Source: a virus
Length of the DNA: 58,669 nt
Reading direction: 5' to 3' (one strand)
IMG/VR virus record: IMGVR_UViG_3300017917_003009
Coordinates: 1 to 58,669 of that record
In this document: piece after piece, positions 1 to 58,669 of the stretch
How positions within the stretch are numbered: the first letter of the stretch is position 1
How the letters are laid out: the number at the start of each line of letters is the position of its first letter
Made by a program: the position numbers and the translations under genes
Notes under the pieces: model-generated
Seen by the model: only the letters and a program-made list of their open reading frames with translations
What the model was told of the DNA's origin: nothing
Database searches by the model: none

Positions 1-270
1 ATCCAAAAGGTTGGTTCTTTAAACAGCCGTTACAAGGTTTACAAAAACCCTTACATGACTGAGAACGTAATCTTAATGGGTTACAAAGGTGCTCAATTCC
101 TTGAGTGTGGTGCTGTATTTGCTCCATATGTTCCATTGATCATGACTCCATTATTATACGATCCGAACACATTTACTCCACGTAAAGGTCTTATGACTCG
201 TTACGCGAAGAAAATGATCCGTCCTGATTACTATGGTAAGATCTATGTTTCTGGTTTAAATACTCTTTAA
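1..270 (+). CDS. 23: Major capsid protein gp23, C-terminal part (5' end outside window)
   Basis: The reading frame is open from base 1 and ends at the TAA at 268-270, so only about the last 89 residues are present. They carry the typical C-terminal signature of T4-like gp23: an RYKVYKNPY segment, then MGYKGAQFLECG, then FAPYVPLIMTPLLYDP, and finally TPRKGLMTRYAKKMIRPDYYG. gp23 forms the hexamers of the T4-type prolate or isometric head after cleavage by the prohead protease. A strong rho-independent terminator follows directly, so the gene closes its transcription unit. An internal ATG at 55 is not the real start because the conserved frame continues upstream of it. Confidence 0.95.
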   Translation: MQKVGSLNSRYKVYKNPYMTENVILMGYKGAQFLECGAVFAPYVPLIMTPLLYDPNTFTPRKGLMTRYAKKMIRPDYYGKIYVSGLNTL

Positions 271-311
271 TCCTCAACATACCCCGCTATAATCTCAGTA
301 TTATAGCTCTG

Positions 312-343
312 GTGCCTGACCCCGTAAGGTCAGGCACTTTTTT
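312..343 (+). terminator. Rho-independent terminator after gp23
   Basis: A perfect 10-bp stem (312-321 with 328-337), a six-base loop (CCGTAA) and six T residues at 338-343. It lies 42 bases after the capsid stop codon. This is the strongest terminator in the window and fits the need to isolate the very highly expressed capsid gene. Confidence 0.92.
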
Positions 344-373
344 GCATATGTATATTCGAACTAAAACTGTTAT

Positions 374-1042
374 ATGAAAGAACCTAATCGCGAGAGAAAA
401 AGTGAAATCAAGTCTATAAATGCTTTACAGTTAAATGAAGAGCAAAAAGAAGCAAAAAGGTTAATAGTAGAAAACCAAATAGTGGTTATAACGGGTAGAG
501 CAGGTAGTGGTAAGTCATTAGTATGTGCTCAAGCTGCCTTAGATTTCCTTAAGAAAAAACAAATCAACTGTATTTACAATACACGAGCCGCTATTGAGGT
601 TGGTAAGAGTTTAGGATTTTTACCTGGTGATATTAATGGTAAGTTTGATCCATACATGGAGGCACTAATCGAAAACTTAGCTAAATGTTGTTCAGATAAA
701 AACGAAATACCTAAACTAATCGAAGATGGTAAGGTCAAAGCATTACCAGTTCAGTTTATTCGTGGTAAAACAATTGACGATATTCTGATAGTCGAGGAGG
801 CACAAAACCTAACTAAAGGTGAGATGCTAGCTATATTGACACGCTTAGGTAAAAGCGGTAAAATTGTTATTAACGGCGACAATGAACAGACCGATATCAA
901 CTCCAAAACAGGCGAAATCAACGGCTTAAGCTACGTTATCGAATTATCTAAAAAGATTGAGGAAATCAAGTGGATTAAATTGAAAGAAAACCACCGTTCC
1001 GATTTAGTAGGTAAGATACTTGAGTACGAATATGGAAAGTAG
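374..1042 (+). CDS. phoH: PhoH-like P-loop ATPase
   Basis: A 222-aa PhoH-family protein. Walker A is GRAGSGKS at residues 41-48. Walker B is the DDILIVEEAQN segment near residue 140, and a later ..INGDNEQTD.. segment matches the sensor region of this family, which is related to superfamily 1 helicases. PhoH-like genes are common in T4-like phages of marine and freshwater hosts. Their role is unsettled; RNA metabolism or phosphate stress have been proposed. The start at 374 follows the leader AACTGTTAT and has no Shine-Dalgarno sequence. The gene stands alone between the capsid terminator and a TATTTATA motif. The family call is secure, the function is not. Confidence 0.9.
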   Translation: MKEPNRERKSEIKSINALQLNEEQKEAKRLIVENQIVVITGRAGSGKSLVCAQAALDFLKKKQINCIYNTRAAIEVGKSLGFLPGDINGKFDPYMEALIENLAKCCSDKNEIPKLIEDGKVKALPVQFIRGKTIDDILIVEEAQNLTKGEMLAILTRLGKSGKIVINGDNEQTDINSKTGEINGLSYVIELSKKIEEIKWIKLKENHRSDLVGKILEYEYGK

Positions 1043-1053
1043 CAACTAACCAA

Positions 1054-1061
1054 TATTTATA
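1054..1061 (+). promoter_or_regulatory. TATTTATA motif, candidate late promoter of the neck operon
   Basis: The exact octamer TATTTATA lies between phoH and the next gene, 38 bases before the ATG at 1100. The same octamer recurs at many operon heads in this window. The neck gene it precedes also has one of the few Shine-Dalgarno-like sequences here, AAGGA at 1086-1090. Confidence 0.5.
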
Positions 1062-1099
1062 CGTGTTAATTACTACTCAAACAATAAGGAACTTATAAC

Positions 1100-3091
1100 A
1101 TGGCTAAAATTGCCCAAAACATTAAAAACCTATACGACGTATTCAACGGTGATTCAAACAGGTTTTTACCTATCATTGCTGGTAATACCCCATTTGGGTA
1201 TTATGATAATGATACAGAATTTGTAAGAGATGCTAGACGTGTGTGTGGTTTTGTTGCCGTTCATTTGGGTGTTGGTGGATTAAAATTAACACCAATTAAG
1301 GCTGTTAGTGATATGACAGTACTTGCTGCATTTGAAGAAGCAGTTACTACATATGGTAACTTAGTTTACCAATATAAAATTAGAGATAACTATATTAATA
1401 TGGAAGGTGGTGATACATTACCTTTCATGAATAATACTAATACATTTGTTCTTAGTACTGCAATTGGTTCTCCTGTAAGATGGTCTACAACTAGAAGAGC
1501 AACATGGAAAGAAATTGAATATGATATCGCCTACTCTCAATCAGTTGTAGATGGTGAGATTTATTGTATATCATCATCCGTGTCTGACTATATTGCTCCT
1601 GATTTTGATTATATTAAATCATTTGGTTTTTCATCTCCTTACTCTAGCTCATTATATGGCCGTTTAGACTTAAACCAGTATATAAATAACCAATTTAATA
1701 GAGTTGGTGGTCCTACTATTGTAACCCCTTTCTATAATGTTAATAGTGGATCTTATGATTTTAGTGCTTACACAGCAGCTGATAGTACATTCTCAATAAC
1801 AGGTAGTAACACAGTTAAAATATTATTTAAAGTAACAGCATCCTCTGAAACAGATACTGCAACTACTTTCTACGTACCTACTGGTAGTACATCAGCAATT
1901 ACAGCAAAAAATATTGCAGATAAAATAACTAATGTTTCTTTAGGTACTTTTGGTACAGCAGTAGCTGTAACAACTGGATCAACACCTACAATATTAGCAT
2001 TTACTTCATCATTATCTCTTAATTACAATATTAATAATTATAAAGTAAATAATACCTCTATATTTTCAAATGTAACATCAGGTTCAAATTATGAAATAAC
2101 AGAAGGTAATACTTATGTTTATTACTTCCCAACCACTCCTTTAATGCAAAGTGGATCAAATGTATTTGGCACTGGATCTATTCCAACAACATACATTCAA
2201 TCAAACCTAAACCCAGCATTAAACGATAAAATAATAAGTAATAACTTCACTACTATAACATCAGTTATTGCTGACGGTTATGGTGCTGAAGCTGAAGTTG
2301 GTGGTGCATATGATGTAAAAAAAGGTTTATTAAAAGTAAAAGCTGGAGTTCAAGATTATGATTTAAATGCTTGGGCTGCTGCCTCTGCTTCATTAAGTGG
2401 AAGTGGAGATAGAATTGAAATTAGAAGAATATTTCATGAACAATCACCAGCAATTGCTCGTTATTTTGATCCATATGCTGGTACAGGTACTGGTATTCAA
2501 TCATTACTTGAAACATTTGGATTTGGTCAATTCTCTCCTGGTATTAACTTCTTGTTAATGCCTATATCATTTGATGCAATGAAACTTCAAGCAATTGAAT
2601 TAAATGACCAAATTAGAAAATCAGCTTATTCATTTGATTTAGTAAACAACCAGTTAAAAATATTCCCTATTCCTGATAAGGATATGAATTATTTCTTTGA
2701 ATATATTAATATAAGTCAAAAGAATGAAATTGTTAGAGACAGCAGACCTAATATCGTTACTGATGTAATGAATGTTCCTTATAGAAATCCAATTTACATG
2801 AACATTAATACTGTTGGTAGATTATGGATTTTTAGATATACAGCAGCATTATGTAAAGCAATAGAAGGTGAAACAGTTGCAAAACTTGATTTTGGAGTTC
2901 AAAACCAACCTTATCCTAAAGGTAGTGAAATGTTATCAACTGCTAGAACAGAAATAGAAAATTTAATTAACGAATTGAAGGAAATGTTGAATGAAACATC
3001 TCGTAGAAACCAACTAGAAAGAAAACAACTAGAATCACAGTATCTACGTGACACATTACAACAAGTACCTTTACCAATTTATATATTGTAA
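1100..3091 (+). CDS. gp13-like neck protein with a large internal insertion
   Basis: 663 aa, about twice the length of T4 gp13 (309 aa). The C-terminal third looks like the T4-type neck family: a segment on the pattern of SFDLVNNQLKIFPIP, then FFEYINISQKNEI, a long helix around GRLWIFRYTAALCKAI, and a charged helical tail (about 600-655) resembling the ..LLS..EKE.L.EEL.. end of gp13. The N-terminal 180 residues (NLVYQYKIRDNYI and nearby) also fit. Residues about 205-345 are Ser/Thr/Asn-rich, beta-type and unlike a neck protein; they look like an inserted decoration domain. The stop overlaps the next start as TAATG. The order 13, 14, 15 as in T4 supports the call. Identity is from motif memory only. 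Confidence 0.55.
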   Translation: MAKIAQNIKNLYDVFNGDSNRFLPIIAGNTPFGYYDNDTEFVRDARRVCGFVAVHLGVGGLKLTPIKAVSDMTVLAAFEEAVTTYGNLVYQYKIRDNYINMEGGDTLPFMNNTNTFVLSTAIGSPVRWSTTRRATWKEIEYDIAYSQSVVDGEIYCISSSVSDYIAPDFDYIKSFGFSSPYSSSLYGRLDLNQYINNQFNRVGGPTIVTPFYNVNSGSYDFSAYTAADSTFSITGSNTVKILFKVTASSETDTATTFYVPTGSTSAITAKNIADKITNVSLGTFGTAVAVTTGSTPTILAFTSSLSLNYNINNYKVNNTSIFSNVTSGSNYEITEGNTYVYYFPTTPLMQSGSNVFGTGSIPTTYIQSNLNPALNDKIISNNFTTITSVIADGYGAEAEVGGAYDVKKGLLKVKAGVQDYDLNAWAAASASLSGSGDRIEIRRIFHEQSPAIARYFDPYAGTGTGIQSLLETFGFGQFSPGINFLLMPISFDAMKLQAIELNDQIRKSAYSFDLVNNQLKIFPIPDKDMNYFFEYINISQKNEIVRDSRPNIVTDVMNVPYRNPIYMNINTVGRLWIFRYTAALCKAIEGETVAKLDFGVQNQPYPKGSEMLSTARTEIENLINELKEMLNETSRRNQLERKQLESQYLRDTLQQVPLPIYIL

Positions 3092-3708
3092 TGAGACTAT
3101 CATTTTACCCTATATTACAGTATAACTTTGATGGAAAAGGAGAACTAGTACCAATAGGAGAGCAACCAACCTATGATGATGAAGTTGATCAACCTGATGG
3201 TGATTTAACCACAGGAGCCGATGATCCAGGTGATGATTTTAAACCACCAGCAACAGGCTCTCGACCAGCCAACGATCCAGCCCCAGGGGATGATATACCA
3301 ACATTTTCAACGGTTCAATATTATAAAATTGATTTGTATAATACTAAATCAAATCTTTATGGTGAAGCAGTAGAAAAGTGGTATTACCCCCCATACATTT
3401 TAGATTGTAATGTTGAAAGAAGTGATATTATATTTACAGATACTGAATATGGAGTTGATGAAAATCAAACAATGACATTATATGTTAAACACATAGACCT
3501 CATTAACCTTGATATAACACCAGAAGTTGGAGATATATTTAAGGATGTAGGAAGGCATTTTGAAGTAACTGGAGTAAATAGAATAATGCAACCAGACCCA
3601 GCTCTAGGATTTCAAACAGATGGATCACCATTTTACATTGTAAACTATGTTATAACTGGATACTTAACAAGAACAAGTAAATTAAACTTAGTAAAATATA
3701 GCTCATAA
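3091..3708 (+). CDS. gp14-like neck protein
   Basis: 205 aa. Residues about 25-70 are a low-complexity Asp/Pro/Gly linker. The rest follows the plan of T4-type gp14: NLYGEAVEKWYYPPYILDC, then the TDTEYGVDENQTMTLYV segment, then PEVGDIFKDVGRHFEVTGV and a final beta region. gp14 joins gp13 at the head-tail junction. The gene overlaps its neighbours by one base at both ends (TAATG), consistent with coupled translation. The acidic linker near the N-terminus is unusual for gp14. Confidence 0.6.
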   Translation: MRLSFYPILQYNFDGKGELVPIGEQPTYDDEVDQPDGDLTTGADDPGDDFKPPATGSRPANDPAPGDDIPTFSTVQYYKIDLYNTKSNLYGEAVEKWYYPPYILDCNVERSDIIFTDTEYGVDENQTMTLYVKHIDLINLDITPEVGDIFKDVGRHFEVTGVNRIMQPDPALGFQTDGSPFYIVNYVITGYLTRTSKLNLVKYSS

Positions 3709-4049
3709 TGGGATTATTAGGTAAAATATTATTAAACGAAGGTATAACCATTTTTAAATGTGATATCCTTATTAAAACAGCTGCCGATCAAAATAAGGTA
3801 GAAATTTATAATGAGATTAGAGCATTAGAAGGTGTTGTTGTTGTTACTATTGAGCAAAGTGATTTTTTAAATAGAAAAGCAACTCCACAACACGAATATT
3901 CTTTACTAAAAATGAAATACATTGGTAGAGGTGATGCTAAAACATCAATTAAAGAAATTGGTATAAATGCTGTAACTAAAAACAGAGTACCTGGATTATT
4001 ACAGTTCATTCCTCGTTATGATACAATTGTTAAAGTGGGATCATATTAA
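3708..4049 (+). CDS. Small protein of unknown function in the neck operon
   Basis: 113 aa, not recognised. Its alternation of strands and helices (an IRALEGVVVVTIEQSDF segment near residue 40, then a LLKMKYIG strand and an AKTSIKEIG helix) suggests a small ferredoxin-like alpha/beta fold. It lies between gp14-like and gp15-like genes and overlaps the former as TAATG, so a role in neck or tail completion is plausible but is inference only. Confidence 0.6.
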   Translation: MGLLGKILLNEGITIFKCDILIKTAADQNKVEIYNEIRALEGVVVVTIEQSDFLNRKATPQHEYSLLKMKYIGRGDAKTSIKEIGINAVTKNRVPGLLQFIPRYDTIVKVGSY

Positions 4050-4058
4050 AAATAATAA

Positions 4059-5312
4059 ATGAGAGATAGAAAACCTATACCTAAAAATCAATCTGAAGTT
4101 ACACAAGCATCTTTAAACGATGCTTACCTTACTTCACAGGGTAGACCAGTTAGTGACTCTGTTGCTCAAAGACACGAGAATAGAGCATTACAAACGACCC
4201 GCAAAACTGATAAGGTAAAGGATATTTCTATTGGGTTAGAAGATATTGATTATGCAATCAAATATTATTTTGATACTATTATTAAACCAACAGTAGTACA
4301 AGATGGACAAAGAATAGATGTTCCTGTTAGATATGCTTCTCCTGAACGCTGGAAATCAGTACAACAAGACGGGTATTATAGAGATACTAATGGTAAATTA
4401 GTATTACCTGTTATCATGTACAAAAGAGACGGTGTTGAAAAAAATCGTAAACTAGGTAATAAAATAGATGGTAACTTAGCATCACTATTTCAAGTATTTG
4501 AAACTAGATATAATCAAAGAAATCAATATGATAAATTTTCTATTTTAAATAATAGAATACCATCAAAACAATATTATGTTTCAGTTGTACCTGACTATGT
4601 AACTATTACTTATAGCGTTTCTATATTTACAAACTACGTAGAACAAAATAATAAAATTATTGAAGCGATAGAATTTGCTTCTGACTCATATTGGGGGCAA
4701 GAAAATAGATGGCATTTTAGAACAATGCTAGATAGTTTCTCTACTACAAATATTATAAACAGCGGTGAAGATAAAGCAGCAGTAACTACTGTTACTTTAA
4801 AAGTAAATGGTTACCTAATAGCTGATAGTGTTAATAAACATTTAGCTGATACAGGAATGCATTACTCACCAGCACAAATTGTATTTGGTCTAGAAACCAC
4901 TCCAGACATAAATGGTGTTACTCCTAAAACTCAAATTCCTGAAAGTAATAGTGCTAGATCAACTTCGTTTATTGGCGATGGAGTTAGTATAAGAAATACT
5001 ATCGTTACGGGTGCTGCTCTTGCTGATTTAACATATCTTAACACTAATAAAGCATTGTTAGCCACATCAATAACAGCCCCAGATACTATTAATATTGCTG
5101 GAGCTAGTATATTACAGCCAGATGCTTCTTCATCATTACCAACTACTACAATAAATAATTTTATCATTTATGCAAACGGAGTATTAATACCTTCTAGTTT
5201 AGCGACACTTGTTCCTTATAGTGGTGGTGTATCAATTCAAATCAATATATCAGCATTAGGATATCCATTACAGTCTAATTATCAAATAATAGTAATAGGT
5301 AAATTTCAATAA
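4059..5312 (+). CDS. 15: Tail sheath stabiliser / tail terminator gp15 with extra C-terminal domain
   Basis: 417 aa against 272 in T4. Residues about 60-265 match gp15: IDVPVRYASPERW (T4 has the pattern IRVPITYAS), a PVIMYKRDG strand, VTITYSVSIFTNYVEQ with the following IIEAIEFAS helix (T4: YELSIFTRYEDD..IVEQIL), and VTTVTLKVNGYL. gp15 caps the tail and binds the top sheath ring and the neck. The last 140 residues are an added module rich in Ser/Thr/Ala. Its final 55 residues resemble the whole end of the next gene, both finishing in IGKFQ. The start at 4059 follows an A-rich leader. Confidence 0.8.
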   Translation: MRDRKPIPKNQSEVTQASLNDAYLTSQGRPVSDSVAQRHENRALQTTRKTDKVKDISIGLEDIDYAIKYYFDTIIKPTVVQDGQRIDVPVRYASPERWKSVQQDGYYRDTNGKLVLPVIMYKRDGVEKNRKLGNKIDGNLASLFQVFETRYNQRNQYDKFSILNNRIPSKQYYVSVVPDYVTITYSVSIFTNYVEQNNKIIEAIEFASDSYWGQENRWHFRTMLDSFSTTNIINSGEDKAAVTTVTLKVNGYLIADSVNKHLADTGMHYSPAQIVFGLETTPDINGVTPKTQIPESNSARSTSFIGDGVSIRNTIVTGAALADLTYLNTNKALLATSITAPDTINIAGASILQPDASSSLPTTTINNFIIYANGVLIPSSLATLVPYSGGVSIQINISALGYPLQSNYQIIVIGKFQ

Positions 5313-5314
5313 AA

Positions 5315-5644
5315 ATGGTAAGTAATAATGTATTAAATTTTACAGGTTTTTTTGATGCTGATATGCTTTCTTATGTAAATGCAAATATAACTAAGACAGC
5401 AGATATTGTAGCAGCACCAAACAAAGCTATTTTTACTGGTGCTAGTATACTTTTAGCACCATCCATTTTACCACCAACATCTATTAATAATTTTAATTTT
5501 TTTATTAACACTCAACATATTCCTTCATCCCAAGTTACATTAGAATCTTATACAGATCGTATAGAAATTACATTTGATACAGATCAAGTAGGTTTCACAT
5601 TATTGCCTGGCGATGAAGTAATAGCAATTGGTAAATTTCAATAA
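5315..5644 (+). CDS. Small structural-like protein, paralogue of the gp15 C-terminal module
   Basis: 109 aa. The second half aligns with the end of the preceding gp15-like protein: both have (T/S)INNF, then a hydrophobic strand, (L)IPSS near the middle, and end in (I/A)IGKFQ. It therefore looks like a free-standing copy of that beta module. The gap to the previous gene is two bases. A virion surface or head-tail decoration role is inferred from position and lack of any catalytic motif. Confidence 0.6.
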   Translation: MVSNNVLNFTGFFDADMLSYVNANITKTADIVAAPNKAIFTGASILLAPSILPPTSINNFNFFINTQHIPSSQVTLESYTDRIEITFDTDQVGFTLLPGDEVIAIGKFQ

Positions 5645-5646
5645 CA

Positions 5647-5850
5647 ATGGCATTAATTAGACTAGAACAAATATTATTACCTTTGCGTTATGATAGCGGA
5701 AGTGGTGTAATATCACTTGCTGCTGATAGCGCAAAGTCCGCTAGCTTCACTGAACTTAGAATAAGTGGTTCTGTTGTATCTTCAGGATCAGTTTATATTG
5801 TACAATCAGGTTCACTAGAAGGAAATCCAGTGGACGGAGGGTCATTCTAG
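5647..5850 (+). CDS. Short Ser/Gly-rich protein, unknown
   Basis: 67 aa, two bases after the previous stop. The sequence is rich in Ser, Gly and Val, with an ISGSVVSSGSVYIVQSGS stretch like the SGS/TGS modules of the fibres downstream. No motif is recognised. It may be a small fibre or decoration component, or the end of an ancestral fibre gene. It is the last gene before a TATTTATA motif. Confidence 0.5.
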   Translation: MALIRLEQILLPLRYDSGSGVISLAADSAKSASFTELRISGSVVSSGSVYIVQSGSLEGNPVDGGSF

Positions 5851-5854
5851 GTCA

Positions 5855-5880
5855 TATTTATATGCGGCTTATATAAGTCG
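5855..5880 (+). promoter_or_regulatory. TATTTATA motif plus imperfect palindrome upstream of the long fibre
   Basis: TATTTATA at 5855-5862 is followed by the near-palindrome CGGCTTATATAAGTCG at 5865-5880 (one G-T pair). The fibre start is at 5920. The motif is shared with other operon heads; the palindrome is not seen at them and could fold in the 5' leader of the fibre mRNA or bind a regulator. Confidence 0.45.
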
Positions 5881-5919
5881 TAGAATCCCGGTATATACCA
5901 TTAAATAGGATCCATAGAT

Positions 5920-8900
5920 ATGGCAGTAAACATTAAATTAAAACGCAGTGCCGTTCCCGGCCAAGTCCCTACCACCTCTCAATTAGAGTTAGGTGAATTA
6001 GCTCTTAACACCCGTGATGGTAAAGCTTTCTTTAAACGAGATGATGGAACAACACAATCTATTATAGAACTAGCTTCCACTAGTGGATCATCAGTTGCTT
6101 CAGCATCTTATGCTTTATATGCCGCTAATGCGGGTTCTGCTTCTAATGCTGCAAATGCCATATCTGCTTCATATGCTTTAACAGCATCCTATGCTTTTAA
6201 TTCTACAAGTGCTTCATATTCTCTTATAGCTACAAGCGCCTCAAATGCTGCAACAGCATCATCAGCTGATAATTTTTTAGTAAGAGGTACGTTAACAGCA
6301 CAAACTATTGTTGCTCAATATATTACCTCTTCAACGAGTTTCATTACTGGTTCTACTAAGTTTGGAACCTTATCTTCAAACACCCATCAATTTACTGGTA
6401 GTGTTAGTGTTAGTGGCTCATTAGAAGTAAATAATTCTAATGTAATATTAGAAAACCAAACATCATCAATGTATGTTGGTACAGCATCTCTAGCTATCCA
6501 AGCTATTCAATCAAACTTAGCTAATACGGCATCACATGCTATATTTGCTGAATCTGCATCTCAAGCATTAACAGCATCATATGCTGGTAATTATACATTA
6601 TTATCTACCTTCAACAGCTTTTCCCAATCATACAATACAGGATCTTTTACAGGTTCATTTACAGGTTCATTATTTGGAACTGCTTCACACACTTTATTTG
6701 CTGAATTTACTCCATATGCATTAACAGCATCATATGCTTCAACGGCTAGTTATGTAAAAAATGCTCAAAGTGCTTCTCATGCTGGTGATTATACATTAAC
6801 TAGTTCATTTCAAAGCTTTACACAATCTTATTATGCTGACAGTGCTTCTGTTAGTACAAGAGTATCAAGTTTAGAAGCATTTAGCTCTAGTTTAGATGCA
6901 ACTTTTGCAACAGATGCTCAACTAAATTTTTCATCCTCTGTATTAAGCGGATCAATAGCAGCATTAAGCTCTAGTTACTTAGCTGATAGTGCTTCATTCA
7001 ATACTCGTATTAATAATAATAGTTCAAGTATTGTTTTATTAAGTGGTAGTTATTTAGCTTCCTCTGCATCTTTTGATACAAGAATACTTAACAATAATAG
7101 TTCTATTACTTTATTATCAAGTAGTTTCTTAAACACTAGTTCTTCATTAAATACAAGAGTTAGTAATTTAGAAACATTTAGTTCTAGTTTAGATGCAACG
7201 TTTGCTACTGACGCTCAATTAAACTTCTCTTCTTCTGTACTGAGTGGTTCAATAGCATCATTAAGTGCTAGTTTCTTAAGTGTTAGTGCTTCAAACTCAA
7301 CAAGAATATCCAACCTAGAAACATTTAGCTCTAGCTTAGATACAATATTTGCTACTGATGCTGATTTAAATGCTTTAAGTGCTAGCTTTAAAAGTTATAC
7401 TAGTTCAATAAACAGTTGGACTGGTTCATCAACATCACAATTTGGAGGTACAGCATCATATGCTATTAATGCTACAAGTGCTTCATATGCTGCAACAGCA
7501 TCATCAGCTGATGATTTCTTAGTAAGAGGAACATTAACTGCACAAACAATTATTGCCCAAACTATTACTTCATCCGTTAGTTTCATAACAGGATCAACTA
7601 AATTTGGTACATTACTCGCAAATATCCACCAGTTTACTGGTTCAGTAAATGTAACAGGATCCTTATCTGTAAATGGTGTTGATTATATAAACTTATCCTC
7701 TTCATTTGATACAAGAATATTAAATAATAGTAGTTCTATTGCTTTACTAAGCGGAAGCTACTTGGATTCTTCTTCATCATTCGATACTCGTATACTTAAT
7801 AATAGTAGCAGTATTGGTCTTTTAAGTAGTAGTTATTTAGCCTCTTCTGCATCGTTTGACACTCGTATTTTAAACAATAGTTCAAGTATTGCTTTACTAA
7901 GTGGAAGCTACTTAGCTTCTTCAGCTTCATTTGATACTCGCATTTTAGCTAACAGTTCAAGCATTGCTTCATTAAGCAGTAGTTATTTAGCTTCAAGTGC
8001 ATCATTTGATACTAGAATATCAAACAATAACTCTAATATTATTTTACTATCAGGTAGCTTTTTAAGTGTTAGTGCTTCTAATTCAACAAGAATATCTAAT
8101 CTAGAATCATTTAGTTCTAGCTTAGATGCAACATACGCAACAGATGCTCAATTAAATGCAGCTACAGCTTCATTAAGTGGCTCAATATCTGCTTTATCAT
8201 CTTCATTCTTATCATTTAGCAGTTCATTCTCTACAGGCTCCTTTACAGGTTCGTTTAATGGTACCTTTAGTGGTTCATTAAATAATTTACAAGGTACAGC
8301 TAGACACATTCCGTTCTTTAGTTCATCTCAAGTATTGGATGATAGTTCAATATATCAAGTTGGTACTGAAAGCGTTGCTATTAACCAAAATGCTGTTACA
8401 ACAGCTGCTCCTGAAGCACTATATGTTTGGCAACCAAGTACATCTTCATTTAATGTAATTAGTGGTAAAGGTAATTTAGATAACTACTTACAATTAAATA
8501 TTCAGAATACCAACCAAGGACCTACAGCATCTTCTGACATCGTAGCTACAGCAAATAATGGTAATGAAACTACCAACTATATTGATATGGGTATCAACAG
8601 TGAAAACTTTAGTGGTTTTCTTGGTGGACCTAATGATGCTTACATTTATTCTACAGGTAACGAATTTCATATTGGTAATGCTACTGCAGGTAAACACTTA
8701 GGTTTCTTTGTTGGTGGTGGTAATGTAGATACTGATAATAAATTTGCTTTATATCCTACTAACCAACACCAGATGACTGGTTCGTTGGATGTAAGCGGTA
8801 GTGTTAAAGCATTTAATTTTACAGGAAGTTTATTAGGTAATGTTACTGGTTCTTTATTTGGAACTGCTAGCTGGGCTTTAAATTCAATAACAGCATCTTA

Positions 8901-11900
8901 TGCTAATGTTGCTACAAGTGCATCATATGCTTTTAATGCTACAAGTGCTTCATTTGCATCAAGTGGTAATGGTACTTTTAGTGGATCATTTAGTGGTTCA
9001 TTTTCTGGTAATGGTGGCGGATTAACAAACATACCTGCTTCAGGTATTATTGGATTAAATTTATCTCAAATTGCCTCTGGTAGTGTAACTGCTTCTGTAG
9101 ATCCTAATGGATTTAAAGTAAATAGCAATGCTACTATTTCAGGCTCAACTCAAATAACTGGATCTTTAGGTGTAACCGGATCTGTTTCTATAACAGGAAG
9201 TGGTACAGTATTGTCTGCTAACATAGATACAATTGTATTTACTGGTTCATTTGCACAATCAGGATCTGTAGTTGTAAATGGTAATATTACTTCTACTGGT
9301 ACCATTACAGCTCAACAATTAAATGTCCAAACTATAACATCATCTGTTAGTTTTATAACAGGATCATCTAAGTTTGGATCAATAATTTCAAATACACATC
9401 AGTTTACTGGTAGTATTTTAGTTAGTGGATCTTTAGCTGTTAATGATTCTAATGTTATTTTAACAAACCAGACATCATCAATGTCTGTATTAAGTTCTTC
9501 GTTTGCATCAACTGCTTCATTTGCAGCTTTAGCTCAAACAGCATCGTTTGTTCAAAACGCTCAAACAGCATCATATGTTTTAAATGCTCAAACAGCTTCA
9601 TATGTAGCAAATGCTCAAACTGCCTCTTATGTATTGAATGCTGTAAGTGCTTCTTATGCATTAAATGCAGATTTATTTGATGGTAAAGACAGTACTACAT
9701 TTGCAACTACAGGTTCAAATACATTTATAGGCACTCAAACAGTAACTGGAAGTCTATTAACCTCAGGTTCAAATACATTAATAGGAAATACTATTTTAAA
9801 TGGTACTATTGGAATTACAGGTAATTCTACTTTAACCGGCTCATTCTTAGTATCTGGTTCTACTACTCAAATTGGTAATAATACTCTAACGGGTAATACT
9901 TCATTATCAGGTAGTATTACTATATCTGGTTCTTTAGGAACAACTACTCCATCTGTTAAAATATACGGTGATACACAACATAGTGGATATATTCGTTTTG
10001 ACCCTGTATCAACAAATATTGACACTTCAATATCAGCCTCTTACATTTATGTTTCTGGCTCTACAAATGACTTATATTTCTCTCAAAATGGTAAAGGGTA
10101 TTCTAATACAACTCGCTTACGTTGGTTAGAAGGTAACTTATATACTGGTCTGTTAAATGGAGGTTTAATTACAGTTACTACTGGATCAACTACATTTAAT
10201 TTAAGTTCAGGTAGTGGTATTATTGTAGATTTAGGAGCTTCTCTAAATGATAATCCTTATCCAACAATTAAGTATGTAAACTGGGATAATTTTACAAATC
10301 AACCTTTAACTTATTTAACTTCATCTATTCAAACATTTATTGGTATAGATGATAATGGAAGTTTATTCCAACAAAATACAGCATTTAATGATGGTCAATA
10401 CAATACTTTAATTACTATTGGTACTGTATTACACCAAAATAAATCTACTGTTAATGCTAGTATTACTTATCCAAATGTGGCTTATGGTTATAAGCAAAGA
10501 TCTTATGATTTTCTAAAAGCATTTGGACCATTAAAACTATCAGGGTTAACTATTAATACTAGTAGTTCTTTAGGATTAACAGTAGGAAGTGGTACAGCAT
10601 TTTCTGATGGTAGAAACTATCAAGTAGATCCAAATAACCCATCTTACATTACTGATCCAGGAACTTCAGTTTCTAAAATCTTTAGATATTGGCAGAGTGG
10701 ATCTGAATTTGTACAAGATACAAATGCTGGTACTGGTTACACTACTATTGATCCTACTCAATATAATAATGGTACAGCTTTAGTATCTGTATCCCCATCA
10801 ACACCTTGGACTAACCAAAGAGTATTCTGGTATCCAAACAGTGCTACTAAAGGTATTGTTGTTTACTACGGTAAAGGCCAATATGCTTCAAGCACAGAAG
10901 CCCTTGCAAACTTAACTACAGAAACTTTCTTAGAAGTTGAAAATACTAAACAAAATGCTGTTTATTTAGGTTCAATTACTATTAGATATAATGGAGTGTT
11001 TACAACACCAACAGATTATATTATTTCCCCAGCAGGTATCTTTAGAAGTATTGGTGGTAGTGGAGGTGGAGGTAGTGTAGTAACTACTCGTTTAGTAGAT
11101 TTATCTGATGTATCAGCACTAAGTGCTGCAAGCGGTCAAGCATTAGTTTATGATTCTACTACTAGCAAGTGGGAAAACAAATCATTTATTAGTGCTTCTA
11201 TTAGTGGAAATGCTGCAACAGCTACAACAGCATCATTTGCAGTTACAGCATCATATGTTAGTCCTTTTACAGAAATTATCAGTTCATCATTTGCTACAAC
11301 AGCATCATATGCCTCAACTGTTGATTACAATAATACTGTAATAACATCATCATTTGCGATTACAGCTTCTTATGTTAGCCCTGAAACTGAAATTTATACG
11401 TCATCATTTGCGATTACGGCTTCATATGTTAGTCCTAATACTCAAATTTTTACATCATCATTTGCGATTACAGCTTCATATGCTTCAACTGTTGATTATA
11501 ATAATACTGTAGCAACAGCATCGTTTGCTTCAACAGCATCCTATGTAAGTCCATTCACAGAAATTTATACATCTTCGTTTGCAGTTACAGCATCGTATGT
11601 AAGTCCATTCACAGAAATTTATACATCTTCGTTTGCAGTTACAGCATCGTATGCCTCAACTGTTGACTATAATAATACTGTAGCAACGGCATCATTTGCT
11701 ACAACAGCATCATATGTTAGTCCTAATACTCAAATTTTTACATCATCATTTGCGATTACAGCTTCATATGCTTCAACTGTTGGTTTTAACAATACTGTAA
11801 TATCATCATCAAACGCTATAACAGCTTCATACGCTGTTGGTGCTACAACAGCATCTTATGCTTTAACATCATCAAATATAGAAGGTGGAGCTGCAAATTA

Positions 11901-12945
11901 TCTTCCTTTATGGCTCAGCAATACAAGATTAACTAGCAGTATTGCATACCAAAATGCTACTGGAATTGGTATTAATGATATTTCTCCAACACATAAATTA
12001 CAAGTAAGTGGAGATGCGTTTGTATATAACAGCAACAGTACTTTAAACTCAACTAAATATGCTTTCTTACCTGCTCTTAATGTTACAACAACAGGTACTG
12101 AAACAAACCAATGGGCAAATGTTAGTACTTATGGTTCACTAGGATTTTCAGCAACATCATCAACATTTACTCCATTAGACAAATCATTTTTAAGTGCATT
12201 TCTTGGTAATGTTATTAAGAGTGGAGCTGGAAGTGTTTCTGGTAAAATGTCTTCATACGCTGCTGCCTCTAATTTCTCAGGTACTGGTAATGTAACAACA
12301 GTAGCAGGCTTTAGAGCTTATGCTCCTCTTCAATCATTTGCTCAACCAACATTTACTGGTACTGTAACAAACTATATTGGTTTATTAGTAGATGATATTA
12401 ATGGAACTACAGATATTGGTTCTCAAATCACTAATAGATATGGTATTTACCAATCAGGTTCTCTAGATAAAAACTACTTTGCAGGAGCAACAACATTCGA
12501 TGGTGGAATTACAGGATCTTTACTTGGAACTGCAACAACAGCTTCGTATGTTCTAAATGCTGTTTCTGCTTCAAACGCTGCAACTGCATCATATTCACAA
12601 AACTTAACAGTAGGAAGTACATTAGTTATTGATCAAACATTAACTGATTATGCTACAGTAGCATCATCAATTGCTGGATCAAATAATGTGTTTACTCAAA
12701 ATACAGGCTCTTATACATCAGCATTCTTTAAATACACTGTATCAAACAGTGGAAATACAAGAGCGGGTGAAGTAATAGCAACTTGGAATGGTACTACAAC
12801 AGAATTTACTGATTTCTCAACAGTAGATATAGGCAATACTACAGCAGTAACTGCCTCAATATCAATAGTATCAGGACAAGTACAATTCAACGTTCAAACT
12901 AACAGTTCAGGATGGAGAATTAAATCATTAGCAACATTCATGTAA
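5920..12945 (+). CDS. Giant repeat-rich tail fibre
   Basis: 2341 aa. Residues 6-45 (LKRSAVPGQVPTTSQLELG and on through NTRDGKAFF) are the common N-terminal motif of phage fibre proteins that attach to the virion. The rest is low complexity: TASYA-type repeats, SGS/TGS beta modules, a 25-residue repeat around SFDTRILNNSSSI (bases about 7690-8080), and 18-residue repeats in 11220-11870. Three copies of an ITAQT..ITSS..F.TGSTKFG..HQFTGS module are present; a fourth is in the collagen-like fibre. Residues about 1400-1690 are more complex and may be a folded domain. No S74 chaperone is seen at its C-terminus. Leader AGGA lies 13 bases before the start. Confidence 0.88.
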   Translation: MAVNIKLKRSAVPGQVPTTSQLELGELALNTRDGKAFFKRDDGTTQSIIELASTSGSSVASASYALYAANAGSASNAANAISASYALTASYAFNSTSASYSLIATSASNAATASSADNFLVRGTLTAQTIVAQYITSSTSFITGSTKFGTLSSNTHQFTGSVSVSGSLEVNNSNVILENQTSSMYVGTASLAIQAIQSNLANTASHAIFAESASQALTASYAGNYTLLSTFNSFSQSYNTGSFTGSFTGSLFGTASHTLFAEFTPYALTASYASTASYVKNAQSASHAGDYTLTSSFQSFTQSYYADSASVSTRVSSLEAFSSSLDATFATDAQLNFSSSVLSGSIAALSSSYLADSASFNTRINNNSSSIVLLSGSYLASSASFDTRILNNNSSITLLSSSFLNTSSSLNTRVSNLETFSSSLDATFATDAQLNFSSSVLSGSIASLSASFLSVSASNSTRISNLETFSSSLDTIFATDADLNALSASFKSYTSSINSWTGSSTSQFGGTASYAINATSASYAATASSADDFLVRGTLTAQTIIAQTITSSVSFITGSTKFGTLLANIHQFTGSVNVTGSLSVNGVDYINLSSSFDTRILNNSSSIALLSGSYLDSSSSFDTRILNNSSSIGLLSSSYLASSASFDTRILNNSSSIALLSGSYLASSASFDTRILANSSSIASLSSSYLASSASFDTRISNNNSNIILLSGSFLSVSASNSTRISNLESFSSSLDATYATDAQLNAATASLSGSISALSSSFLSFSSSFSTGSFTGSFNGTFSGSLNNLQGTARHIPFFSSSQVLDDSSIYQVGTESVAINQNAVTTAAPEALYVWQPSTSSFNVISGKGNLDNYLQLNIQNTNQGPTASSDIVATANNGNETTNYIDMGINSENFSGFLGGPNDAYIYSTGNEFHIGNATAGKHLGFFVGGGNVDTDNKFALYPTNQHQMTGSLDVSGSVKAFNFTGSLLGNVTGSLFGTASWALNSITASYANVATSASYAFNATSASFASSGNGTFSGSFSGSFSGNGGGLTNIPASGIIGLNLSQIASGSVTASVDPNGFKVNSNATISGSTQITGSLGVTGSVSITGSGTVLSANIDTIVFTGSFAQSGSVVVNGNITSTGTITAQQLNVQTITSSVSFITGSSKFGSIISNTHQFTGSILVSGSLAVNDSNVILTNQTSSMSVLSSSFASTASFAALAQTASFVQNAQTASYVLNAQTASYVANAQTASYVLNAVSASYALNADLFDGKDSTTFATTGSNTFIGTQTVTGSLLTSGSNTLIGNTILNGTIGITGNSTLTGSFLVSGSTTQIGNNTLTGNTSLSGSITISGSLGTTTPSVKIYGDTQHSGYIRFDPVSTNIDTSISASYIYVSGSTNDLYFSQNGKGYSNTTRLRWLEGNLYTGLLNGGLITVTTGSTTFNLSSGSGIIVDLGASLNDNPYPTIKYVNWDNFTNQPLTYLTSSIQTFIGIDDNGSLFQQNTAFNDGQYNTLITIGTVLHQNKSTVNASITYPNVAYGYKQRSYDFLKAFGPLKLSGLTINTSSSLGLTVGSGTAFSDGRNYQVDPNNPSYITDPGTSVSKIFRYWQSGSEFVQDTNAGTGYTTIDPTQYNNGTALVSVSPSTPWTNQRVFWYPNSATKGIVVYYGKGQYASSTEALANLTTETFLEVENTKQNAVYLGSITIRYNGVFTTPTDYIISPAGIFRSIGGSGGGGSVVTTRLVDLSDVSALSAASGQALVYDSTTSKWENKSFISASISGNAATATTASFAVTASYVSPFTEIISSSFATTASYASTVDYNNTVITSSFAITASYVSPETEIYTSSFAITASYVSPNTQIFTSSFAITASYASTVDYNNTVATASFASTASYVSPFTEIYTSSFAVTASYVSPFTEIYTSSFAVTASYASTVDYNNTVATASFATTASYVSPNTQIFTSSFAITASYASTVGFNNTVISSSNAITASYAVGATTASYALTSSNIEGGAANYLPLWLSNTRLTSSIAYQNATGIGINDISPTHKLQVSGDAFVYNSNSTLNSTKYAFLPALNVTTTGTETNQWANVSTYGSLGFSATSSTFTPLDKSFLSAFLGNVIKSGAGSVSGKMSSYAAASNFSGTGNVTTVAGFRAYAPLQSFAQPTFTGTVTNYIGLLVDDINGTTDIGSQITNRYGIYQSGSLDKNYFAGATTFDGGITGSLLGTATTASYVLNAVSASNAATASYSQNLTVGSTLVIDQTLTDYATVASSIAGSNNVFTQNTGSYTSAFFKYTVSNSGNTRAGEVIATWNGTTTEFTDFSTVDIGNTTAVTASISIVSGQVQFNVQTNSSGWRIKSLATFM
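6280..6430 (+). repeat. Shared fibre module, copy 1
   Basis: Encodes LTAQTIVAQYITSS, then a FITGSTKFG segment and [13 protein letters not shown]. Related copies are at about 7521-7665, 9301-9440 and, in a different gene, 17989-18130. Similar modules in separate fibres give homology for recombination. Confidence 0.7.
7690..8080 (+). repeat. 75-bp tandem repeats in the long fibre
   Basis: About five consecutive 25-codon units centred on SFDTRILNNSSSI followed by LLSGSYLASS. The units are diverged at the DNA level, so they are old. The Leu/Ile spacing suggests a trimeric coiled coil or beta-helix shaft. Confidence 0.8.
11423..11782 (+). repeat. Identical 72-bp direct repeats in the long fibre, 288 bp apart
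   Basis: Bases 11423-11494 and 11711-11782 read identically. The offset of 288 bases is 96 codons, so recombination between them would delete or duplicate 96 residues in frame. They lie in a block of TASYVSP and TASYASTVDYNNT repeats. Confidence 0.85.
11545..11652 (+). repeat. Perfect 54-bp tandem duplication in the long fibre
   Basis: 11545-11598 and 11599-11652 are identical, each encoding 18 residues around VSPFTEIYTSSFAVTASY. The lack of any difference marks this as a recent event, unlike the older repeats around it. Confidence 0.88.
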
Positions 12946-12959
12946 TAAAAATAAAAATT

Positions 12960-13136
12960 ATGTATATAGTACAAATGCAATTCATTCCAGGAAATGATCA
13001 AATTTGGGTAGAAAAATTAAACCCAAATGACCCTGTTTATCAGTATGATAATGAAGCTGAAGCGCAAGCAAAGGCAACTGAATTACAAAATGCAGATGAA
13101 ACTGGTAGAAAATATCGTGTTACTCAATTAAACTAA
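12960..13136 (+). CDS. Small conserved-looking phage protein (58 aa)
   Basis: An ATG at 12960 opens a 58-codon frame ending at TAA 13134-13136. It starts MYIVQMQFIPG and contains a NEAEAQAKATELQNADETG helix followed by KYRVTQL. I recall similar short proteins with this AEAQAKA..L..AD.TGR.YRV pattern beside fibre genes in T4-like phages, with no known function. It fills the gap between the long fibre and the fibrinogen-like gene, and its composition is clearly coding (no low complexity, balanced residues). Confidence 0.7.
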   Translation: MYIVQMQFIPGNDQIWVEKLNPNDPVYQYDNEAEAQAKATELQNADETGRKYRVTQLN

Positions 13137-13147
13137 TTAATTAAGTT

Positions 13148-13867
13148 ATGGCTCAAAGATATGGCCCTGTTTATACCAGTGTATCTCAAATCACTGGACC
13201 CTCAGGATGGTATAATATAAGAATAAATGGGGATAATGTTCCTGTTTATGTAGACCAAAGTTATAGTGGTGGGGGATGGGTATGTGTTTTAGCTAATAAT
13301 AATAGTACTGGAGGTATGAACAACCTAACCTATAATGATGCTGTAAATGCAGTTAATTATAGGTATAGTGGTACTGCTGTTTCTTCTCTTCCAATAAGTA
13401 ATCTTGGAAGTTTAACAAATTTAAATGTGTGGGTTGGATTAAAATATTGGCCTTATTTATCTGGAAGATTAACTTCTAATAAAATGACAATAGTACAATT
13501 TGTATCATCAACTAAAGGTACTGCTTTAAGTAATACCGGAGCTCACACAAAAAGATATAGATGGTCATCCAGTTATTTTAATGGATCTTATGCCTTCAAC
13601 AGTGTTGCTGCTATAAGTGATGAAACAGGAACTGGATCTCCAGGAATGTATAATTACCATGCTGCAAACGGTTTTAGTTTAACAACATACGATTTAGATC
13701 AAGATCAAAATAGCGGAAATTGTGCCACTTACTATAATAATAATCCTTGGTGGTATGGATCATGTTGGTCAGGAAACTATTTTGCTGGTGGGGGGTATGC
13801 TGACTATCCATATTGGGATAGTTCCGGAGGGGATTACCACAATTTTGGGGCTGTTTATATAAAATAA
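13148..13867 (+). CDS. Fibrinogen C-terminal-like adhesin
   Basis: 239 aa. The pattern GGGWVCVLANN near residue 42, many aromatic residues, and the C-terminal series NNPWWYGSCWSGNYFAGG ending in a YHNFGAVYIK strand resemble fibrinogen-related globular domains (GGW.., WW..C...NLNG). Such domains bind carbohydrates or acetylated sugars in animals and occur in some phage fibres. Two Cys, in the NCATYY and GSCWSG segments, could form the usual C-terminal disulfide. There is no collagen stem, so it may assemble on the fibre made by a neighbour. Receptor binding is inference. Confidence 0.6.
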   Translation: MAQRYGPVYTSVSQITGPSGWYNIRINGDNVPVYVDQSYSGGGWVCVLANNNSTGGMNNLTYNDAVNAVNYRYSGTAVSSLPISNLGSLTNLNVWVGLKYWPYLSGRLTSNKMTIVQFVSSTKGTALSNTGAHTKRYRWSSSYFNGSYAFNSVAAISDETGTGSPGMYNYHAANGFSLTTYDLDQDQNSGNCATYYNNNPWWYGSCWSGNYFAGGGYADYPYWDSSGGDYHNFGAVYIK

Positions 13868-13878
13868 AAAACAAATTT

Positions 13879-14100
13879 ATGCCAGGAAATACTCAAATAA
13901 AACCAATGAAGTTAACATTTTCTAGAAATGGAGATACATGGGATAAAATTATAACTGATATAGAAGGAAATATAATATTTGAACAAAGAGGATTAATTCT
14001 TTTAGAAGAACATATTACTGAAGAATATTTTAATAATTGGGAAAATCAAATGAAAGGATTACCTATTTTTAACATTACTGAAACCGAAAGATTTATATAA
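13879..14100 (+). CDS. Small protein between adhesin genes, unknown
   Basis: 73 aa, starting MPGNTQIKPMKLTFSRNGD, with an acidic LLEEHITEEYFNNWENQMKG helix. Size and position between two adhesin genes fit a fibre-associated or assembly factor, but no family is recognised. It lies 11 bases after the fibrinogen-like gene and two bases before the first LamG gene. Confidence 0.6.
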   Translation: MPGNTQIKPMKLTFSRNGDTWDKIITDIEGNIIFEQRGLILLEEHITEEYFNNWENQMKGLPIFNITETERFI

Positions 14101-14102
14101 TT

Positions 14103-15908
14103 ATGTCATTTTCATCAGGCCCAAATACAATTAATGATTCTTCAATAGTTCTTCATGTTGATGGTGCCGACATCAATTCATATAAGGGTCAACCCGGTAC
14201 TAATATAACAACAGGAAATAATTTACGTTGGACTGGAGATAATACTTCTATTTATAGTAATGGTAAATTATTTAAAAGTTTTGGGTATAGTGAAAGAGCT
14301 TATATTCCCACAATAGGAAATGTATCTGTAAACTCAATGATTATATACAATGTATATAGTGGGTATGGAACTGATGGAAACTTTAACTGCTGCCCTTCAC
14401 TTTTTGGTTATGGAGACGGCCGCACTGTTTCCCCAAATACAACATACTCTTACCAAATAATATACAGATGTGATTCAGGATATACCCACCCAAACTATAT
14501 GTATCATTATGAATATACAAGTGGGGGAAGTTATCTTACAGAATATGGAGTACATGATAATAGTTTAAGAACGTATTTAGGAGAGGGATGGTATCATGCC
14601 TGGAATACCTTTGTAACTAATGCCTCTGCTGGATATATCAACACTGGACTATGGTATTATAACTACAACACAACTGATAAAGTATCAGTAGCTGCTATTA
14701 GTATTGCTGCCGGGTCAACAATAAGACCACCTCAACAATTAATAAGTTCTAATACAACTAGAAGTAATACTGAAGGTTTATTAGATATAAGTGGTAGGGG
14801 AAATAGTGTAAGTTTATCAAATGTATCCTTTGATTCAAATGGTCAAGTAACATTTGATGGAACTGATGATTATATAAGTATAGATAATTCATCTGCATTG
14901 CAAGTTGGAGATGTATTTACTATAAGTGCTTGGGTTTATCCAACTAACTTAAACTCTAGACAAGGAGTCTTTACTACAAGAAGAAATAATACAACAGGTT
15001 GTTGGCAAATTGAAGTTGGAACCGCTAGTGGAGGAATAAATAGAGTTGCTGTAACTGGAATTGGAACCTGGATTTTTGAAACACCAGATAATGTAATAAG
15101 CCCAAATACTTGGACTAATATATGTTTTGTAAAAACTAGTAATGCAATACAAGGAGGAATACTTTATGTAAACGGAGTTGCAATTACTCCACAAGTTACA
15201 ACAGCATATAACATAGCAAATAATTCAGATCCTAAAGTTATAGGGGCCGGAACCTCTCTAGGCTCACCATTCCCAGGAAGAATAGCAAATGTAGTTTTAT
15301 ATAACCGAGTTTTAACACCAACAGAAGTAGCAAATAACTATATAGAATATAGAGGGCGTTTTGGTGCACCTATTTACACTTATAGTGAAGGAAATAATGC
15401 TTCTTCATATGTGAGTAATTGGAATAATTCTACAACATATACAATGGCTGACTTTGGTGGAATACCGAATGTAAATGCTCATGGTTTTTCTTCTGGTCCT
15501 GTTACATTTACATTAACCTTAAATAATTTACCTCCTCATACAAGAATTAGATACAAAGTACTTTGGCATTTAGTTGACTCATTAGATAATGAAACTAACC
15601 AATTATTTATAATGAATTCAAGTGGTGGAGAAACAGAAATATTAAGATTTACTAAACAATACAATCTAGTACCTAATATTAGTGTAGCAGCATCCCCCGG
15701 TACTTATACATGGGCAGGAGCTAAATCATATACTTATAGACCATGGGCTGGTGGTGCTTATGGACAAGATGGGTATATTATAGTAGACAGTGGGTTAGTT
15801 AATCATACATCAACTACATTTACTGCTCGTCATGTGATGGGAGCTGATCAAGCTCAAGCAGATGAAGCAGAATATCTATCACATGTATTAGTAGAATTAT
15901 ATAATTAA
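14103..15908 (+). CDS. LamG-domain fibre/adhesin 1
   Basis: 601 aa. The N-terminus carries a D..D..SYKGQPGTN segment shared with the next LamG protein. Residues about 245-415 form a concanavalin A-like LamG domain: VTFDGTDDYISI, FTISAWVYP, GILYVNGVAI and an RIANVVLYNRVLTPTEV end strand. Residues 420-601 form a second beta domain (FTLTLNNLPPHTRIRYKVL and on) that resembles a carbohydrate-binding jelly-roll. The protein is probably a virion adhesin recognising surface polysaccharide. It shares plan and position with the following gene, so the pair arose by duplication. Confidence 0.75.
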   Translation: MSFSSGPNTINDSSIVLHVDGADINSYKGQPGTNITTGNNLRWTGDNTSIYSNGKLFKSFGYSERAYIPTIGNVSVNSMIIYNVYSGYGTDGNFNCCPSLFGYGDGRTVSPNTTYSYQIIYRCDSGYTHPNYMYHYEYTSGGSYLTEYGVHDNSLRTYLGEGWYHAWNTFVTNASAGYINTGLWYYNYNTTDKVSVAAISIAAGSTIRPPQQLISSNTTRSNTEGLLDISGRGNSVSLSNVSFDSNGQVTFDGTDDYISIDNSSALQVGDVFTISAWVYPTNLNSRQGVFTTRRNNTTGCWQIEVGTASGGINRVAVTGIGTWIFETPDNVISPNTWTNICFVKTSNAIQGGILYVNGVAITPQVTTAYNIANNSDPKVIGAGTSLGSPFPGRIANVVLYNRVLTPTEVANNYIEYRGRFGAPIYTYSEGNNASSYVSNWNNSTTYTMADFGGIPNVNAHGFSSGPVTFTLTLNNLPPHTRIRYKVLWHLVDSLDNETNQLFIMNSSGGETEILRFTKQYNLVPNISVAASPGTYTWAGAKSYTYRPWAGGAYGQDGYIIVDSGLVNHTSTTFTARHVMGADQAQADEAEYLSHVLVELYN

Positions 15909-15917
15909 TTTATTATA

Positions 15918-17480
15918 ATGGCAATAGGAACAGGATATAGTAAAGTAACAACAAATGGATTAATATTTGCCTACGATACAGGCGATATAGTTAATGGTTA
16001 TAAAGGAGAACCAACCACAAATTTACTACCAAGTGCACCAACAAACGCACTACCAACTTATGGAAATGGTTGGGGAACCTACAATACAAATCAATATTGT
16101 GGAAATAACGGATGTGCTGTTTATTGGACTATTCCATCAATTGCTAGTGTTTCTAATAACATCGTTACTACAACATCTGCTCACCAAATAAGAACTTATG
16201 ATGTTATTAACCCCGAAACAACAGGAGGTGGTGTAACAGCGGGTACACAATATTTTGCAAAGAAAATATCTGATACACAGTTTTCTTTACATGCTTATAA
16301 CGGATCACAAGATGGATCTCAAGGATATACTAACCTATCTACAGGACTTCCAGTAGTGTGGGATAGTGTAGCAAATGATACAAGAATATCAGTTAATGCT
16401 TCTAGTTTCCCTACTAAATGGTTTGGAAATCCACACCAACCAAATTCAGGTTTAGTAAAAGAAATTATACCTAATGGGTATACTGATTTTAATACTGGGC
16501 AAAAAACAGATTGCATAAGATTAAAATGGATTAGACCTGATGGAGTAACAGATGGAATGGCATATGGTGTAGACCCTTTTGTAACAATTGGATCCCCAGT
16601 AACTGTTTCTTTTTATGCTAGAGCAGTTACACCAAGTGCAGTAGGTCAATCTATAAGTTATCAAAACTATAACTATGGGGGGCCTGGAGGAGCAAGTGGA
16701 TTTAGTTTTGGTGTTAGTTGGGGAGCTGTAGGAGAATGGGTTAGAAATAGTTATACAATCACACCAACCCATAATTATTTAATTTCATATTGGTTCCCAA
16801 GTACTGGAAATATGATGGTTGATATAGCAAATATCCAAATAGAACAAAAACCCCGTATTACTCCATTTACAACAGGAACACGTTCTAATACCCAATCTTT
16901 ATATAATTTAAATAATAATACTGGTTTAGATTTATCAGAAGTATCTTATAATTCAAGTGCTCAAATAACCTTCGATGGATCAAATGATTTCATACCTTTA
17001 GATCCAAGCATTTTCCCTTCATCTCTGGTAACAATTGAATTTATTATTAATAATACAGCATCTGGAAATAATACATCAATAATTTCTGGAGGTGCTGGAG
17101 GTAATCAAGATTTAAATATTCATTTGCCTTGGGGTGATACAAATGTTTATTGGGATTATGGAAGACCATTTAATAGAATAAACAAAGCTACCACAAGTGC
17201 TGAACGTTTAGGTACCCATCATTGGGCGTTTACTAAAAACTCATCCACAGGAATAATGAATATATATTTAGATGGAAATTTATGGCATACTGGAGGTGGA
17301 CTAACATCAACTTTACCTTCAATGTCAGTAGCAGCTATAGGTAGATACAATATTGGTAATGGTGGGTTATATTACTACTCAGGAACAGCACCTGTAGCTA
17401 AAATATATAACCGTGAATTATCAGCAGGGGAAATACGCGATAATTACAACCATTACAAAACACGTTTTAATTTATCATAA
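15918..17480 (+). CDS. LamG-domain fibre/adhesin 2
   Basis: 520 aa. The N-terminus (YDTGDIVNGYKGEPTTN) parallels the preceding LamG protein. The central region (about 100-340) includes a strand-rich domain with QNYNYGGPGGASGFSFG, like a carbohydrate-binding module. Residues about 345-520 are LamG: ITFDGSNDFIPL, THHWAFTKNSSTGIMNIYL and an APVAKIYNRELSAGEI end. It lacks the extra C-terminal domain of its paralogue. A polysaccharide-binding virion protein is the likely role. Confidence 0.75.
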   Translation: MAIGTGYSKVTTNGLIFAYDTGDIVNGYKGEPTTNLLPSAPTNALPTYGNGWGTYNTNQYCGNNGCAVYWTIPSIASVSNNIVTTTSAHQIRTYDVINPETTGGGVTAGTQYFAKKISDTQFSLHAYNGSQDGSQGYTNLSTGLPVVWDSVANDTRISVNASSFPTKWFGNPHQPNSGLVKEIIPNGYTDFNTGQKTDCIRLKWIRPDGVTDGMAYGVDPFVTIGSPVTVSFYARAVTPSAVGQSISYQNYNYGGPGGASGFSFGVSWGAVGEWVRNSYTITPTHNYLISYWFPSTGNMMVDIANIQIEQKPRITPFTTGTRSNTQSLYNLNNNTGLDLSEVSYNSSAQITFDGSNDFIPLDPSIFPSSLVTIEFIINNTASGNNTSIISGGAGGNQDLNIHLPWGDTNVYWDYGRPFNRINKATTSAERLGTHHWAFTKNSSTGIMNIYLDGNLWHTGGGLTSTLPSMSVAAIGRYNIGNGGLYYYSGTAPVAKIYNRELSAGEIRDNYNHYKTRFNLS

Positions 17481-17481
17481 T

Positions 17482-17826
17482 ATGGAAACACAATTCCCAA
17501 ATAGACGTTGGTTAGTAATACCAACCACATTAACAGGATCGATTGATTTTAATCAAGTATTAGAACATTCAACAGGATCTTTACGCCTAAGTATAGATGG
17601 TACTCAAACCTTCGTTAAATACGAAGTAGCAGAAGTAACAGAAAGCTACACTATTAACTTCATGAATGCCGAAACAAATGAATCGGGAAGCTATACAGTA
17701 GAAGCTGGCGTATATGGCCGCCCATCAATATATTCACCAGAATATCCTGAATATAATCATGAAGAGATATTAGCTTTATTATCAACTGAAGCATGGACTA
17801 TCCCAATAGATACCATGATCCCATAA
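17482..17826 (+). CDS. Small protein, unknown, in adhesin cluster
   Basis: 114 aa from the ATG at 17482, one base after the preceding stop. An upstream in-frame ATG at 17413 lies inside the LamG gene and is less likely. The protein has a FPNRRWLVIPTTL start, beta-rich middle and acidic C-terminus. It may be a fibre accessory protein; no family recognised. Confidence 0.65.
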   Translation: METQFPNRRWLVIPTTLTGSIDFNQVLEHSTGSLRLSIDGTQTFVKYEVAEVTESYTINFMNAETNESGSYTVEAGVYGRPSIYSPEYPEYNHEEILALLSTEAWTIPIDTMIP

Positions 17827-17834
17827 TATTTATA
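17827..17834 (+). promoter_or_regulatory. TATTTATA motif before the collagen-like fibre
   Basis: The motif directly follows a stop codon (TAATATTTATA). The fibre start at 17875 is 40 bases downstream. A 6-bp hairpin (17846-17851 with 17862-17867) and an AAGGA ribosome-binding sequence at 17864-17868 lie between; the hairpin would pair part of that AAGGA. Confidence 0.5.
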
Positions 17835-17874
17835 CTAAACCCCCACCTTAGGGAAAGTGATCTAAGGACGTAAT

Positions 17875-19641
17875 ATGGCAAATGAATTTGTAGCTCGCAA
17901 TGGCCTCATTGCACTTGATAATTCCACTGTAAGTGGCTCTTTAAATGTACTTAATAGTATTACTGGTTCTAACGCTTTATTCACTGGTACTATTACTGCT
18001 CAAACATTATTAGTCCAAGAAATTACTTCCTCAAGAGATTTTGTAACTGGATCTACCAAATTTGGTACTATCCTAGCAAATACACATCAATTTACTGGTT
18101 CAGTAAGTATAAGCGGAAATCTTGCTATACCAACACTATCAACAGGCTCAACAGAAACTAATATATTAGTGGCTGACGCTAGTGGTAATCTTAGATATAG
18201 ATCAAACTTAAGCTTACAAGGCGCTACAGGTACACAGGGTACAACAGGGGCCCAAGGCGAAACAGGCGCTCAAGGTGCAACAGGAGCACAAGGCACTACA
18301 GGTGCTCAAGGTGCAGTTGGTCCTCAAGGTGCAACAGGAGCACAAGGTACTACGGGTGCACAAGGCGCTACTGGCGCTCAAGGCACAACAGGTGCTCAAG
18401 GTGCAGTAGGTGCTCAAGGCGCTCAAGGTGCAGTTGGTGCTCAAGGCGCCCAAGGTGCAGTTGGTGCTCAAGGTGCAACTGGCGCTCAAGGTGCAGTTGG
18501 TGCTCAAGGCGCCCAAGGAGCAGTGGGTGCTCAAGGCGCCCAAGGCGCTGTAGGTGCCCAAGGAACAACAGGAGCTCAAGGCGCTGTAGGTGCCCAAGGT
18601 ACTACAGGAGTACAAGGTGCAACTGGCGCTCAAGGCGCTACTGGCACTCAAGGTACTGCTGGTACAAACGGTACTCAAGGTGCAACTGGCGCTCAAGGCG
18701 CTACTGGTGCTCAAGGCGCTACTGGCACTCAAGGTACTGCTGGTACAAACGGTACTCAAGGTGCAACGGGAGCTCAAGGTGCAACCGGCGCTCAAGGTAC
18801 AACAGGTGCTCAAGGTACTGCTGGTACAAACGGTACTCAAGGCGCAACTGGCGCTCAAGGTAGTACTGGTGCTCAAGGTAGTACTGGTGCTCAAGGTAGC
18901 ACAGGTGCTCAAGGAGCAACTGGAGCAAGCGCAGGTATTACTTCATATACAAACGTAGCAGATAATAGAGTAATAACATCTGTTAACTCATCTACTATTA
19001 ATGCTGAAGCAAATTTAACATTTGACGGATCTACTTTAACAGTATCTGGTAATACAGCAAATAAAGTATCTATTATAGGTTCAGGAAGTGCAGCAAACTA
19101 CACTATATTTTCAGTAGATGGAGCAAATGGTCGTTTACTTGAAGTAACAGATGATCTATCTGACTCATTATTTTCAGTAAATACAATTGCCGGTTTACCT
19201 GTAATTGAAGCCTTTGCAAATAATACAGTTAGAATGGGCCAGTATGGCCAACAAGCATTATTTGTAGCATCAGCCTCAGTTGGTATGGGTAATGAAGCCC
19301 CAGCCTACAAGCTTGATGTTACAGGTACTATTCGTGCCTCAGCAGACGTTATTGCCTTTTCAGATGCTCGTGTTAAAACCGATGTTATTACAATAGAAAA
19401 TGCATTAGATAAAGTAAAAGCATTACGTGGTGTAACATACATTCGTGTAGATACAGAAGATAAGTCTCGTAAAATGGGTGTTATTGCTCAAGAAACTGAA
19501 AGAGTATTACCTGAAGTGGTACAACAAGATGATAGTGGTAGATATAGTGTTGCATATGGTAACATAGTTGGTGTATTAATTGAAGCAATAAAAGAACAAC
19601 AATTACAAATTGAAGAATTAAAAACATTATTAAATAAATAA
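17875..19641 (+). CDS. Collagen-like tail fibre with peptidase S74 chaperone
   Basis: 588 aa. Residues 1-95 share the ITAQT..STKFG..HQFTGS module with the giant fibre. Residues about 115-352 are Gly-X-Y repeats, mostly [12 protein letters not shown] and GAQGAV, forming a collagen-like triple-helical shaft. Residues about 375-490 are a beta-rich head segment. The last 95 residues are the peptidase S74 intramolecular chaperone: SDARVKTDV near residue 498 with the Ser-Lys pair used for self-cleavage, then [24 protein letters not shown], and [17 protein letters not shown]. The chaperone trimerises the fibre and is normally released by autoproteolysis before the SD motif. Confidence 0.93.
18220..18930 (+). 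repeat. Collagen-coding repeats with an 81-bp superrepeat
   Basis: Nine-base Gly-X-Y units throughout. Three longer units with period 81 bp begin near 18652, 18733 and 18814, each encoding [16 protein letters not shown]. The near-identity of these units is a substrate for slippage and fibre length change. This is protein-coding repetition, not a CRISPR array. Confidence 0.85.
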
Positions 19642-19644
19642 GTT

Positions 19645-20172
19645 ATGGGATTTATAATCAAACAACCTATTGAGACTAATCAAGGGTTGTTAACAGAAGC
19701 GTATGCTAGGATTGAAATGTATAGAGTAGATATGTTCTACGGTTTATTACATGCTACTGTAGCTATGTATCCTAGTAGACAAATTGCAAAAGATACTTTT
19801 CCTGTATATTTTGGAGAAGTTAATATTCATCCTTCTCAAATTGTAGGAGTAAGTATAGTGTATAATGGAGAAGAAATAGAGTATCCAACCTATTTTGAAC
19901 TTCCTATGGTAGATCCTGTTGAAGTTGAAATACCTATACATGAAGATGTTGTTGAAAGTAAAACAAGTACATACTATGATTTTGATGATAATGGAGAAAT
20001 TGTAGAAAAAACAAGAGAAGAAGAAACAAAAACAACAATCCAAACAGGAACACAAAGTATAACTAAACAAAAAATAAACATAAATAAAGAAAATGTTTAT
20101 TCTTTTGCTTATGAAGAAGTTAAAAAAGAATTTGGTAAGATATTTGGTGAAGAAAATATAATAGACGAATAA
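19645..20172 (+). CDS. Unknown protein after the collagen-like fibre
   Basis: 175 aa, three bases after the fibre. The N-terminal half (YARIEMYRVDMFYGLLHATVA) looks like a beta-sandwich structural protein; the C-terminal half is acidic and coiled, rich in Glu, Thr and Lys. No family recognised. Its position suggests a fibre-linked virion protein. It overlaps the next gene as TAATG. Confidence 0.6.
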   Translation: MGFIIKQPIETNQGLLTEAYARIEMYRVDMFYGLLHATVAMYPSRQIAKDTFPVYFGEVNIHPSQIVGVSIVYNGEEIEYPTYFELPMVDPVEVEIPIHEDVVESKTSTYYDFDDNGEIVEKTREEETKTTIQTGTQSITKQKININKENVYSFAYEEVKKEFGKIFGEENIIDE

Positions 20173-20663
20173 TGGGTATAAGTACACAAGGCTCTACTAA
20201 CGTTTCTCTCAACACAGCTGCTACATATGTTGGGGCTTCGCCAAAGTCTATGCGTACTGTTGGAGGTAAAACTTTCCCTAGATATGATACCTCAAGTGCT
20301 TCTATGGATACAATGCTTAGAAGTACAAGTCTATTTCAGGTCATTGTTTATAGTAGCAATACATCACAAGGAACAGTAAGTATTACTTACCCATTCAGTG
20401 TAAGTGGTGATGGCGCTGGGTCTAATCATTTTGTAATTTCTAAAGTATATTCTTACATTACTATTGTAGCAACATCAATCTATCCTTACTATTTCAGACG
20501 TTGGGCTACAACATCTGGAGGTACATCCCCAATTTTAACAGGCGGTACAACATCAGGTGCTAACCAACCTTATGGTACTGCAGCATCACCAATTGTTTAT
20601 TCATATAACTTCAATACTACAGACGCGGCTAGCTACACCACAATTTATGCAGTATTCTCATAA
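20172..20663 (+). CDS. Small Ser/Thr-rich virion-like protein
   Basis: 163 aa, beta-rich with many Ser, Thr, Tyr and Gly residues. No motif is recognised. It is the last gene of the adhesin region before the glycosyltransferase island, and it ends just before a TATTTATT motif. A structural or adhesin role is inferred only from composition and position. Confidence 0.6.
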   Translation: MGISTQGSTNVSLNTAATYVGASPKSMRTVGGKTFPRYDTSSASMDTMLRSTSLFQVIVYSSNTSQGTVSITYPFSVSGDGAGSNHFVISKVYSYITIVATSIYPYYFRRWATTSGGTSPILTGGTTSGANQPYGTAASPIVYSYNFNTTDAASYTTIYAVFS

Positions 20664-20671
20664 TATTTATT
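20664..20671 (+). promoter_or_regulatory. TATTTATT motif at the head of the glycan island
   Basis: A one-base variant of TATTTATA directly after the previous stop codon, 12 bases before the ATG at 20684, with the leader AAAATAAGTTATG. The short spacing leaves little leader, so a promoter role is less sure here. Confidence 0.3.
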
Positions 20672-20683
20672 GCAAAATAAGTT

Positions 20684-21556
20684 ATGAATGTTATATGGTG
20701 TGCCGAACATATCCAGTTTTATTCTAATCTAGAAAAAGCATTTTTGTATACTTCCATCCTAACATGGAAGCATTTTTATCCTCAACACACCACTAATTTA
20801 TATTGTGATAGTCATAGTGAATCCATTATTAAAAATATGGGTATTATTGATCTATGGGACAACATTAATACAGAAGTATTAAATAAAAAGCAATATACTT
20901 TTAATGAAAATGCATTTTGGGCTTCATCAAAACTAAAAGTTATAAATGAACTTACAGCTCCATTTATTGTAGTAGATTTAGATTTATTTATCAAACAAAA
21001 ATTTATACCAGAAGATTATTGGCAGCAAGATATTGTTGGTAACTTTATGGAAGTAACTTCTCATCATTATCCGGAACCATATAAAATTAGAAAATACATG
21101 GACCTACCTGAATATGATTGGGATGATAAAGCCATTAACGTTGCATTTTTATATATTAATAATGAAAAATTAAGGGCGGAATATGCTCAAACTGCCTTAG
21201 AGTGGATGAATACTATGACAGAAAAAGGAGGCGATATTAACGGCCTTAATATGGTTTTTTGTGAACAAAAATTATTATGGCAATTAGTAAAACAACATAA
21301 ATTAAACCATAAATTTTTATTTAATGAAACATTAGTATGTTGGAAAGATGAATGGATTGAGAATAATTTAGGTATATTCAATAACAAAGATCAATATAAC
21401 TATGCTGTTCATTTTGGTCCTGGTAAAAGAACAACATTTGATAAAAGCAATCCACATTGGGAATTGTGCACTCAAAATATATTAGAAACATTTTTTAAAT
21501 ATTTTCCTCATTTAAGTATAAACGTATTAAATCTATTAGAAAAAGGCCATGTTTAA
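20684..21556 (+). CDS. Putative GT-A glycosyltransferase-like protein
   Basis: 290 aa. The start NVIWCAEHIQFYSN, the FWASSKLKVINEL helix and the strand FIVVDLDLFIKQ (a DxD-type Asp-Leu-Asp) fit a GT-A nucleotide-sugar transferase or the related DUF6734-type family found in bacteria and phages. The first residues of the next gene overlap its end by eight bases. As first gene of the island it may start glycan assembly. Acceptor and donor cannot be read from the sequence. Confidence 0.5.
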   Translation: MNVIWCAEHIQFYSNLEKAFLYTSILTWKHFYPQHTTNLYCDSHSESIIKNMGIIDLWDNINTEVLNKKQYTFNENAFWASSKLKVINELTAPFIVVDLDLFIKQKFIPEDYWQQDIVGNFMEVTSHHYPEPYKIRKYMDLPEYDWDDKAINVAFLYINNEKLRAEYAQTALEWMNTMTEKGGDINGLNMVFCEQKLLWQLVKQHKLNHKFLFNETLVCWKDEWIENNLGIFNNKDQYNYAVHFGPGKRTTFDKSNPHWELCTQNILETFFKYFPHLSINVLNLLEKGHV

Positions 21557-22271
21557 TAAAAAATATATAAAATCCCACTTAACCAACAACGCAACCACAC
21601 CAGTACCTTACAGATGGACACACGGTGCTACTGATCTTCATTTAGGAGACGGATTAATAGTTTACTCTATTATACAACATATGAGAGCTAAAAACTGTGT
21701 TTGTATCGGATCAGGAGGGGGATACATTCCTAGATTGATGACTCAAGCTAGAAGAGATCTATATGATCAAGGTATATTTGAAGGAAACAATGAATATAAT
21801 TGGGGAGATATAGGAGCAACTTATGTAGTTGATGCTTGTAATGGAATAGGAGGACCAACTGATTTAGAAAATGAACAATCTTTCTATAGAACTAACTTCT
21901 ACCCTCGACTTATTAAATCAACCTCAGAAAAAGCATACTACGACTTTTTTGTACTACAAGATATTAAAATAGATGTTTTGTTTATTGATGGTGATCATTC
22001 ATATGAAGGTGTTAAGTTAGATTTTGAATTATATTCTAAAATATTATCACCTAGAGGTATTATATTGATACATGATACTGATGGTGAATATGAAGAATCA
22101 TTAATTGTTTCAGAAGACTCTAAAAAAGATCATCATCGTTTTGATGGTCCTTCCCGTTTAGTTAAAGAACTTCAACAAAGTTCTGAGTGGAATTTGGTAA
22201 ATCTATTTAATTTTCGTATATTGAGTGATAAACCATCATCAAGTGGTATAACTATAATTAATAGGAAATGA
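21549..22271 (+). CDS. Class I SAM-dependent methyltransferase-like protein
   Basis: 240 aa. The strand-loop NCVCIGSGGGYIPRLM near residue 50 is motif I for S-adenosylmethionine binding. IDVLFIDGDHSYEGVKLDFELY near residue 140 and GIILIHDTD are the classical motifs of the Methyltransf_24 and cephalosporin-hydroxylase-like group, which often methylates sugars in polysaccharide clusters. Four-base overlap (ATGA) with the next glycosyltransferase supports joint translation. Confidence 0.72.
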   Translation: MFNKKYIKSHLTNNATTPVPYRWTHGATDLHLGDGLIVYSIIQHMRAKNCVCIGSGGGYIPRLMTQARRDLYDQGIFEGNNEYNWGDIGATYVVDACNGIGGPTDLENEQSFYRTNFYPRLIKSTSEKAYYDFFVLQDIKIDVLFIDGDHSYEGVKLDFELYSKILSPRGIILIHDTDGEYEESLIVSEDSKKDHHRFDGPSRLVKELQQSSEWNLVNLFNFRILSDKPSSSGITIINRK

Positions 22272-23107
22272 TAAGATTAGTTACAGTAACAGGTTCTCGC
22301 ACCAATACACTTTGGCACATGCTAAGCTACTATAAAGATAGAGTTGATGAAATTTATGTAGTAGTGTATGAATGGGATGGATTTAGTACATATGATGATG
22401 TGTTAGCTATTACAAAACAATTTCCAAACGTTCGTATTGTAGATAGAGTAGTAGCAGAGAAATATAATTGGGAAGTAGTTACTGCTTTATATAATAAAAC
22501 AAAAATGTTACACCCTAATGATTGGTGGGTTGTAGCAGATGATGACGAATTTCATAAGTATTCAAAAGATTTATATGAAATAGTAAATGATTGTAACGAA
22601 AATGGATGGGAATTAGTTAGAGGTGGGTTTATTGATAGAATAGGTGAAAATGGAACTTTCCCTGAAATTGACAACGATGAAGATATATTTGAACAGTTCC
22701 CTTTAGCTGGGTTTTTTAGATACCCATTAAGTGGCGCTTGTCCAAATAAAATTTGTATATTGAAAGGATATATAGAACTAACACCAGGACAACACTATGC
22801 AAAAATAGATGGACACACAACATGGAAATGGCAAGGATGGAATCATCCATTAATTGCTCCTGTAAATGAGTATAATGTTCAAGTTCATCATTTTAAATGG
22901 GATAGCACATGTGTAGAAAGAATAAAAGCAGTAGCAGACATAAAACAATTATACTCATACTCAGATGAATATAAAAAAATGTATCAAGCATTACGAAGTA
23001 ATAACTTTGAAATTGATATTACTGATAGTAGGTTTATGATTGAGCATGCTGGTTTTTGGGGATATAATCAATGGAATAAATTATTTAAAATAATAATATC
23101 AATATGA
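22268..23107 (+). CDS. Glycosyltransferase, GT2/GT92-like
   Basis: 279 aa. The start RLVTVTGSRTNTLWHMLSYY, the strand VDEIYVVVYEW and the WWVVADDDEFHKYSKDL acid cluster (metal and nucleotide-sugar binding) match the Glyco_tranf_2_4-like group. His-rich segments around residues 180-215 (PGQHYAKIDGHTTWKWQGW) fit the acceptor side of these enzymes. It is linked to both neighbours by ATGA overlaps. A role in glycan extension is inferred. Confidence 0.7.
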   Translation: MIRLVTVTGSRTNTLWHMLSYYKDRVDEIYVVVYEWDGFSTYDDVLAITKQFPNVRIVDRVVAEKYNWEVVTALYNKTKMLHPNDWWVVADDDEFHKYSKDLYEIVNDCNENGWELVRGGFIDRIGENGTFPEIDNDEDIFEQFPLAGFFRYPLSGACPNKICILKGYIELTPGQHYAKIDGHTTWKWQGWNHPLIAPVNEYNVQVHHFKWDSTCVERIKAVADIKQLYSYSDEYKKMYQALRSNNFEIDITDSRFMIEHAGFWGYNQWNKLFKIIISI

Positions 23108-23301
23108 CACAAGAAGAAAAAGAAAAAGAACAATTAATTCTTGAACAACGTAAAGTTAAAGCATTAGAAAAAATTGCTACTTCATTAGACGCACTTACAT
23201 GTTGGTTTGAAGAAATCGATAAAGATGAATGGAGTGATAGAATACAATATTATTTAGCAGAGTGGCATGAAACATCTGTAAAGAAGGAAGATAGTGAATA
23301 A
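23104..23301 (+). CDS. Small charged protein, unknown
   Basis: 65 aa. Residues 1-40 are a Lys/Glu-rich helix likely to form a coiled coil, followed by CWFEEIDKDEWSDRIQYYLAEW. It is joined to the previous gene by ATGA and overlaps the next by eight bases. It may be a partner of one of the flanking transferases. No family recognised. Confidence 0.55.
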   Translation: MTQEEKEKEQLILEQRKVKALEKIATSLDALTCWFEEIDKDEWSDRIQYYLAEWHETSVKKEDSE

Positions 23302-24589
23302 ACTGGGTGTAATAGTACCTTATAGGAATAGATATGAACAATTAACTGCGTTCAAAGAATCTATTATAAAGTATCTTGAATCCAAAAACATAAACTTTGA
23401 ATTAATTATAGTTGAGCAAGACAATGCTAAACTATTTAATAGAGGTATGTTACTTAATATTGGATTTAAGCATGCTAAGAAACTTAAATGCGACTATGTT
23501 GTTTTTCATGATGTGGATATGCTACCAATTGATGTAGATTATTCTTATTCAGACACACCTATACACTTGGCAACCGATAACATCCCATTTGAATCATATT
23601 TTGGTGGTATCACATTATTTCCGTCTGAATTATTTGAAAAAATAAATGGATTTTCTAATTTATATTGGGGTTGGGGATTTGAAGATGATGACTTGCGATA
23701 TAGATGTATAAAAAATAATATTCCATTTCAAAATATTATAAGTGATACATTTACAAGCGAAAAATTACCTATTTTTAATGGGGTTGATGCCTATGCAACA
23801 ATACCAAATATTATAAATTATAATAGAAACTTTAAAATAGAATTAGATATTAATTTAGATAGAGTCATTTATAATGTAAAAACACAATTTGATGAGTTTC
23901 CTATACTAACCATAGAAGGTTATGATTTTAAGCTTTTTTATAATTCTTTTAATAGATTTTATTTACAACTATTTGACAAAAAGGGTAACTACTATGATGC
24001 ACATTCAGATATTGTAACAACATCCAATAATAAAATAAAAATAGAATATAATAAAACTGATAAAACAGTTATTTTTACAATAAATGATGTTCAAAATACT
24101 ATTCAACTTTCAAATTATATATACAATCATTCTAACATAGATAATATAATAATTGGTTCGGATAATACAAAACAAAACTTTTTTAAAGGAACTATAAATG
24201 AATTTTTATTGAAAGAAAATGATGATGTAAAAATACATTACAAAAATTATGGTATCACTAAATATAAATTTACTGATATTTCCAATAATAAAAATGATGG
24301 TAAATTTTTTAATGTTTATTTAGATCATTTTAAACCATTTCTAAATCACTATTCACATATACCCTTTAGGCGAAGTAGTAAACTTTTAAAATTAGAACAT
24401 GAAAATTGTGGATTCAATAATGGTAGATGGCAGGATGATAATAGTAGGTGGAATCAATTAAGATATAATAATGAAGTACAATTAGGACATCACGATGATA
24501 TTGATGACGGTTTAAGTACTTGTATAGATTATACAATATATAGTAAAACAAAAGACAACAAAATAACTCATTTAAATGTAGGAATATGA
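23294..24589 (+). CDS. Beta-1,4-galactosyltransferase-like enzyme with inserted LamG domain (copy 1)
   Basis: 431 aa. Residues 1-140 are a GT7 catalytic half: VPYRNR (6-11), FNRGMLLNIGF (48-58), the metal-binding VFHDVDMLP with DVD at 74-76, SYFGGITLF, INGFSNLYWGWG and EDDDLRYR (130-137). These match animal beta-4-galactosyltransferases. Residues about 158-340 are a LamG/ConA-like domain starting FNGVDAYATIP. The C-terminal lid then resumes (345-431): RRSSKLLKLEHEN and DDGLSTCIDYTIY correspond to the RHSRDK and DGLNSL regions of GT7. So the LamG domain interrupts the enzyme. This gene is visibly more A/T-rich than the structural genes. Start GTG/ATG: an ATG at 23294 overlaps the prior gene. 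Confidence 0.82.
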   Translation: MNKLGVIVPYRNRYEQLTAFKESIIKYLESKNINFELIIVEQDNAKLFNRGMLLNIGFKHAKKLKCDYVVFHDVDMLPIDVDYSYSDTPIHLATDNIPFESYFGGITLFPSELFEKINGFSNLYWGWGFEDDDLRYRCIKNNIPFQNIISDTFTSEKLPIFNGVDAYATIPNIINYNRNFKIELDINLDRVIYNVKTQFDEFPILTIEGYDFKLFYNSFNRFYLQLFDKKGNYYDAHSDIVTTSNNKIKIEYNKTDKTVIFTINDVQNTIQLSNYIYNHSNIDNIIIGSDNTKQNFFKGTINEFLLKENDDVKIHYKNYGITKYKFTDISNNKNDGKFFNVYLDHFKPFLNHYSHIPFRRSSKLLKLEHENCGFNNGRWQDDNSRWNQLRYNNEVQLGHHDDIDDGLSTCIDYTIYSKTKDNKITHLNVGI

Positions 24590-26022
24590 AACTAGGAGTA
24601 TGTGTGCCCTATAGAAATAGAGAAGCACATTTAAAAGAATTTGTACCTCGTGTAGGAAAATTTTTAGAAGAAAAAGGTATTGAATACTGCATGTATTTTG
24701 GTCATCAAGTAGATGATAAATTATTCAATAGAGGTGCTATGAAAAATATAGCAGCTAAACATGCTTTTGAGGATGGATGTGATTATGTAGTATGGCATGA
24801 TATTGATATGATTCCAGTTGATGATAACTGCGATTATTCTTTTCCTAAAGATAATCCACGACATATAGCAGTTAATATTTCTAAGCATAATTACCATTTA
24901 AAGTATGAAGATTACTTTGGTGGTGCTGTTATTTTTTCAAAAGAGCAAGTAGAAAAAACCAATGGTTACTCAAATGATTATTGGGACTGGGGAATGGAGG
25001 ACGATGATTTGTTTTGGAGATGCATATATGAAGGATACGCTGATATTAGTTATCTAGATTATAAAGATAAAACTAATACTTACTTAAGATTTAATGGACA
25101 TGATTCTCATGTTAAAATACCATCAAGTCCTACTCTAAAAGATTTAACACATCGATCTCATACCATATCAATATTAGTTAGGGCCTTCCAACAACAGGAT
25201 AAAATGTCTATTTACTTAATAGGATCTGATGACAAACAGTTTGTTGAATACCCTATACTAAGAAGACCAGGGTATGACTATAGTATTTCTTATAATAACT
25301 CTAGAGCATACACTTCAATGTTATGGAATACATTTAATAAACCTTACTACCAATGGATGAAACGCTTTGAAAACCAATGGAGTTGGATAACAATAGCCAC
25401 AGATGCTTATGATAAAAAAATTCATGTCTATATGAATGGAGTTGAATCACAATCATCATCAGGTACAGGTACCGATTCCCCAGCTACTTATGAGGGCAAT
25501 TTAAAACGTTACGGGGATATGGATTATTATTTAGGTACATCGCCATTTTTAGGAGATGATAATCCTGGAAAATATTTTAAAGGAGACATGGCTAAATTAA
25601 TGGTGTGGGATAGGTGTTTAAGCAAAGAAGAAATATTATCTTCATTTAATAATACAATAGATGGTTTAGTACTTGACTATGATTTTAGCCATGATAAACT
25701 ATTAAAGGACCAAACAGGAAATAACAATAATGGTTTAGTAACAAGTTGCTTTAAATTAGAAGAAGACATAAAAGTACCAAACACAGTTATCCCTTATAGA
25801 ACACCAGGTCGTATGGATTGTTTAGAACATCCTGATGAAGGATTCCATGAAGGATCTTGGATAAAAGGTAAAACAACGGCTCGTAACGAGGAGAGATTTA
25901 TAATGCAGATGCAACAAGGTACAATTGATTACAAAAACGATGGTATGAATACTTTAAAATATACATTAGTAGATATTGAAGAAATAACGCCAAAAGCTAA
26001 GTTAATTAATGTAATTTTATAA
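24586..26022 (+). CDS. Beta-1,4-galactosyltransferase-like enzyme with inserted LamG domain (copy 2)
   Basis: 478 aa, same plan as its upstream paralogue. GT7 motifs: VPYRNR, FNRGAMKNIA (47-56), VVWHDIDMIPVDD with DID at 72-74, EDYFGGAVIF, NGYSNDYWDWGMEDDD (126-141). Residues about 165-385 are LamG (RFNGHDSHVKIP, IHVYMNGVE, MAKLMVWDRCLSKEEI). The end, PYRTPGRMDCLEHPDEG and NDGMNTLKYTLVDIEE (451-466), is strikingly like the human GT7 end, where SDGLNSLTYQVLDV is found. Donor is likely a UDP-sugar; the LamG part may hold the acceptor glycan. Ends just before a TATTTATA motif. Confidence 0.85.
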   Translation: MKLGVCVPYRNREAHLKEFVPRVGKFLEEKGIEYCMYFGHQVDDKLFNRGAMKNIAAKHAFEDGCDYVVWHDIDMIPVDDNCDYSFPKDNPRHIAVNISKHNYHLKYEDYFGGAVIFSKEQVEKTNGYSNDYWDWGMEDDDLFWRCIYEGYADISYLDYKDKTNTYLRFNGHDSHVKIPSSPTLKDLTHRSHTISILVRAFQQQDKMSIYLIGSDDKQFVEYPILRRPGYDYSISYNNSRAYTSMLWNTFNKPYYQWMKRFENQWSWITIATDAYDKKIHVYMNGVESQSSSGTGTDSPATYEGNLKRYGDMDYYLGTSPFLGDDNPGKYFKGDMAKLMVWDRCLSKEEILSSFNNTIDGLVLDYDFSHDKLLKDQTGNNNNGLVTSCFKLEEDIKVPNTVIPYRTPGRMDCLEHPDEGFHEGSWIKGKTTARNEERFIMQMQQGTIDYKNDGMNTLKYTLVDIEEITPKAKLINVIL

Positions 26023-26030
26023 TATTTATA
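26023..26030 (+). promoter_or_regulatory. TATTTATA motif inside the glycan island
   Basis: Exact octamer directly after the galactosyltransferase stop (TAATATTTATA), 17 bases before the ATG at 26048, with an A-rich leader. It may start a second transcription unit in the island. Confidence 0.42.
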
Positions 26031-26047
26031 CAAGTAAAAAAATAAAC

Positions 26048-27526
26048 ATGTCGGAAGAATTAAGGTTATGGAGAGATCAAAATCTCAACAAAGTTAGTAA
26101 AAGTTTTTGTGCAGCGAAATGGTTAAATGCTAGTTTGCATTTAGGTCATGGATTTACAAATTCTTGCCATTTACCCCTACCACACCCAGTTGATCTAGAA
26201 GAAATCAAGAAAAACCCCTCAGCACTTCATAATACTCAGCATAAAAAAGAAATGAGAAAGATGATGCTGAAAGGTGAACGTCCTGCTGAATGCTCATATT
26301 GCTGGAAAATTGAGGATATAGGTAGAGATAATATTTCAGATCGTGTCTATAAAAGTAAAATTTATTCTAAAAAAGATATTGATCGTATTGCTAAAGCTCC
26401 ATTTCATGAAGATGTAAATCTAAAAACTGTAGAAATTAGCTTTGACAGAACATGTACATTTGCTTGTTCTTATTGTAATGCTGGTTATAGTACAACATGG
26501 GGTAAAGAAATTAATAAATTTGGACCCTACCAGAAATTTAAAACAGTTTCAGCTGAAGCATACCAAAATGATGGATCATGGGCTGACAAGTATGGTAAAC
26601 ATAGTCAGTTTAATCCTTATGTTGAAGCATTTTTAGCTTGGTGGCCTGAGTTATCTAAAGAGTTACAAGAAGTAAGAGTTACGGGTGGTGAACCAAGTGC
26701 TAGTCATAATTTTTGGAACTTTATTGAGACTCTAAAGCAATATCCCGCTGAAAATATGGCGTTGGCTGTTAACTCTAATCTAGGAATGGATCAGAAAACT
26801 TTAGAGAGAATGATCCAAATGACTAAAGATATTAAAATTAAAGAATTTGACTTATATACAAGTAATGAAGCTGTAGGAGCTCATGCTGAATATATTCGTG
26901 ATGGGTTAAAATATGATGTATGGAGACAAAATCTGGTAACATTTATTGAAAATGCCAAATTTAGATCCGTTACTATAATGATGACTATTAATAGCCTATG
27001 CCTATTCAGTATAGATGAATTTTTAGATGACATGTTAGTGCTGAAAGAAAAATACGGACCTAACAGACCAAATGTAGATTTAAATATTTTACGTTGGCCT
27101 GGATTTATGTCTCCTTTAGCTTTACCTGATGATATTAAAAAATCACTTCACACTAAATTAAAAAGATGGTATAATAAAAATAAAAAGAACCCACTATTTA
27201 GTACAGGAGAAAAAGCTCAAATTGAACGTCTAATAGATTATATTGAAGTAGTTCAAAAAGGACACAATTATACTGAAGATGATAAAAGTTTATTATTTCA
27301 TGATTTTAAATCATTTTACAAGCAATATGATTTTAGACGTGGTAAGGATTTTAAAACAACATTTCCTGAACTATCTGAATGGTACGATACTTTGATTATA
27401 GACCAGGATATACCATCAGTTGAAATGAAAGATGGATCTATAACCCACTTTGAAAAAGGTGTTTATGTTCCACCACCAGGTACAATACCACCACCAGAAG
27501 TAAAACCACCACAAAGGTTGATATAA
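26048..27526 (+). CDS. Radical SAM protein (twitch-type, extra N-terminal Cys)
   Basis: 492 aa. The 4Fe-4S site is TCTFACSYCNAG with Cys136, Cys140 and Cys143 (CX3CX2C). VRVTGGEPSASHNFW is the GGE motif for SAM binding. Four further Cys (21, 40, 82, 85), the last two in ECSYCW, precede the radical SAM core and may ligate a second cluster. Twitch-domain radical SAM proteins occur among glycosyltransferases in T4-like phages of aquatic hosts, with unknown substrates. The C-terminus is a proline-rich tail (PPPGTIPPPEVKPP). A sugar or peptide modification is possible; substrate unknown. Confidence 0.85.
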   Translation: MSEELRLWRDQNLNKVSKSFCAAKWLNASLHLGHGFTNSCHLPLPHPVDLEEIKKNPSALHNTQHKKEMRKMMLKGERPAECSYCWKIEDIGRDNISDRVYKSKIYSKKDIDRIAKAPFHEDVNLKTVEISFDRTCTFACSYCNAGYSTTWGKEINKFGPYQKFKTVSAEAYQNDGSWADKYGKHSQFNPYVEAFLAWWPELSKELQEVRVTGGEPSASHNFWNFIETLKQYPAENMALAVNSNLGMDQKTLERMIQMTKDIKIKEFDLYTSNEAVGAHAEYIRDGLKYDVWRQNLVTFIENAKFRSVTIMMTINSLCLFSIDEFLDDMLVLKEKYGPNRPNVDLNILRWPGFMSPLALPDDIKKSLHTKLKRWYNKNKKNPLFSTGEKAQIERLIDYIEVVQKGHNYTEDDKSLLFHDFKSFYKQYDFRRGKDFKTTFPELSEWYDTLIIDQDIPSVEMKDGSITHFEKGVYVPPPGTIPPPEVKPPQRLI

Positions 27527-27553
27527 ATGAAAATACTAATAACCGGATTATGA
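27527..27553 (+). pseudogene. Eight-codon remnant resembling an SDR epimerase start
   Basis: Directly after the radical SAM stop, an ATG opens MKILITGL and stops at TGA 27551-27553. MKILITG is the classical first strand of NAD-dependent sugar epimerases/dehydratases. The next gene begins at the overlapping ATGA. It may be the stump of a deleted epimerase gene or a chance leader peptide. Confidence 0.25.
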
Positions 27554-28899
27554 TATTCATGTATGAAGATAAAGAGCGTTTTTTAAATTTCACATCATGT
27601 CCTGATGTAAATGGCTCTGGTATAAAAAGATTTTCACCATCACCCTTAGTAACTTCTTTAGTAAGTACCTTAACGTGGATGGAAGGACAATCTATAACTT
27701 TTAGATCAACAAAAGATTTTCCACAATTCGGAATATTAGATCTAAATTCCTATCCCAAAACAAAACAATATATTATATCCGCGGGTGTTAATCATAATCC
27801 TGAAGACTGGGCTGGGGGGTATCCACCAAGTGGAGGCAAAAGTTTATTTGATTATTTAAATAATAAGTATTTAGAAGATTTAAGAGACAGTAATGCTTTT
27901 TTATTGTTAGACCAAAGTTTAGAAGGGTATCATGCTCCTTGGTTATGGGACTTTTTTCACTCTGAATGTAATAGAAAAGGTATTAATCCTTTTAACATTA
28001 TCTATGTGACAGGAGATATAATAGCATCTGAAACTTATAATAAATGGGCAGACGAAAATAATATTCCTTCTACAAATAGAATGTTAGTTTTAGGTTATCC
28101 TCATTTTCAAGTAGATGTATTTTTAAATTCTAGCAATAGAGTTCACTTATTTAATGAAGAACCTCTACCTACTTTTGAAGATCATATTAAATACAAAACT
28201 GAAAATTTAAATAATATTAAAACATATGCTTGTCTAAATAAACGTTTGAGGCCTCATAGAGTATGGTTTTACACTTATCTTTATTATAATAATCTATTAG
28301 ATAAAGGATTAGTAAGTATGAATCCATATACAGCAGATGATATAATATGGTGGGAAAATAAAATGATGGAAGGAGAAAGATTTGCTGAACCTTTAAGAAT
28401 TTTACCCCTTAATATTTATAACAAGTCAAACAAAGAACTAGACGATAACTTTTATATAAATAGATTCACCCCAGAAGTATGTTTAGATACATGGGTAAAT
28501 GTAGTACCTGAAGCATCATACGGTGATTTAGATGGTAATGTTTTTTTAAGTGAAAAAATATTTAAACCTATTGTATGCCATCATCCCTTTATTATTTTAG
28601 GTAGTAAAGGAAGTTTAAAAGAATTAAGAAAATTAGGTTATAAAACTTTTGATGGTTGGATAGATGAATCCTATGATGAATTAGATACTTGGGGAAGATT
28701 TGATGCTATTATAGAAGCTATTAAAAAAATAGATGCCATAGAAGATAAGTTAGAATGGTATAAATCTATGGAACCTATTATAAAACATAATTATGAAACT
28801 TTAAAAAGAAATGTTTTAAACCAACCACCATTGGCTTTTAATAAAATAAAAGAACGTTATTCAACTCATTACTTAAATCATTACGAAAAACTAATATAA
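27550..28899 (+). CDS. Putative glycosyltransferase-like protein A (paralogue of the one at 30620)
   Basis: 449 aa. The central segment YACLNKRLRPHRVWFYTYLYY followed by LLDKGLVSMN and the later FLSEKIFKPIVCHHPF, LKELRKLGYKTFDGWIDESYD resemble phage-encoded proteins with an exostosin- or fucosyltransferase-like nucleotide-sugar site (SEK.FKP..). The gene at 30620 shares all these motifs. Function as a GT-B transferase is inferred from those motifs and the neighbours. The start at 27550 overlaps a TGA; a second ATG at 27559 is possible. Stop overlaps the next gene as TAATG. Confidence 0.5.
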   Translation: MIFMYEDKERFLNFTSCPDVNGSGIKRFSPSPLVTSLVSTLTWMEGQSITFRSTKDFPQFGILDLNSYPKTKQYIISAGVNHNPEDWAGGYPPSGGKSLFDYLNNKYLEDLRDSNAFLLLDQSLEGYHAPWLWDFFHSECNRKGINPFNIIYVTGDIIASETYNKWADENNIPSTNRMLVLGYPHFQVDVFLNSSNRVHLFNEEPLPTFEDHIKYKTENLNNIKTYACLNKRLRPHRVWFYTYLYYNNLLDKGLVSMNPYTADDIIWWENKMMEGERFAEPLRILPLNIYNKSNKELDDNFYINRFTPEVCLDTWVNVVPEASYGDLDGNVFLSEKIFKPIVCHHPFIILGSKGSLKELRKLGYKTFDGWIDESYDELDTWGRFDAIIEAIKKIDAIEDKLEWYKSMEPIIKHNYETLKRNVLNQPPLAFNKIKERYSTHYLNHYEKLI

Positions 28900-29816
28900 T
28901 GTATAAATGGCAATATAAAGATATTAACATAACTAAAGATTCTAAAGTCATTATAGCCCTAGGAGATAGTTTCACTCAGGGACAAGGCGCTTGTGATATT
29001 CCAATTTGGGAACAATATAATTGGGATTTAAAACTAATGCAGGGTAAACATGAAAAAGATATACTACCTTATGAGTATGAAGGTGCTTGGGTTAATCAAT
29101 TATGTAAAAACCATATGCCTGACTGGACACCCATTAATTTAGGATTAAGAGGATGTGGTAATAGAGCAACTGTTAAAGAATTATATCTTCACCCATCATT
29201 AGGTATAGAAAAAGCAAAAGAAAAAATAGTAATATTTGCTATTACAGGTTTAGAACGATTTGATTTTATAAATAAAGAATTTTATGACCATCACCATTTT
29301 TTCGCAATGTGGCCTAGTCCGTGGAGTGATGGAGTTACTAATAAAAAACTTTGGGAAGCGTATTATGAAGATATATACGATGATAGATTTGCTGCTATTG
29401 AACTTTTATTAAATGTTCAAGAAGTACTAACTTGGTGTAAAGCCCATAACGCTAAACTTATATTATGTAGTGCTTTTGATAATAGACTTAATAAAAAACA
29501 TTTTGTTGAAAATTTAGATAATCCTGGAAATAAAATTACAGCCGAATTAATAGACTTAATAGATTGGAATAATATATTCAGACCTCAAGGATTTGAAAAT
29601 TTTACAGACATGTTAGTACACTATGAAGATAGAAATGATTTAAAAGGAGGAGGATTTTATATGTGGGCTCATGAACAGAAAAAAGGAACCCCAAAAGGAT
29701 ACTTCACACCATGTGCTCACCCTTCTTATAAAGGACACAATTTAATAGCTAAATCTATTTATGAATATATTCAAAATGATTTTAAAAATACAAATCCACC
29801 TGCTAAGATAATTTAA
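28899..29816 (+). CDS. SGNH-hydrolase-like protein 1
   Basis: 305 aa. Block I is IALGDSFTQGQG with the nucleophile Ser at residue 24; NLGLRGCGN supplies the Gly/Asn oxyanion blocks; the CAHPSYKGHN segment near residue 280 supplies the final His. This is the GDSL/SGNH esterase family, which adds or removes acyl groups on carbohydrates. It sits between the glycosyltransferase-like genes, so sugar O-acylation or deacylation is a fair inference. One-base overlap with the gene before it. Confidence 0.75.
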   Translation: MYKWQYKDINITKDSKVIIALGDSFTQGQGACDIPIWEQYNWDLKLMQGKHEKDILPYEYEGAWVNQLCKNHMPDWTPINLGLRGCGNRATVKELYLHPSLGIEKAKEKIVIFAITGLERFDFINKEFYDHHHFFAMWPSPWSDGVTNKKLWEAYYEDIYDDRFAAIELLLNVQEVLTWCKAHNAKLILCSAFDNRLNKKHFVENLDNPGNKITAELIDLIDWNNIFRPQGFENFTDMLVHYEDRNDLKGGGFYMWAHEQKKGTPKGYFTPCAHPSYKGHNLIAKSIYEYIQNDFKNTNPPAKII

Positions 29817-29817
29817 T

Positions 29818-30642
29818 ATGAACCAATTACCCCAATTTCCTTGGTATTTTAATAAAAAAGAATTTTTTAAAATAACCACATCTACTAAAAAAGAAATGGA
29901 TTTCTACCCAGCTGACCATGAAAATACCTTTAACCAAAATCTTTTAACTCAACCTGAAGACTGGCACTATAGAACTAAAAAAATTACATATAAACTTAAT
30001 TCACATGGGTATAGAGCCCCAGAATTTAATACTATTGATTGGAGTGAATCTGTAGTGTTGTTTGGTTGTTCTTGTACATTTGGAATTGGAGTAGATGAAG
30101 ATGAAACTATATCTTATTACTTAAGTGAAAAACTAAATAGACCTGTTATAAACATGGGGTGGCCTGGTGGTTCTAACATGAATATGCTAATGAATTCTTT
30201 AGTATTGTCTCAATCAAAACAAATCCCTTATACTATGGTGTTTTTATGGAGTACAACAGATAGATTTCCATTATTCACTGATAGACAAGTTTATAATATT
30301 GGACCTTGGGATTCTAATGAAAACCAAAAACATGTAGAATATAGAGATTCATATAATGATGTTTATAGTGCTTTGTTTGAAAATTATAACTTTTTTATTC
30401 AAAATGAAACTATGAATAGCTATTTTATATCTCAATTTGCTAAAGAAATATGGGAAGAAAAAACAAAATACATAACAGGTACTTTTTTTGGAAACACTGC
30501 ATTGTGTATGGATGTAAAAAATGTATTTAAAATAGATAATAAAGCTAGAGACTTAATCCATCCTGGAGTAGGATCTAATAAAACAACAGCTAATGAATTA
30601 GCTTACTTAATAAAAAATTATGGAGTCAAAAATTTATTGTAG
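29818..30642 (+). CDS. SGNH-hydrolase-like protein 2
   Basis: 274 aa. A NSHGYRAPEF lead-in is followed by VVLFGCSCTFGIGVDEDET (Ser85 as nucleophile), NMGWPGGSNMNM as the Gly/Asn block, and DLIHPG near residue 250 as the terminal Asp-His. The N.(L/H)G(Y/F)R lead-in and GCS.T.G core are shared with the SGNH gene at 40388. It overlaps the next gene by 23 bases. Likely role: acyl group handling on a glycan. Confidence 0.72.
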   Translation: MNQLPQFPWYFNKKEFFKITTSTKKEMDFYPADHENTFNQNLLTQPEDWHYRTKKITYKLNSHGYRAPEFNTIDWSESVVLFGCSCTFGIGVDEDETISYYLSEKLNRPVINMGWPGGSNMNMLMNSLVLSQSKQIPYTMVFLWSTTDRFPLFTDRQVYNIGPWDSNENQKHVEYRDSYNDVYSALFENYNFFIQNETMNSYFISQFAKEIWEEKTKYITGTFFGNTALCMDVKNVFKIDNKARDLIHPGVGSNKTTANELAYLIKNYGVKNLL

Positions 30643-31909
30643 TCTAGAGGGTTACGACAGTATATTAAATTCAAATCGTCCTAATGGCTTTTCTAGAACA
30701 TGGTATTTAGAAGAGTTAGGAGAAGTTAAATATCCTTTAATGTGGGGTGATTGGAATATTTTTAAAAATTATAATCATAAAGCTGGACTAGTTCAAGGAG
30801 AAGAAGTTAAAAATATAAATTGTCCTTTATATGGATGTGAGATGCTAGATTATAGAAATATGGATCAAATAGGAAATAATCCTCATATATATGTTATAAA
30901 TGTTTATCACCCATTCTTTTTTGAAACTTCTAGGAATATAGGATTTTCATGTATATCTCCAAAGTACCTAGAGGATATAAGACAAGGAAAAAGCAAAATA
31001 CTAATCTGTTGTTATAATGAAGGATATTCAGGTTCAGAGGGTAATAAGGATTTAGAAATTATTGAAGAATGGAGAATAAAAGCAAATTTACCCTCAAAAT
31101 CAGTTTATTATATTACCGCTAACTTAATAGCGGATAAAATAGCTAAAGAAAAAGGATTAGATTTAGAAGTTAGATGTTTAGGTACTTTTGAACCATGTGT
31201 TAAATTTTTCTATGAGGGTAATATTGTTCCTTTTAACCCAATAGATGAAAAATATTTATTTTTATCATACAACCGACAAATACGTTTTCAACGTCAAAAA
31301 TTTGTAGGTGAATTAAGAGAACAAGGTTTATTAGAAAAAGGATTAGTAAGCTTAGGCAAAATAGATGATCATACTCTTTGTAGAGATTTACCTGAAGAAT
31401 TACAACAGTGGTATTTAAAAAACACCCCACTGACTATAAGTGATGATATTACTCCTAATTTAGCTTGTAACGTGTGTGCTCCCGACTTTGAACAAACATT
31501 TATGTCAGCAGTAACAGAAACTCTTACTAATAAAGGAACTTTATTCTTATCAGAAAAAACATGGAAACCACTTCTTGTAGGTCATCCATTTGTAACTTAT
31601 GCTAATAAAGGTACATTAGAATATTTAAGAAGTATTGGTTATAAAACATTTGGAAAATGGTTTGATGAAAGTTATGATGATGTAGAAGATGAAACTACTA
31701 GATACAAAATGGTAGTAGAACAAATATCTAAATATAAAGACAAATCATCTGAAGAACTTAAAGCAATAAGAGAAGAAATGAAAATGACTTTAATTCATAA
31801 TCAACTTCACTTTAGACAAATGTTTTTAGAAAGATATAATATGAAAAATGAAAGTTTAGTATTAATAAGTTATTTTGAAGAAATTTGGAATACAATAAAA
31901 GATAAATAA
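30620..31909 (+). CDS. Putative glycosyltransferase-like protein B
   Basis: 429 aa, paralogue of the gene at 27550. Shared segments: LFLSYNRQIRFQRQKFV followed by LLEKGLVSLG, and TLFLSEKTWKPLLVGHPF with YLRSIGYKTFGKWFDESYDD. Start at 30620 lies inside the end of the previous gene; the leader is poor but the frame is conserved from early on. The alternation transferase, SGNH, SGNH, transferase, SGNH suggests a duplicated two-gene module. Confidence 0.5.
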   Translation: MESKIYCSLEGYDSILNSNRPNGFSRTWYLEELGEVKYPLMWGDWNIFKNYNHKAGLVQGEEVKNINCPLYGCEMLDYRNMDQIGNNPHIYVINVYHPFFFETSRNIGFSCISPKYLEDIRQGKSKILICCYNEGYSGSEGNKDLEIIEEWRIKANLPSKSVYYITANLIADKIAKEKGLDLEVRCLGTFEPCVKFFYEGNIVPFNPIDEKYLFLSYNRQIRFQRQKFVGELREQGLLEKGLVSLGKIDDHTLCRDLPEELQQWYLKNTPLTISDDITPNLACNVCAPDFEQTFMSAVTETLTNKGTLFLSEKTWKPLLVGHPFVTYANKGTLEYLRSIGYKTFGKWFDESYDDVEDETTRYKMVVEQISKYKDKSSEELKAIREEMKMTLIHNQLHFRQMFLERYNMKNESLVLISYFEEIWNTIKDK

Positions 31910-32700
31910 TGGGGAGGATTTTTACATTTGGATGCAGTTTTACAGAATATAGTTGGCCAACATGGGCTGATATGATATTATATAAACGTGAAGGTGTTAA
32001 CTATGGTATTTGTGGGGGTGGATTTGAGCAAATTATGAGTAGTTTAGTTCAATGTGATATAGACTATAAATTAACTAAAGATGATCATATTTTCATTGTT
32101 TATCCTAATTTATTAAGATGGGATGCTCCTACATATCCCAAAATGTTATGTTATGGAAATGCTATCACTTCACCTTGGATAGATCATAAAGATAAACTAT
32201 GGAGTGTTGAGGGTATGGTCTATAAAAATCTAAATTGGATGTACATGATTAATGAATTTTTACTCCATAAAGGTGTAACATTTAGATATGGCAGTATAAC
32301 TAAAATATTTACTTATTTAGAGAATTATTTTTTAGATTCTTATCAAATTGAAGGTGATGTATTAAAACATTTAGAATATATAAAAAATCATATTCCATTA
32401 TTAACAGATTTCTACACATACATGTACGGGAACCAAAATGATGATAACCAGTGGCAATCAACAAAACAATGGAGAGATCGCGGTGAATACCACCCACGCC
32501 CTAAACATCATTACGGTTGGTTAAAAAATATTCTTTTGCCTACCGTAAATTTGGACGTACATTTAACATTAGATGATATAACCTATATGGAGAAAACAAT
32601 AGATGACACCGATGATTATAATGTCGTTGAATCTTATTTTTCCCATTCAGAATATGAAAGTAATAGAAAAGATTGGTATAAACTAAAAAAACATAATTAA
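31909..32700 (+). CDS. SGNH-hydrolase-like protein 3
   Basis: 263 aa. Starts GRIFTFGCSFTEYSW with the candidate nucleophile at Ser10; the NYGICGGGFEQIMSSL segment is the Gly-rich second block; HIFIVYPNLLRWD is the strand after it. A clear C-terminal DxxH is not obvious, only a YHPRPKHHYGW segment, so catalytic competence is uncertain. TAATG overlap with the transferase upstream. Confidence 0.6.
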   Translation: MGRIFTFGCSFTEYSWPTWADMILYKREGVNYGICGGGFEQIMSSLVQCDIDYKLTKDDHIFIVYPNLLRWDAPTYPKMLCYGNAITSPWIDHKDKLWSVEGMVYKNLNWMYMINEFLLHKGVTFRYGSITKIFTYLENYFLDSYQIEGDVLKHLEYIKNHIPLLTDFYTYMYGNQNDDNQWQSTKQWRDRGEYHPRPKHHYGWLKNILLPTVNLDVHLTLDDITYMEKTIDDTDDYNVVESYFSHSEYESNRKDWYKLKKHN

Positions 32701-32704
32701 TAAT

Positions 32705-33877
32705 ATGAAAGTAGGTTTTATTGGCGTCGGTAAATTAGGCAAAGACGCTGCTGAAGTAATGCAAGAAGCTGGTCATGATGTTTTAGGATATGACGTAAAA
32801 ACAGTACATGATACAGAAATTAGAATGGTAGCATCATTAAAAGATGTTTGCAAACACGGTGAAATTATTTTCATTGCTGTACCAACCCCTCACCACCCAG
32901 ACTATGATGGTAGCCAACCAACATCACATTTAGAACCAAAAGACTTTAACTATAATATTGTTAAAAGCATACTAGAAGAAGTCAATCAATATACAACTAA
33001 AGAACAATTAGTAGTATTAATATCAACAGTATTACCAGGCACTATAAGAAGAGAATTTATTCCGTTAGTAAAGAATTATAGGTTTATTTATAATCCTTAT
33101 TTAATTGCTATGGGCACGGTAAAGGAAGATATGGTAAATCCTGAAATGGTAATTATTGGAACTGAAGATGGACAGGTAACAGGTGACGCAAATATATTGA
33201 TTGATTTTTATAATACATTTGTTAAACCTAATACTAGATATGAAATTGGTACTTGGGATGATGCTGAAGCAATTAAAATATTTTATAACACATTTATCTC
33301 AGCTAAATTATCATTAGTTAATATGATAATGGATGTAGCTGAAAAAAATGGTAATATGAATACTGATATTGTAACAGGAGCATTAGAAAGAAGTACAACA
33401 AGAATTATGGGTCCTTCTTATATGAAAGCAGGTATGGGAGATGGAGGTGCTTGCCATCCGAGAGATAATATTGCTTTAAGATATATATCTGAAAAATATG
33501 AATTAGGATATGATTTATTTGAACCTATTATGACTGCTAGAGAAGAACAAGCTCGTAATATAGCTAAACGATTAATGGAGTTACATGATGTATATGAATT
33601 ACCAATTATTATTTTAGGTGAAAGCTACAAACCAGGAGTTCCATATACTGATGGTTCTTATACTAAATTAATTGGTTATTATTTAGAAAATAAATTAGAA
33701 TATAAAGGATTACAATATGATAAAACTGATAGTCCTGCTGTGTATTTGTTAGGACATAGGGGTGTACATAACACTACCAATTTCCCTAAGGGTAGTATTG
33801 TTTTAGATCCTTGGAGAGAAAGACTTAAAAAGGATACAATTTATTATGGAAATAAAGTAACAAAATGGATATATTAG
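32705..33877 (+). CDS. UDP-glucose/GDP-mannose dehydrogenase family protein
   Basis: 390 aa. The Rossmann start MKVGFIGVGKLGKDAAEVM binds NAD. IFIAVPTPHHPD, VLISTVLPGT and NPYLIAMGTVKEDM match the nucleotide-sugar dehydrogenase family. The catalytic Cys is residue 250, in GDGGACHPRDN; most members have GGSCFPKD, so Ser and Phe are replaced but the Cys and the downstream charged residues stay. Residues 300-390 form the C-terminal NAD/UDP domain (GESYKPGVPYTDGS). The enzyme oxidises a nucleotide sugar twice to a uronate, giving a donor for the transferases of this island. Confidence 0.88.
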   Translation: MKVGFIGVGKLGKDAAEVMQEAGHDVLGYDVKTVHDTEIRMVASLKDVCKHGEIIFIAVPTPHHPDYDGSQPTSHLEPKDFNYNIVKSILEEVNQYTTKEQLVVLISTVLPGTIRREFIPLVKNYRFIYNPYLIAMGTVKEDMVNPEMVIIGTEDGQVTGDANILIDFYNTFVKPNTRYEIGTWDDAEAIKIFYNTFISAKLSLVNMIMDVAEKNGNMNTDIVTGALERSTTRIMGPSYMKAGMGDGGACHPRDNIALRYISEKYELGYDLFEPIMTAREEQARNIAKRLMELHDVYELPIIILGESYKPGVPYTDGSYTKLIGYYLENKLEYKGLQYDKTDSPAVYLLGHRGVHNTTNFPKGSIVLDPWRERLKKDTIYYGNKVTKWIY

Positions 33878-35436
33878 GAATATCAGCACACTACCACGAT
33901 TCAGCAGCTTGCTTATTTAGAGATGGCAAATTGATATATGCTTGTGAAGAAGAAAAATTTACAGGTATTAAACATGATTCTTCATTTCCTGTTAATTCAA
34001 TAAAATATATTTTTGACCACTTTACTGATAAAGTAGATCTTGTATGTTATTATGAAAAGCCTTCTTTAAAATTAAAAAGAGCATTTAAACATAATATTAA
34101 ATCAGTTCCTCGTATATTATGGACTAATATTAAGCTATGGTTTCAACTAAAGCAATTTAAAGCTCCTATACATTTTTCTACACACCATAATTCTCATTTA
34201 GCATATTCCTATTTTACATCTCCTTTTAATGAGGCAACTGTTATTAGTATAGATGGAGTTGGCGAGGAAGATACAATTTGTGTTGCTAATGCTGAATATG
34301 GTAGGATAAATAAATTAAAAACAACAAAATATCCTCACTCACTAGGACTATTCTATTCAGCTATAACAGCATTTTTAGGATTTAAACCAAATGAAGGTGA
34401 ATATAAAGTAATGGGATTAGCATCATATGGTGATCCTTCAGTGTATTCTGATGCTTTTAATAAATTAATTTCTCATAGAGATGGTATTAAAACAAACATG
34501 AAGTACTTTACTTGGAATAAAAGTAATGATACTATGTTTAATCATCACTTGATAGAATTACTAGGTGATAATAGATTACCTGATGAACCTATAACACAAC
34601 GCCACAAAGATATTGCTGCTGCTCTGCAACAACAATACGAAAATATGTTCCTTTATTTACTACAACAACACCCAGGGGAAAACTTATGTTTAGGAGGTGG
34701 TTGTGCTTATAACGGAACAGCAAATGGTAAAATTAAAATTAAAACCAACTACAAAAATGTTTACATCCCACCTGCTCCATCAGATGCTGGATCATGTATA
34801 GGTGCATGTTTAGATTATTTAAGATACCATCGTAGAATAGACACATACTTAGGTCCTCAATTTGACTCTAAAGTAGATAAAGCACAATCCCTAGATTTAT
34901 GGTTACTTGCTGAGGAATTAAATAAGGGTAAGGTAATTGGATGGTATGAAGGTAAAATTGAATTTGGGGCTCGCGCATTAGGTCATCGCAGCATATTAGC
35001 AAGTCCCCTATATCCGGGTATGCAAGACCGTATAAATAAGCTCATTAAAAAACGAGAAATGTTCAGACCATTTGCTCCAATGGTAATTTATAGTGAGCAA
35101 AATAAGTACTTTTATTCCGATGATTATGTGCCTTATATGAACCAAGTAGTTAAGGTTAGAGAAAAATACAGAGATATACTAACAGCAATTACACATGTTG
35201 ATGGAACCGCTCGTATACAATCTGTAAAATTAGAAGATAACGAAATGATGTATAGACTATTAAGTCTTTTTGGTGGGCATAGTGGATTTCCTATATTGCT
35301 AAATACATCATTTAATGTAAAAGATAAAACAATGGTGTTGTATCCTGAAGATGCTTTACAAACATTTTGGGATACCGATATAGACATATTAGTTATTAAT
35401 AACCAAATGATATTTAAAAATGATAAAATTAATTAA
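33865..35436 (+). CDS. O-carbamoyltransferase (NodU/CmcH/TobZ family)
   Basis: 523 aa. N-terminal Kae1-like half: ILGISAHYHDSAACL, CEEEKFTGIKHD, HHNSHLAYSY, VISIDGVGE, and NLCLGGGCAYNGTANGKI. C-terminal YrdC-like half: GKVIGWYEGKIEFGARALG with HRSIL, REMFRPFAPMV, DGTARIQSV and FPILLNTSFNVKD. All family blocks are present and length is close to normal, so it should be active. It transfers a carbamoyl group from carbamoyl phosphate to a hydroxyl, usually on a sugar. It overlaps the dehydrogenase by 13 bases, so the two are probably translated together. Confidence 0.93.
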   Translation: MDILGISAHYHDSAACLFRDGKLIYACEEEKFTGIKHDSSFPVNSIKYIFDHFTDKVDLVCYYEKPSLKLKRAFKHNIKSVPRILWTNIKLWFQLKQFKAPIHFSTHHNSHLAYSYFTSPFNEATVISIDGVGEEDTICVANAEYGRINKLKTTKYPHSLGLFYSAITAFLGFKPNEGEYKVMGLASYGDPSVYSDAFNKLISHRDGIKTNMKYFTWNKSNDTMFNHHLIELLGDNRLPDEPITQRHKDIAAALQQQYENMFLYLLQQHPGENLCLGGGCAYNGTANGKIKIKTNYKNVYIPPAPSDAGSCIGACLDYLRYHRRIDTYLGPQFDSKVDKAQSLDLWLLAEELNKGKVIGWYEGKIEFGARALGHRSILASPLYPGMQDRINKLIKKREMFRPFAPMVIYSEQNKYFYSDDYVPYMNQVVKVREKYRDILTAITHVDGTARIQSVKLEDNEMMYRLLSLFGGHSGFPILLNTSFNVKDKTMVLYPEDALQTFWDTDIDILVINNQMIFKNDKIN

Positions 35437-35527
35437 ACGCTGGATTGATAAGTGGAAACATAAGCGTAAGATGAAAAAAAGAATTGAGCAACTAAAGAAA
35501 AACGATCCATTCATCTATAAACACTAA
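35420..35527 (+). CDS. Small basic protein (35 aa)
   Basis: An ATG at 35420, inside the end of the carbamoyltransferase, opens a 35-codon frame ending at TAA 35525-35527. The product MIKLIKRWIDKWKHKRKMKK with IEQLKKNDPFIYKH is strongly basic and helical. The ending ..LKK.DPFIY.. is one I recall from short T4-like phage proteins. It sits one base before the APS-kinase-like gene. Function unknown. Confidence 0.6.
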   Translation: MIKLIKRWIDKWKHKRKMKKRIEQLKKNDPFIYKH

Positions 35528-35528
35528 T

Positions 35529-35948
35529 ATGATAACAGTATTATTTGGACAACCACATTCAGGTAAAACAACATTAGCTAGTAAACTAGAAGCAGATTAC
35601 TATATAGATGGAGACCATCTAAGAACTATGTTTCAAAACAAAGATTACAGCAGGCAAGGTAGAATTAATAACTTAAATAGAGCTAGCGATATTGCTACTT
35701 ACCTACATTACAATGGCAATGATGTAGTTTTGTCTCTTGTCTACCCATACCAAGAAACAAGAAACTACTTAAATAATTTAGTACCTGGAGTTAAATGGAT
35801 TTATTTAACCTATGAAATAGATAGAGGCAGAGAACAATTTCACGTAGCTGATTTTGAATATCCAGCTGATGATGAAGCTCTATACCTAAACACAGAATGG
35901 ATGGAAGAAGAAGATTGTATAAAACAAATTAAGGAATATGTGGGATAA
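35529..35948 (+). CDS. Adenylylsulfate (APS) kinase-like protein
   Basis: 139 aa, shorter than bacterial CysC (about 200). P-loop GQPHSGKTT (7-15), IDGDHLR (26-32; the DGD.(V/L)R block of CysC), RINNLNRASDIATYLH (the ..EN.RR...A block) and VLSLVYPYQETR (the ..S.(I/Y)P....R strand) follow APS kinase order. The enzyme family makes PAPS, the sulfate donor. Two sulfotransferase-like genes follow at 38588 and 39831. The missing C-terminal part could alter specificity, so another small-molecule kinase is possible. Confidence 0.7.
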   Translation: MITVLFGQPHSGKTTLASKLEADYYIDGDHLRTMFQNKDYSRQGRINNLNRASDIATYLHYNGNDVVLSLVYPYQETRNYLNNLVPGVKWIYLTYEIDRGREQFHVADFEYPADDEALYLNTEWMEEEDCIKQIKEYVG

Positions 35949-36336
35949 AAAAGTACACGTTAAAAGCTCAATGGAGCGTAAAGATAGTCAATGGTCATTG
36001 TTTATCGGCCGTTGGCAACCACTACACGAAGGACACCAGCAGTTATTTAGACAAGTAATTAATGAAGGTGGTAAAGTATGTGTTGCTATTAGAGATGGAG
36101 AAGTTAATGAAAAGAACCCATTTAGCTCACGTCACGTAATGAGTAACATCTTCGATAAAATGCAAGACGAAATCGAAGAAGGTAAACTAAAAATAATTAT
36201 CATACCAGACATATGCAGCGTTGAATTTGGACGCGGTGTTGGATACGATATTATTGAGCATATACCACCAACTGAAGTAGCCGAAATATCAGCGACTAAA
36301 ATACGTGAACAAATGAAGGTTGAGGGTAAATTATGA
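35938..36336 (+). CDS. HxGH nucleotidyltransferase
   Basis: 132 aa. SLFIGRWQPLHEGHQQLF carries the HEGH site (30-33); the EISATKIREQM end carries the ISxTxxR motif. This is the cytidylyltransferase/ATP-sulfurylase-like alpha-beta fold. It overlaps the APS-kinase-like gene by 11 bases. An ATP sulfurylase role would complete a PAPS pathway, but the protein is far smaller than known sulfurylases, and glycerol-phosphate, pantetheine or sugar-phosphate substrates are as likely. An alternative start at residue 12 (35971) exists. Confidence 0.75.
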   Translation: MWDKKVHVKSSMERKDSQWSLFIGRWQPLHEGHQQLFRQVINEGGKVCVAIRDGEVNEKNPFSSRHVMSNIFDKMQDEIEEGKLKIIIIPDICSVEFGRGVGYDIIEHIPPTEVAEISATKIREQMKVEGKL

Positions 36337-36542
36337 TAGTACAACGAAAAAGACATATAGCAAAAACCATTAGTTATCGCGTTGTTAGTACGCTGATTGG
36401 GTTTGGTATTATGTGGGCCGTTACGGGTAGTATTAAAATTGGTGCTGCTTTCGGTGTTGCTGAACTAATATATAAACCAATCCAATATTATCTTCATGAA
36501 AGGATATGGTATAAATGGATTAAATATGGCTTAAAAAATTAA
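36333..36542 (+). CDS. DUF2061-like membrane protein
   Basis: 69 aa. KRHIAKTISYRVVSTLIGFG, then WAVTGSIKIGAAFGVAEL and a YYLHERIWYKW end follow the DUF2061 pattern exactly, with two predicted membrane helices (about 17-33 and 38-55). I recall DUF2061 proteins encoded beside sulfate-activation genes in bacteria and in aquatic phages. Four-base overlap with the nucleotidyltransferase. A role in transport or membrane anchoring of the sulfation set is inference. Confidence 0.8.
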   Translation: MIVQRKRHIAKTISYRVVSTLIGFGIMWAVTGSIKIGAAFGVAELIYKPIQYYLHERIWYKWIKYGLKN

Positions 36543-36554
36543 TATTTATAAATA
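36543..36554 (+). promoter_or_regulatory. Palindromic TATTTATAAATA element
   Basis: The 12-base palindrome holds TATTTATA (36543-36550) and the canonical T4 late motif TATAAATA (36547-36554) on the same strand. The next ATG is at 36557, leaving almost no leader, so if it is a promoter it more likely serves a later gene or the leader is minimal. Confidence 0.35.
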
Positions 36555-36556
36555 TT

Positions 36557-36844
36557 ATGGATAAAATAAGTGAAATAATAAATGCATGGGCAGTATCATT
36601 TAATCCAACACCTGAACAAAAAAAATTAGCAGAAAAACGATATGAGATATGTTTAGGTTGCGAGAATTATGGTAAAAGTAGACCTGTACTTGGAGATGAA
36701 TATTGTAAAAAATGTTTATGTCCTATACAAAAAAAAGTATATACTCAAAAATTAAACGATACATGTCCTATGGGAAAGTGGAAAGAAATTGAAAAAGAAT
36801 TTAGGAATGAAAAAGCTAAAAAAGATAAATATAAATTAATATAA
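36557..36844 (+). CDS. Small Cys-rich zinc-ribbon-like protein A
   Basis: 95 aa. Helix IINAWAVSFNPTPEQKKLAE, then Cys pairs CLGC, CKKCLC and a final CPMGKW. The spacing fits a zinc-binding treble-clef or ribbon. A paralogue is at 41454; both share AW...NPTPEQK..AE.R...C, (Y)C..C.CP..KK and CP..KW. Such proteins accompany accessory genes in T4-like phages; function unknown. Confidence 0.7.
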   Translation: MDKISEIINAWAVSFNPTPEQKKLAEKRYEICLGCENYGKSRPVLGDEYCKKCLCPIQKKVYTQKLNDTCPMGKWKEIEKEFRNEKAKKDKYKLI

Positions 36845-36853
36845 TAAAATATT

Positions 36854-38419
36854 ATGAGAAGTGTATTAATATCAACAGATTTGATAATGAAGCAAGATGG
36901 AACATGGACTCCAACTGAAATAAATACAAATACGAGCCATGAAATGTCTTTTAAAAATAAAGATAGTGGTTCTGCAACACAATTTATTGATAATTTTGGT
37001 GATTATGTAAATCATGTTGAATTTAATGAATTTCTACAAACAAATAATATAACAACAATAAAAACAATTGATGTTAGAGCAGGATTTCATAGAGTTATTG
37101 AATCTTTTTGTAAACACTATCCAGGATACACATATGAATTACATGAAGTTAGTCAAGATAGTGTGGTTGTTCCTGAAGTTGAGGATGGTAACAATATATT
37201 AATTATTAGAATAGCATATGATTCATATGCACTTATTGATGATTTATATGCTAGAGATAATTATGAATTTCATAATTTGATTAAAAACGAAACTTTTGCC
37301 TCTCCTGTTACCTTTAATACAGGTAATGAAACTAACATAGATACAATTACAGTTTTTGAACCATCAATAGATGGTATTGTGCCAAATTATGTTGTTAAAA
37401 GAAGAACACCTGGAGGTGCAAAAGGCCAATACCCCGTATTATATAGATTAAATTCTCAAGAACAACTTGATAGCCTAAAATCATCTATCACATCAGATGA
37501 ATTTATTCAAAAATATGAATTTAATCAATCATCATTAATTAATAATAGGACTAACTTTATAAGAAGTATAGATTTATTATATGGTCCTACTTTAGAAGTT
37601 TTTAATTTATTAACTTATAAATCACTAAACACAGTATCAACTCAAAATAATGTATTAGTATACGATAATGAAGTAGATGAAAATGGAAGATTAAACGGCT
37701 TATTTGCAAGCAAATACTATCCAAAAATTATACCAAATTACTCTTTAAGTTATCACTTTGACGAAAATGATTTAATTCTAATGCCAGATGGAACTGACTT
37801 AATTGCATCTAGTTTAGTCTTAACTCAAGAAGTTAAAACTATATATTTTAATGAGCAAATTATAGCATTCGAACCATCTAATATTTCAAATTTAGAAACC
37901 TTTAACATAGATTCTCAATCTATTGTATCAATAGACGATACAAAAGCGGGTGGTGGTGTTTTTATTAATATAACTGGAGTTAATGAATCTGGAGTAGAAT
38001 ATAGTTGGTATGATGGTTTGCATAACTTTTATTTACTACAAAAAGCAAATGATACTACAGCACAATATACTAATTCATTAGCAGGAAATATTGAAATTGG
38101 AGATACAATATTTACATATAATAAAACTACAAATAGTATAGATACTCTTACAATACAATCTATAACATTTGATATTAAAAATATAACAACATATAAAATG
38201 TCTCTTGGTGGGTCAGAGGAAAGAGAATTCTTTATTAAATTGTCAGAAGAAGAAGATTCAAACGAAATATATTTAATTCAACACAATGCTGATCCTTGTT
38301 CTCCTTACTGTAGTTACTATTATACTTGTGGGTTTGGTGGTTGCTCTGGTTGTTACAAAACAAACCCTTCATGCCCAGCATGTTCACCTTTTTTCCAATC
38401 TAGTTATGCTTGTTTCTAG
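36854..38419 (+). CDS. Multidomain protein: possible ATP-grasp-like part, Hint-like module and Cys-rich tail
   Basis: 521 aa, not a recognised family. The start VLISTDLIMKQDG..WTPTEINTNT resembles the metal-binding E.N segment of ATP-grasp enzymes; NYVVKRRTPGGAKG and EFIQKYEFNQSS could be the ATP-contact Lys and Q/E strands. Residues about 370-480 (NIEIGDTIFTYNKTTNSID, TTYKMSLGG, and IYLIQHNAD) resemble a Hint (Hedgehog/intein) fold, whose end block is typically a hydrophobic run plus HN. No starting Cys is evident, so splicing activity is doubtful. The last 40 residues hold nine or so Cys, including CGFGGCSGC. All three assignments are weak inferences. Confidence 0.4.
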   Translation: MRSVLISTDLIMKQDGTWTPTEINTNTSHEMSFKNKDSGSATQFIDNFGDYVNHVEFNEFLQTNNITTIKTIDVRAGFHRVIESFCKHYPGYTYELHEVSQDSVVVPEVEDGNNILIIRIAYDSYALIDDLYARDNYEFHNLIKNETFASPVTFNTGNETNIDTITVFEPSIDGIVPNYVVKRRTPGGAKGQYPVLYRLNSQEQLDSLKSSITSDEFIQKYEFNQSSLINNRTNFIRSIDLLYGPTLEVFNLLTYKSLNTVSTQNNVLVYDNEVDENGRLNGLFASKYYPKIIPNYSLSYHFDENDLILMPDGTDLIASSLVLTQEVKTIYFNEQIIAFEPSNISNLETFNIDSQSIVSIDDTKAGGGVFINITGVNESGVEYSWYDGLHNFYLLQKANDTTAQYTNSLAGNIEIGDTIFTYNKTTNSIDTLTIQSITFDIKNITTYKMSLGGSEEREFFIKLSEEEDSNEIYLIQHNADPCSPYCSYYYTCGFGGCSGCYKTNPSCPACSPFFQSSYACF

Positions 38420-38450
38420 AATATTAAATTTAAAAAACTAAATTAATTTT

Positions 38451-38567
38451 ATGAATGATAATCAAATAACAGGAACTACCCCATCAGTTTTAACTGAATC
38501 TGAAAAAATACAGGTTAGTTCAATAGTTGCTACTATAGTAGAGTTAATTAAAGAAAAACATCTTTAA
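38451..38567 (+). CDS. Small acidic/helical protein (38 aa)
   Basis: ATG at 38451 to TAA at 38565-38567. The product has a Thr-rich start (MNDNQITGTTPSVLTESEKI) and a helix VSSIVATIVELIKEKHL. It is preceded by an A/T-rich leader and fills the gap between two larger genes. No family; kept because the frame is well placed and non-repetitive. Confidence 0.4.
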   Translation: MNDNQITGTTPSVLTESEKIQVSSIVATIVELIKEKHL

Positions 38568-38587
38568 TTTTATTAAATAAATAAGTT

Positions 38588-39295
38588 ATGCTAGTAGATG
38601 ATAAATTTATCATTATTTTAATTCCAAGATGTGCTACTACTTCTTTTGTCGCCAGTTGTCAAAAATACAATATCCCAACAAAAAGTGGTAGAAGTAATAT
38701 TGGGGGGTATGATAAACTTGTAAGTTTTATAACAAAAAGATTTACACATTTCCATGATGATATATCATTTTTAACCTCAAAATTTGGAAACGACTACCCA
38801 ATAATTGCAGTAAGAAGAAATAAATATGATTCTTTTATTTCATTTTGGAAAATGATTTTAACTATTTTAGATAAATATTATGGTGAAGTTGAATTAGTTG
38901 AAACATTATCAAAATTAAAAACTGATGATATTTTATTTTTTGGTAAAAATGATTACAATTTAAAAAATTATCCAAATGGTGAATTGTATGAAGCTTTTTT
39001 TATAAAAAATAATATAAAATATAATAAAGTTTTATTTGATTATATACAACTTCTTTATCTGCCGCAATCATATTGGCATAAATTTGATAAGAGAGTAATT
39101 TGGTTTGATTTTGATAAATTAAACGAATTAGAAAGTTGGGTTTCAGATAAACTAAACATGGATTTTAAATTAGAAAATATAAATTCTACAAAAGAAGTAA
39201 TTAGTGAATTAAAAAATGACGAATATTTTAAAGAAAAATTTGATTATATATATTCTAAATATGAAATCATTAAAGAAAATAAAACAATGATATGA
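38588..39295 (+). CDS. Sulfotransferase-like protein 1
   Basis: 235 aa. FIIILIPRCATTSFVAS (8-24) is the 5'-phosphosulfate loop (consensus PRSGTTS), with Cys-Ala in place of Ser-Gly. PIIAVRRNKYDSFISFWKM (about 75-93) is the 3'-phosphate block (R.....S..W). These define PAPS-dependent sulfotransferases. The rest is A/T-rich and diverged. With the APS-kinase-like gene 2.6 kb upstream it suggests sulfation of a glycan or protein. Leader AAATAAGTTATG; ATGA overlap with the next gene. Confidence 0.68.
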   Translation: MLVDDKFIIILIPRCATTSFVASCQKYNIPTKSGRSNIGGYDKLVSFITKRFTHFHDDISFLTSKFGNDYPIIAVRRNKYDSFISFWKMILTILDKYYGEVELVETLSKLKTDDILFFGKNDYNLKNYPNGELYEAFFIKNNIKYNKVLFDYIQLLYLPQSYWHKFDKRVIWFDFDKLNELESWVSDKLNMDFKLENINSTKEVISELKNDEYFKEKFDYIYSKYEIIKENKTMI

Positions 39296-39831
39296 TAAAC
39301 ATTTATTCAAATTTCCTAAGTGAAGAATGTGTAAAATCATTGGATAATAAAATTGAAGAAATCTTATATAAGTCTGACTCAAATGTACCAAATTTTACAA
39401 CAAGTTTAACTAGTTGGGCTAAAAATGTACAAAATAGTAGTACACCTATTATACGATATGTTTTAAATAAAAATGATGATACTATATTTCAACTACTAAA
39501 AAAAGAAATAGAAAGTAAAATTCCATATTATGTTGACAATATGGTTATTCATTTAGCACCAAAATTAAGTTATATACCTTGGCATAATGATAGCCATGTA
39601 TCAGCTGCCTTAACTATATATCTTAATAAAAAGTGGGATATAAACTGGGGAGGTTATTTTTTATATAAATTGAATAGTGAAATAAAAGCAATTAAACCTG
39701 AATTTAATTTAGGTATTTTACAAGAAGGTGGTGAAAAAGGATTACCTCACTGTGTTACTACAACTAATATTGATGCTGATTTAAGAATATCCTTACAATT
39801 ATTTTTAACTAATAAAAAGAAATTAGTTTAA
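39292..39831 (+). CDS. 2OG-Fe(II) oxygenase
   Basis: 179 aa. The iron site is His98 and Asp100 in IPWHNDSH and His153 in KGLPHCVTT; Arg165 in DADLRISLQLF would bind 2-oxoglutarate. GGYFLYKL between them is typical of prolyl-4-hydroxylase-like phage oxygenases. It lies between the two sulfotransferase-like genes, joined by ATGA and TAATG overlaps. The substrate could be a sugar, a collagen-like fibre proline/lysine, or a sulfated product; nothing in the sequence decides. Confidence 0.75.
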   Translation: MINIYSNFLSEECVKSLDNKIEEILYKSDSNVPNFTTSLTSWAKNVQNSSTPIIRYVLNKNDDTIFQLLKKEIESKIPYYVDNMVIHLAPKLSYIPWHNDSHVSAALTIYLNKKWDINWGGYFLYKLNSEIKAIKPEFNLGILQEGGEKGLPHCVTTTNIDADLRISLQLFLTNKKKLV

Positions 39832-40391
39832 TGGTTATTACAATAATTGCAGAACCAAGAAGTGGCGGAACTAATTTGGCAAATTGGTTTATAGATAAAA
39901 AAGATTTTACAACACTATACGAACCAATTACAAGTCCTGATAAAATTTGGTATAAGCATGGAGTGTCTCCTAAATTATGGACTTATAAAACACCTCACAT
40001 TTTAATTAAAGAAACATACAACATTAAAACAAACTTTTTTGAATTAATAGAAATATCGGATAAAGTAATTATTTTACATAGAGAAAATATAGCTGAACAA
40101 ACGGAATCTTGGTTAAATGCTACTAAAACAAATAATTGGGATAAAGTGTGGGTATTTAAAGAAAATTTAATAGCAGATCACGACGCATCCTATTTTTATC
40201 AAATTAAAAACGGAATAAAAGAAAATTATTTAAATAAAAATTATTTTAATATATCATATGAGGAATTATATTATAATAGTGGTTTTCAAAAAGTATTAGA
40301 TTATTTAAATATAGATGGATTAGAAAATAAAAACTTTCCATATGGAAGTAAGTATAGAATAAACCTTAATAAACCAAAAAGTTTAATATGA
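39831..40391 (+). CDS. Sulfotransferase-like protein 2
   Basis: 186 aa. TIIAEPRSGGTNLANWF (4-20) is a 5'-phosphosulfate loop with the full PRSGGT motif. VIILHRENIAEQTESWLNA (about 79-97) is the 3'-phosphate block with Arg, Glu-Asn and Ser-Trp. The protein is shorter than bacterial sulfotransferases, but both PAPS-binding blocks are intact. It is the better of the two sulfotransferase calls. ATGA overlap with the SGNH gene downstream. Confidence 0.72.
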   Translation: MVITIIAEPRSGGTNLANWFIDKKDFTTLYEPITSPDKIWYKHGVSPKLWTYKTPHILIKETYNIKTNFFELIEISDKVIILHRENIAEQTESWLNATKTNNWDKVWVFKENLIADHDASYFYQIKNGIKENYLNKNYFNISYEELYYNSGFQKVLDYLNIDGLENKNFPYGSKYRINLNKPKSLI

Positions 40392-41143
40392 TCTCCCTAA
40401 AACATTGGACCCCGGAAACATTTGAGGTATCAACATATAAATGGAGTATTAACGAACGCAAAAACAAATCACATACTACTTCAGGATCTGATAACTCAGG
40501 CAAATGTACTTACACATATAATTCATTAGGATTTAGAGGTGATGAACCTACTAAACCAGGATTTAAAGTAATGTCTGTAGGTTGCTCCCACACTGAAGGG
40601 GTTGGATTAAATGACGATGAAACCTGGTCTCATCAGTTATGTAAGTTAATTAATGGAGTAGATTTAAATTTTGGGTATGGTGGAAGAAGTAATGATTATG
40701 TTGTTAGGTGTTTATTAACATATTTTGATGTAATAAATCCGGATTTAGTATTAATTATGTATCCAAATCAAGATAGAAGAGAATACTATACTGATAAAGG
40801 AAATATAGAACCTTTTGCTTACAACCCTTGGGGACATTTAGTAGAAACAGAAGAGGGTAAAGAAATTTATAATGGCTTAATGGCAGGAGCTAATAATGAA
40901 TCTAATTTTATTAACTGGTATAAAAACCACTTGCTAATAAAATATTATTTAGAAAATAAACAATGTCCCTGGGTGTGGAATGGAGTACATTTGTTCGCCG
41001 GAATTGATGAACCTAATAGATTTGATGGTGACTATAGAAATTTTATAGACTATGGATCCGATGGAGCTCATTCCGGACCTCAACATAATAAACAATACGC
41101 AATGAATTTACATCAATTTTTAACCAATAATGATATTATTTAA
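40388..41143 (+). CDS. SGNH-hydrolase-like protein 4
   Basis: 251 aa. YNSLGFRGDEPT lead-in, then VMSVGCSHTEGVGLNDDETW (Ser67 nucleophile), NFGYGGRSNDYVVR as the Gly/Asn block, and a SDGAHSGPQHN segment near residue 230 as possible terminal Asp-His. It shares its lead-in and core with the SGNH gene at 29818, so the two are paralogues placed at separate points of the island. Last gene of the island. Confidence 0.7.
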   Translation: MISLKHWTPETFEVSTYKWSINERKNKSHTTSGSDNSGKCTYTYNSLGFRGDEPTKPGFKVMSVGCSHTEGVGLNDDETWSHQLCKLINGVDLNFGYGGRSNDYVVRCLLTYFDVINPDLVLIMYPNQDRREYYTDKGNIEPFAYNPWGHLVETEEGKEIYNGLMAGANNESNFINWYKNHLLIKYYLENKQCPWVWNGVHLFAGIDEPNRFDGDYRNFIDYGSDGAHSGPQHNKQYAMNLHQFLTNNDII

Positions 41144-41154
41144 TTTAAGATAAA

Positions 41155-41165
41155 TTTGGTGGTCT
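41155..41165 (+). promoter_or_regulatory. TTTGGTGGTCT leader motif, copy 1
   Basis: An exact 11-base match to 57076-57086, upstream of gp32. Here it is 15 bases before a TATTTATA octamer and 43 bases before the ATG at 41209, so this leader may hold two promoter types. Confidence 0.4.
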
Positions 41166-41180
41166 CCATTCTCTTGTATA

Positions 41181-41188
41181 TATTTATA
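41181..41188 (+). promoter_or_regulatory. TATTTATA motif before the 81-aa membrane protein
   Basis: Exact octamer, 20 bases before the ATG at 41209, in the context TATATTTATATC. It is the head of a short operon of three small genes before the tail sheath. Confidence 0.55.
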
Positions 41189-41208
41189 TCAAACAAATAA
41201 AATTTATT

Positions 41209-41454
41209 ATGACATTATTAGTAATCCTAATCATCGTTGCAGTAGCAGTATTCGTTGCTGTAAAAACCGGTAAGGTAAAAGATGAAAACAACAACAACAT
41301 TCCTGACGCTATTGAAAAGCCAATCGAAGCTGTTAAGGAAGTAGTTAAAGAAAAAATTGCAAAAGCAAAGGCACCAAAAGCTCCAAAGGCACCAGTTGCT
41401 AAACCAGCAGCAAAAAAACCTGTAGCAAAAACGAGTGCTAAGAAAGTAAAATAA
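41209..41454 (+). CDS. Single-span membrane protein with histone H1-like basic tail
   Basis: 81 aa. Residues 2-18 (LLVILIIVAVAVFVAV) form one membrane helix; residues about 20-35 are a short linker (DENNNNIPDAIEK, a Ca-binding-like acidic stretch); residues 40-81 are Lys/Ala/Pro repeats (KAPKAPKAPVAKPAAKKPVAK). The tail could bind nucleic acid, lipid or polyanionic glycan at the inner membrane. No family assigned; TAATG overlap with the next gene. Confidence 0.65.
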   Translation: MTLLVILIIVAVAVFVAVKTGKVKDENNNNIPDAIEKPIEAVKEVVKEKIAKAKAPKAPKAPVAKPAAKKPVAKTSAKKVK

Positions 41455-41687
41455 TGCTTAAACTAGCAGAAATAGCAAAGGCATGGATAGCAGCAGCTAA
41501 TCCAACACCAGAGCAAAAAATTATAGCTGAGTATAGGGCGAGTGTTTGTGACACTTGCCCAAGCAAAGCTCACCAGGCTATAATGGATTTATATTACTGC
41601 AGTGAATGTGGATGTCCACTATCTAAAAAAATTTTCAGTCCTGTTGAAGGACCTAAAGCTTGCCCATTAGCTAAATGGGAACAATAA
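41454..41687 (+). CDS. Small Cys-rich zinc-ribbon-like protein B
   Basis: 77 aa, paralogue of the protein at 36557: AKAWIAAANPTPEQKIIAE, CDTC, YYCSECGCPLSKK and CPLAKW. Cys spacing fits one or two zinc sites. The two copies bracket 36.8-41.2 kb, which holds the sulfotransferase and oxygenase genes. Function unknown. Confidence 0.7.
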   Translation: MLKLAEIAKAWIAAANPTPEQKIIAEYRASVCDTCPSKAHQAIMDLYYCSECGCPLSKKIFSPVEGPKACPLAKWEQ

Positions 41688-41694
41688 TAACGTT

Positions 41695-41964
41695 ATGGCA
41701 CAATTAACTCCAGAAGAATTACAATCAATTAAAGACTTACAGTCTAAGTACAATCAAACCATATTCGAAATCGGTGCATCTGAAGCACAGCTAATCGCAT
41801 TTCGACAAGGCATTGATAAACTAGAAAAAGCTAAAAATGGTTTAATATCTGATCTTGCAACAATTGAACAGAAAGAATCAGAATTAGTTAAATCACTTCA
41901 AGAAAAGTACGGACATGGTGAGATAGATATAGAAACGGGAAATATTATACCTGTCCAACAGTAA
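41695..41964 (+). CDS. Coiled-coil protein, unknown
   Basis: 89 aa, almost wholly helical with heptads from about residue 5 to 68 (LTPEELQSIKDLQSKYNQTI onward), and a short Gly/Ile tail. Start has the leader AATAACGTTATG. It lies just before the tail sheath and may be a small structural or chaperone protein. Confidence 0.6.
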   Translation: MAQLTPEELQSIKDLQSKYNQTIFEIGASEAQLIAFRQGIDKLEKAKNGLISDLATIEQKESELVKSLQEKYGHGEIDIETGNIIPVQQ

Positions 41965-41989
41965 CCTGCGGTTTATAGCTGTTTTTAGA

Positions 41990-41997
41990 TATTTATT
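41990..41997 (+). promoter_or_regulatory. TATTTATT motif before the tail sheath
   Basis: One-base variant of the TATTTATA octamer, 42 bases before the sheath start at 42040. Spacing is like that of the octamers at 1054 and 17827. Confidence 0.42.
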
Positions 41998-42039
41998 ATT
42001 AGGTCAATCCTATTAAATTTTCAAAAACAATTATAAAAA

Positions 42040-44208
42040 ATGGGCGAAAAAATTTTATCTCCTGGCGTATTCCAAAATGAATCTGACCAATCGTTAGTTC
42101 AAAGAGGTATCCAAGGTACTGCAACTGCATTAGTTGGTCCTACAGTGTTAGGTCAACCATTGGTTCCTACCTATGTTACTTCATACAGTGAATATACATC
42201 AAAATTCGGAGAATCATTTAAGAGTGGTAGTTACTACTACGAATATTTAACATCATTAGCTGCTAAGGATTTCTTTAGCAATGGTGGTCAAACACTATTA
42301 GTTACTAGAGTTATTAGTGGTAGTTCTAATGTGAGTACTTATGCAGAAGCAGGCATTCCTAACTCTTTAACATCAACTGCTGGTGCTAGATCTTCTGCTT
42401 CATTTGCATTAAATGGAAACGATACAGGTAGTGCTGGATCTAATACATTCATGCGCCTGGGTATTCCTGGTGTGAATGATTATTGGATTGGTTTAGTACA
42501 AAACACAAGTTGGTTAACAGCAGGACAATCACAGGCCGATACAGTATCAGATATATTTTGGATTGGCGTTGGTGCAACTCCAACAATTGATCAAGTAGGT
42601 AACTATATCACAGCTTCTATTAATACGAGTGCTAGTTTCTTTAGAAATAATTTCACAGCATCTTATGATAATGCTTCTGATATTTTAACTATCACTGCAC
42701 TTACTACTGCTAACCAAAATAGTGTTCCTAACAATAATTGGTTTGTAAGTCGTTCATTAAATTATGTTTATGATACTACTGGTACTGTACAACTTTTTGC
42801 TAACGGTACTGATGGTACTGTAAATAATTCATTTACCCTTGAAACATTAGCTTGGGGTGACCAAATGAATAACACCTCAAGTATTACAGCTGGTGCTTTA
42901 GCAAGCGGTACTGCAGCTAACGTTCGTTGGGAAATTACAAGTGTAAACACAGGAAGTGGTACATTTAATTTAGCAATCCGTGCTGGTAATGATAATAATG
43001 CTCAACTTAATTACTTAGAAACATTCCCTAACTTATCATTAGACCCAGCCTTACCTAACTTTATTACTCGTGTTATTGGTGACTCTAATCCAGTTTATAA
43101 AGTAGACGGTGACGGTGTACCATACATTGACTATACTGGCTCTTATGCTAATGCTTCTCAATACGTTCGTGTTAAATCTGTAGACTATCCACAAGTAGAC
43201 TCAATTGACAACAACGGTAATTACAAATCAGGATCTTACAGTGGTAGTTTACCACTTGTTGGAAGTGGATCATATGGTGGTTCGTTTGCTGGTGGTGTTG
43301 CTGCAACAAACAGAGTTCAATTAATGAACGAAAACATCACAACAACAAACATTCAAGGATTTTCTCCAGCAGATTATGCCAATGCTTTTGGTATATTAAC
43401 AAATAAAGATGAATATCAATTCAACGTATTGTTAGCCCCAGGTATTGGTTTAGATAATAGTGCTGCAGCAACAATGATCTCTACTTGCGAAGATAGAGGT
43501 GATGCTATTGCAATAGTAGATTGTAAAACATACGGTTCAACTGTAGTAGGTGCTACACAAGCAGCTGCTGGTCAATCTAGCAACTATGCTGCTACTTACT
43601 GGCCTTGGATTCAATTACAATCAACAGCATTAGGTAAAGCTGTATGGGCTCCAGCATCAACTGTAATGGGTGGTGTTTTAGCATTTAACGACCAAGTTGG
43701 TGCTGAATGGTTTGCTCCAGCAGGTTTAAACCGCGGTGGTCTTCCAAATGTATTAAAAGCTGAAAGAAAATTATCTCAAACAGACCGTGATGTATTATAT
43801 GAAGGTAATGTTAACCCATTAGCTACATTCCCAGGAAATGGTGTTGTAGTATTTGGTCAAAAGACATTACAACGTAAAGCAACAGCTTTAGACAGAGTAA
43901 ATGTTCGTCGTTTGTTGATTAGATTAAAAGATTTTATTGGTCAAGTTGCAAACAACTTAGTATTCGAACAAAATACAACAATAACTCGTAATAGATTCTT
44001 ATCTCAAGTAAACCCTTACTTAGATTCAGTAGTACAACAACAAGGTTTATTTGCTTACAAAGTGGTGATGGATGATTCAAACAACACACCTGATGTAATT
44101 GATAGAAACCAATTAGTAGGTCAGATTTATATCCAACCAACTAAGACAGCTGAATTTATCATATTAAACTTCAACGTATTACCAACTGGCGCTACATTCC
44201 CTGCATAA
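42040..44208 (+). CDS. 18: Tail sheath protein gp18
   Basis: 722 aa (T4 gp18 is 659). The start ILSPGVFQNESD and VQRGIQGTATALVGPTVLG are the conserved N-terminus of phage sheath proteins. FFSNGGQTLLVTRVISGS follows. The conserved C-terminal domain is present: VWAPASTVMGGVLAFND, EWFAPAGLNRGGL, DVLYEGNVNPLATFPGNGV, QKTLQRKATALDRVNVRRL and NRFLSQVNPYLD. Sheath subunits form the contractile tube around gp19. The middle (about 150-430) is the variable surface-exposed part. Confidence 0.96.
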   Translation: MGEKILSPGVFQNESDQSLVQRGIQGTATALVGPTVLGQPLVPTYVTSYSEYTSKFGESFKSGSYYYEYLTSLAAKDFFSNGGQTLLVTRVISGSSNVSTYAEAGIPNSLTSTAGARSSASFALNGNDTGSAGSNTFMRLGIPGVNDYWIGLVQNTSWLTAGQSQADTVSDIFWIGVGATPTIDQVGNYITASINTSASFFRNNFTASYDNASDILTITALTTANQNSVPNNNWFVSRSLNYVYDTTGTVQLFANGTDGTVNNSFTLETLAWGDQMNNTSSITAGALASGTAANVRWEITSVNTGSGTFNLAIRAGNDNNAQLNYLETFPNLSLDPALPNFITRVIGDSNPVYKVDGDGVPYIDYTGSYANASQYVRVKSVDYPQVDSIDNNGNYKSGSYSGSLPLVGSGSYGGSFAGGVAATNRVQLMNENITTTNIQGFSPADYANAFGILTNKDEYQFNVLLAPGIGLDNSAAATMISTCEDRGDAIAIVDCKTYGSTVVGATQAAAGQSSNYAATYWPWIQLQSTALGKAVWAPASTVMGGVLAFNDQVGAEWFAPAGLNRGGLPNVLKAERKLSQTDRDVLYEGNVNPLATFPGNGVVVFGQKTLQRKATALDRVNVRRLLIRLKDFIGQVANNLVFEQNTTITRNRFLSQVNPYLDSVVQQQGLFAYKVVMDDSNNTPDVIDRNQLVGQIYIQPTKTAEFIILNFNVLPTGATFPA

Positions 44209-44225
44209 GGGGATGTAGTTGCTAA

Positions 44226-44233
44226 TATTTATT
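44226..44233 (+). promoter_or_regulatory. TATTTATT motif before the tail tube gene
   Basis: Variant octamer 25 bases before the tube start at 44259. It lies in the loop of a short inverted repeat (TTGCTA at 44219-44224 with TAGCAA). Confidence 0.4.
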
Positions 44234-44258
44234 AATAGCAATTAAACACTAATATAAA

Positions 44259-44744
44259 ATGGCTGTATTATCACCAAACGAAATAATGTTCACAGCGTTT
44301 GAACCTAAAGTTCAGAACCGTTTTATCATGTACATCGATGGTATTCCTGCGTACTTGATTAAAAAGGCATCTGCACCTGGATTTGAAGCTGGTGAAATTA
44401 TTTTAGATCATATCAACGTTTACCGTAAAGTTAAAGGTAAAGTTCGTTGGAATGACATGACTTTAGAATTATATGATCCTGTAACCCCATCTGGTGCACA
44501 ATCAGTAATGGAATGGGCTCGTTTAGCACACGAATCAGTAACAGGCCGCGATGGTTATTCTGACTTCTACAAAAAGAGCATCACATTAGACATCTTAGGT
44601 CCAGTAGGTGATGTAGTAGGTGAGTGGATTATCAACGGTGCTTATGTTAAAAATGCAACTTTCGGTGAATACGATTGGAGTGCAGACGCAGCAGTTAGCT
44701 TATCAGTAACGATAGCTATGGATTATTGCGTATTGAACTTCTAA
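44259..44744 (+). CDS. 19: Tail tube protein gp19
   Basis: 161 aa, the same size as T4 gp19 (163). PKVQNRFIMYIDGIPAYLI, KKASAPGFEAGEI, HINVYRKVKGKVRWNDMTL, LYDPVTPSGAQSVMEWARL and YVKNATFGEYDWSAD are the typical blocks of this family. The protein stacks as hexamer rings to form the inner tail tube. Followed by a terminator, as expected for a highly expressed gene. Confidence 0.95.
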   Translation: MAVLSPNEIMFTAFEPKVQNRFIMYIDGIPAYLIKKASAPGFEAGEIILDHINVYRKVKGKVRWNDMTLELYDPVTPSGAQSVMEWARLAHESVTGRDGYSDFYKKSITLDILGPVGDVVGEWIINGAYVKNATFGEYDWSADAAVSLSVTIAMDYCVLNF

Positions 44745-44770
44745 AATTATACATTAATACTTTTAATTAA

Positions 44771-44801
44771 GGGTGTTTGCTTTTGGCAAATGCCCTTTTT
44801 T
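44771..44801 (+). terminator. Rho-independent terminator after the tail tube gene
   Basis: Stem 44771-44780 with 44786-44795 (ten pairs, two of them G-U), loop TTTTG, T-run 44796-44801. It lies before the TATTTATA at 44808, so the next gene must start downstream of it. Confidence 0.85.
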
Positions 44802-44807
44802 ATTTTA

Positions 44808-44815
44808 TATTTATA
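44808..44815 (+). promoter_or_regulatory. TATTTATA motif between the tube terminator and next gene
   Basis: Exact octamer, three bases before the ATG at 44819. If it is a promoter the transcript would lack this start, so it may instead act for a later start or with a leaderless arrangement. Confidence 0.3.
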
Positions 44816-44818
44816 TCC

Positions 44819-45313
44819 ATGGAATTATTAAAATCATTTGATAAAACAAAACTAGATTTAGAAAATCCCTCACCATCAGGTTTTAATAGACTTGATACTA
44901 TTACTGATTACAACGCTAATAGTACAGGTACCCCAACCAATAAAGCAAATCCTGGCGCACCATCACGCTTTTTTCAAAAATTTGTTCCACAAGAAACATA
45001 TTTACAATACGTTAAGGATTTACCTAGCAAAAGTAATTTATTAAATTTAAGTGGTCTTAGTAGCAATATTGATCTTTCCACCAACAACAACTATTCAATA
45101 TTTGACGCTACTAATCTTGACATTGAAAAACCAGGAGTTAATGGTGGTATTCCGTACAAACAAGAAAAAGACCCAACAGTATACCCAGTAACATCACAAA
45201 GAGTAACACCATCAAGGGGGGCATTTCCCGTACAGGGAGAGGGTGCTAAAAAATACACTCAACCTTTTACCCCAACTAAAACATACTCGGATTTTATAAA
45301 GAGTTTTATTTAA
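44819..45313 (+). CDS. Small tail-region protein, unknown
   Basis: 164 aa from the ATG at 44819. An in-frame ATG at 44777 lies inside the terminator stem and is rejected. The protein has low-complexity Asn/Pro/Thr content, starting MELLKSFDKTKLDLENPSPS and ending KTYSDFIKSFI. It has no catalytic motif and looks extended, like a minor tail or baseplate linker. It stands alone between two TATTTATA motifs. Confidence 0.6.
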   Translation: MELLKSFDKTKLDLENPSPSGFNRLDTITDYNANSTGTPTNKANPGAPSRFFQKFVPQETYLQYVKDLPSKSNLLNLSGLSSNIDLSTNNNYSIFDATNLDIEKPGVNGGIPYKQEKDPTVYPVTSQRVTPSRGAFPVQGEGAKKYTQPFTPTKTYSDFIKSFI

Positions 45314-45345
45314 TATTTACTTGGTAAACACCCTTCCCCTTCGTA

Positions 45346-45353
45346 TATTTATA
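45346..45353 (+). promoter_or_regulatory. TATTTATA motif before the gp26-like operon
   Basis: Exact octamer in the context GTATATTTATATAT, 23 bases before the ATG at 45377, with the leader AAATAAAATAAGTTTATGG. Good spacing for a late-type promoter. Confidence 0.55.
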
Positions 45354-45376
45354 TATATAATAAATAAAATAAGTTT

Positions 45377-46120
45377 ATGGCTGAATTAAAAATTCCAACA
45401 GAAATCGTTTCGTTACCCTCAAAAGGTTTATTGTATCCTGAAACATCTCCACTTGCTAAAGGTGAAATTGAGATGAAATACATGACAGCAAAAGAAGAAG
45501 ATATTCTTACCAATACTAACTTTATTCGTCAGGGTACGGTAATTGATAAATTATTACAAGCACTAATTGTAACACCAATCGACTACAATGAGTTACTAAT
45601 TGGTGATAAAAATGCAGTACTAGTTGCTGCTCGTGTTTTAGGCTATGGTAAAGATTATTCTTTTACCTATAATAACAGAGAAGTATCTGTTGATTTATCT
45701 ACATTAGAAGATAAAGTAGTTGATGAATCGCTATTTACCCGTGGCTCAAATGAATTTAATTTCACATTCCCACACTCAGGCAACAATGTTACATTCAAAT
45801 TATTGACGCACGGTGATGAACAAAAAATCGATGCTGAAATTAAAGGTTTGCAAAAGGTAAATCCAAATTCATCTACGGATGTTACTACACGTTTAAAATA
45901 TATGATTACTTCAATTGAAGGCAAACGTGATCAAAAAGATATCCGTGATTTTGTTGATAATTACTTAATTGCTAAAGACGCTAGAGCATTACGTGAATAC
46001 TATACCAAAATCCAACCAGATATTAACTTAACATACAAGCCAGAAGATGATAGTTATGTAGGGGAGGGCATAGCTATTCCGATTTCACTTAACTTTTTTT
46101 GGCCTGACTCAGGACTATAG
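45377..46120 (+). CDS. 26: gp26-like baseplate/tail assembly protein (T4_baseplate family)
   Basis: 247 aa. PTEIVSLPSKGLLYPE, EIEMKYMTAKEEDIL, GTVIDKLLQALIV, LIGDKNAVLVAARVLGYG, and the end ISLNFFWPDSGL match the T4 gp26 family. gp26 assists hub assembly in T4. Here the gene ends in a T-run (46094-46100) that overlaps a second frame coding for a gp51-like protein, and the tape measure follows. This is the arrangement of tail assembly chaperone pairs in other phages. Confidence 0.82.
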   Translation: MAELKIPTEIVSLPSKGLLYPETSPLAKGEIEMKYMTAKEEDILTNTNFIRQGTVIDKLLQALIVTPIDYNELLIGDKNAVLVAARVLGYGKDYSFTYNNREVSVDLSTLEDKVVDESLFTRGSNEFNFTFPHSGNNVTFKLLTHGDEQKIDAEIKGLQKVNPNSSTDVTTRLKYMITSIEGKRDQKDIRDFVDNYLIAKDARALREYYTKIQPDINLTYKPEDDSYVGEGIAIPISLNFFWPDSGL

Positions 46121-46373
46121 ATTAACATTATTTAATCAAATTCATGAAATTGTATTTCATGGAAATGGTGGTTACGATTGGGACACGGTTTACAATATGC
46201 CTATTTGGTTACGTTTATTCACGTTTAATAAAATGAAAGAGTATTATAACAAACAAAACGAGGAAAACGAAAAAGTAAATAACCAATTGCAAAATAAAGC
46301 CGCAAACATTGCAAAACCAAACATAAATCAAACACCACCACCAACATATAAAGTAAAGGCGCCTAAGAAATAG
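46101..46373 (+). CDS. 51: gp51-like extension read by a probable frameshift from gp26
   Basis: An open frame without ATG runs from the stop at 46071-46073 to TAG 46371-46373. It codes LTLFNQIHEIVFHGNGGYDW then TVYNMPIWLRLFTFNKMKEY, a Gln/Asn-rich coil and a basic Pro-rich tail. The MPIWLR motif is one I associate with gp51-type proteins. The first ATG (46198) lies within the conserved part, so the protein most likely joins gp26 by a shift (+1 or -2) on AACTTTTTTTGG at 46091-46102, giving a fusion of about 331 residues. A CTG start at 46104 is the alternative. Confidence 0.65.
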   Translation, partial: GLTQDYRLTLFNQIHEIVFHGNGGYDWDTVYNMPIWLRLFTFNKMKEYYNKQNEENEKVNNQLQNKAANIAKPNINQTPPPTYKVKAPKK

Positions 46374-46381
46374 GCGCTTTT
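46355..46381 (+). terminator. Rho-independent terminator overlapping the gp51-like stop
   Basis: Stem 46355-46365 with 46371-46381 (one G-U pair), loop AGAAA, ending in four T. Its 3' arm contains the stop codon. The next TATTTATA lies three bases downstream. Confidence 0.7.
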
Positions 46382-46383
46382 GA

Positions 46384-46391
46384 TATTTATA
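46384..46391 (+). promoter_or_regulatory. TATTTATA motif before the tape measure gene
   Basis: Exact octamer directly after a terminator and 24 bases before the ATG at 46416. The terminator-then-motif order is what a new transcription unit would show. Confidence 0.6.
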
Positions 46392-46415
46392 TAGTGTAAT
46401 ATTATTTAATAACTT

Positions 46416-48566
46416 ATGCCTCCTGTTGACCCAAATATAAGCCCCGAAGCATTAAAATCACTTGATGATTTTAAAAAGAGAATGGAAGAAATTAACGATC
46501 AAATCGTTGATATGGGTAATGAATTGGGTGATGATTTAGTAAAAAAACTTACTAAAGTTACCATTTCAGCTAAGAAAATAACAGATCCATTAAAGGAAGT
46601 TGAATCTTTAAGTAAAAAAATATCTGGAATAGCAGAAGAAACAGCTGTTTTACGTAATCAAGAAGCTGTTTTATCCCGAAACTATGTAAAAGCTTTACAA
46701 GACGGTAATAAAGAAGAGCAAAGAAAGTTACTAAAAAAACTTGATCAAGTAAGATCTAATATAGATTTAAATCAACAATTACTAGCTGAATTTCAAACAT
46801 TAAAAGAAGTTAGTGATGTAGAAGCAGAGATACTAAGAACCCAACAAGAACAAGTTAAGGCTGAAGAAGAAAAAGAAAAAGCTCGAAAAGATGCAACAGC
46901 AGCCTTAAAACAACAACTCCAATCAGCTTGGTTACCTATTAAGGGTGCAATTCTTAGTATAGTTAAAGCTGTACTTGCCATAGATACTCAAGTAACAAAT
47001 CTTGGCAGATCATTAGGTATTAGCAATAGCTCAGCAAAAGGCTTAAGAGACGAAATGGAATCCTTTGCTAAAGGAGCTAATGATGGTTTTACCACAGTAG
47101 CACGATTAGCAAAAGCACAAGCTGACTTAACTGAACAACTAGGAATTGCAGTTGATTTTGGTAATGAGGAAAGACAACAATTCTCTAAATTAACAGAAGT
47201 AGTAGGATTAACAGCAGATGAAGCAGGTAAATTAGCTAACTTCTCAGCCGCAACTGGAATGTCAACTAGTGATTACTTAAAAGATGTTCGCGCTGCTGGT
47301 TTTGCTTCTCAACAAGCTAATAAAATTCATATTAGTGATAAGCAATTATTACAAAGTATATCTAAATTAAGTGCAGGTATATTAGTTAAATTCCAAGGTA
47401 ATCCTAAAGCATTAGCTGACGCAGTAGTACAAGCTAAGAAATTTGGTTTAACTTTAGAACAAGTAGATAAAACAGGTGAGTCTCTTCTTAATTTTGAAAC
47501 ATCAATAGAAAATGAACTTAAAGCTGAATTAATAACTGGTAAACAGTTAAATCTTGAAAGAGCAAGAGCTGCTGCCTTAACAGGTGATCAAGCTACATTA
47601 ATGCAAGAAGTAGCTTCCCAAGCAGGTACATTAGCTGAGTTTCAAGATATGAATGTTATTGCTCAAAAATCATTAGCTGAAGCTTTTGGTATGAGTAGAG
47701 AAGAAATGGCTGATATGTTATTAAAACAAGAAGCCATTAACAAATACGGAAGTGCAGCTCAAGAACTTAATGCCCAACAATTAAAGGATTTTGAAAAATC
47801 AGGATTATCTTTAGATGCTTATCTTGCAAAAGAAGCTGAAAAAGTATCTATTCAGGAGAAGTTCAATACTGCAATAGAAAGAATGCAAGAAATGCTAGGT
47901 AATATTGCTGCAGGTCCTTTAGGTACTATATTAGGAATGTTTACTGATTTACTTAGTAATACTACTAGCTTAGCATTTATATTAGGTGGGGCAATGATGG
48001 TAAACCTAGCAAAAATGGTTGTTACCATGAAGAGATTAGCAAAAGCATCTAAATCAGGTGCTATGATAGACATTATAGGTGCTGCTTTTAAATCAGTAGG
48101 AGGAATACCAGGTATTGGTATGATTGCAGCTGGTGCTGCTGCAGCAGCAGGTATTGCCTATTTAGCTAGTAAATCTCAAGATGTAGAAGATGGTATGATT
48201 CCCCCAGGTAGTGGTCCATTCACCATCACAGATAAATTTGGTGCAACTGCTGTAACAGCAGCAGGTGATGGTATTGCTGTTTCACCTAACATTAGTAAAA
48301 GTGACGGTACCCTCGCTCCATCTAACGCTAATAAAAATGACAGTATGTCAATTTCACCTAGCATTAATAAAGGTAATAGTGGTGGACTTGATATAGCACC
48401 TTTAGTGGCCGCAATGAACGAAGTAAAAAACGCAATAAACGCATTAGCTAACAAACCGGCACCAGCAATGGCACTTCAAGTGGGCGCAGAAAAATTAGGT
48501 GAAGTTGTTGGAAAACAAGCAGAAACAGGTACTAACCAATACAAAAATGCATATAGACTAGCATAG
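46416..48566 (+). CDS. Tape measure protein (gp29 role)
   Basis: 716 aa (T4 gp29 is 590). Residues 10-160 are coiled coil (KSLDDFKKRMEEINDQIV and on). Residues 160-480 are long amphipathic helices rich in Ala, Lys, Gln. Two hydrophobic runs lie at about 505-540 (PLGTILGMFTDLL, LAFILGGAMMVNL) and 565-590 (GMIAAGAAAAAGIAYL), typical of tape measures that insert in the host membrane. It sits after the chaperone-like pair and before baseplate genes. The function is from architecture and order, not from a sequence match. Confidence 0.75.
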   Translation: MPPVDPNISPEALKSLDDFKKRMEEINDQIVDMGNELGDDLVKKLTKVTISAKKITDPLKEVESLSKKISGIAEETAVLRNQEAVLSRNYVKALQDGNKEEQRKLLKKLDQVRSNIDLNQQLLAEFQTLKEVSDVEAEILRTQQEQVKAEEEKEKARKDATAALKQQLQSAWLPIKGAILSIVKAVLAIDTQVTNLGRSLGISNSSAKGLRDEMESFAKGANDGFTTVARLAKAQADLTEQLGIAVDFGNEERQQFSKLTEVVGLTADEAGKLANFSAATGMSTSDYLKDVRAAGFASQQANKIHISDKQLLQSISKLSAGILVKFQGNPKALADAVVQAKKFGLTLEQVDKTGESLLNFETSIENELKAELITGKQLNLERARAAALTGDQATLMQEVASQAGTLAEFQDMNVIAQKSLAEAFGMSREEMADMLLKQEAINKYGSAAQELNAQQLKDFEKSGLSLDAYLAKEAEKVSIQEKFNTAIERMQEMLGNIAAGPLGTILGMFTDLLSNTTSLAFILGGAMMVNLAKMVVTMKRLAKASKSGAMIDIIGAAFKSVGGIPGIGMIAAGAAAAAGIAYLASKSQDVEDGMIPPGSGPFTITDKFGATAVTAAGDGIAVSPNISKSDGTLAPSNANKNDSMSISPSINKGNSGGLDIAPLVAAMNEVKNAINALANKPAPAMALQVGAEKLGEVVGKQAETGTNQYKNAYRLA

Positions 48567-48574
48567 TAGTTAAA

Positions 48575-48582
48575 TATTTATA
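48575..48582 (+). promoter_or_regulatory. TATTTATA motif before the baseplate operon
   Basis: Exact octamer, 22 bases before the ATG at 48605, context AATATTTATACGA, almost the same as the motif at 1054. Confidence 0.55.
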
Positions 48583-48604
48583 CGAAACAATTAAATAATT
48601 AAAA

Positions 48605-48988
48605 ATGTCATTAGAAAACAAATTAAAGGATAGTAAGTTAAGCTTAGAGGGTAACGGATTTAATCCACAACTTAAAACACCTTCTTGGGGATTCAGTAAC
48701 CCAAATGTTAACCCAGCAACATTAAACCCATTAGACCCAAAACTTAGTGCACTGCAATATACACATGGTGTAGACTCTATACCAAAAGATGTTAAAATTA
48801 TAAGTTTTAACAAAACACAATACAAACCATATTTACCTGAAGAAAGTAAATTAGATGAATTAGATACAAGAGCTCCTAAAAATAATAGAGCTGGTGGAAT
48901 TGGGTCTGTAGTATCACAAATATACAAATCATCAACCAACCAGAACTATAAAGACAAAGGTCCTAAAAATGGCCGTTACATATCATAA
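48605..48988 (+). CDS. Small baseplate-region protein, unknown
   Basis: 127 aa, Pro/Asn/Lys-rich and extended, with LKTPSWGFSNPNVNPATLNP and an RAPKNNRAGGIGSVVSQIY end. Its style is like the 164-aa protein at 44819, which also has an MEL/MSLxNKLK-type start. Likely a minor virion protein linking larger baseplate parts. No family recognised. Confidence 0.6.
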   Translation: MSLENKLKDSKLSLEGNGFNPQLKTPSWGFSNPNVNPATLNPLDPKLSALQYTHGVDSIPKDVKIISFNKTQYKPYLPEESKLDELDTRAPKNNRAGGIGSVVSQIYKSSTNQNYKDKGPKNGRYIS

Positions 48989-48997
48989 TTAATAGGA

Positions 48998-51061
48998 ATG
49001 CCTCTAATAGACCTAAAAACAAACTTAAAATCACTTAAGTACGGAAACGATCGTACTAATGCGGGAAGCAGTGGCCAACCTTATATAACAACCGATTCTG
49101 ATGGCAATACCAATTTGTCTCTCGGTGCCAATAATGCGGCTGGTGATGTTCTTCGCCTTATAGGTGTTCAAAAAATTCCTTTAGTTCCAAATTTATCTGT
49201 TAAATTAAATGAAAGTAACGTAGGAAAGTTTGTTAATCAAGTATTAAATACAGATGATTTTATTAGAGGAGGAGCTGTAGGATCAGCTCAAGCATCTATT
49301 AATGATGCTTTTCGTATAGGGGCTTTCCTTACAGATTTACCTAAAGGACCTATATTCCTTGCTAAACAAGTAGGCTTACAATTATCTAATCCAAAATTAG
49401 AAGTTAAAAAAGGTGGAGCTGCTTTTGCAGGTAGTCTTCTTAAGGCTGCTTTTAGTGCTAGCCCGGCTCAAGCAGTAGGCTCAATTACAGGTGGGATTTT
49501 AGGACCTACTAGAATATATAATGCTGGTATTAATACATTAGCTCAAGTACCAGCAAATGCATTTGGTATTCATTTTAGCAGACATGGTTTATTACCTATA
49601 CAAGACGAACAAACCAAATACCAAAATGTAGTTACTTTTAATAATGAAAGTACTAATAGTAAAAATAATAGATTAGTAGAGTTAGTAGATAAGTTTGATT
49701 TAGGAGATCAACAATATGAGGCAAATCCTAATTTTAACTTAAGAGCAGCTAAAAAAGCAAATAGACAAGCTAATAGAACAAATAGACAAGTAAACAGAGC
49801 TCAAAACCAATCATTATTAGCAGGTTCTCAATCAGGGGGATTTCCTTATGTTCCTGTTAAATTTAAAAGACAAAAATTAAACATTGATAACCAAGTAATT
49901 TCTGCTTACCCAACTGGCCCTGGATCCACATACGGTGTAGGACTTACTGTAATTCAAAGATATAGCTTTACTGAAGATAAATTAAAAATTGAAGAATCAT
50001 TAGGTAATGCCTCTGATTTTGCTGGTAAATCTAGACTTACTACTAGTACAATAAATTATTCGAGAGCATTAGGAGAAAAAGCAAAACTATCTGTTAGTAA
50101 TGCTGCTAAATCCATTAATGCTTATACTGGTTCAATACCAGGTTCTACAGGACTAGGACCAATTGAGATTGCAGTTGCTTTAAACCAAGGAAAATATACA
50201 GACTATCCTACCCTAGCCTCAGAAATTAGTACAAACATAACAAATGTAACTCAATCAATACCTTCATTTGGTACTTATTCAGATACAAATCCTACCACTC
50301 CAACTAATACAATCAAAACTTCAGACCCTCAAGTACTTAGAGGAACACCTAATTTTAGATATTATGGTGCTGTAGACTCATCATTAGCCTCATCTGGAAG
50401 TTTAACATATAATAACACCAAAGTCTTTTCTAGAAATGATGCTGGTATTATGACTGTAATATTTAGAGCTATTAATCCATTTGATAAAAACTCATCAAGT
50501 AATGAAGAAACATTTGCATTCAATGCTTATATGAGTGGTTATAAAGACAATTTTGATGCTACTTGGAATGATGTTAATTATGCAGGCCGATCAGAAAGTT
50601 TTTATATTTACAGTAAATTTAAACGCACAGTAAATTTTGATTTAAAAATTCCTTGCTTTAATAAAATTCAACTATTTGAAAAACATAGAGCATTAGGTCA
50701 ATTAGCATCAGTAACTGCTGGTTCTTATAATAATAAATTATTATTAGGTGGTGTTTTAATTAAAATAAACATGGGTAATTATTTAGTTGGTGAATATGCT
50801 ACTTTAAATAATGTAAGCTATAGCATTCCTGATGATGCTTCTTGGGATATAGCGAATGATGCTTTATTATCAATGTATATTGATGCTAGTTTTAGCTTAA
50901 CAATAGTTCATAAAAAATTACCTGAATACCGACAAAGCAGTACAACTGTTCTTGATAATGGTTTCTTCGGCCACTTACCAAACCCAGTAAATACAAACCA
51001 ATCTACTAGAACTGGGTTTATTCAGGCACCCAATGTAATAGCTAAATTCAGAAAAGATTAA
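48998..51061 (+). CDS. Baseplate protein, possible tail tube cap/initiator (gp48/gp54 role)
   Basis: 687 aa. Helical N-terminal half with FLAKQVGLQLSNPKLE, TRIYNAGINTLAQVPANAFG and FSRHGLLPI, a pattern I recall in structural proteins of T4-like phages. The C-terminal half (about 520-655) has GRSESFYIYSKFKRTVNFDL, ALGQLASVTAG and LLGGVLIKINMGNYLVGEY, then FSLTIVHKKLPEY, which fits a tube-like beta domain as in tail tube initiators. It lies between the tape measure and a LysM-like wedge gene. The exact T4 equivalent is uncertain. Confidence 0.55.
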   Translation: MPLIDLKTNLKSLKYGNDRTNAGSSGQPYITTDSDGNTNLSLGANNAAGDVLRLIGVQKIPLVPNLSVKLNESNVGKFVNQVLNTDDFIRGGAVGSAQASINDAFRIGAFLTDLPKGPIFLAKQVGLQLSNPKLEVKKGGAAFAGSLLKAAFSASPAQAVGSITGGILGPTRIYNAGINTLAQVPANAFGIHFSRHGLLPIQDEQTKYQNVVTFNNESTNSKNNRLVELVDKFDLGDQQYEANPNFNLRAAKKANRQANRTNRQVNRAQNQSLLAGSQSGGFPYVPVKFKRQKLNIDNQVISAYPTGPGSTYGVGLTVIQRYSFTEDKLKIEESLGNASDFAGKSRLTTSTINYSRALGEKAKLSVSNAAKSINAYTGSIPGSTGLGPIEIAVALNQGKYTDYPTLASEISTNITNVTQSIPSFGTYSDTNPTTPTNTIKTSDPQVLRGTPNFRYYGAVDSSLASSGSLTYNNTKVFSRNDAGIMTVIFRAINPFDKNSSSNEETFAFNAYMSGYKDNFDATWNDVNYAGRSESFYIYSKFKRTVNFDLKIPCFNKIQLFEKHRALGQLASVTAGSYNNKLLLGGVLIKINMGNYLVGEYATLNNVSYSIPDDASWDIANDALLSMYIDASFSLTIVHKKLPEYRQSSTTVLDNGFFGHLPNPVNTNQSTRTGFIQAPNVIAKFRKD

Positions 51062-51064
51062 TAA

Positions 51065-51373
51065 ATGGAACGTTATAGCAGTACAGACATATTAAAAACG
51101 GCAAATACAAATCGCCCATACTATAAAGGTAAATTTTACCCTGATATTCCATTGTCAGAAACAGATGAATATGTTATTACAACTGTTGGAGATAGACTTG
51201 ATAGTCTAGCCTATTCTTATTACCTTGACGCTACCTTATGGTGGGTGATTGCTGCTGCAAACAATAATATAACTAAAGGAGCATTATACCCAGTACCAGG
51301 CACACAATTAAGAATACCAACAGATATAAATGCTGTTTTAGATCTATATAATCAATTTAACCAAGCTAGATAA
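51065..51373 (+). CDS. 53: LysM-like baseplate wedge protein (gp53-like)
   Basis: 102 aa. TTVGDRLDSLAYSYYLDATLW followed by WVIAAANNI-type helix and LYPVPGTQLRIPTD is a LysM-like fold as found in T4-type gp53, which links wedge units of the baseplate. It is shorter than T4 gp53 (196 aa), with only the N-terminal strap and LysM part. Four bases after the previous gene. Confidence 0.65.
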   Translation: MERYSSTDILKTANTNRPYYKGKFYPDIPLSETDEYVITTVGDRLDSLAYSYYLDATLWWVIAAANNNITKGALYPVPGTQLRIPTDINAVLDLYNQFNQAR

Positions 51374-51378
51374 ATGTT

Positions 51379-54300
51379 ATGTCAATATTTAGAAATACAT
51401 TCCAAGATGATATAAAGGCTTCTTTAACAGCTAGACAAGAGGCTATGGAAGCCTCGAACCGCACTCCAGAGGTTATCCAATACTTAAATTCTCGCAATTC
51501 ATGGATTAGAATGACATCCAGTGTTGACGTTAATAATGATAAGGGACTATCAGCTAGAAGAAATATTTTGTTAGGTGGTACTTTAGGATTTGGATTAAAA
51601 TCTGGAGTTGGAGCAACAGTAAATAAAGCATACAATTACAAGTCTACATCCGGTGTTGATAACAGATTAGGTCTTCGCCCAATGGCTGGTATTACTAATA
51701 TGGATATTAAATCCAAATCAGCATATGGTTCATTAAGAGAAGCAGTAGTTAATTTCCAATGTTGGGATATCCATCAACTTGAAGAATTAGAATTACTTTA
51801 TATGCGTCCTGGATATACAGTACTTGTAGAATGGGGTTGGACACCTTATCTAGATAGTGGTAGAAATTTAGTAACGACACCACCAAGCGTTTATGATATT
51901 TTAAATAAAGGTACTACTAGTAGAACAAAAATATTCAAAGACTTATATAATAAAAGTACATTATCTGGAGGTAACTACGACGCTATGTTTGGATATGTCA
52001 AGAACTACCAATGGTCAGCTAGACCAGATGGTGGTTATGATTGCCAAACAACAATTATATCAACAGGTGAAATTATTGAATCATTAAAGGTAAACTATGT
52101 ATTACCTGACTTAACTAAACTTAACTCTTCTTCTACTAATGTTGGATTTTTAGACTCAGAATTTGCAGCTCTAGGAACTGCCAAATCAAACGTATTAAAA
52201 GAGCATTACGAAAAAAATATATTAGCTGGTGTTTGGGCTGAAGCTTATTATAGATTAAAAGACACCCTTACCATCACCGTTACTCCTCCACCTGGTGGTG
52301 GAGGAACACCACCACCAACTACTACCCCAGCAACCGCAACATTGTCATCAACCTCTATTTTTAAAGATAAATACGCTATTATTAAAGCACCTTATCTTAA
52401 AACAACAAGTTGGTCTCCTTTAGCAGGAAGCACTCAGTTTCAATACTACATTACTTTAGAAGCTGTTTTTGATGTACTTAATAAGTATGTTATACCAAAA
52501 GATGAGAAAGGTAATTTATTAATGGAATTATCTACTCAAACAGAGGGATATACAAATAAAGCAGGTACTACAGAAGATTTATTATGTGTGGCTCATCCTA
52601 TACAAGTGTCTGTTGACCCAACAGTATGCATTATTAAGAGTCCTATATGGTATGAAACGACATCAGCAGGGATATTAACTGCTGTAAGTGGAACCGTAGC
52701 AGCTAGTACACCAGCAACAAAAGCAGCTGATATTACAAAAGCAGCAACTGATTATAGAGCTAGCATAGGCAACACAGCTAAACTGCAAGCAAATCTAATA
52801 TTATTCACAAATGCTGTTAATGCAATAACTAACCTTGCTGAATATCAACTAGTTAATGCTGCAATGGGTACTCAAGATATTCCTTATTATTTAAGCAGAA
52901 AAGTAGCTGCCTCTAGTGAGGGAACAGGAATTGTTGGTGGCATAATGGGAGAATCTTTCCCATCAGAATTCGATACACTAGTAACTAAATTAGAAGGTCT
53001 TGTTGGGGCTTCTAATGTAGTAAGAGAAAAGGGAACTAAACAAACTAAGATAACAGTAACACTCCCTACAGGCACTCCACCACCAACAACAACCATAGTA
53101 TCTGTTACTTCTATAGACAATGCAAAAGCTGCACTAACTCAGTTAAAAGATTTAAAACAATCCTTTTTCTCTGGTAATGTAAATGGATATGATGAATTAG
53201 GTGTAATAGGAAACATATATGTAAATTTAAATTTTCTCTACCAATTATCTTACGATTCAAATCTTGAATCATCAGATAGTAAAGAAAAAAATGAAATTAA
53301 CCTATACAAATATGTAAAAAATATAATGGCAGCAATACAACCAGCTATTGGCAATGTTAATAGCTTTGAAGTACATGTTGACCCTGTAGATAATAAAGCT
53401 AGAGTAATTGATGTAAACTTTACTAAAGATAATGACCCTAACCAACTACCAAAGTTATTTGAACTACAAGTAGGTAACTTAAAATCAGTAGTTAGAAATT
53501 ATAGCTTACAATCACAAATATTTCCTGAACAATCATCTATTATTGCCATTGGCTCACAAGCTCAAGGTGGTCAATTAGGTATGCAAAATAATACTATGAT
53601 TGATTTTAATAAGAGTTTAATTGATAGAATAATACCAAAAAAGGATTTTGGTATAGCAAGTAATGCAGCTTTACATAAGGGGAAATTGGATACTGCATTA
53701 GCTAGTAATTTAGGAGGTATAATATTCATGTTTGCAACCTTACAACAAACAGAAACAGCACCCGGATCCGCAACAGATATTTCTACATTATTTAATAGAT
53801 GTAAAAGTAATTTAAGAGATTTAATTGTATATTTTCAGTCTATCACAAAATCCCCAGGTGCTAATAGAAATATAATTCCATTTAAATTCTCATTTGAAAT
53901 GGATGGTATTGGTGGATTAGTAATAGGAAATTTATTTACTGTAAATCAAGATATATTACCTAAGGGATATAAAGGTGCTGGTGCTGGTGTTACATTAGCT
54001 CAAACAGTAACAGGTATATCTCATACTCTTAGTAACAACAACGATTGGACAACTAAAATTGATGCTTTAAATATTGTATTAGGAAAGGGACCAAATACTA
54101 TTGAATTTAAAGATTTAGATTTAGCTACTTTAATTGACACTTCATTTAAAAATTCATTAGCATCACAACTTCCTCCACCACCTTCTGGTTTTAGCCTTGG
54201 ACCAACTCCTCTATTTACAGGAACATGTACTGCCCCTTATAAAAATGACAATTTAAATAAAGGTTGGATTGGAAAACAACAACCATATGCAGAAACCGTT

Positions 54301-54804
54301 GTTGATCCTGCTGTAGAAGGTCCTAAATTAGCTGCTGCATACGGAAAAAATATAGCTCGTTGTATTCTTGCTTCTATGAGAACAGAACAATTTATTAGAG
54401 GGGCAATTAGAGGATTTAATAATAATATAGGTGGAGTTGATATTACTGCTGGTGGATGGACATTTGATCCTGCTTTCCATAATGGATATGTAGTCGCTAG
54501 AGAAGGAGGAACTAAACTTTGTAAAGCATTTGCTTCGTTCATTAGTCTAGATATTTTTTTCAAATTTCAATCTAGTAAATTCATTACAAGAGGAGGTAGT
54601 ACAGTAACAGATAGTAGTGGATTTTCAACTTTTTATTATGATAATTGGTTTGGTGGTGATTCAGGAACATCATACGCCTTTTTAAACTATCCAAAAATTT
54701 CTGTAGCAAACGGTGGCCCCCATGCAACATTAGCTGATTATAGGACATCTTCAAGAGCAACTTTCAAGAAAAACTACGATTTAATGAAAAGCTACGTTCC
54801 ATAA
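51379..54804 (+). CDS. Large baseplate hub-like protein
   Basis: 1141 aa. The N-terminal part (VIQYLNSRNSWIRMTSSVDV; SLREAVVNFQCWDIHQLEEL; YMRPGYTVLVEWGWTPYL) is a pattern I associate with large baseplate proteins of phages of Bacteroidota. Proline-rich linkers near residues 303-320 (PPPGGGGTPPPTTTP), 565-575 (GTPPPTTT) and 930-940 (LPPPPSGF) separate domains. The last 200 residues are a distinct domain (IARCILASMRTEQFI, ITAGGWTFDPAFHNGYV, YYDNWFGGDSGTSYAFLNYP) with no known match; an enzyme or receptor-contact role is possible. The central part may play the gp27 hub role. All of this is inference except the domain borders. Confidence 0.5.
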   Translation: MSIFRNTFQDDIKASLTARQEAMEASNRTPEVIQYLNSRNSWIRMTSSVDVNNDKGLSARRNILLGGTLGFGLKSGVGATVNKAYNYKSTSGVDNRLGLRPMAGITNMDIKSKSAYGSLREAVVNFQCWDIHQLEELELLYMRPGYTVLVEWGWTPYLDSGRNLVTTPPSVYDILNKGTTSRTKIFKDLYNKSTLSGGNYDAMFGYVKNYQWSARPDGGYDCQTTIISTGEIIESLKVNYVLPDLTKLNSSSTNVGFLDSEFAALGTAKSNVLKEHYEKNILAGVWAEAYYRLKDTLTITVTPPPGGGGTPPPTTTPATATLSSTSIFKDKYAIIKAPYLKTTSWSPLAGSTQFQYYITLEAVFDVLNKYVIPKDEKGNLLMELSTQTEGYTNKAGTTEDLLCVAHPIQVSVDPTVCIIKSPIWYETTSAGILTAVSGTVAASTPATKAADITKAATDYRASIGNTAKLQANLILFTNAVNAITNLAEYQLVNAAMGTQDIPYYLSRKVAASSEGTGIVGGIMGESFPSEFDTLVTKLEGLVGASNVVREKGTKQTKITVTLPTGTPPPTTTIVSVTSIDNAKAALTQLKDLKQSFFSGNVNGYDELGVIGNIYVNLNFLYQLSYDSNLESSDSKEKNEINLYKYVKNIMAAIQPAIGNVNSFEVHVDPVDNKARVIDVNFTKDNDPNQLPKLFELQVGNLKSVVRNYSLQSQIFPEQSSIIAIGSQAQGGQLGMQNNTMIDFNKSLIDRIIPKKDFGIASNAALHKGKLDTALASNLGGIIFMFATLQQTETAPGSATDISTLFNRCKSNLRDLIVYFQSITKSPGANRNIIPFKFSFEMDGIGGLVIGNLFTVNQDILPKGYKGAGAGVTLAQTVTGISHTLSNNNDWTTKIDALNIVLGKGPNTIEFKDLDLATLIDTSFKNSLASQLPPPPSGFSLGPTPLFTGTCTAPYKNDNLNKGWIGKQQPYAETVVDPAVEGPKLAAAYGKNIARCILASMRTEQFIRGAIRGFNNNIGGVDITAGGWTFDPAFHNGYVVAREGGTKLCKAFASFISLDIFFKFQSSKFITRGGSTVTDSSGFSTFYYDNWFGGDSGTSYAFLNYPKISVANGGPHATLADYRTSSRATFKKNYDLMKSYVP

Positions 54805-54805
54805 A

Positions 54806-55318
54806 ATGAGAGTACCAAAAAACATAATACAAACAGGTAAATACACCTCAGGAAATGAGTTTGTAGAAGAAAAAACAAACAAACCATACCAAGGATATTA
54901 CTATGAATTAAATGGCTCCTTATATACAGGTAAAGAATACAGTATAGATGCTATTAAAATAATAAAAAAACAAGACCAAAATCAACTATATAATAGCAGC
55001 GATACAGCTCTATTTTCACTTGTATCTGGTATCACATCACAACAGTTAACAGTGCCTCCAATAAATAGCATTAATAACGTTCCCTTTACTGATACGGCAA
55101 GATATATTGAAGGAGTATTACTTGAAAAATCAACAAGATTTTTTGCCCAAAAAATTAATATAAATCCAATTATTATAAAGGAAGTAGATGAAAAATCATA
55201 TGTCTCACTTCAAGGTACTCCTTTATATAAAACCACTTTTATAGGAAGATATAACAGTGTTGATCAAACTATAGATCAAGCCGAAGCTCAAATGCCTGGC
55301 TTAAAGACTTTTTTGTAG
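54806..55318 (+). CDS. Structural protein after the hub-like gene, unknown
   Basis: 170 aa. N-terminal YTSGNEFVEEKTNKPYQGYY and ELNGSLYTGKEYS look like a strap segment that I recall in T4-like phages at this position; the C-terminal part (ARYIEGVLLEKSTRFFAQKI) is helical. Starts one base after the hub-like stop. Probably a minor baseplate protein. It is the last late gene before the replication module. Confidence 0.6.
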   Translation: MRVPKNIIQTGKYTSGNEFVEEKTNKPYQGYYYELNGSLYTGKEYSIDAIKIIKKQDQNQLYNSSDTALFSLVSGITSQQLTVPPINSINNVPFTDTARYIEGVLLEKSTRFFAQKININPIIIKEVDEKSYVSLQGTPLYKTTFIGRYNSVDQTIDQAEAQMPGLKTFL

Positions 55319-55331
55319 GTCTAAATTTTCA
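55315..55331 (+). promoter_or_regulatory. Leader motif of the polymerase-like gene, related to TTTGGTGGTCT
   Basis: GTAGGTCTAAATTTTCA overlaps the previous stop. It parallels the gp32 leader (57081-57098), which has TGGTCTAAAT, then TTTTCA and CATTCAA at similar spacing. There is no TATTTATA here, so this may be a different promoter class. Confidence 0.4.
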
Positions 55332-55360
55332 GTCTTATATTTCATTCAAATAAAAAGGTT

Positions 55361-56644
55361 ATGTTTTACATTATTGAACGTTCAGACCAGCTAGAAAAGC
55401 TAGGTAGTTTTGGGGACTGTTTCGTCAGTTTCATTCCCAAAAACAACAAATTCCATCCTGCATTAACTGAATTGAGTTTAGTTTACGTTAGGGACCTCAT
55501 CAGAACTAAAGGATTTATACTGTGCATTAATCACAGTGAATCATTTGGATTAAAGAAAGAAGATGTTGAATGGTGGTTACTTAATAACACACAAAAGATG
55601 TGGGTGCTAGATAAGAAAGAAGCACTGTATTATTTCAACAAACCACACAAATTATTTGATGTAAATTTCATCAAACATATTCACAAAATACCAACAAATT
55701 GTAGTGAATTTTATTACACCAAACATTATTTTCTACCTAATGTTAATTGCTTAATACCAATCAGCAAACATTATGAAGAGTGGGAAAATGTATTTAGTGA
55801 AGTATTTCCATTAATCCAATCATACACACCAAATGATCAATTTACCTTTAACAATGAGCGTACAACTAATGTATTTTATCAGCTCGAATCAAACGGTATA
55901 AAGCTCAATAAAAATTGCTTCATCGACTATTACCAAGGTAAATTACCCCACCCAGAATTCAATTTATCTCGCGGAAAAATATACACACATTACAATCTGT
56001 ATACAACAACATCGCGTCCATCTAACACATTTAACAGCGTTAATTTCGCAGCATTAAATAAAGATGATGGCGAACGTATGTGTTATATGCCTGAAAATGA
56101 TATGTTTATTGAAATGGACTTTCAGGGTTATCATCCACGCCTAATTGGTGAAATGGTTAATTGGCATTTCCCTAAAGACAAAAACACATACGAATTATTA
56201 GGTCAGTTGTTAGGTGTAGATAAACAAGCAGCTAAAGAATTAACATTCAAACAATTGTATGGTGGTGTGTGGTCTGAATATCAGTACAAACCATTCTTCA
56301 AAGATGTAAATATGTTCATTGATGATATGTGGGACACGTACCAATATGGAAATTATTATGAGACGGAAAATAGAATATTTATACCCGACGCAGACATAAC
56401 TCAAGCTAAGCTATTCAATTATATAGTGCAGAGTAAAGAAACGTCAACCAACGTTGAATTGTTAGAAAAGGTACTTGATTATTTAAAAGGTAAAAAAACC
56501 AAAATAGTATTATACACATATGACGCGTTTCTATTTGATTATAGCAAAGAAGACGGCGACATATTGCAAGATATAGTAAATATACTGGAATATCCGGTAA
56601 CTATCAAGCAAGGTAATACATATCATGGTTTAACTAAAATATAA
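55361..56644 (+). CDS. Compact family A DNA polymerase-like protein
   Basis: 427 aa. TSRPSNTFNSVNFAALNK (217-233) corresponds to the TGRLSS..PNLQNIP region. Motif A is FIEMDFQGYHPRLIGEM with Asp253. Motif B is KQAAKELTFKQLYGG with Lys292 and Tyr300. Motif C is IVLYTYDAFLFDY with Asp388; the usual His-Asp-Glu is Tyr-Asp-Ala. So the two metal-binding Asp remain but the Glu is lost. The first 160 residues are unlike 3'-5' exonuclease domains and may be a degenerate one. T4 itself uses a family B polymerase (gp43); I cannot tell whether this phage also carries one outside the window. Confidence 0.65.
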   Translation: MFYIIERSDQLEKLGSFGDCFVSFIPKNNKFHPALTELSLVYVRDLIRTKGFILCINHSESFGLKKEDVEWWLLNNTQKMWVLDKKEALYYFNKPHKLFDVNFIKHIHKIPTNCSEFYYTKHYFLPNVNCLIPISKHYEEWENVFSEVFPLIQSYTPNDQFTFNNERTTNVFYQLESNGIKLNKNCFIDYYQGKLPHPEFNLSRGKIYTHYNLYTTTSRPSNTFNSVNFAALNKDDGERMCYMPENDMFIEMDFQGYHPRLIGEMVNWHFPKDKNTYELLGQLLGVDKQAAKELTFKQLYGGVWSEYQYKPFFKDVNMFIDDMWDTYQYGNYYETENRIFIPDADITQAKLFNYIVQSKETSTNVELLEKVLDYLKGKKTKIVLYTYDAFLFDYSKEDGDILQDIVNILEYPVTIKQGNTYHGLTKI

Positions 56645-56653
56645 ATATTTATG
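56640..56653 (+). promoter_or_regulatory. TATAAATATTTATG element at the polymerase-like stop
   Basis: Holds the canonical T4 late motif TATAAATA (56640-56647) on the coding strand and a TATTTATG overlapping the next ATG. It overlaps the stop codon. The downstream start at 56651 is too close for the same promoter, so any product would begin farther on, toward gp32. Confidence 0.3.
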
Positions 56654-57073
56654 ACAGACAATATATTTTTCGATTTGAACAAATTATTCTGCACATTCAC
56701 TAAGCTCGAGAATTTAGAAACCACTGTTTCTACAATTAATCGTCGCCACACAATCTTATACAATAAGATCTTCATTCTTGAGTCACCTCAGAGTGATGAA
56801 TTAATGTGCACATACAACATCGATATGGGCAATTCAGCTAACGATCCGTTACCAAGCACCATATTATTACACCGCAAGAAAGAATCAAACACGCTATATA
56901 CAATCAACGCATTAAACGCTTTAATTAAAGAATTAAATGGCGGTGTTTTAGATACTAAATTTATAGTAAATTGGCACGACTATAAAAATAGCATACTACT
57001 TACCAATGGTAATAGTCCTGAACTACGTAGATTAGATACATCTATTTACAAGATCATAGATCTTAGTAAGTAA
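56651..57073 (+). CDS. Conserved-looking replication-module protein, unknown
   Basis: 140 aa. Blocks RRHTILYNKIFILESPQSDE, LMCTYNIDMGN, ILLHRKKESNTLYTINALNA and LIKELNGGVLDTKF suggest a tight folded domain. I recall similar proteins near DNA polymerase and gp32 genes of T4-like phages, without known role. It lies between the polymerase-like and gp32 genes. Confidence 0.65.
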   Translation: MTDNIFFDLNKLFCTFTKLENLETTVSTINRRHTILYNKIFILESPQSDELMCTYNIDMGNSANDPLPSTILLHRKKESNTLYTINALNALIKELNGGVLDTKFIVNWHDYKNSILLTNGNSPELRRLDTSIYKIIDLSK

Positions 57074-57075
57074 TT

Positions 57076-57086
57076 TTTGGTGGTCT
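57076..57086 (+). promoter_or_regulatory. TTTGGTGGTCT leader motif, copy 2 (gp32)
   Basis: Exact match to 41155-41165, 39 bases before the gp32 start. The rest of the leader (TTTTCA, CATTCAA, AAATAAAACAGTTATGG) parallels that of the polymerase-like gene. Confidence 0.45.
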
Positions 57087-57125
57087 AAATAAATTTTCAT
57101 ACATTCAAGTCTAAATAAAACAGTT

Positions 57126-57959
57126 ATGGATTTAAATCTGGCAAAGCAGAAATTAGCCGCTGCACAAAACAAAGGTGGTCAACAAAGAGAAAGAATTGAC
57201 TACACTAAAATTTTCTGGAAACCAAAACCAGGTAAGTACATAGTACGAATTTTACCTTCAGTGTACGATAAGGCATGGCCTATTCGTGAAGTACAATTCC
57301 ATTATGGCTTTGCTAAAGGACCAATTTTAGCTTTATCAAACTGGGGTGAAGCAGATCCAATTGCGGATTTCGCTAAAACACTTCGTAAATCAGCTGATAG
57401 AGAAGATTGGCAATTAGCTAAAAAAATCGAACCAAAATCTCGTTATTTCGCTGCTGTAGTAGTACGTGGTGAAGAACACTTAGGTGCTCGCTTATGGGAA
57501 TTTGGTAAATTAACAAACGATCAATTATTAGGTATTGCTGCTGATGAAGATTATGGTGATTACACCGATATCACAGACGGTAGAGACTTTACTATTGATG
57601 CTGTTGAAGATGTTATTGCTGGTAGAAAGGGTATTAAATGTAACCTTCGTATCAAACCAAAAACATCTCCAATTGCAGAAGACGCAGCGTTAGTAGAAAA
57701 AGTACTTAACGAGCAACCTGATATTTTATCAATCAATCGTAGATATACTTACGATGCTTTAAAAGACATCTTGACTAAATGGTTAAATCCTGAAGAAGAA
57801 GCAATTGCTACTGAAGCTCCAATCGCATCTGCTGATGCTGATGAGGAAGATGATTTCTTAACAGAAATGAACAAACCAGTAACACCAACTTACTCTCTAG
57901 AAACACCTGCAGCTAAAACTAGCAATGCAGATAAATTTAACGATCTATTCAACGACTAA
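57126..57959 (+). CDS. 32: Single-stranded DNA-binding protein gp32
   Basis: 277 aa (T4 gp32 is 301). The N-terminal basic segment (LAKQKLAAAQNKGGQQRER) matches the cooperative-binding domain, IFWKPKPGKYIVRILP starts the OB core, VQFHYGF and LGARLWEFGKL are further core strands, and the C-terminal 60 residues are acidic (EEEAIATEA, DADEEDDF, ending NADKFNDLFND), as in gp32. The Zn-binding Cys of T4 gp32 are not visible. It coats ssDNA and recruits replication and recombination proteins. Starts after the leader AAATAAAACAGTTATGG; UvsX follows two bases later. Confidence 0.9.
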   Translation: MDLNLAKQKLAAAQNKGGQQRERIDYTKIFWKPKPGKYIVRILPSVYDKAWPIREVQFHYGFAKGPILALSNWGEADPIADFAKTLRKSADREDWQLAKKIEPKSRYFAAVVVRGEEHLGARLWEFGKLTNDQLLGIAADEDYGDYTDITDGRDFTIDAVEDVIAGRKGIKCNLRIKPKTSPIAEDAALVEKVLNEQPDILSINRRYTYDALKDILTKWLNPEEEAIATEAPIASADADEEDDFLTEMNKPVTPTYSLETPAAKTSNADKFNDLFND

Positions 57960-57961
57960 TT

Positions 57962-58669
57962 ATGGCAAAAAGTAAAGACAGCTTAACGACTGTAGTATCA
58001 GAATCGTTAAAAAAATCATTTAACATTGATGCGTTTAAGAAATCTAAATTCTTAGATCAATCTGTTAAATTTAAACCTCAAAGATGGATTAAACTGTCTG
58101 AAGCTTTCCAAGATGTCATTTCATTACCTGGTATTCCGATGGGCCACATCTCCTTATTACGTGGCCACTCGGATACTGGTAAAACAACAGCAATGTTAGA
58201 GGCAGCAGTAGCAGCCCAAAAAATGGGTGTACTACCTGTCTTTATCATTACTGAAATGAAGTGGAATTGGGAACACGCTCAGCAAATGGGCTTTGAGATG
58301 GAACCAGTAGTTGACACTGAAACAGGTGAAATTATTGATTACAAAGGTTTCTTCTTATATGTTGATAGAGGTTCATTAAATACAATTGAAGATGTAGCAT
58401 CATTTATTGCTGATCTTTTAAGTGAACAAGCATCAGGTAAATTACCATTTGACTTATGTTTCTTCTGGGATTCTGTAGGATCTATTCCTTGTAGACTATC
58501 AGTTGAATCTAATAAGAACAACAATGAATGGAACGCTGGAGCTATGTCTCAACAATTTGGTAACTTTATCAATCAGAAAATTGTATTATCACGTAAAGAA
58601 AACCAACCGTATACTAATACGATGGTATGTGTTAATAAGGTGTGGGTTGCAAAACCAAATTCACCTATG
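57962..58669 (+). CDS. uvsX: UvsX/RecA-like recombinase, N-terminal part (3' end outside window)
   Basis: The frame from ATG 57962 stays open to the window end (236 codons). LLRGHSDTGKTTAMLEA has the Walker A site (68-76), VFIITEMKWNWEHAQQMG is the strand and catalytic Glu region, DLCFFWDSVGSIPCR is Walker B, and a MVCVNKVWVAKP strand follows. UvsX forms filaments on ssDNA coated by gp32; the two genes are adjacent, as expected. The gene is cut by the window end and is not pseudogenised. Confidence 0.93.
   Translation, partial: MAKSKDSLTTVVSESLKKSFNIDAFKKSKFLDQSVKFKPQRWIKLSEAFQDVISLPGIPMGHISLLRGHSDTGKTTAMLEAAVAAQKMGVLPVFIITEMKWNWEHAQQMGFEMEPVVDTETGEIIDYKGFFLYVDRGSLNTIEDVASFIADLLSEQASGKLPFDLCFFWDSVGSIPCRLSVESNKNNNEWNAGAMSQQFGNFINQKIVLSRKENQPYTNTMVCVNKVWVAKPNSPM

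Follow-up and report, generated by a model that had tools for sequence, protein, structure and literature searches.

A probable phage-borne cassette for PAPS synthesis and sulfation, with a small HxGH nucleotidyltransferase as its putative ATP sulfurylase

A locus in an IMG/VR virus record (IMGVR_UViG_3300017917_003009; the window is the whole analyzed stretch of 58,669 nucleotides) raises the question of whether a phage can carry its own route from sulfate to a sulfated product and, if so, which enzyme takes the first step. An earlier note, made from sequence alone, had proposed that an APS-kinase-like gene, an HxGH nucleotidyltransferase gene, a DUF2061 gene and two sulfotransferase-like genes within 5 kb could make PAPS and transfer sulfate. 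We consider it likely (probability approximately 0.8), in the absence of any biochemistry, that these genes form a phage-borne cassette for making PAPS and for sulfation, and that its first enzyme, nt, is a new, small ATP sulfurylase. Neither phage-encoded PAPS synthesis nor a new ATP sulfurylase type was found in the open-access literature that was searched; subscription papers and preprints were outside the scope of that search.

Organization of the locus

The proposed gene content was confirmed, with all five genes present on the plus strand: the kinase gene, kin (35529-35948; 139 aa), nt (35938-36336; 132 aa), the gene for a small DUF2061 membrane protein (36333-36542; Pfam DUF2061, 1.4e-17) and the sulfotransferase-like genes st1 (38588-39295; 235 aa) and st2 (39831-40391; 186 aa). 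The kin, nt and DUF2061 genes overlap by 4 to 11 bases in an operon-like arrangement. Three further genes within the interval had gone unmentioned; they encode a 95-aa Cys-rich protein (36557-36844), a 521-aa protein (36854-38419) and, between st1 and st2, a 2OG-Fe(II) oxygenase-like protein (39292-39831, plus strand; 2OG-FeII_Oxy_3, 7e-4, under the cut-off), whose relation to sulfation is no more than possible and has not been shown. Just upstream of kin lies a gene for a NodU/Nol-like carbamoyltransferase (33865-35436, plus strand; Carbam_trans_C, 7e-62; Carbam_trans_N, 5e-57; phrog_1601, 7e-114), which belongs to the surrounding glycan-modification island.

Kin is a member of the APS kinase family

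Both sequence and predicted fold place kin in the APS kinase family. The protein matched Pfam APS_kinase (E value of 3.5e-9; 37.3 bits versus a cut-off of 21.1), and when a profile of 49 homologues was searched against the PDB, APS kinases and PAPS synthetases ranked first, with matches to 7e-18. The AF2 model was of high confidence (pLDDT of 95), and its top Foldseek match was the Archaeoglobus fulgidus APS kinase with APS (7yq1; 4e-9; TMq of 0.85). The concern that the kinase might be closer to a non-APS kinase was therefore not borne out. Residues G7-K13, D27, G28, D29, R32, G44, R45, N48, P73 and R78 were invariant in the 49 homologues; they form the motifs G..GK, DGDxxR, GRxxN and PxxxxR, which align with APS kinase columns, and the set of substrate and phosphate residues of APS kinases (the P-loop, DGDxxR, (D/G)RxxN and SPYxxxR) is present in kin. 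Unlike the kinases of PAPS synthetase (PAPSS) and CysC, the 139-aa kin lacks the usual long lid with KGxYxKAR, this region being cut to RGRExFHVxDFExP, and it missed the NCBIfam apsK equivalog cut-off (33 versus 138.7 bits). The predicted activity, 3'-phosphorylation of APS to PAPS, is inferred and has not been tested.

Nt is an HxGH nucleotidyltransferase that is neither Sat nor CysD

The motifs and fold of nt show that it is a member of the HxGH nucleotidyltransferase superfamily, although the structural E values are weak. It matched CTP_transf_like above the cut-off (1.2e-6), the residues of its HxGH and ISxTxxR motifs are invariant or nearly so, and the fold is alpha/beta. In 40 virus homologues 22 residues were invariant, including GRWQ..H..H, R52, N60-P61, GRG.GY and S.T..R. 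The top Foldseek matches of the model were NadM, PPAT and Sat, all of them weak (best, 4.5e-3 for NadM; 4.3e-2 for Sat 1v47), and the AF2 model was poor (pLDDT of 51 to 71) near residues 91 to 120, where the family-specific residues are located.

The closest sequence relatives of nt are the NMN adenylyltransferases. Archaeal-type NadM was the best match in both sequence and fold and shares the GRxQPxHxGH, NP and ISxTxxR motifs; however, the match was weak, was confined to the N-terminal half and fell far below family cut-offs (33.6 versus 127 bits for the curated NMN adenylyltransferase cut-off, with no full-length match), and nt differs further in its missing middle region and its sulfur metabolism setting. 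A role for nt as an NAD synthesis enzyme was rejected on the basis of this genomic context and of the presence of a separate NadD in most nt-bearing genomes (above the cut-off in 27 of 31 tested, including all 7 from the Flavobacteriales), so that nt would be dispensable for NAD.

No match of nt to Sat (TIGR00339) or CysD (TIGR02039) was obtained in NCBIfam, Pfam or PDB profile searches, and an hhalign comparison of the nt profile with Sat gave an alignment restricted to the ISxTxxR motif. This profile comparison excluded a truncated Sat; a decayed gene was likewise excluded by strong conservation over 60 diverse virus and cellular sequences. Nt has 132 aa, compared with approximately 390 aa for Sat and 301 plus 422 aa for CysD and CysN, and a GRGxGY block of its own; the earlier note had judged it too small for a standard ATP sulfurylase, and it is indeed not a homologue of Sat or CysD. 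In the nt tree, virus and cellular sequences were mixed, with at least two virus groups, and the deep order of the tree was not resolved.

Cellular homologues of nt are found with APS-handling enzymes

Genome context in one bacterial family, within the Flavobacteriales, shows that nt takes the place of CysD-CysN beside CysC. APS kinase was present in 27 of the 30 genomes, accompanied by CysD in 20, by nt in 7 and by both in none; the 3 genomes without APS kinase carried neither. At the 15 loci that were read, CysD or nt directly followed the APS kinase gene. Five loci of the CysD type and all seven of the nt type represent the same locus, beside CysQ, and a flippase and sulfotransferases also adjoin it where the contig reaches that far.

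A second association, with APS reductase, was shown by co-occurrence in SAR11 cells. Among 98 SAR11-family genomes, nt was found in 49 of the 52 that were AprA positive, 3 being without it, versus 12 of the 46 that were AprA negative (Fisher test, 1e-12), and the gene often lies directly upstream of aprM-aprB-aprA. None of the 98 had Sat above the cut-off, and CysD and nt never occurred together; most SAR11 are reported to lack ATP sulfurylase (PMC10356861). The shared metabolite is APS; compared with the cassette, the nt reaction would run backwards here (APS + PPi -> ATP + sulfate). In the Nitrospiraceae, genes for sulfite reductase and CysH precede nt, and Sat is also present in some of these nt-bearing genomes; neither Sat nor CysD was matched in 21 of 29 genomes with nt. 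Finally, kinase-nt fusions occur in SAR11, in other genomes and in phages, and human PAPS synthetase has the same domain order. The genome counts are not phylogenetically independent, and the exchange of CysD for nt may represent only one or two events.

It follows from the genome context that nt fills the place of ATP sulfurylase in sulfate activation operons of genomes without a known enzyme; catalysis itself is inferred. The earlier note had left it open that the host supplies the first step or that nt has another substrate. Given the replacement of CysD-CysN by nt beside CysC and the association of nt with APS reductase in SAR11, the cassette itself probably encodes the first step, and these options, while not excluded, are now less favored.

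One rival explanation is that nt activates another substrate, such as NMN or a phospho-sugar, and that kin phosphorylates an alcohol other than APS, yielding an activated metabolite unrelated to sulfate. The nearest relatives of nt are NMN adenylyltransferases, a distant fused kinase-nt protein of Stenotrophomonas phages adjoins a NADAR-domain gene, and phospho-alcohols are frequent substrates of small HxGH enzymes. Against this reading, which we regard as unlikely, kin is specifically APS-kinase-like, most nt-bearing genomes have a separate NadD, and nt accompanies APS-handling enzymes in four cellular settings (with CysC in place of CysD, with AprBA, with CysH and in kinase-nt fusions).

A second rival accepts a sulfate-related cassette in which nt uses phosphate (APS + Pi -> ADP + sulfate) or is accessory, the host supplying APS, so that only kin and the sulfotransferases matter. 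In SAR11 the expected flow is from sulfite to sulfate, for which a phosphate-dependent enzyme would also suffice, and some viruses have nt without kin nearby. We consider this reading very unlikely: a PAPS-making operon of the Flavobacteriales has nt where CysD-CysN would be, the genomes tested yielded no further ATP sulfurylase, and HxGH/ISxT enzymes release PPi from nucleoside triphosphates.

The cassette is conserved in viruses and linked to sulfotransferases

Kin, nt and DUF2061 constitute a conserved viral cassette that is linked to sulfotransferases beyond chance. In 85 distinct virus contigs with nt, kin was within 1.5 kb in 74 and DUF2061 in 81, and a sulfotransferase family gene was present within the locus of approximately 12 kb in 69; many of the exceptions fall at contig ends, and some contigs carry nt without a nearby kin. 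Of the 38 contigs with nt that reach 30 kb or more, 33 carry a Pfam sulfotransferase (Sulfotransfer_3), and the distance from nt to Sulfotransfer_3 was 0.5 to 3.8 kb in all 28 cases measured, on contigs of up to 373 kb. In the annotated phage collection, no relatives of kin, st1 or st2 were detected at the limits used, and those of nt were distant only. PHROG 10255, annotated as a kinase in Stenotrophomonas and Xanthomonas phages, resembles the cassette in its fused kinase and nt domain with GRDVGY and ISATxIR; it differs in having approximately 34% identity over nt and no specific annotated function, and neither of the two records that were read shows an annotated sulfotransferase within 6 kb.

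St1 and st2 resemble sulfotransferases

The assignment of st1 and st2 rests on family resemblance, which is modest for st2; sulfotransferase activity is inferred, and the PAPS contacts were not modeled. St1 has a PRCATTS 5'-phosphosulfate loop and an RRNxxxxFISFW block, and st2 has an EPRSGGTN loop and an RxxxxxQxxSW block; family alignments showed that both families keep the 5'-phosphosulfate loop and the 3'-phosphate R...S block. A relative of st1 (L111_3) scored above the Sulfotransfer_2 cut-off (1.1e-5), and the st1 profile gave a weak PDB match to heparan sulfate 2-O-sulfotransferase (E value of 0.14). A pattern search for st1 in viral contigs was empty; st1 family genes were later recovered there by clustering. 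The st2 family was found in 17 virus loci, with R10, S11, G12, R84, Q90 and S93 invariant, and 7 of 15 members matched Sulfotransfer_3 weakly (best, 0.0019).

A third rival would have st1 and st2 as P-loop proteins other than sulfotransferases, linked to kin and nt by chance in a modular glycan island. In its favor, the two window proteins have no Pfam match of their own, PDB profile searches with them gave no significant structure, and st2 has just 186 aa. We find this unlikely given the retained loop and R...S block, the matches of relatives to Sulfotransfer_2 and Sulfotransfer_3, and the unambiguous Sulfotransfer_3 gene (1.5e-17) that adjoins the kin-nt pair in other viruses. The concern that the transferases might be nearer to other P-loop proteins was thus not upheld, and the proposal that these genes could make PAPS and transfer sulfate is supported, with activity inferred.

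Proposed pathway and its implications

In the preferred reading, that of a sulfation cassette, nt would be an NMN-adenylyltransferase-like HxGH/ISxT protein acting as an ATP sulfurylase of a previously unrecognized type, joining ATP and sulfate to give APS and PPi. It can be envisioned that during infection kin would phosphorylate APS to PAPS, pulling the unfavorable first step forward, and that st1 and st2, or a Sulfotransfer_3 protein in most relatives, would hand the sulfate onward. The acceptor would most likely be a glycan made by the neighboring glycosyltransferases and carbamoyltransferase, on virion fibers or on the host surface. The nt reaction, PAPS formation by kin, sulfate transfer by st1 and st2, and the identity of the acceptor are all inferred. 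The scheme resembles PAPSS and CysC-CysD-CysN in its two-step sulfate activation, in a kinase and nucleotidyltransferase that are adjacent or fused in that order, and in the link to sulfotransferases and, in bacteria, to CysQ.

A bolder reading, which we also consider likely as a joint claim, is that nt defines a third ATP sulfurylase class, approximately 110 to 160 aa in length and related to NMN adenylyltransferases, that is common to phages, SAR11, Flavobacteriales, Marinimicrobia, marine group III archaea and Nitrospiraceae, that supplies the missing step of sulfite oxidation in SAR11 and that gives phages a complete PAPS pathway in less than 1 kb; the activity remains inferred. Should nt prove to be an ATP sulfurylase, one of the central sulfur cycle enzymes would have a small version that was missed by the annotation models used here, their best match being NMN adenylyltransferase. 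It would then be settled how sulfite oxidation runs to completion in SAR11, to which the literature ascribes APS reductase but in most cases no ATP sulfurylase, and whether ATP is gained. Many aquatic phages would, moreover, arrive with a full PAPS pathway of their own for sulfating a glycan, a modification that may serve in host recognition or alter the host surface.

The role of DUF2061 is otherwise unknown, and a link to sulfate supply is possible; at one locus (L218), tandem DUF2061 genes lie directly upstream of CysC-CysD-CysN.

The putative sulfation cassette

An earlier note had proposed that a possible sulfation pathway was encoded by five neighboring genes, and all five were confirmed as described and closely packed: kin, an APS-kinase-like gene (35529-35948); nt, an HxGH nucleotidyltransferase gene (35938-36336); a DUF2061 gene (36333-36542); and st1 (38588-39295) and st2 (39831-40391), which encode P-loop proteins. 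The view of st1 and st2 as sulfotransferases rests on motifs and relatives; their activity is inferred.

When solved structures were searched with a profile of 49 viral kin homologues, the top group comprised APS kinases and PAPS synthetases (7e-18). The AlphaFold2 model of kin was confident (pLDDT 95), with A. fulgidus APS kinase carrying APS as its best structural match (4e-9; TM-score, 0.85), and its invariant residues matched the APS kinase motifs P-loop, DGDxxR, GRxxN, and PxxxxR. However, kin differs from APS kinases in having a shortened lid; therefore, its substrate range is unproven.

No curated ATP sulfurylase model recognized nt; the nearest curated models were those of NMN adenylyltransferases, which matched the N-terminal half far below their cut-offs. 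Particular to the family, and fully or almost fully conserved, are GRWQxxHxGH, R52, N60-P61, PD, GRGxGY, and S(A/G)TxxR; by inference, sulfate might be bound by the GRGxGY block and by those arginines that never vary. Structure alone leaves the substrate undecided: the nt model was of moderate confidence (pLDDT 82.6), with GRGxGY in a poorly modeled region, and the leading Foldseek matches, which included NadM, PPAT, and ATP sulfurylase, were weak. A role in NAD synthesis is unlikely, given that most genomes with nt encode NadD separately.

We postulate instead that nt is a small ATP sulfurylase that would convert ATP and sulfate to APS and PPi, a reaction inferred without biochemistry. kin would then use ATP to convert APS to PAPS, pulling the nt step forward as in other systems, and st1 and st2 would transfer sulfate from PAPS to an unidentified acceptor as the last step.

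Cellular context of nt

The activity of nt is inferred, and the key evidence comes from cellular gene context. Homologues turn up across many marine bacteria and archaea, with 467 matches confirmed; many of the genomes surveyed are incomplete, and counts were not corrected for shared ancestry. In one Flavobacteriales family (30 genomes), the 27 genomes with an APS kinase had either CysD (20 genomes, three partial) or nt (7 genomes), never both, and the remaining 3 had neither. Directly after CysC, the 15 loci read (L210 to L224) carried CysD-CysN in eight cases and nt in seven; five CysD-type and all seven nt-type loci had the same neighbors, DeoC and CysQ, joined on contigs that extend far enough by a flippase and sulfotransferases. 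In one of these genomes, CysC-CysD-CysN comes immediately after a tandem DUF2061 gene (L218, 8310-8711), and such a gene lies nearby in a second; this small membrane protein is thus weakly linked to sulfate activation.

In SAR11, nt homologues lie upstream of aprM-aprB-aprA, which were identified from sequences (AprA also by an NCBIfam model). Among 98 SAR11-family genomes, nt was present in 49 of the 52 with AprA versus 12 of the 46 without it (Fisher, 1e-12), a P value that overstates independence because shared ancestry was not corrected for. Of the 49 genomes with both, 26 showed no pairing of nt and AprA within 10 kb; a single conserved operon therefore does not fully explain the co-occurrence. 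CysD was found in six genomes (one partial), none with nt, and Sat did not reach the cut-off in any of the 98; a 2023 paper (PMC10356861) reported that ATP sulfurylase is absent from most SAR11. In this group nt would work backward, yielding ATP and sulfate. Five genomes (G031, G038, G078, G023, and G091) had weaker, sub-cut-off Sat-like genes, four of them alongside nt.

Elsewhere, a sulfite-reductase-like gene and CysH precede nt in Nitrospiraceae, whose nt-bearing genomes also contain Sat; in both Marinimicrobia and marine group III archaea, nt has an APS kinase homologue upstream; and fused kinase-nt proteins are encoded in SAR11, in Bacteroidetes, and in one Nomurabacteria genome. As inferred from gene context, APS is the sole metabolite common to all these settings.

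At loci L141, L144, and L159, from marine group III archaea and one Bacteroidetes genome, the kinase-nt pair adjoins genes that were identified by eye as encoding S-adenosylmethionine synthetase and adenosylhomocysteinase.

Viral contexts and the glycan modification island

Among 85 distinct nt-bearing virus contigs, kin lay within 1.5 kb of nt in 74 and DUF2061 in 81, and the ~12-kb locus included a sulfotransferase family member in 69. The commonest companion was a clear Sulfotransfer_3 protein (1.5e-17; 59 genes on 58 contigs), matched in 33 of the 38 contigs of at least 30 kb; in the 28 contigs for which distance was computed, it lay 0.5 to 3.8 kb from nt, on contigs of up to 373 kb. Of the five long contigs without it, three (L033, L037, and L038) have a gene of the st1 family instead, and another (L103) has a gene with a Sulfotransfer_2-like PKTGGSS loop, by eye. 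The cassette adjoins different structural modules and therefore probably moves as a unit, although this is inferred.

A 115-aa HAD phosphatase-like gene (HAD_PNKP, 1e-3) often lies between nt and DUF2061 in virus loci such as L005, L034, and L040. Stenotrophomonas phages DLP_6 (L123) and Bhz60 (L124) encode a fused kinase-nt protein that keeps GRDVGY and ISATxIR; in Bhz60 its gene adjoins a NADAR-domain gene, with an annotated cysteine dioxygenase a few kilobases away.

The 58,669-base IMG/VR virus record encodes a contractile tail sheath, collagen-like tail fibers, and a single-strand DNA-binding protein. The cassette sits inside a glycan modification island (~20.7 to 41 kb), a few kilobases upstream of the tail sheath gene. 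Other members (20684-35436) include two Glyco_transf_7 proteins, one with a LamG domain, a methyltransferase, a UDP-glucose/GDP-mannose-type dehydrogenase, and a NodU/Nol-like carbamoyltransferase; the presence of carbamoylation and sulfation genes together is reminiscent of Nod-factor decoration.

Two related hydrolase-like proteins of one cluster (29818-30642 and 40388-41143), for which Pfam gave no match, lie either side of the cassette. A 521-aa protein (36854-38419) without a family match has a Cys-rich C terminus and an N-terminal EINTNT stretch, judged by eye to be ATP-grasp-like; its family occurs near the cassette on 13 contigs. Small Cys-rich, zinc-ribbon-like paralogues (36557-36844 and 41454-41687) lie either side of the sulfotransferase genes.
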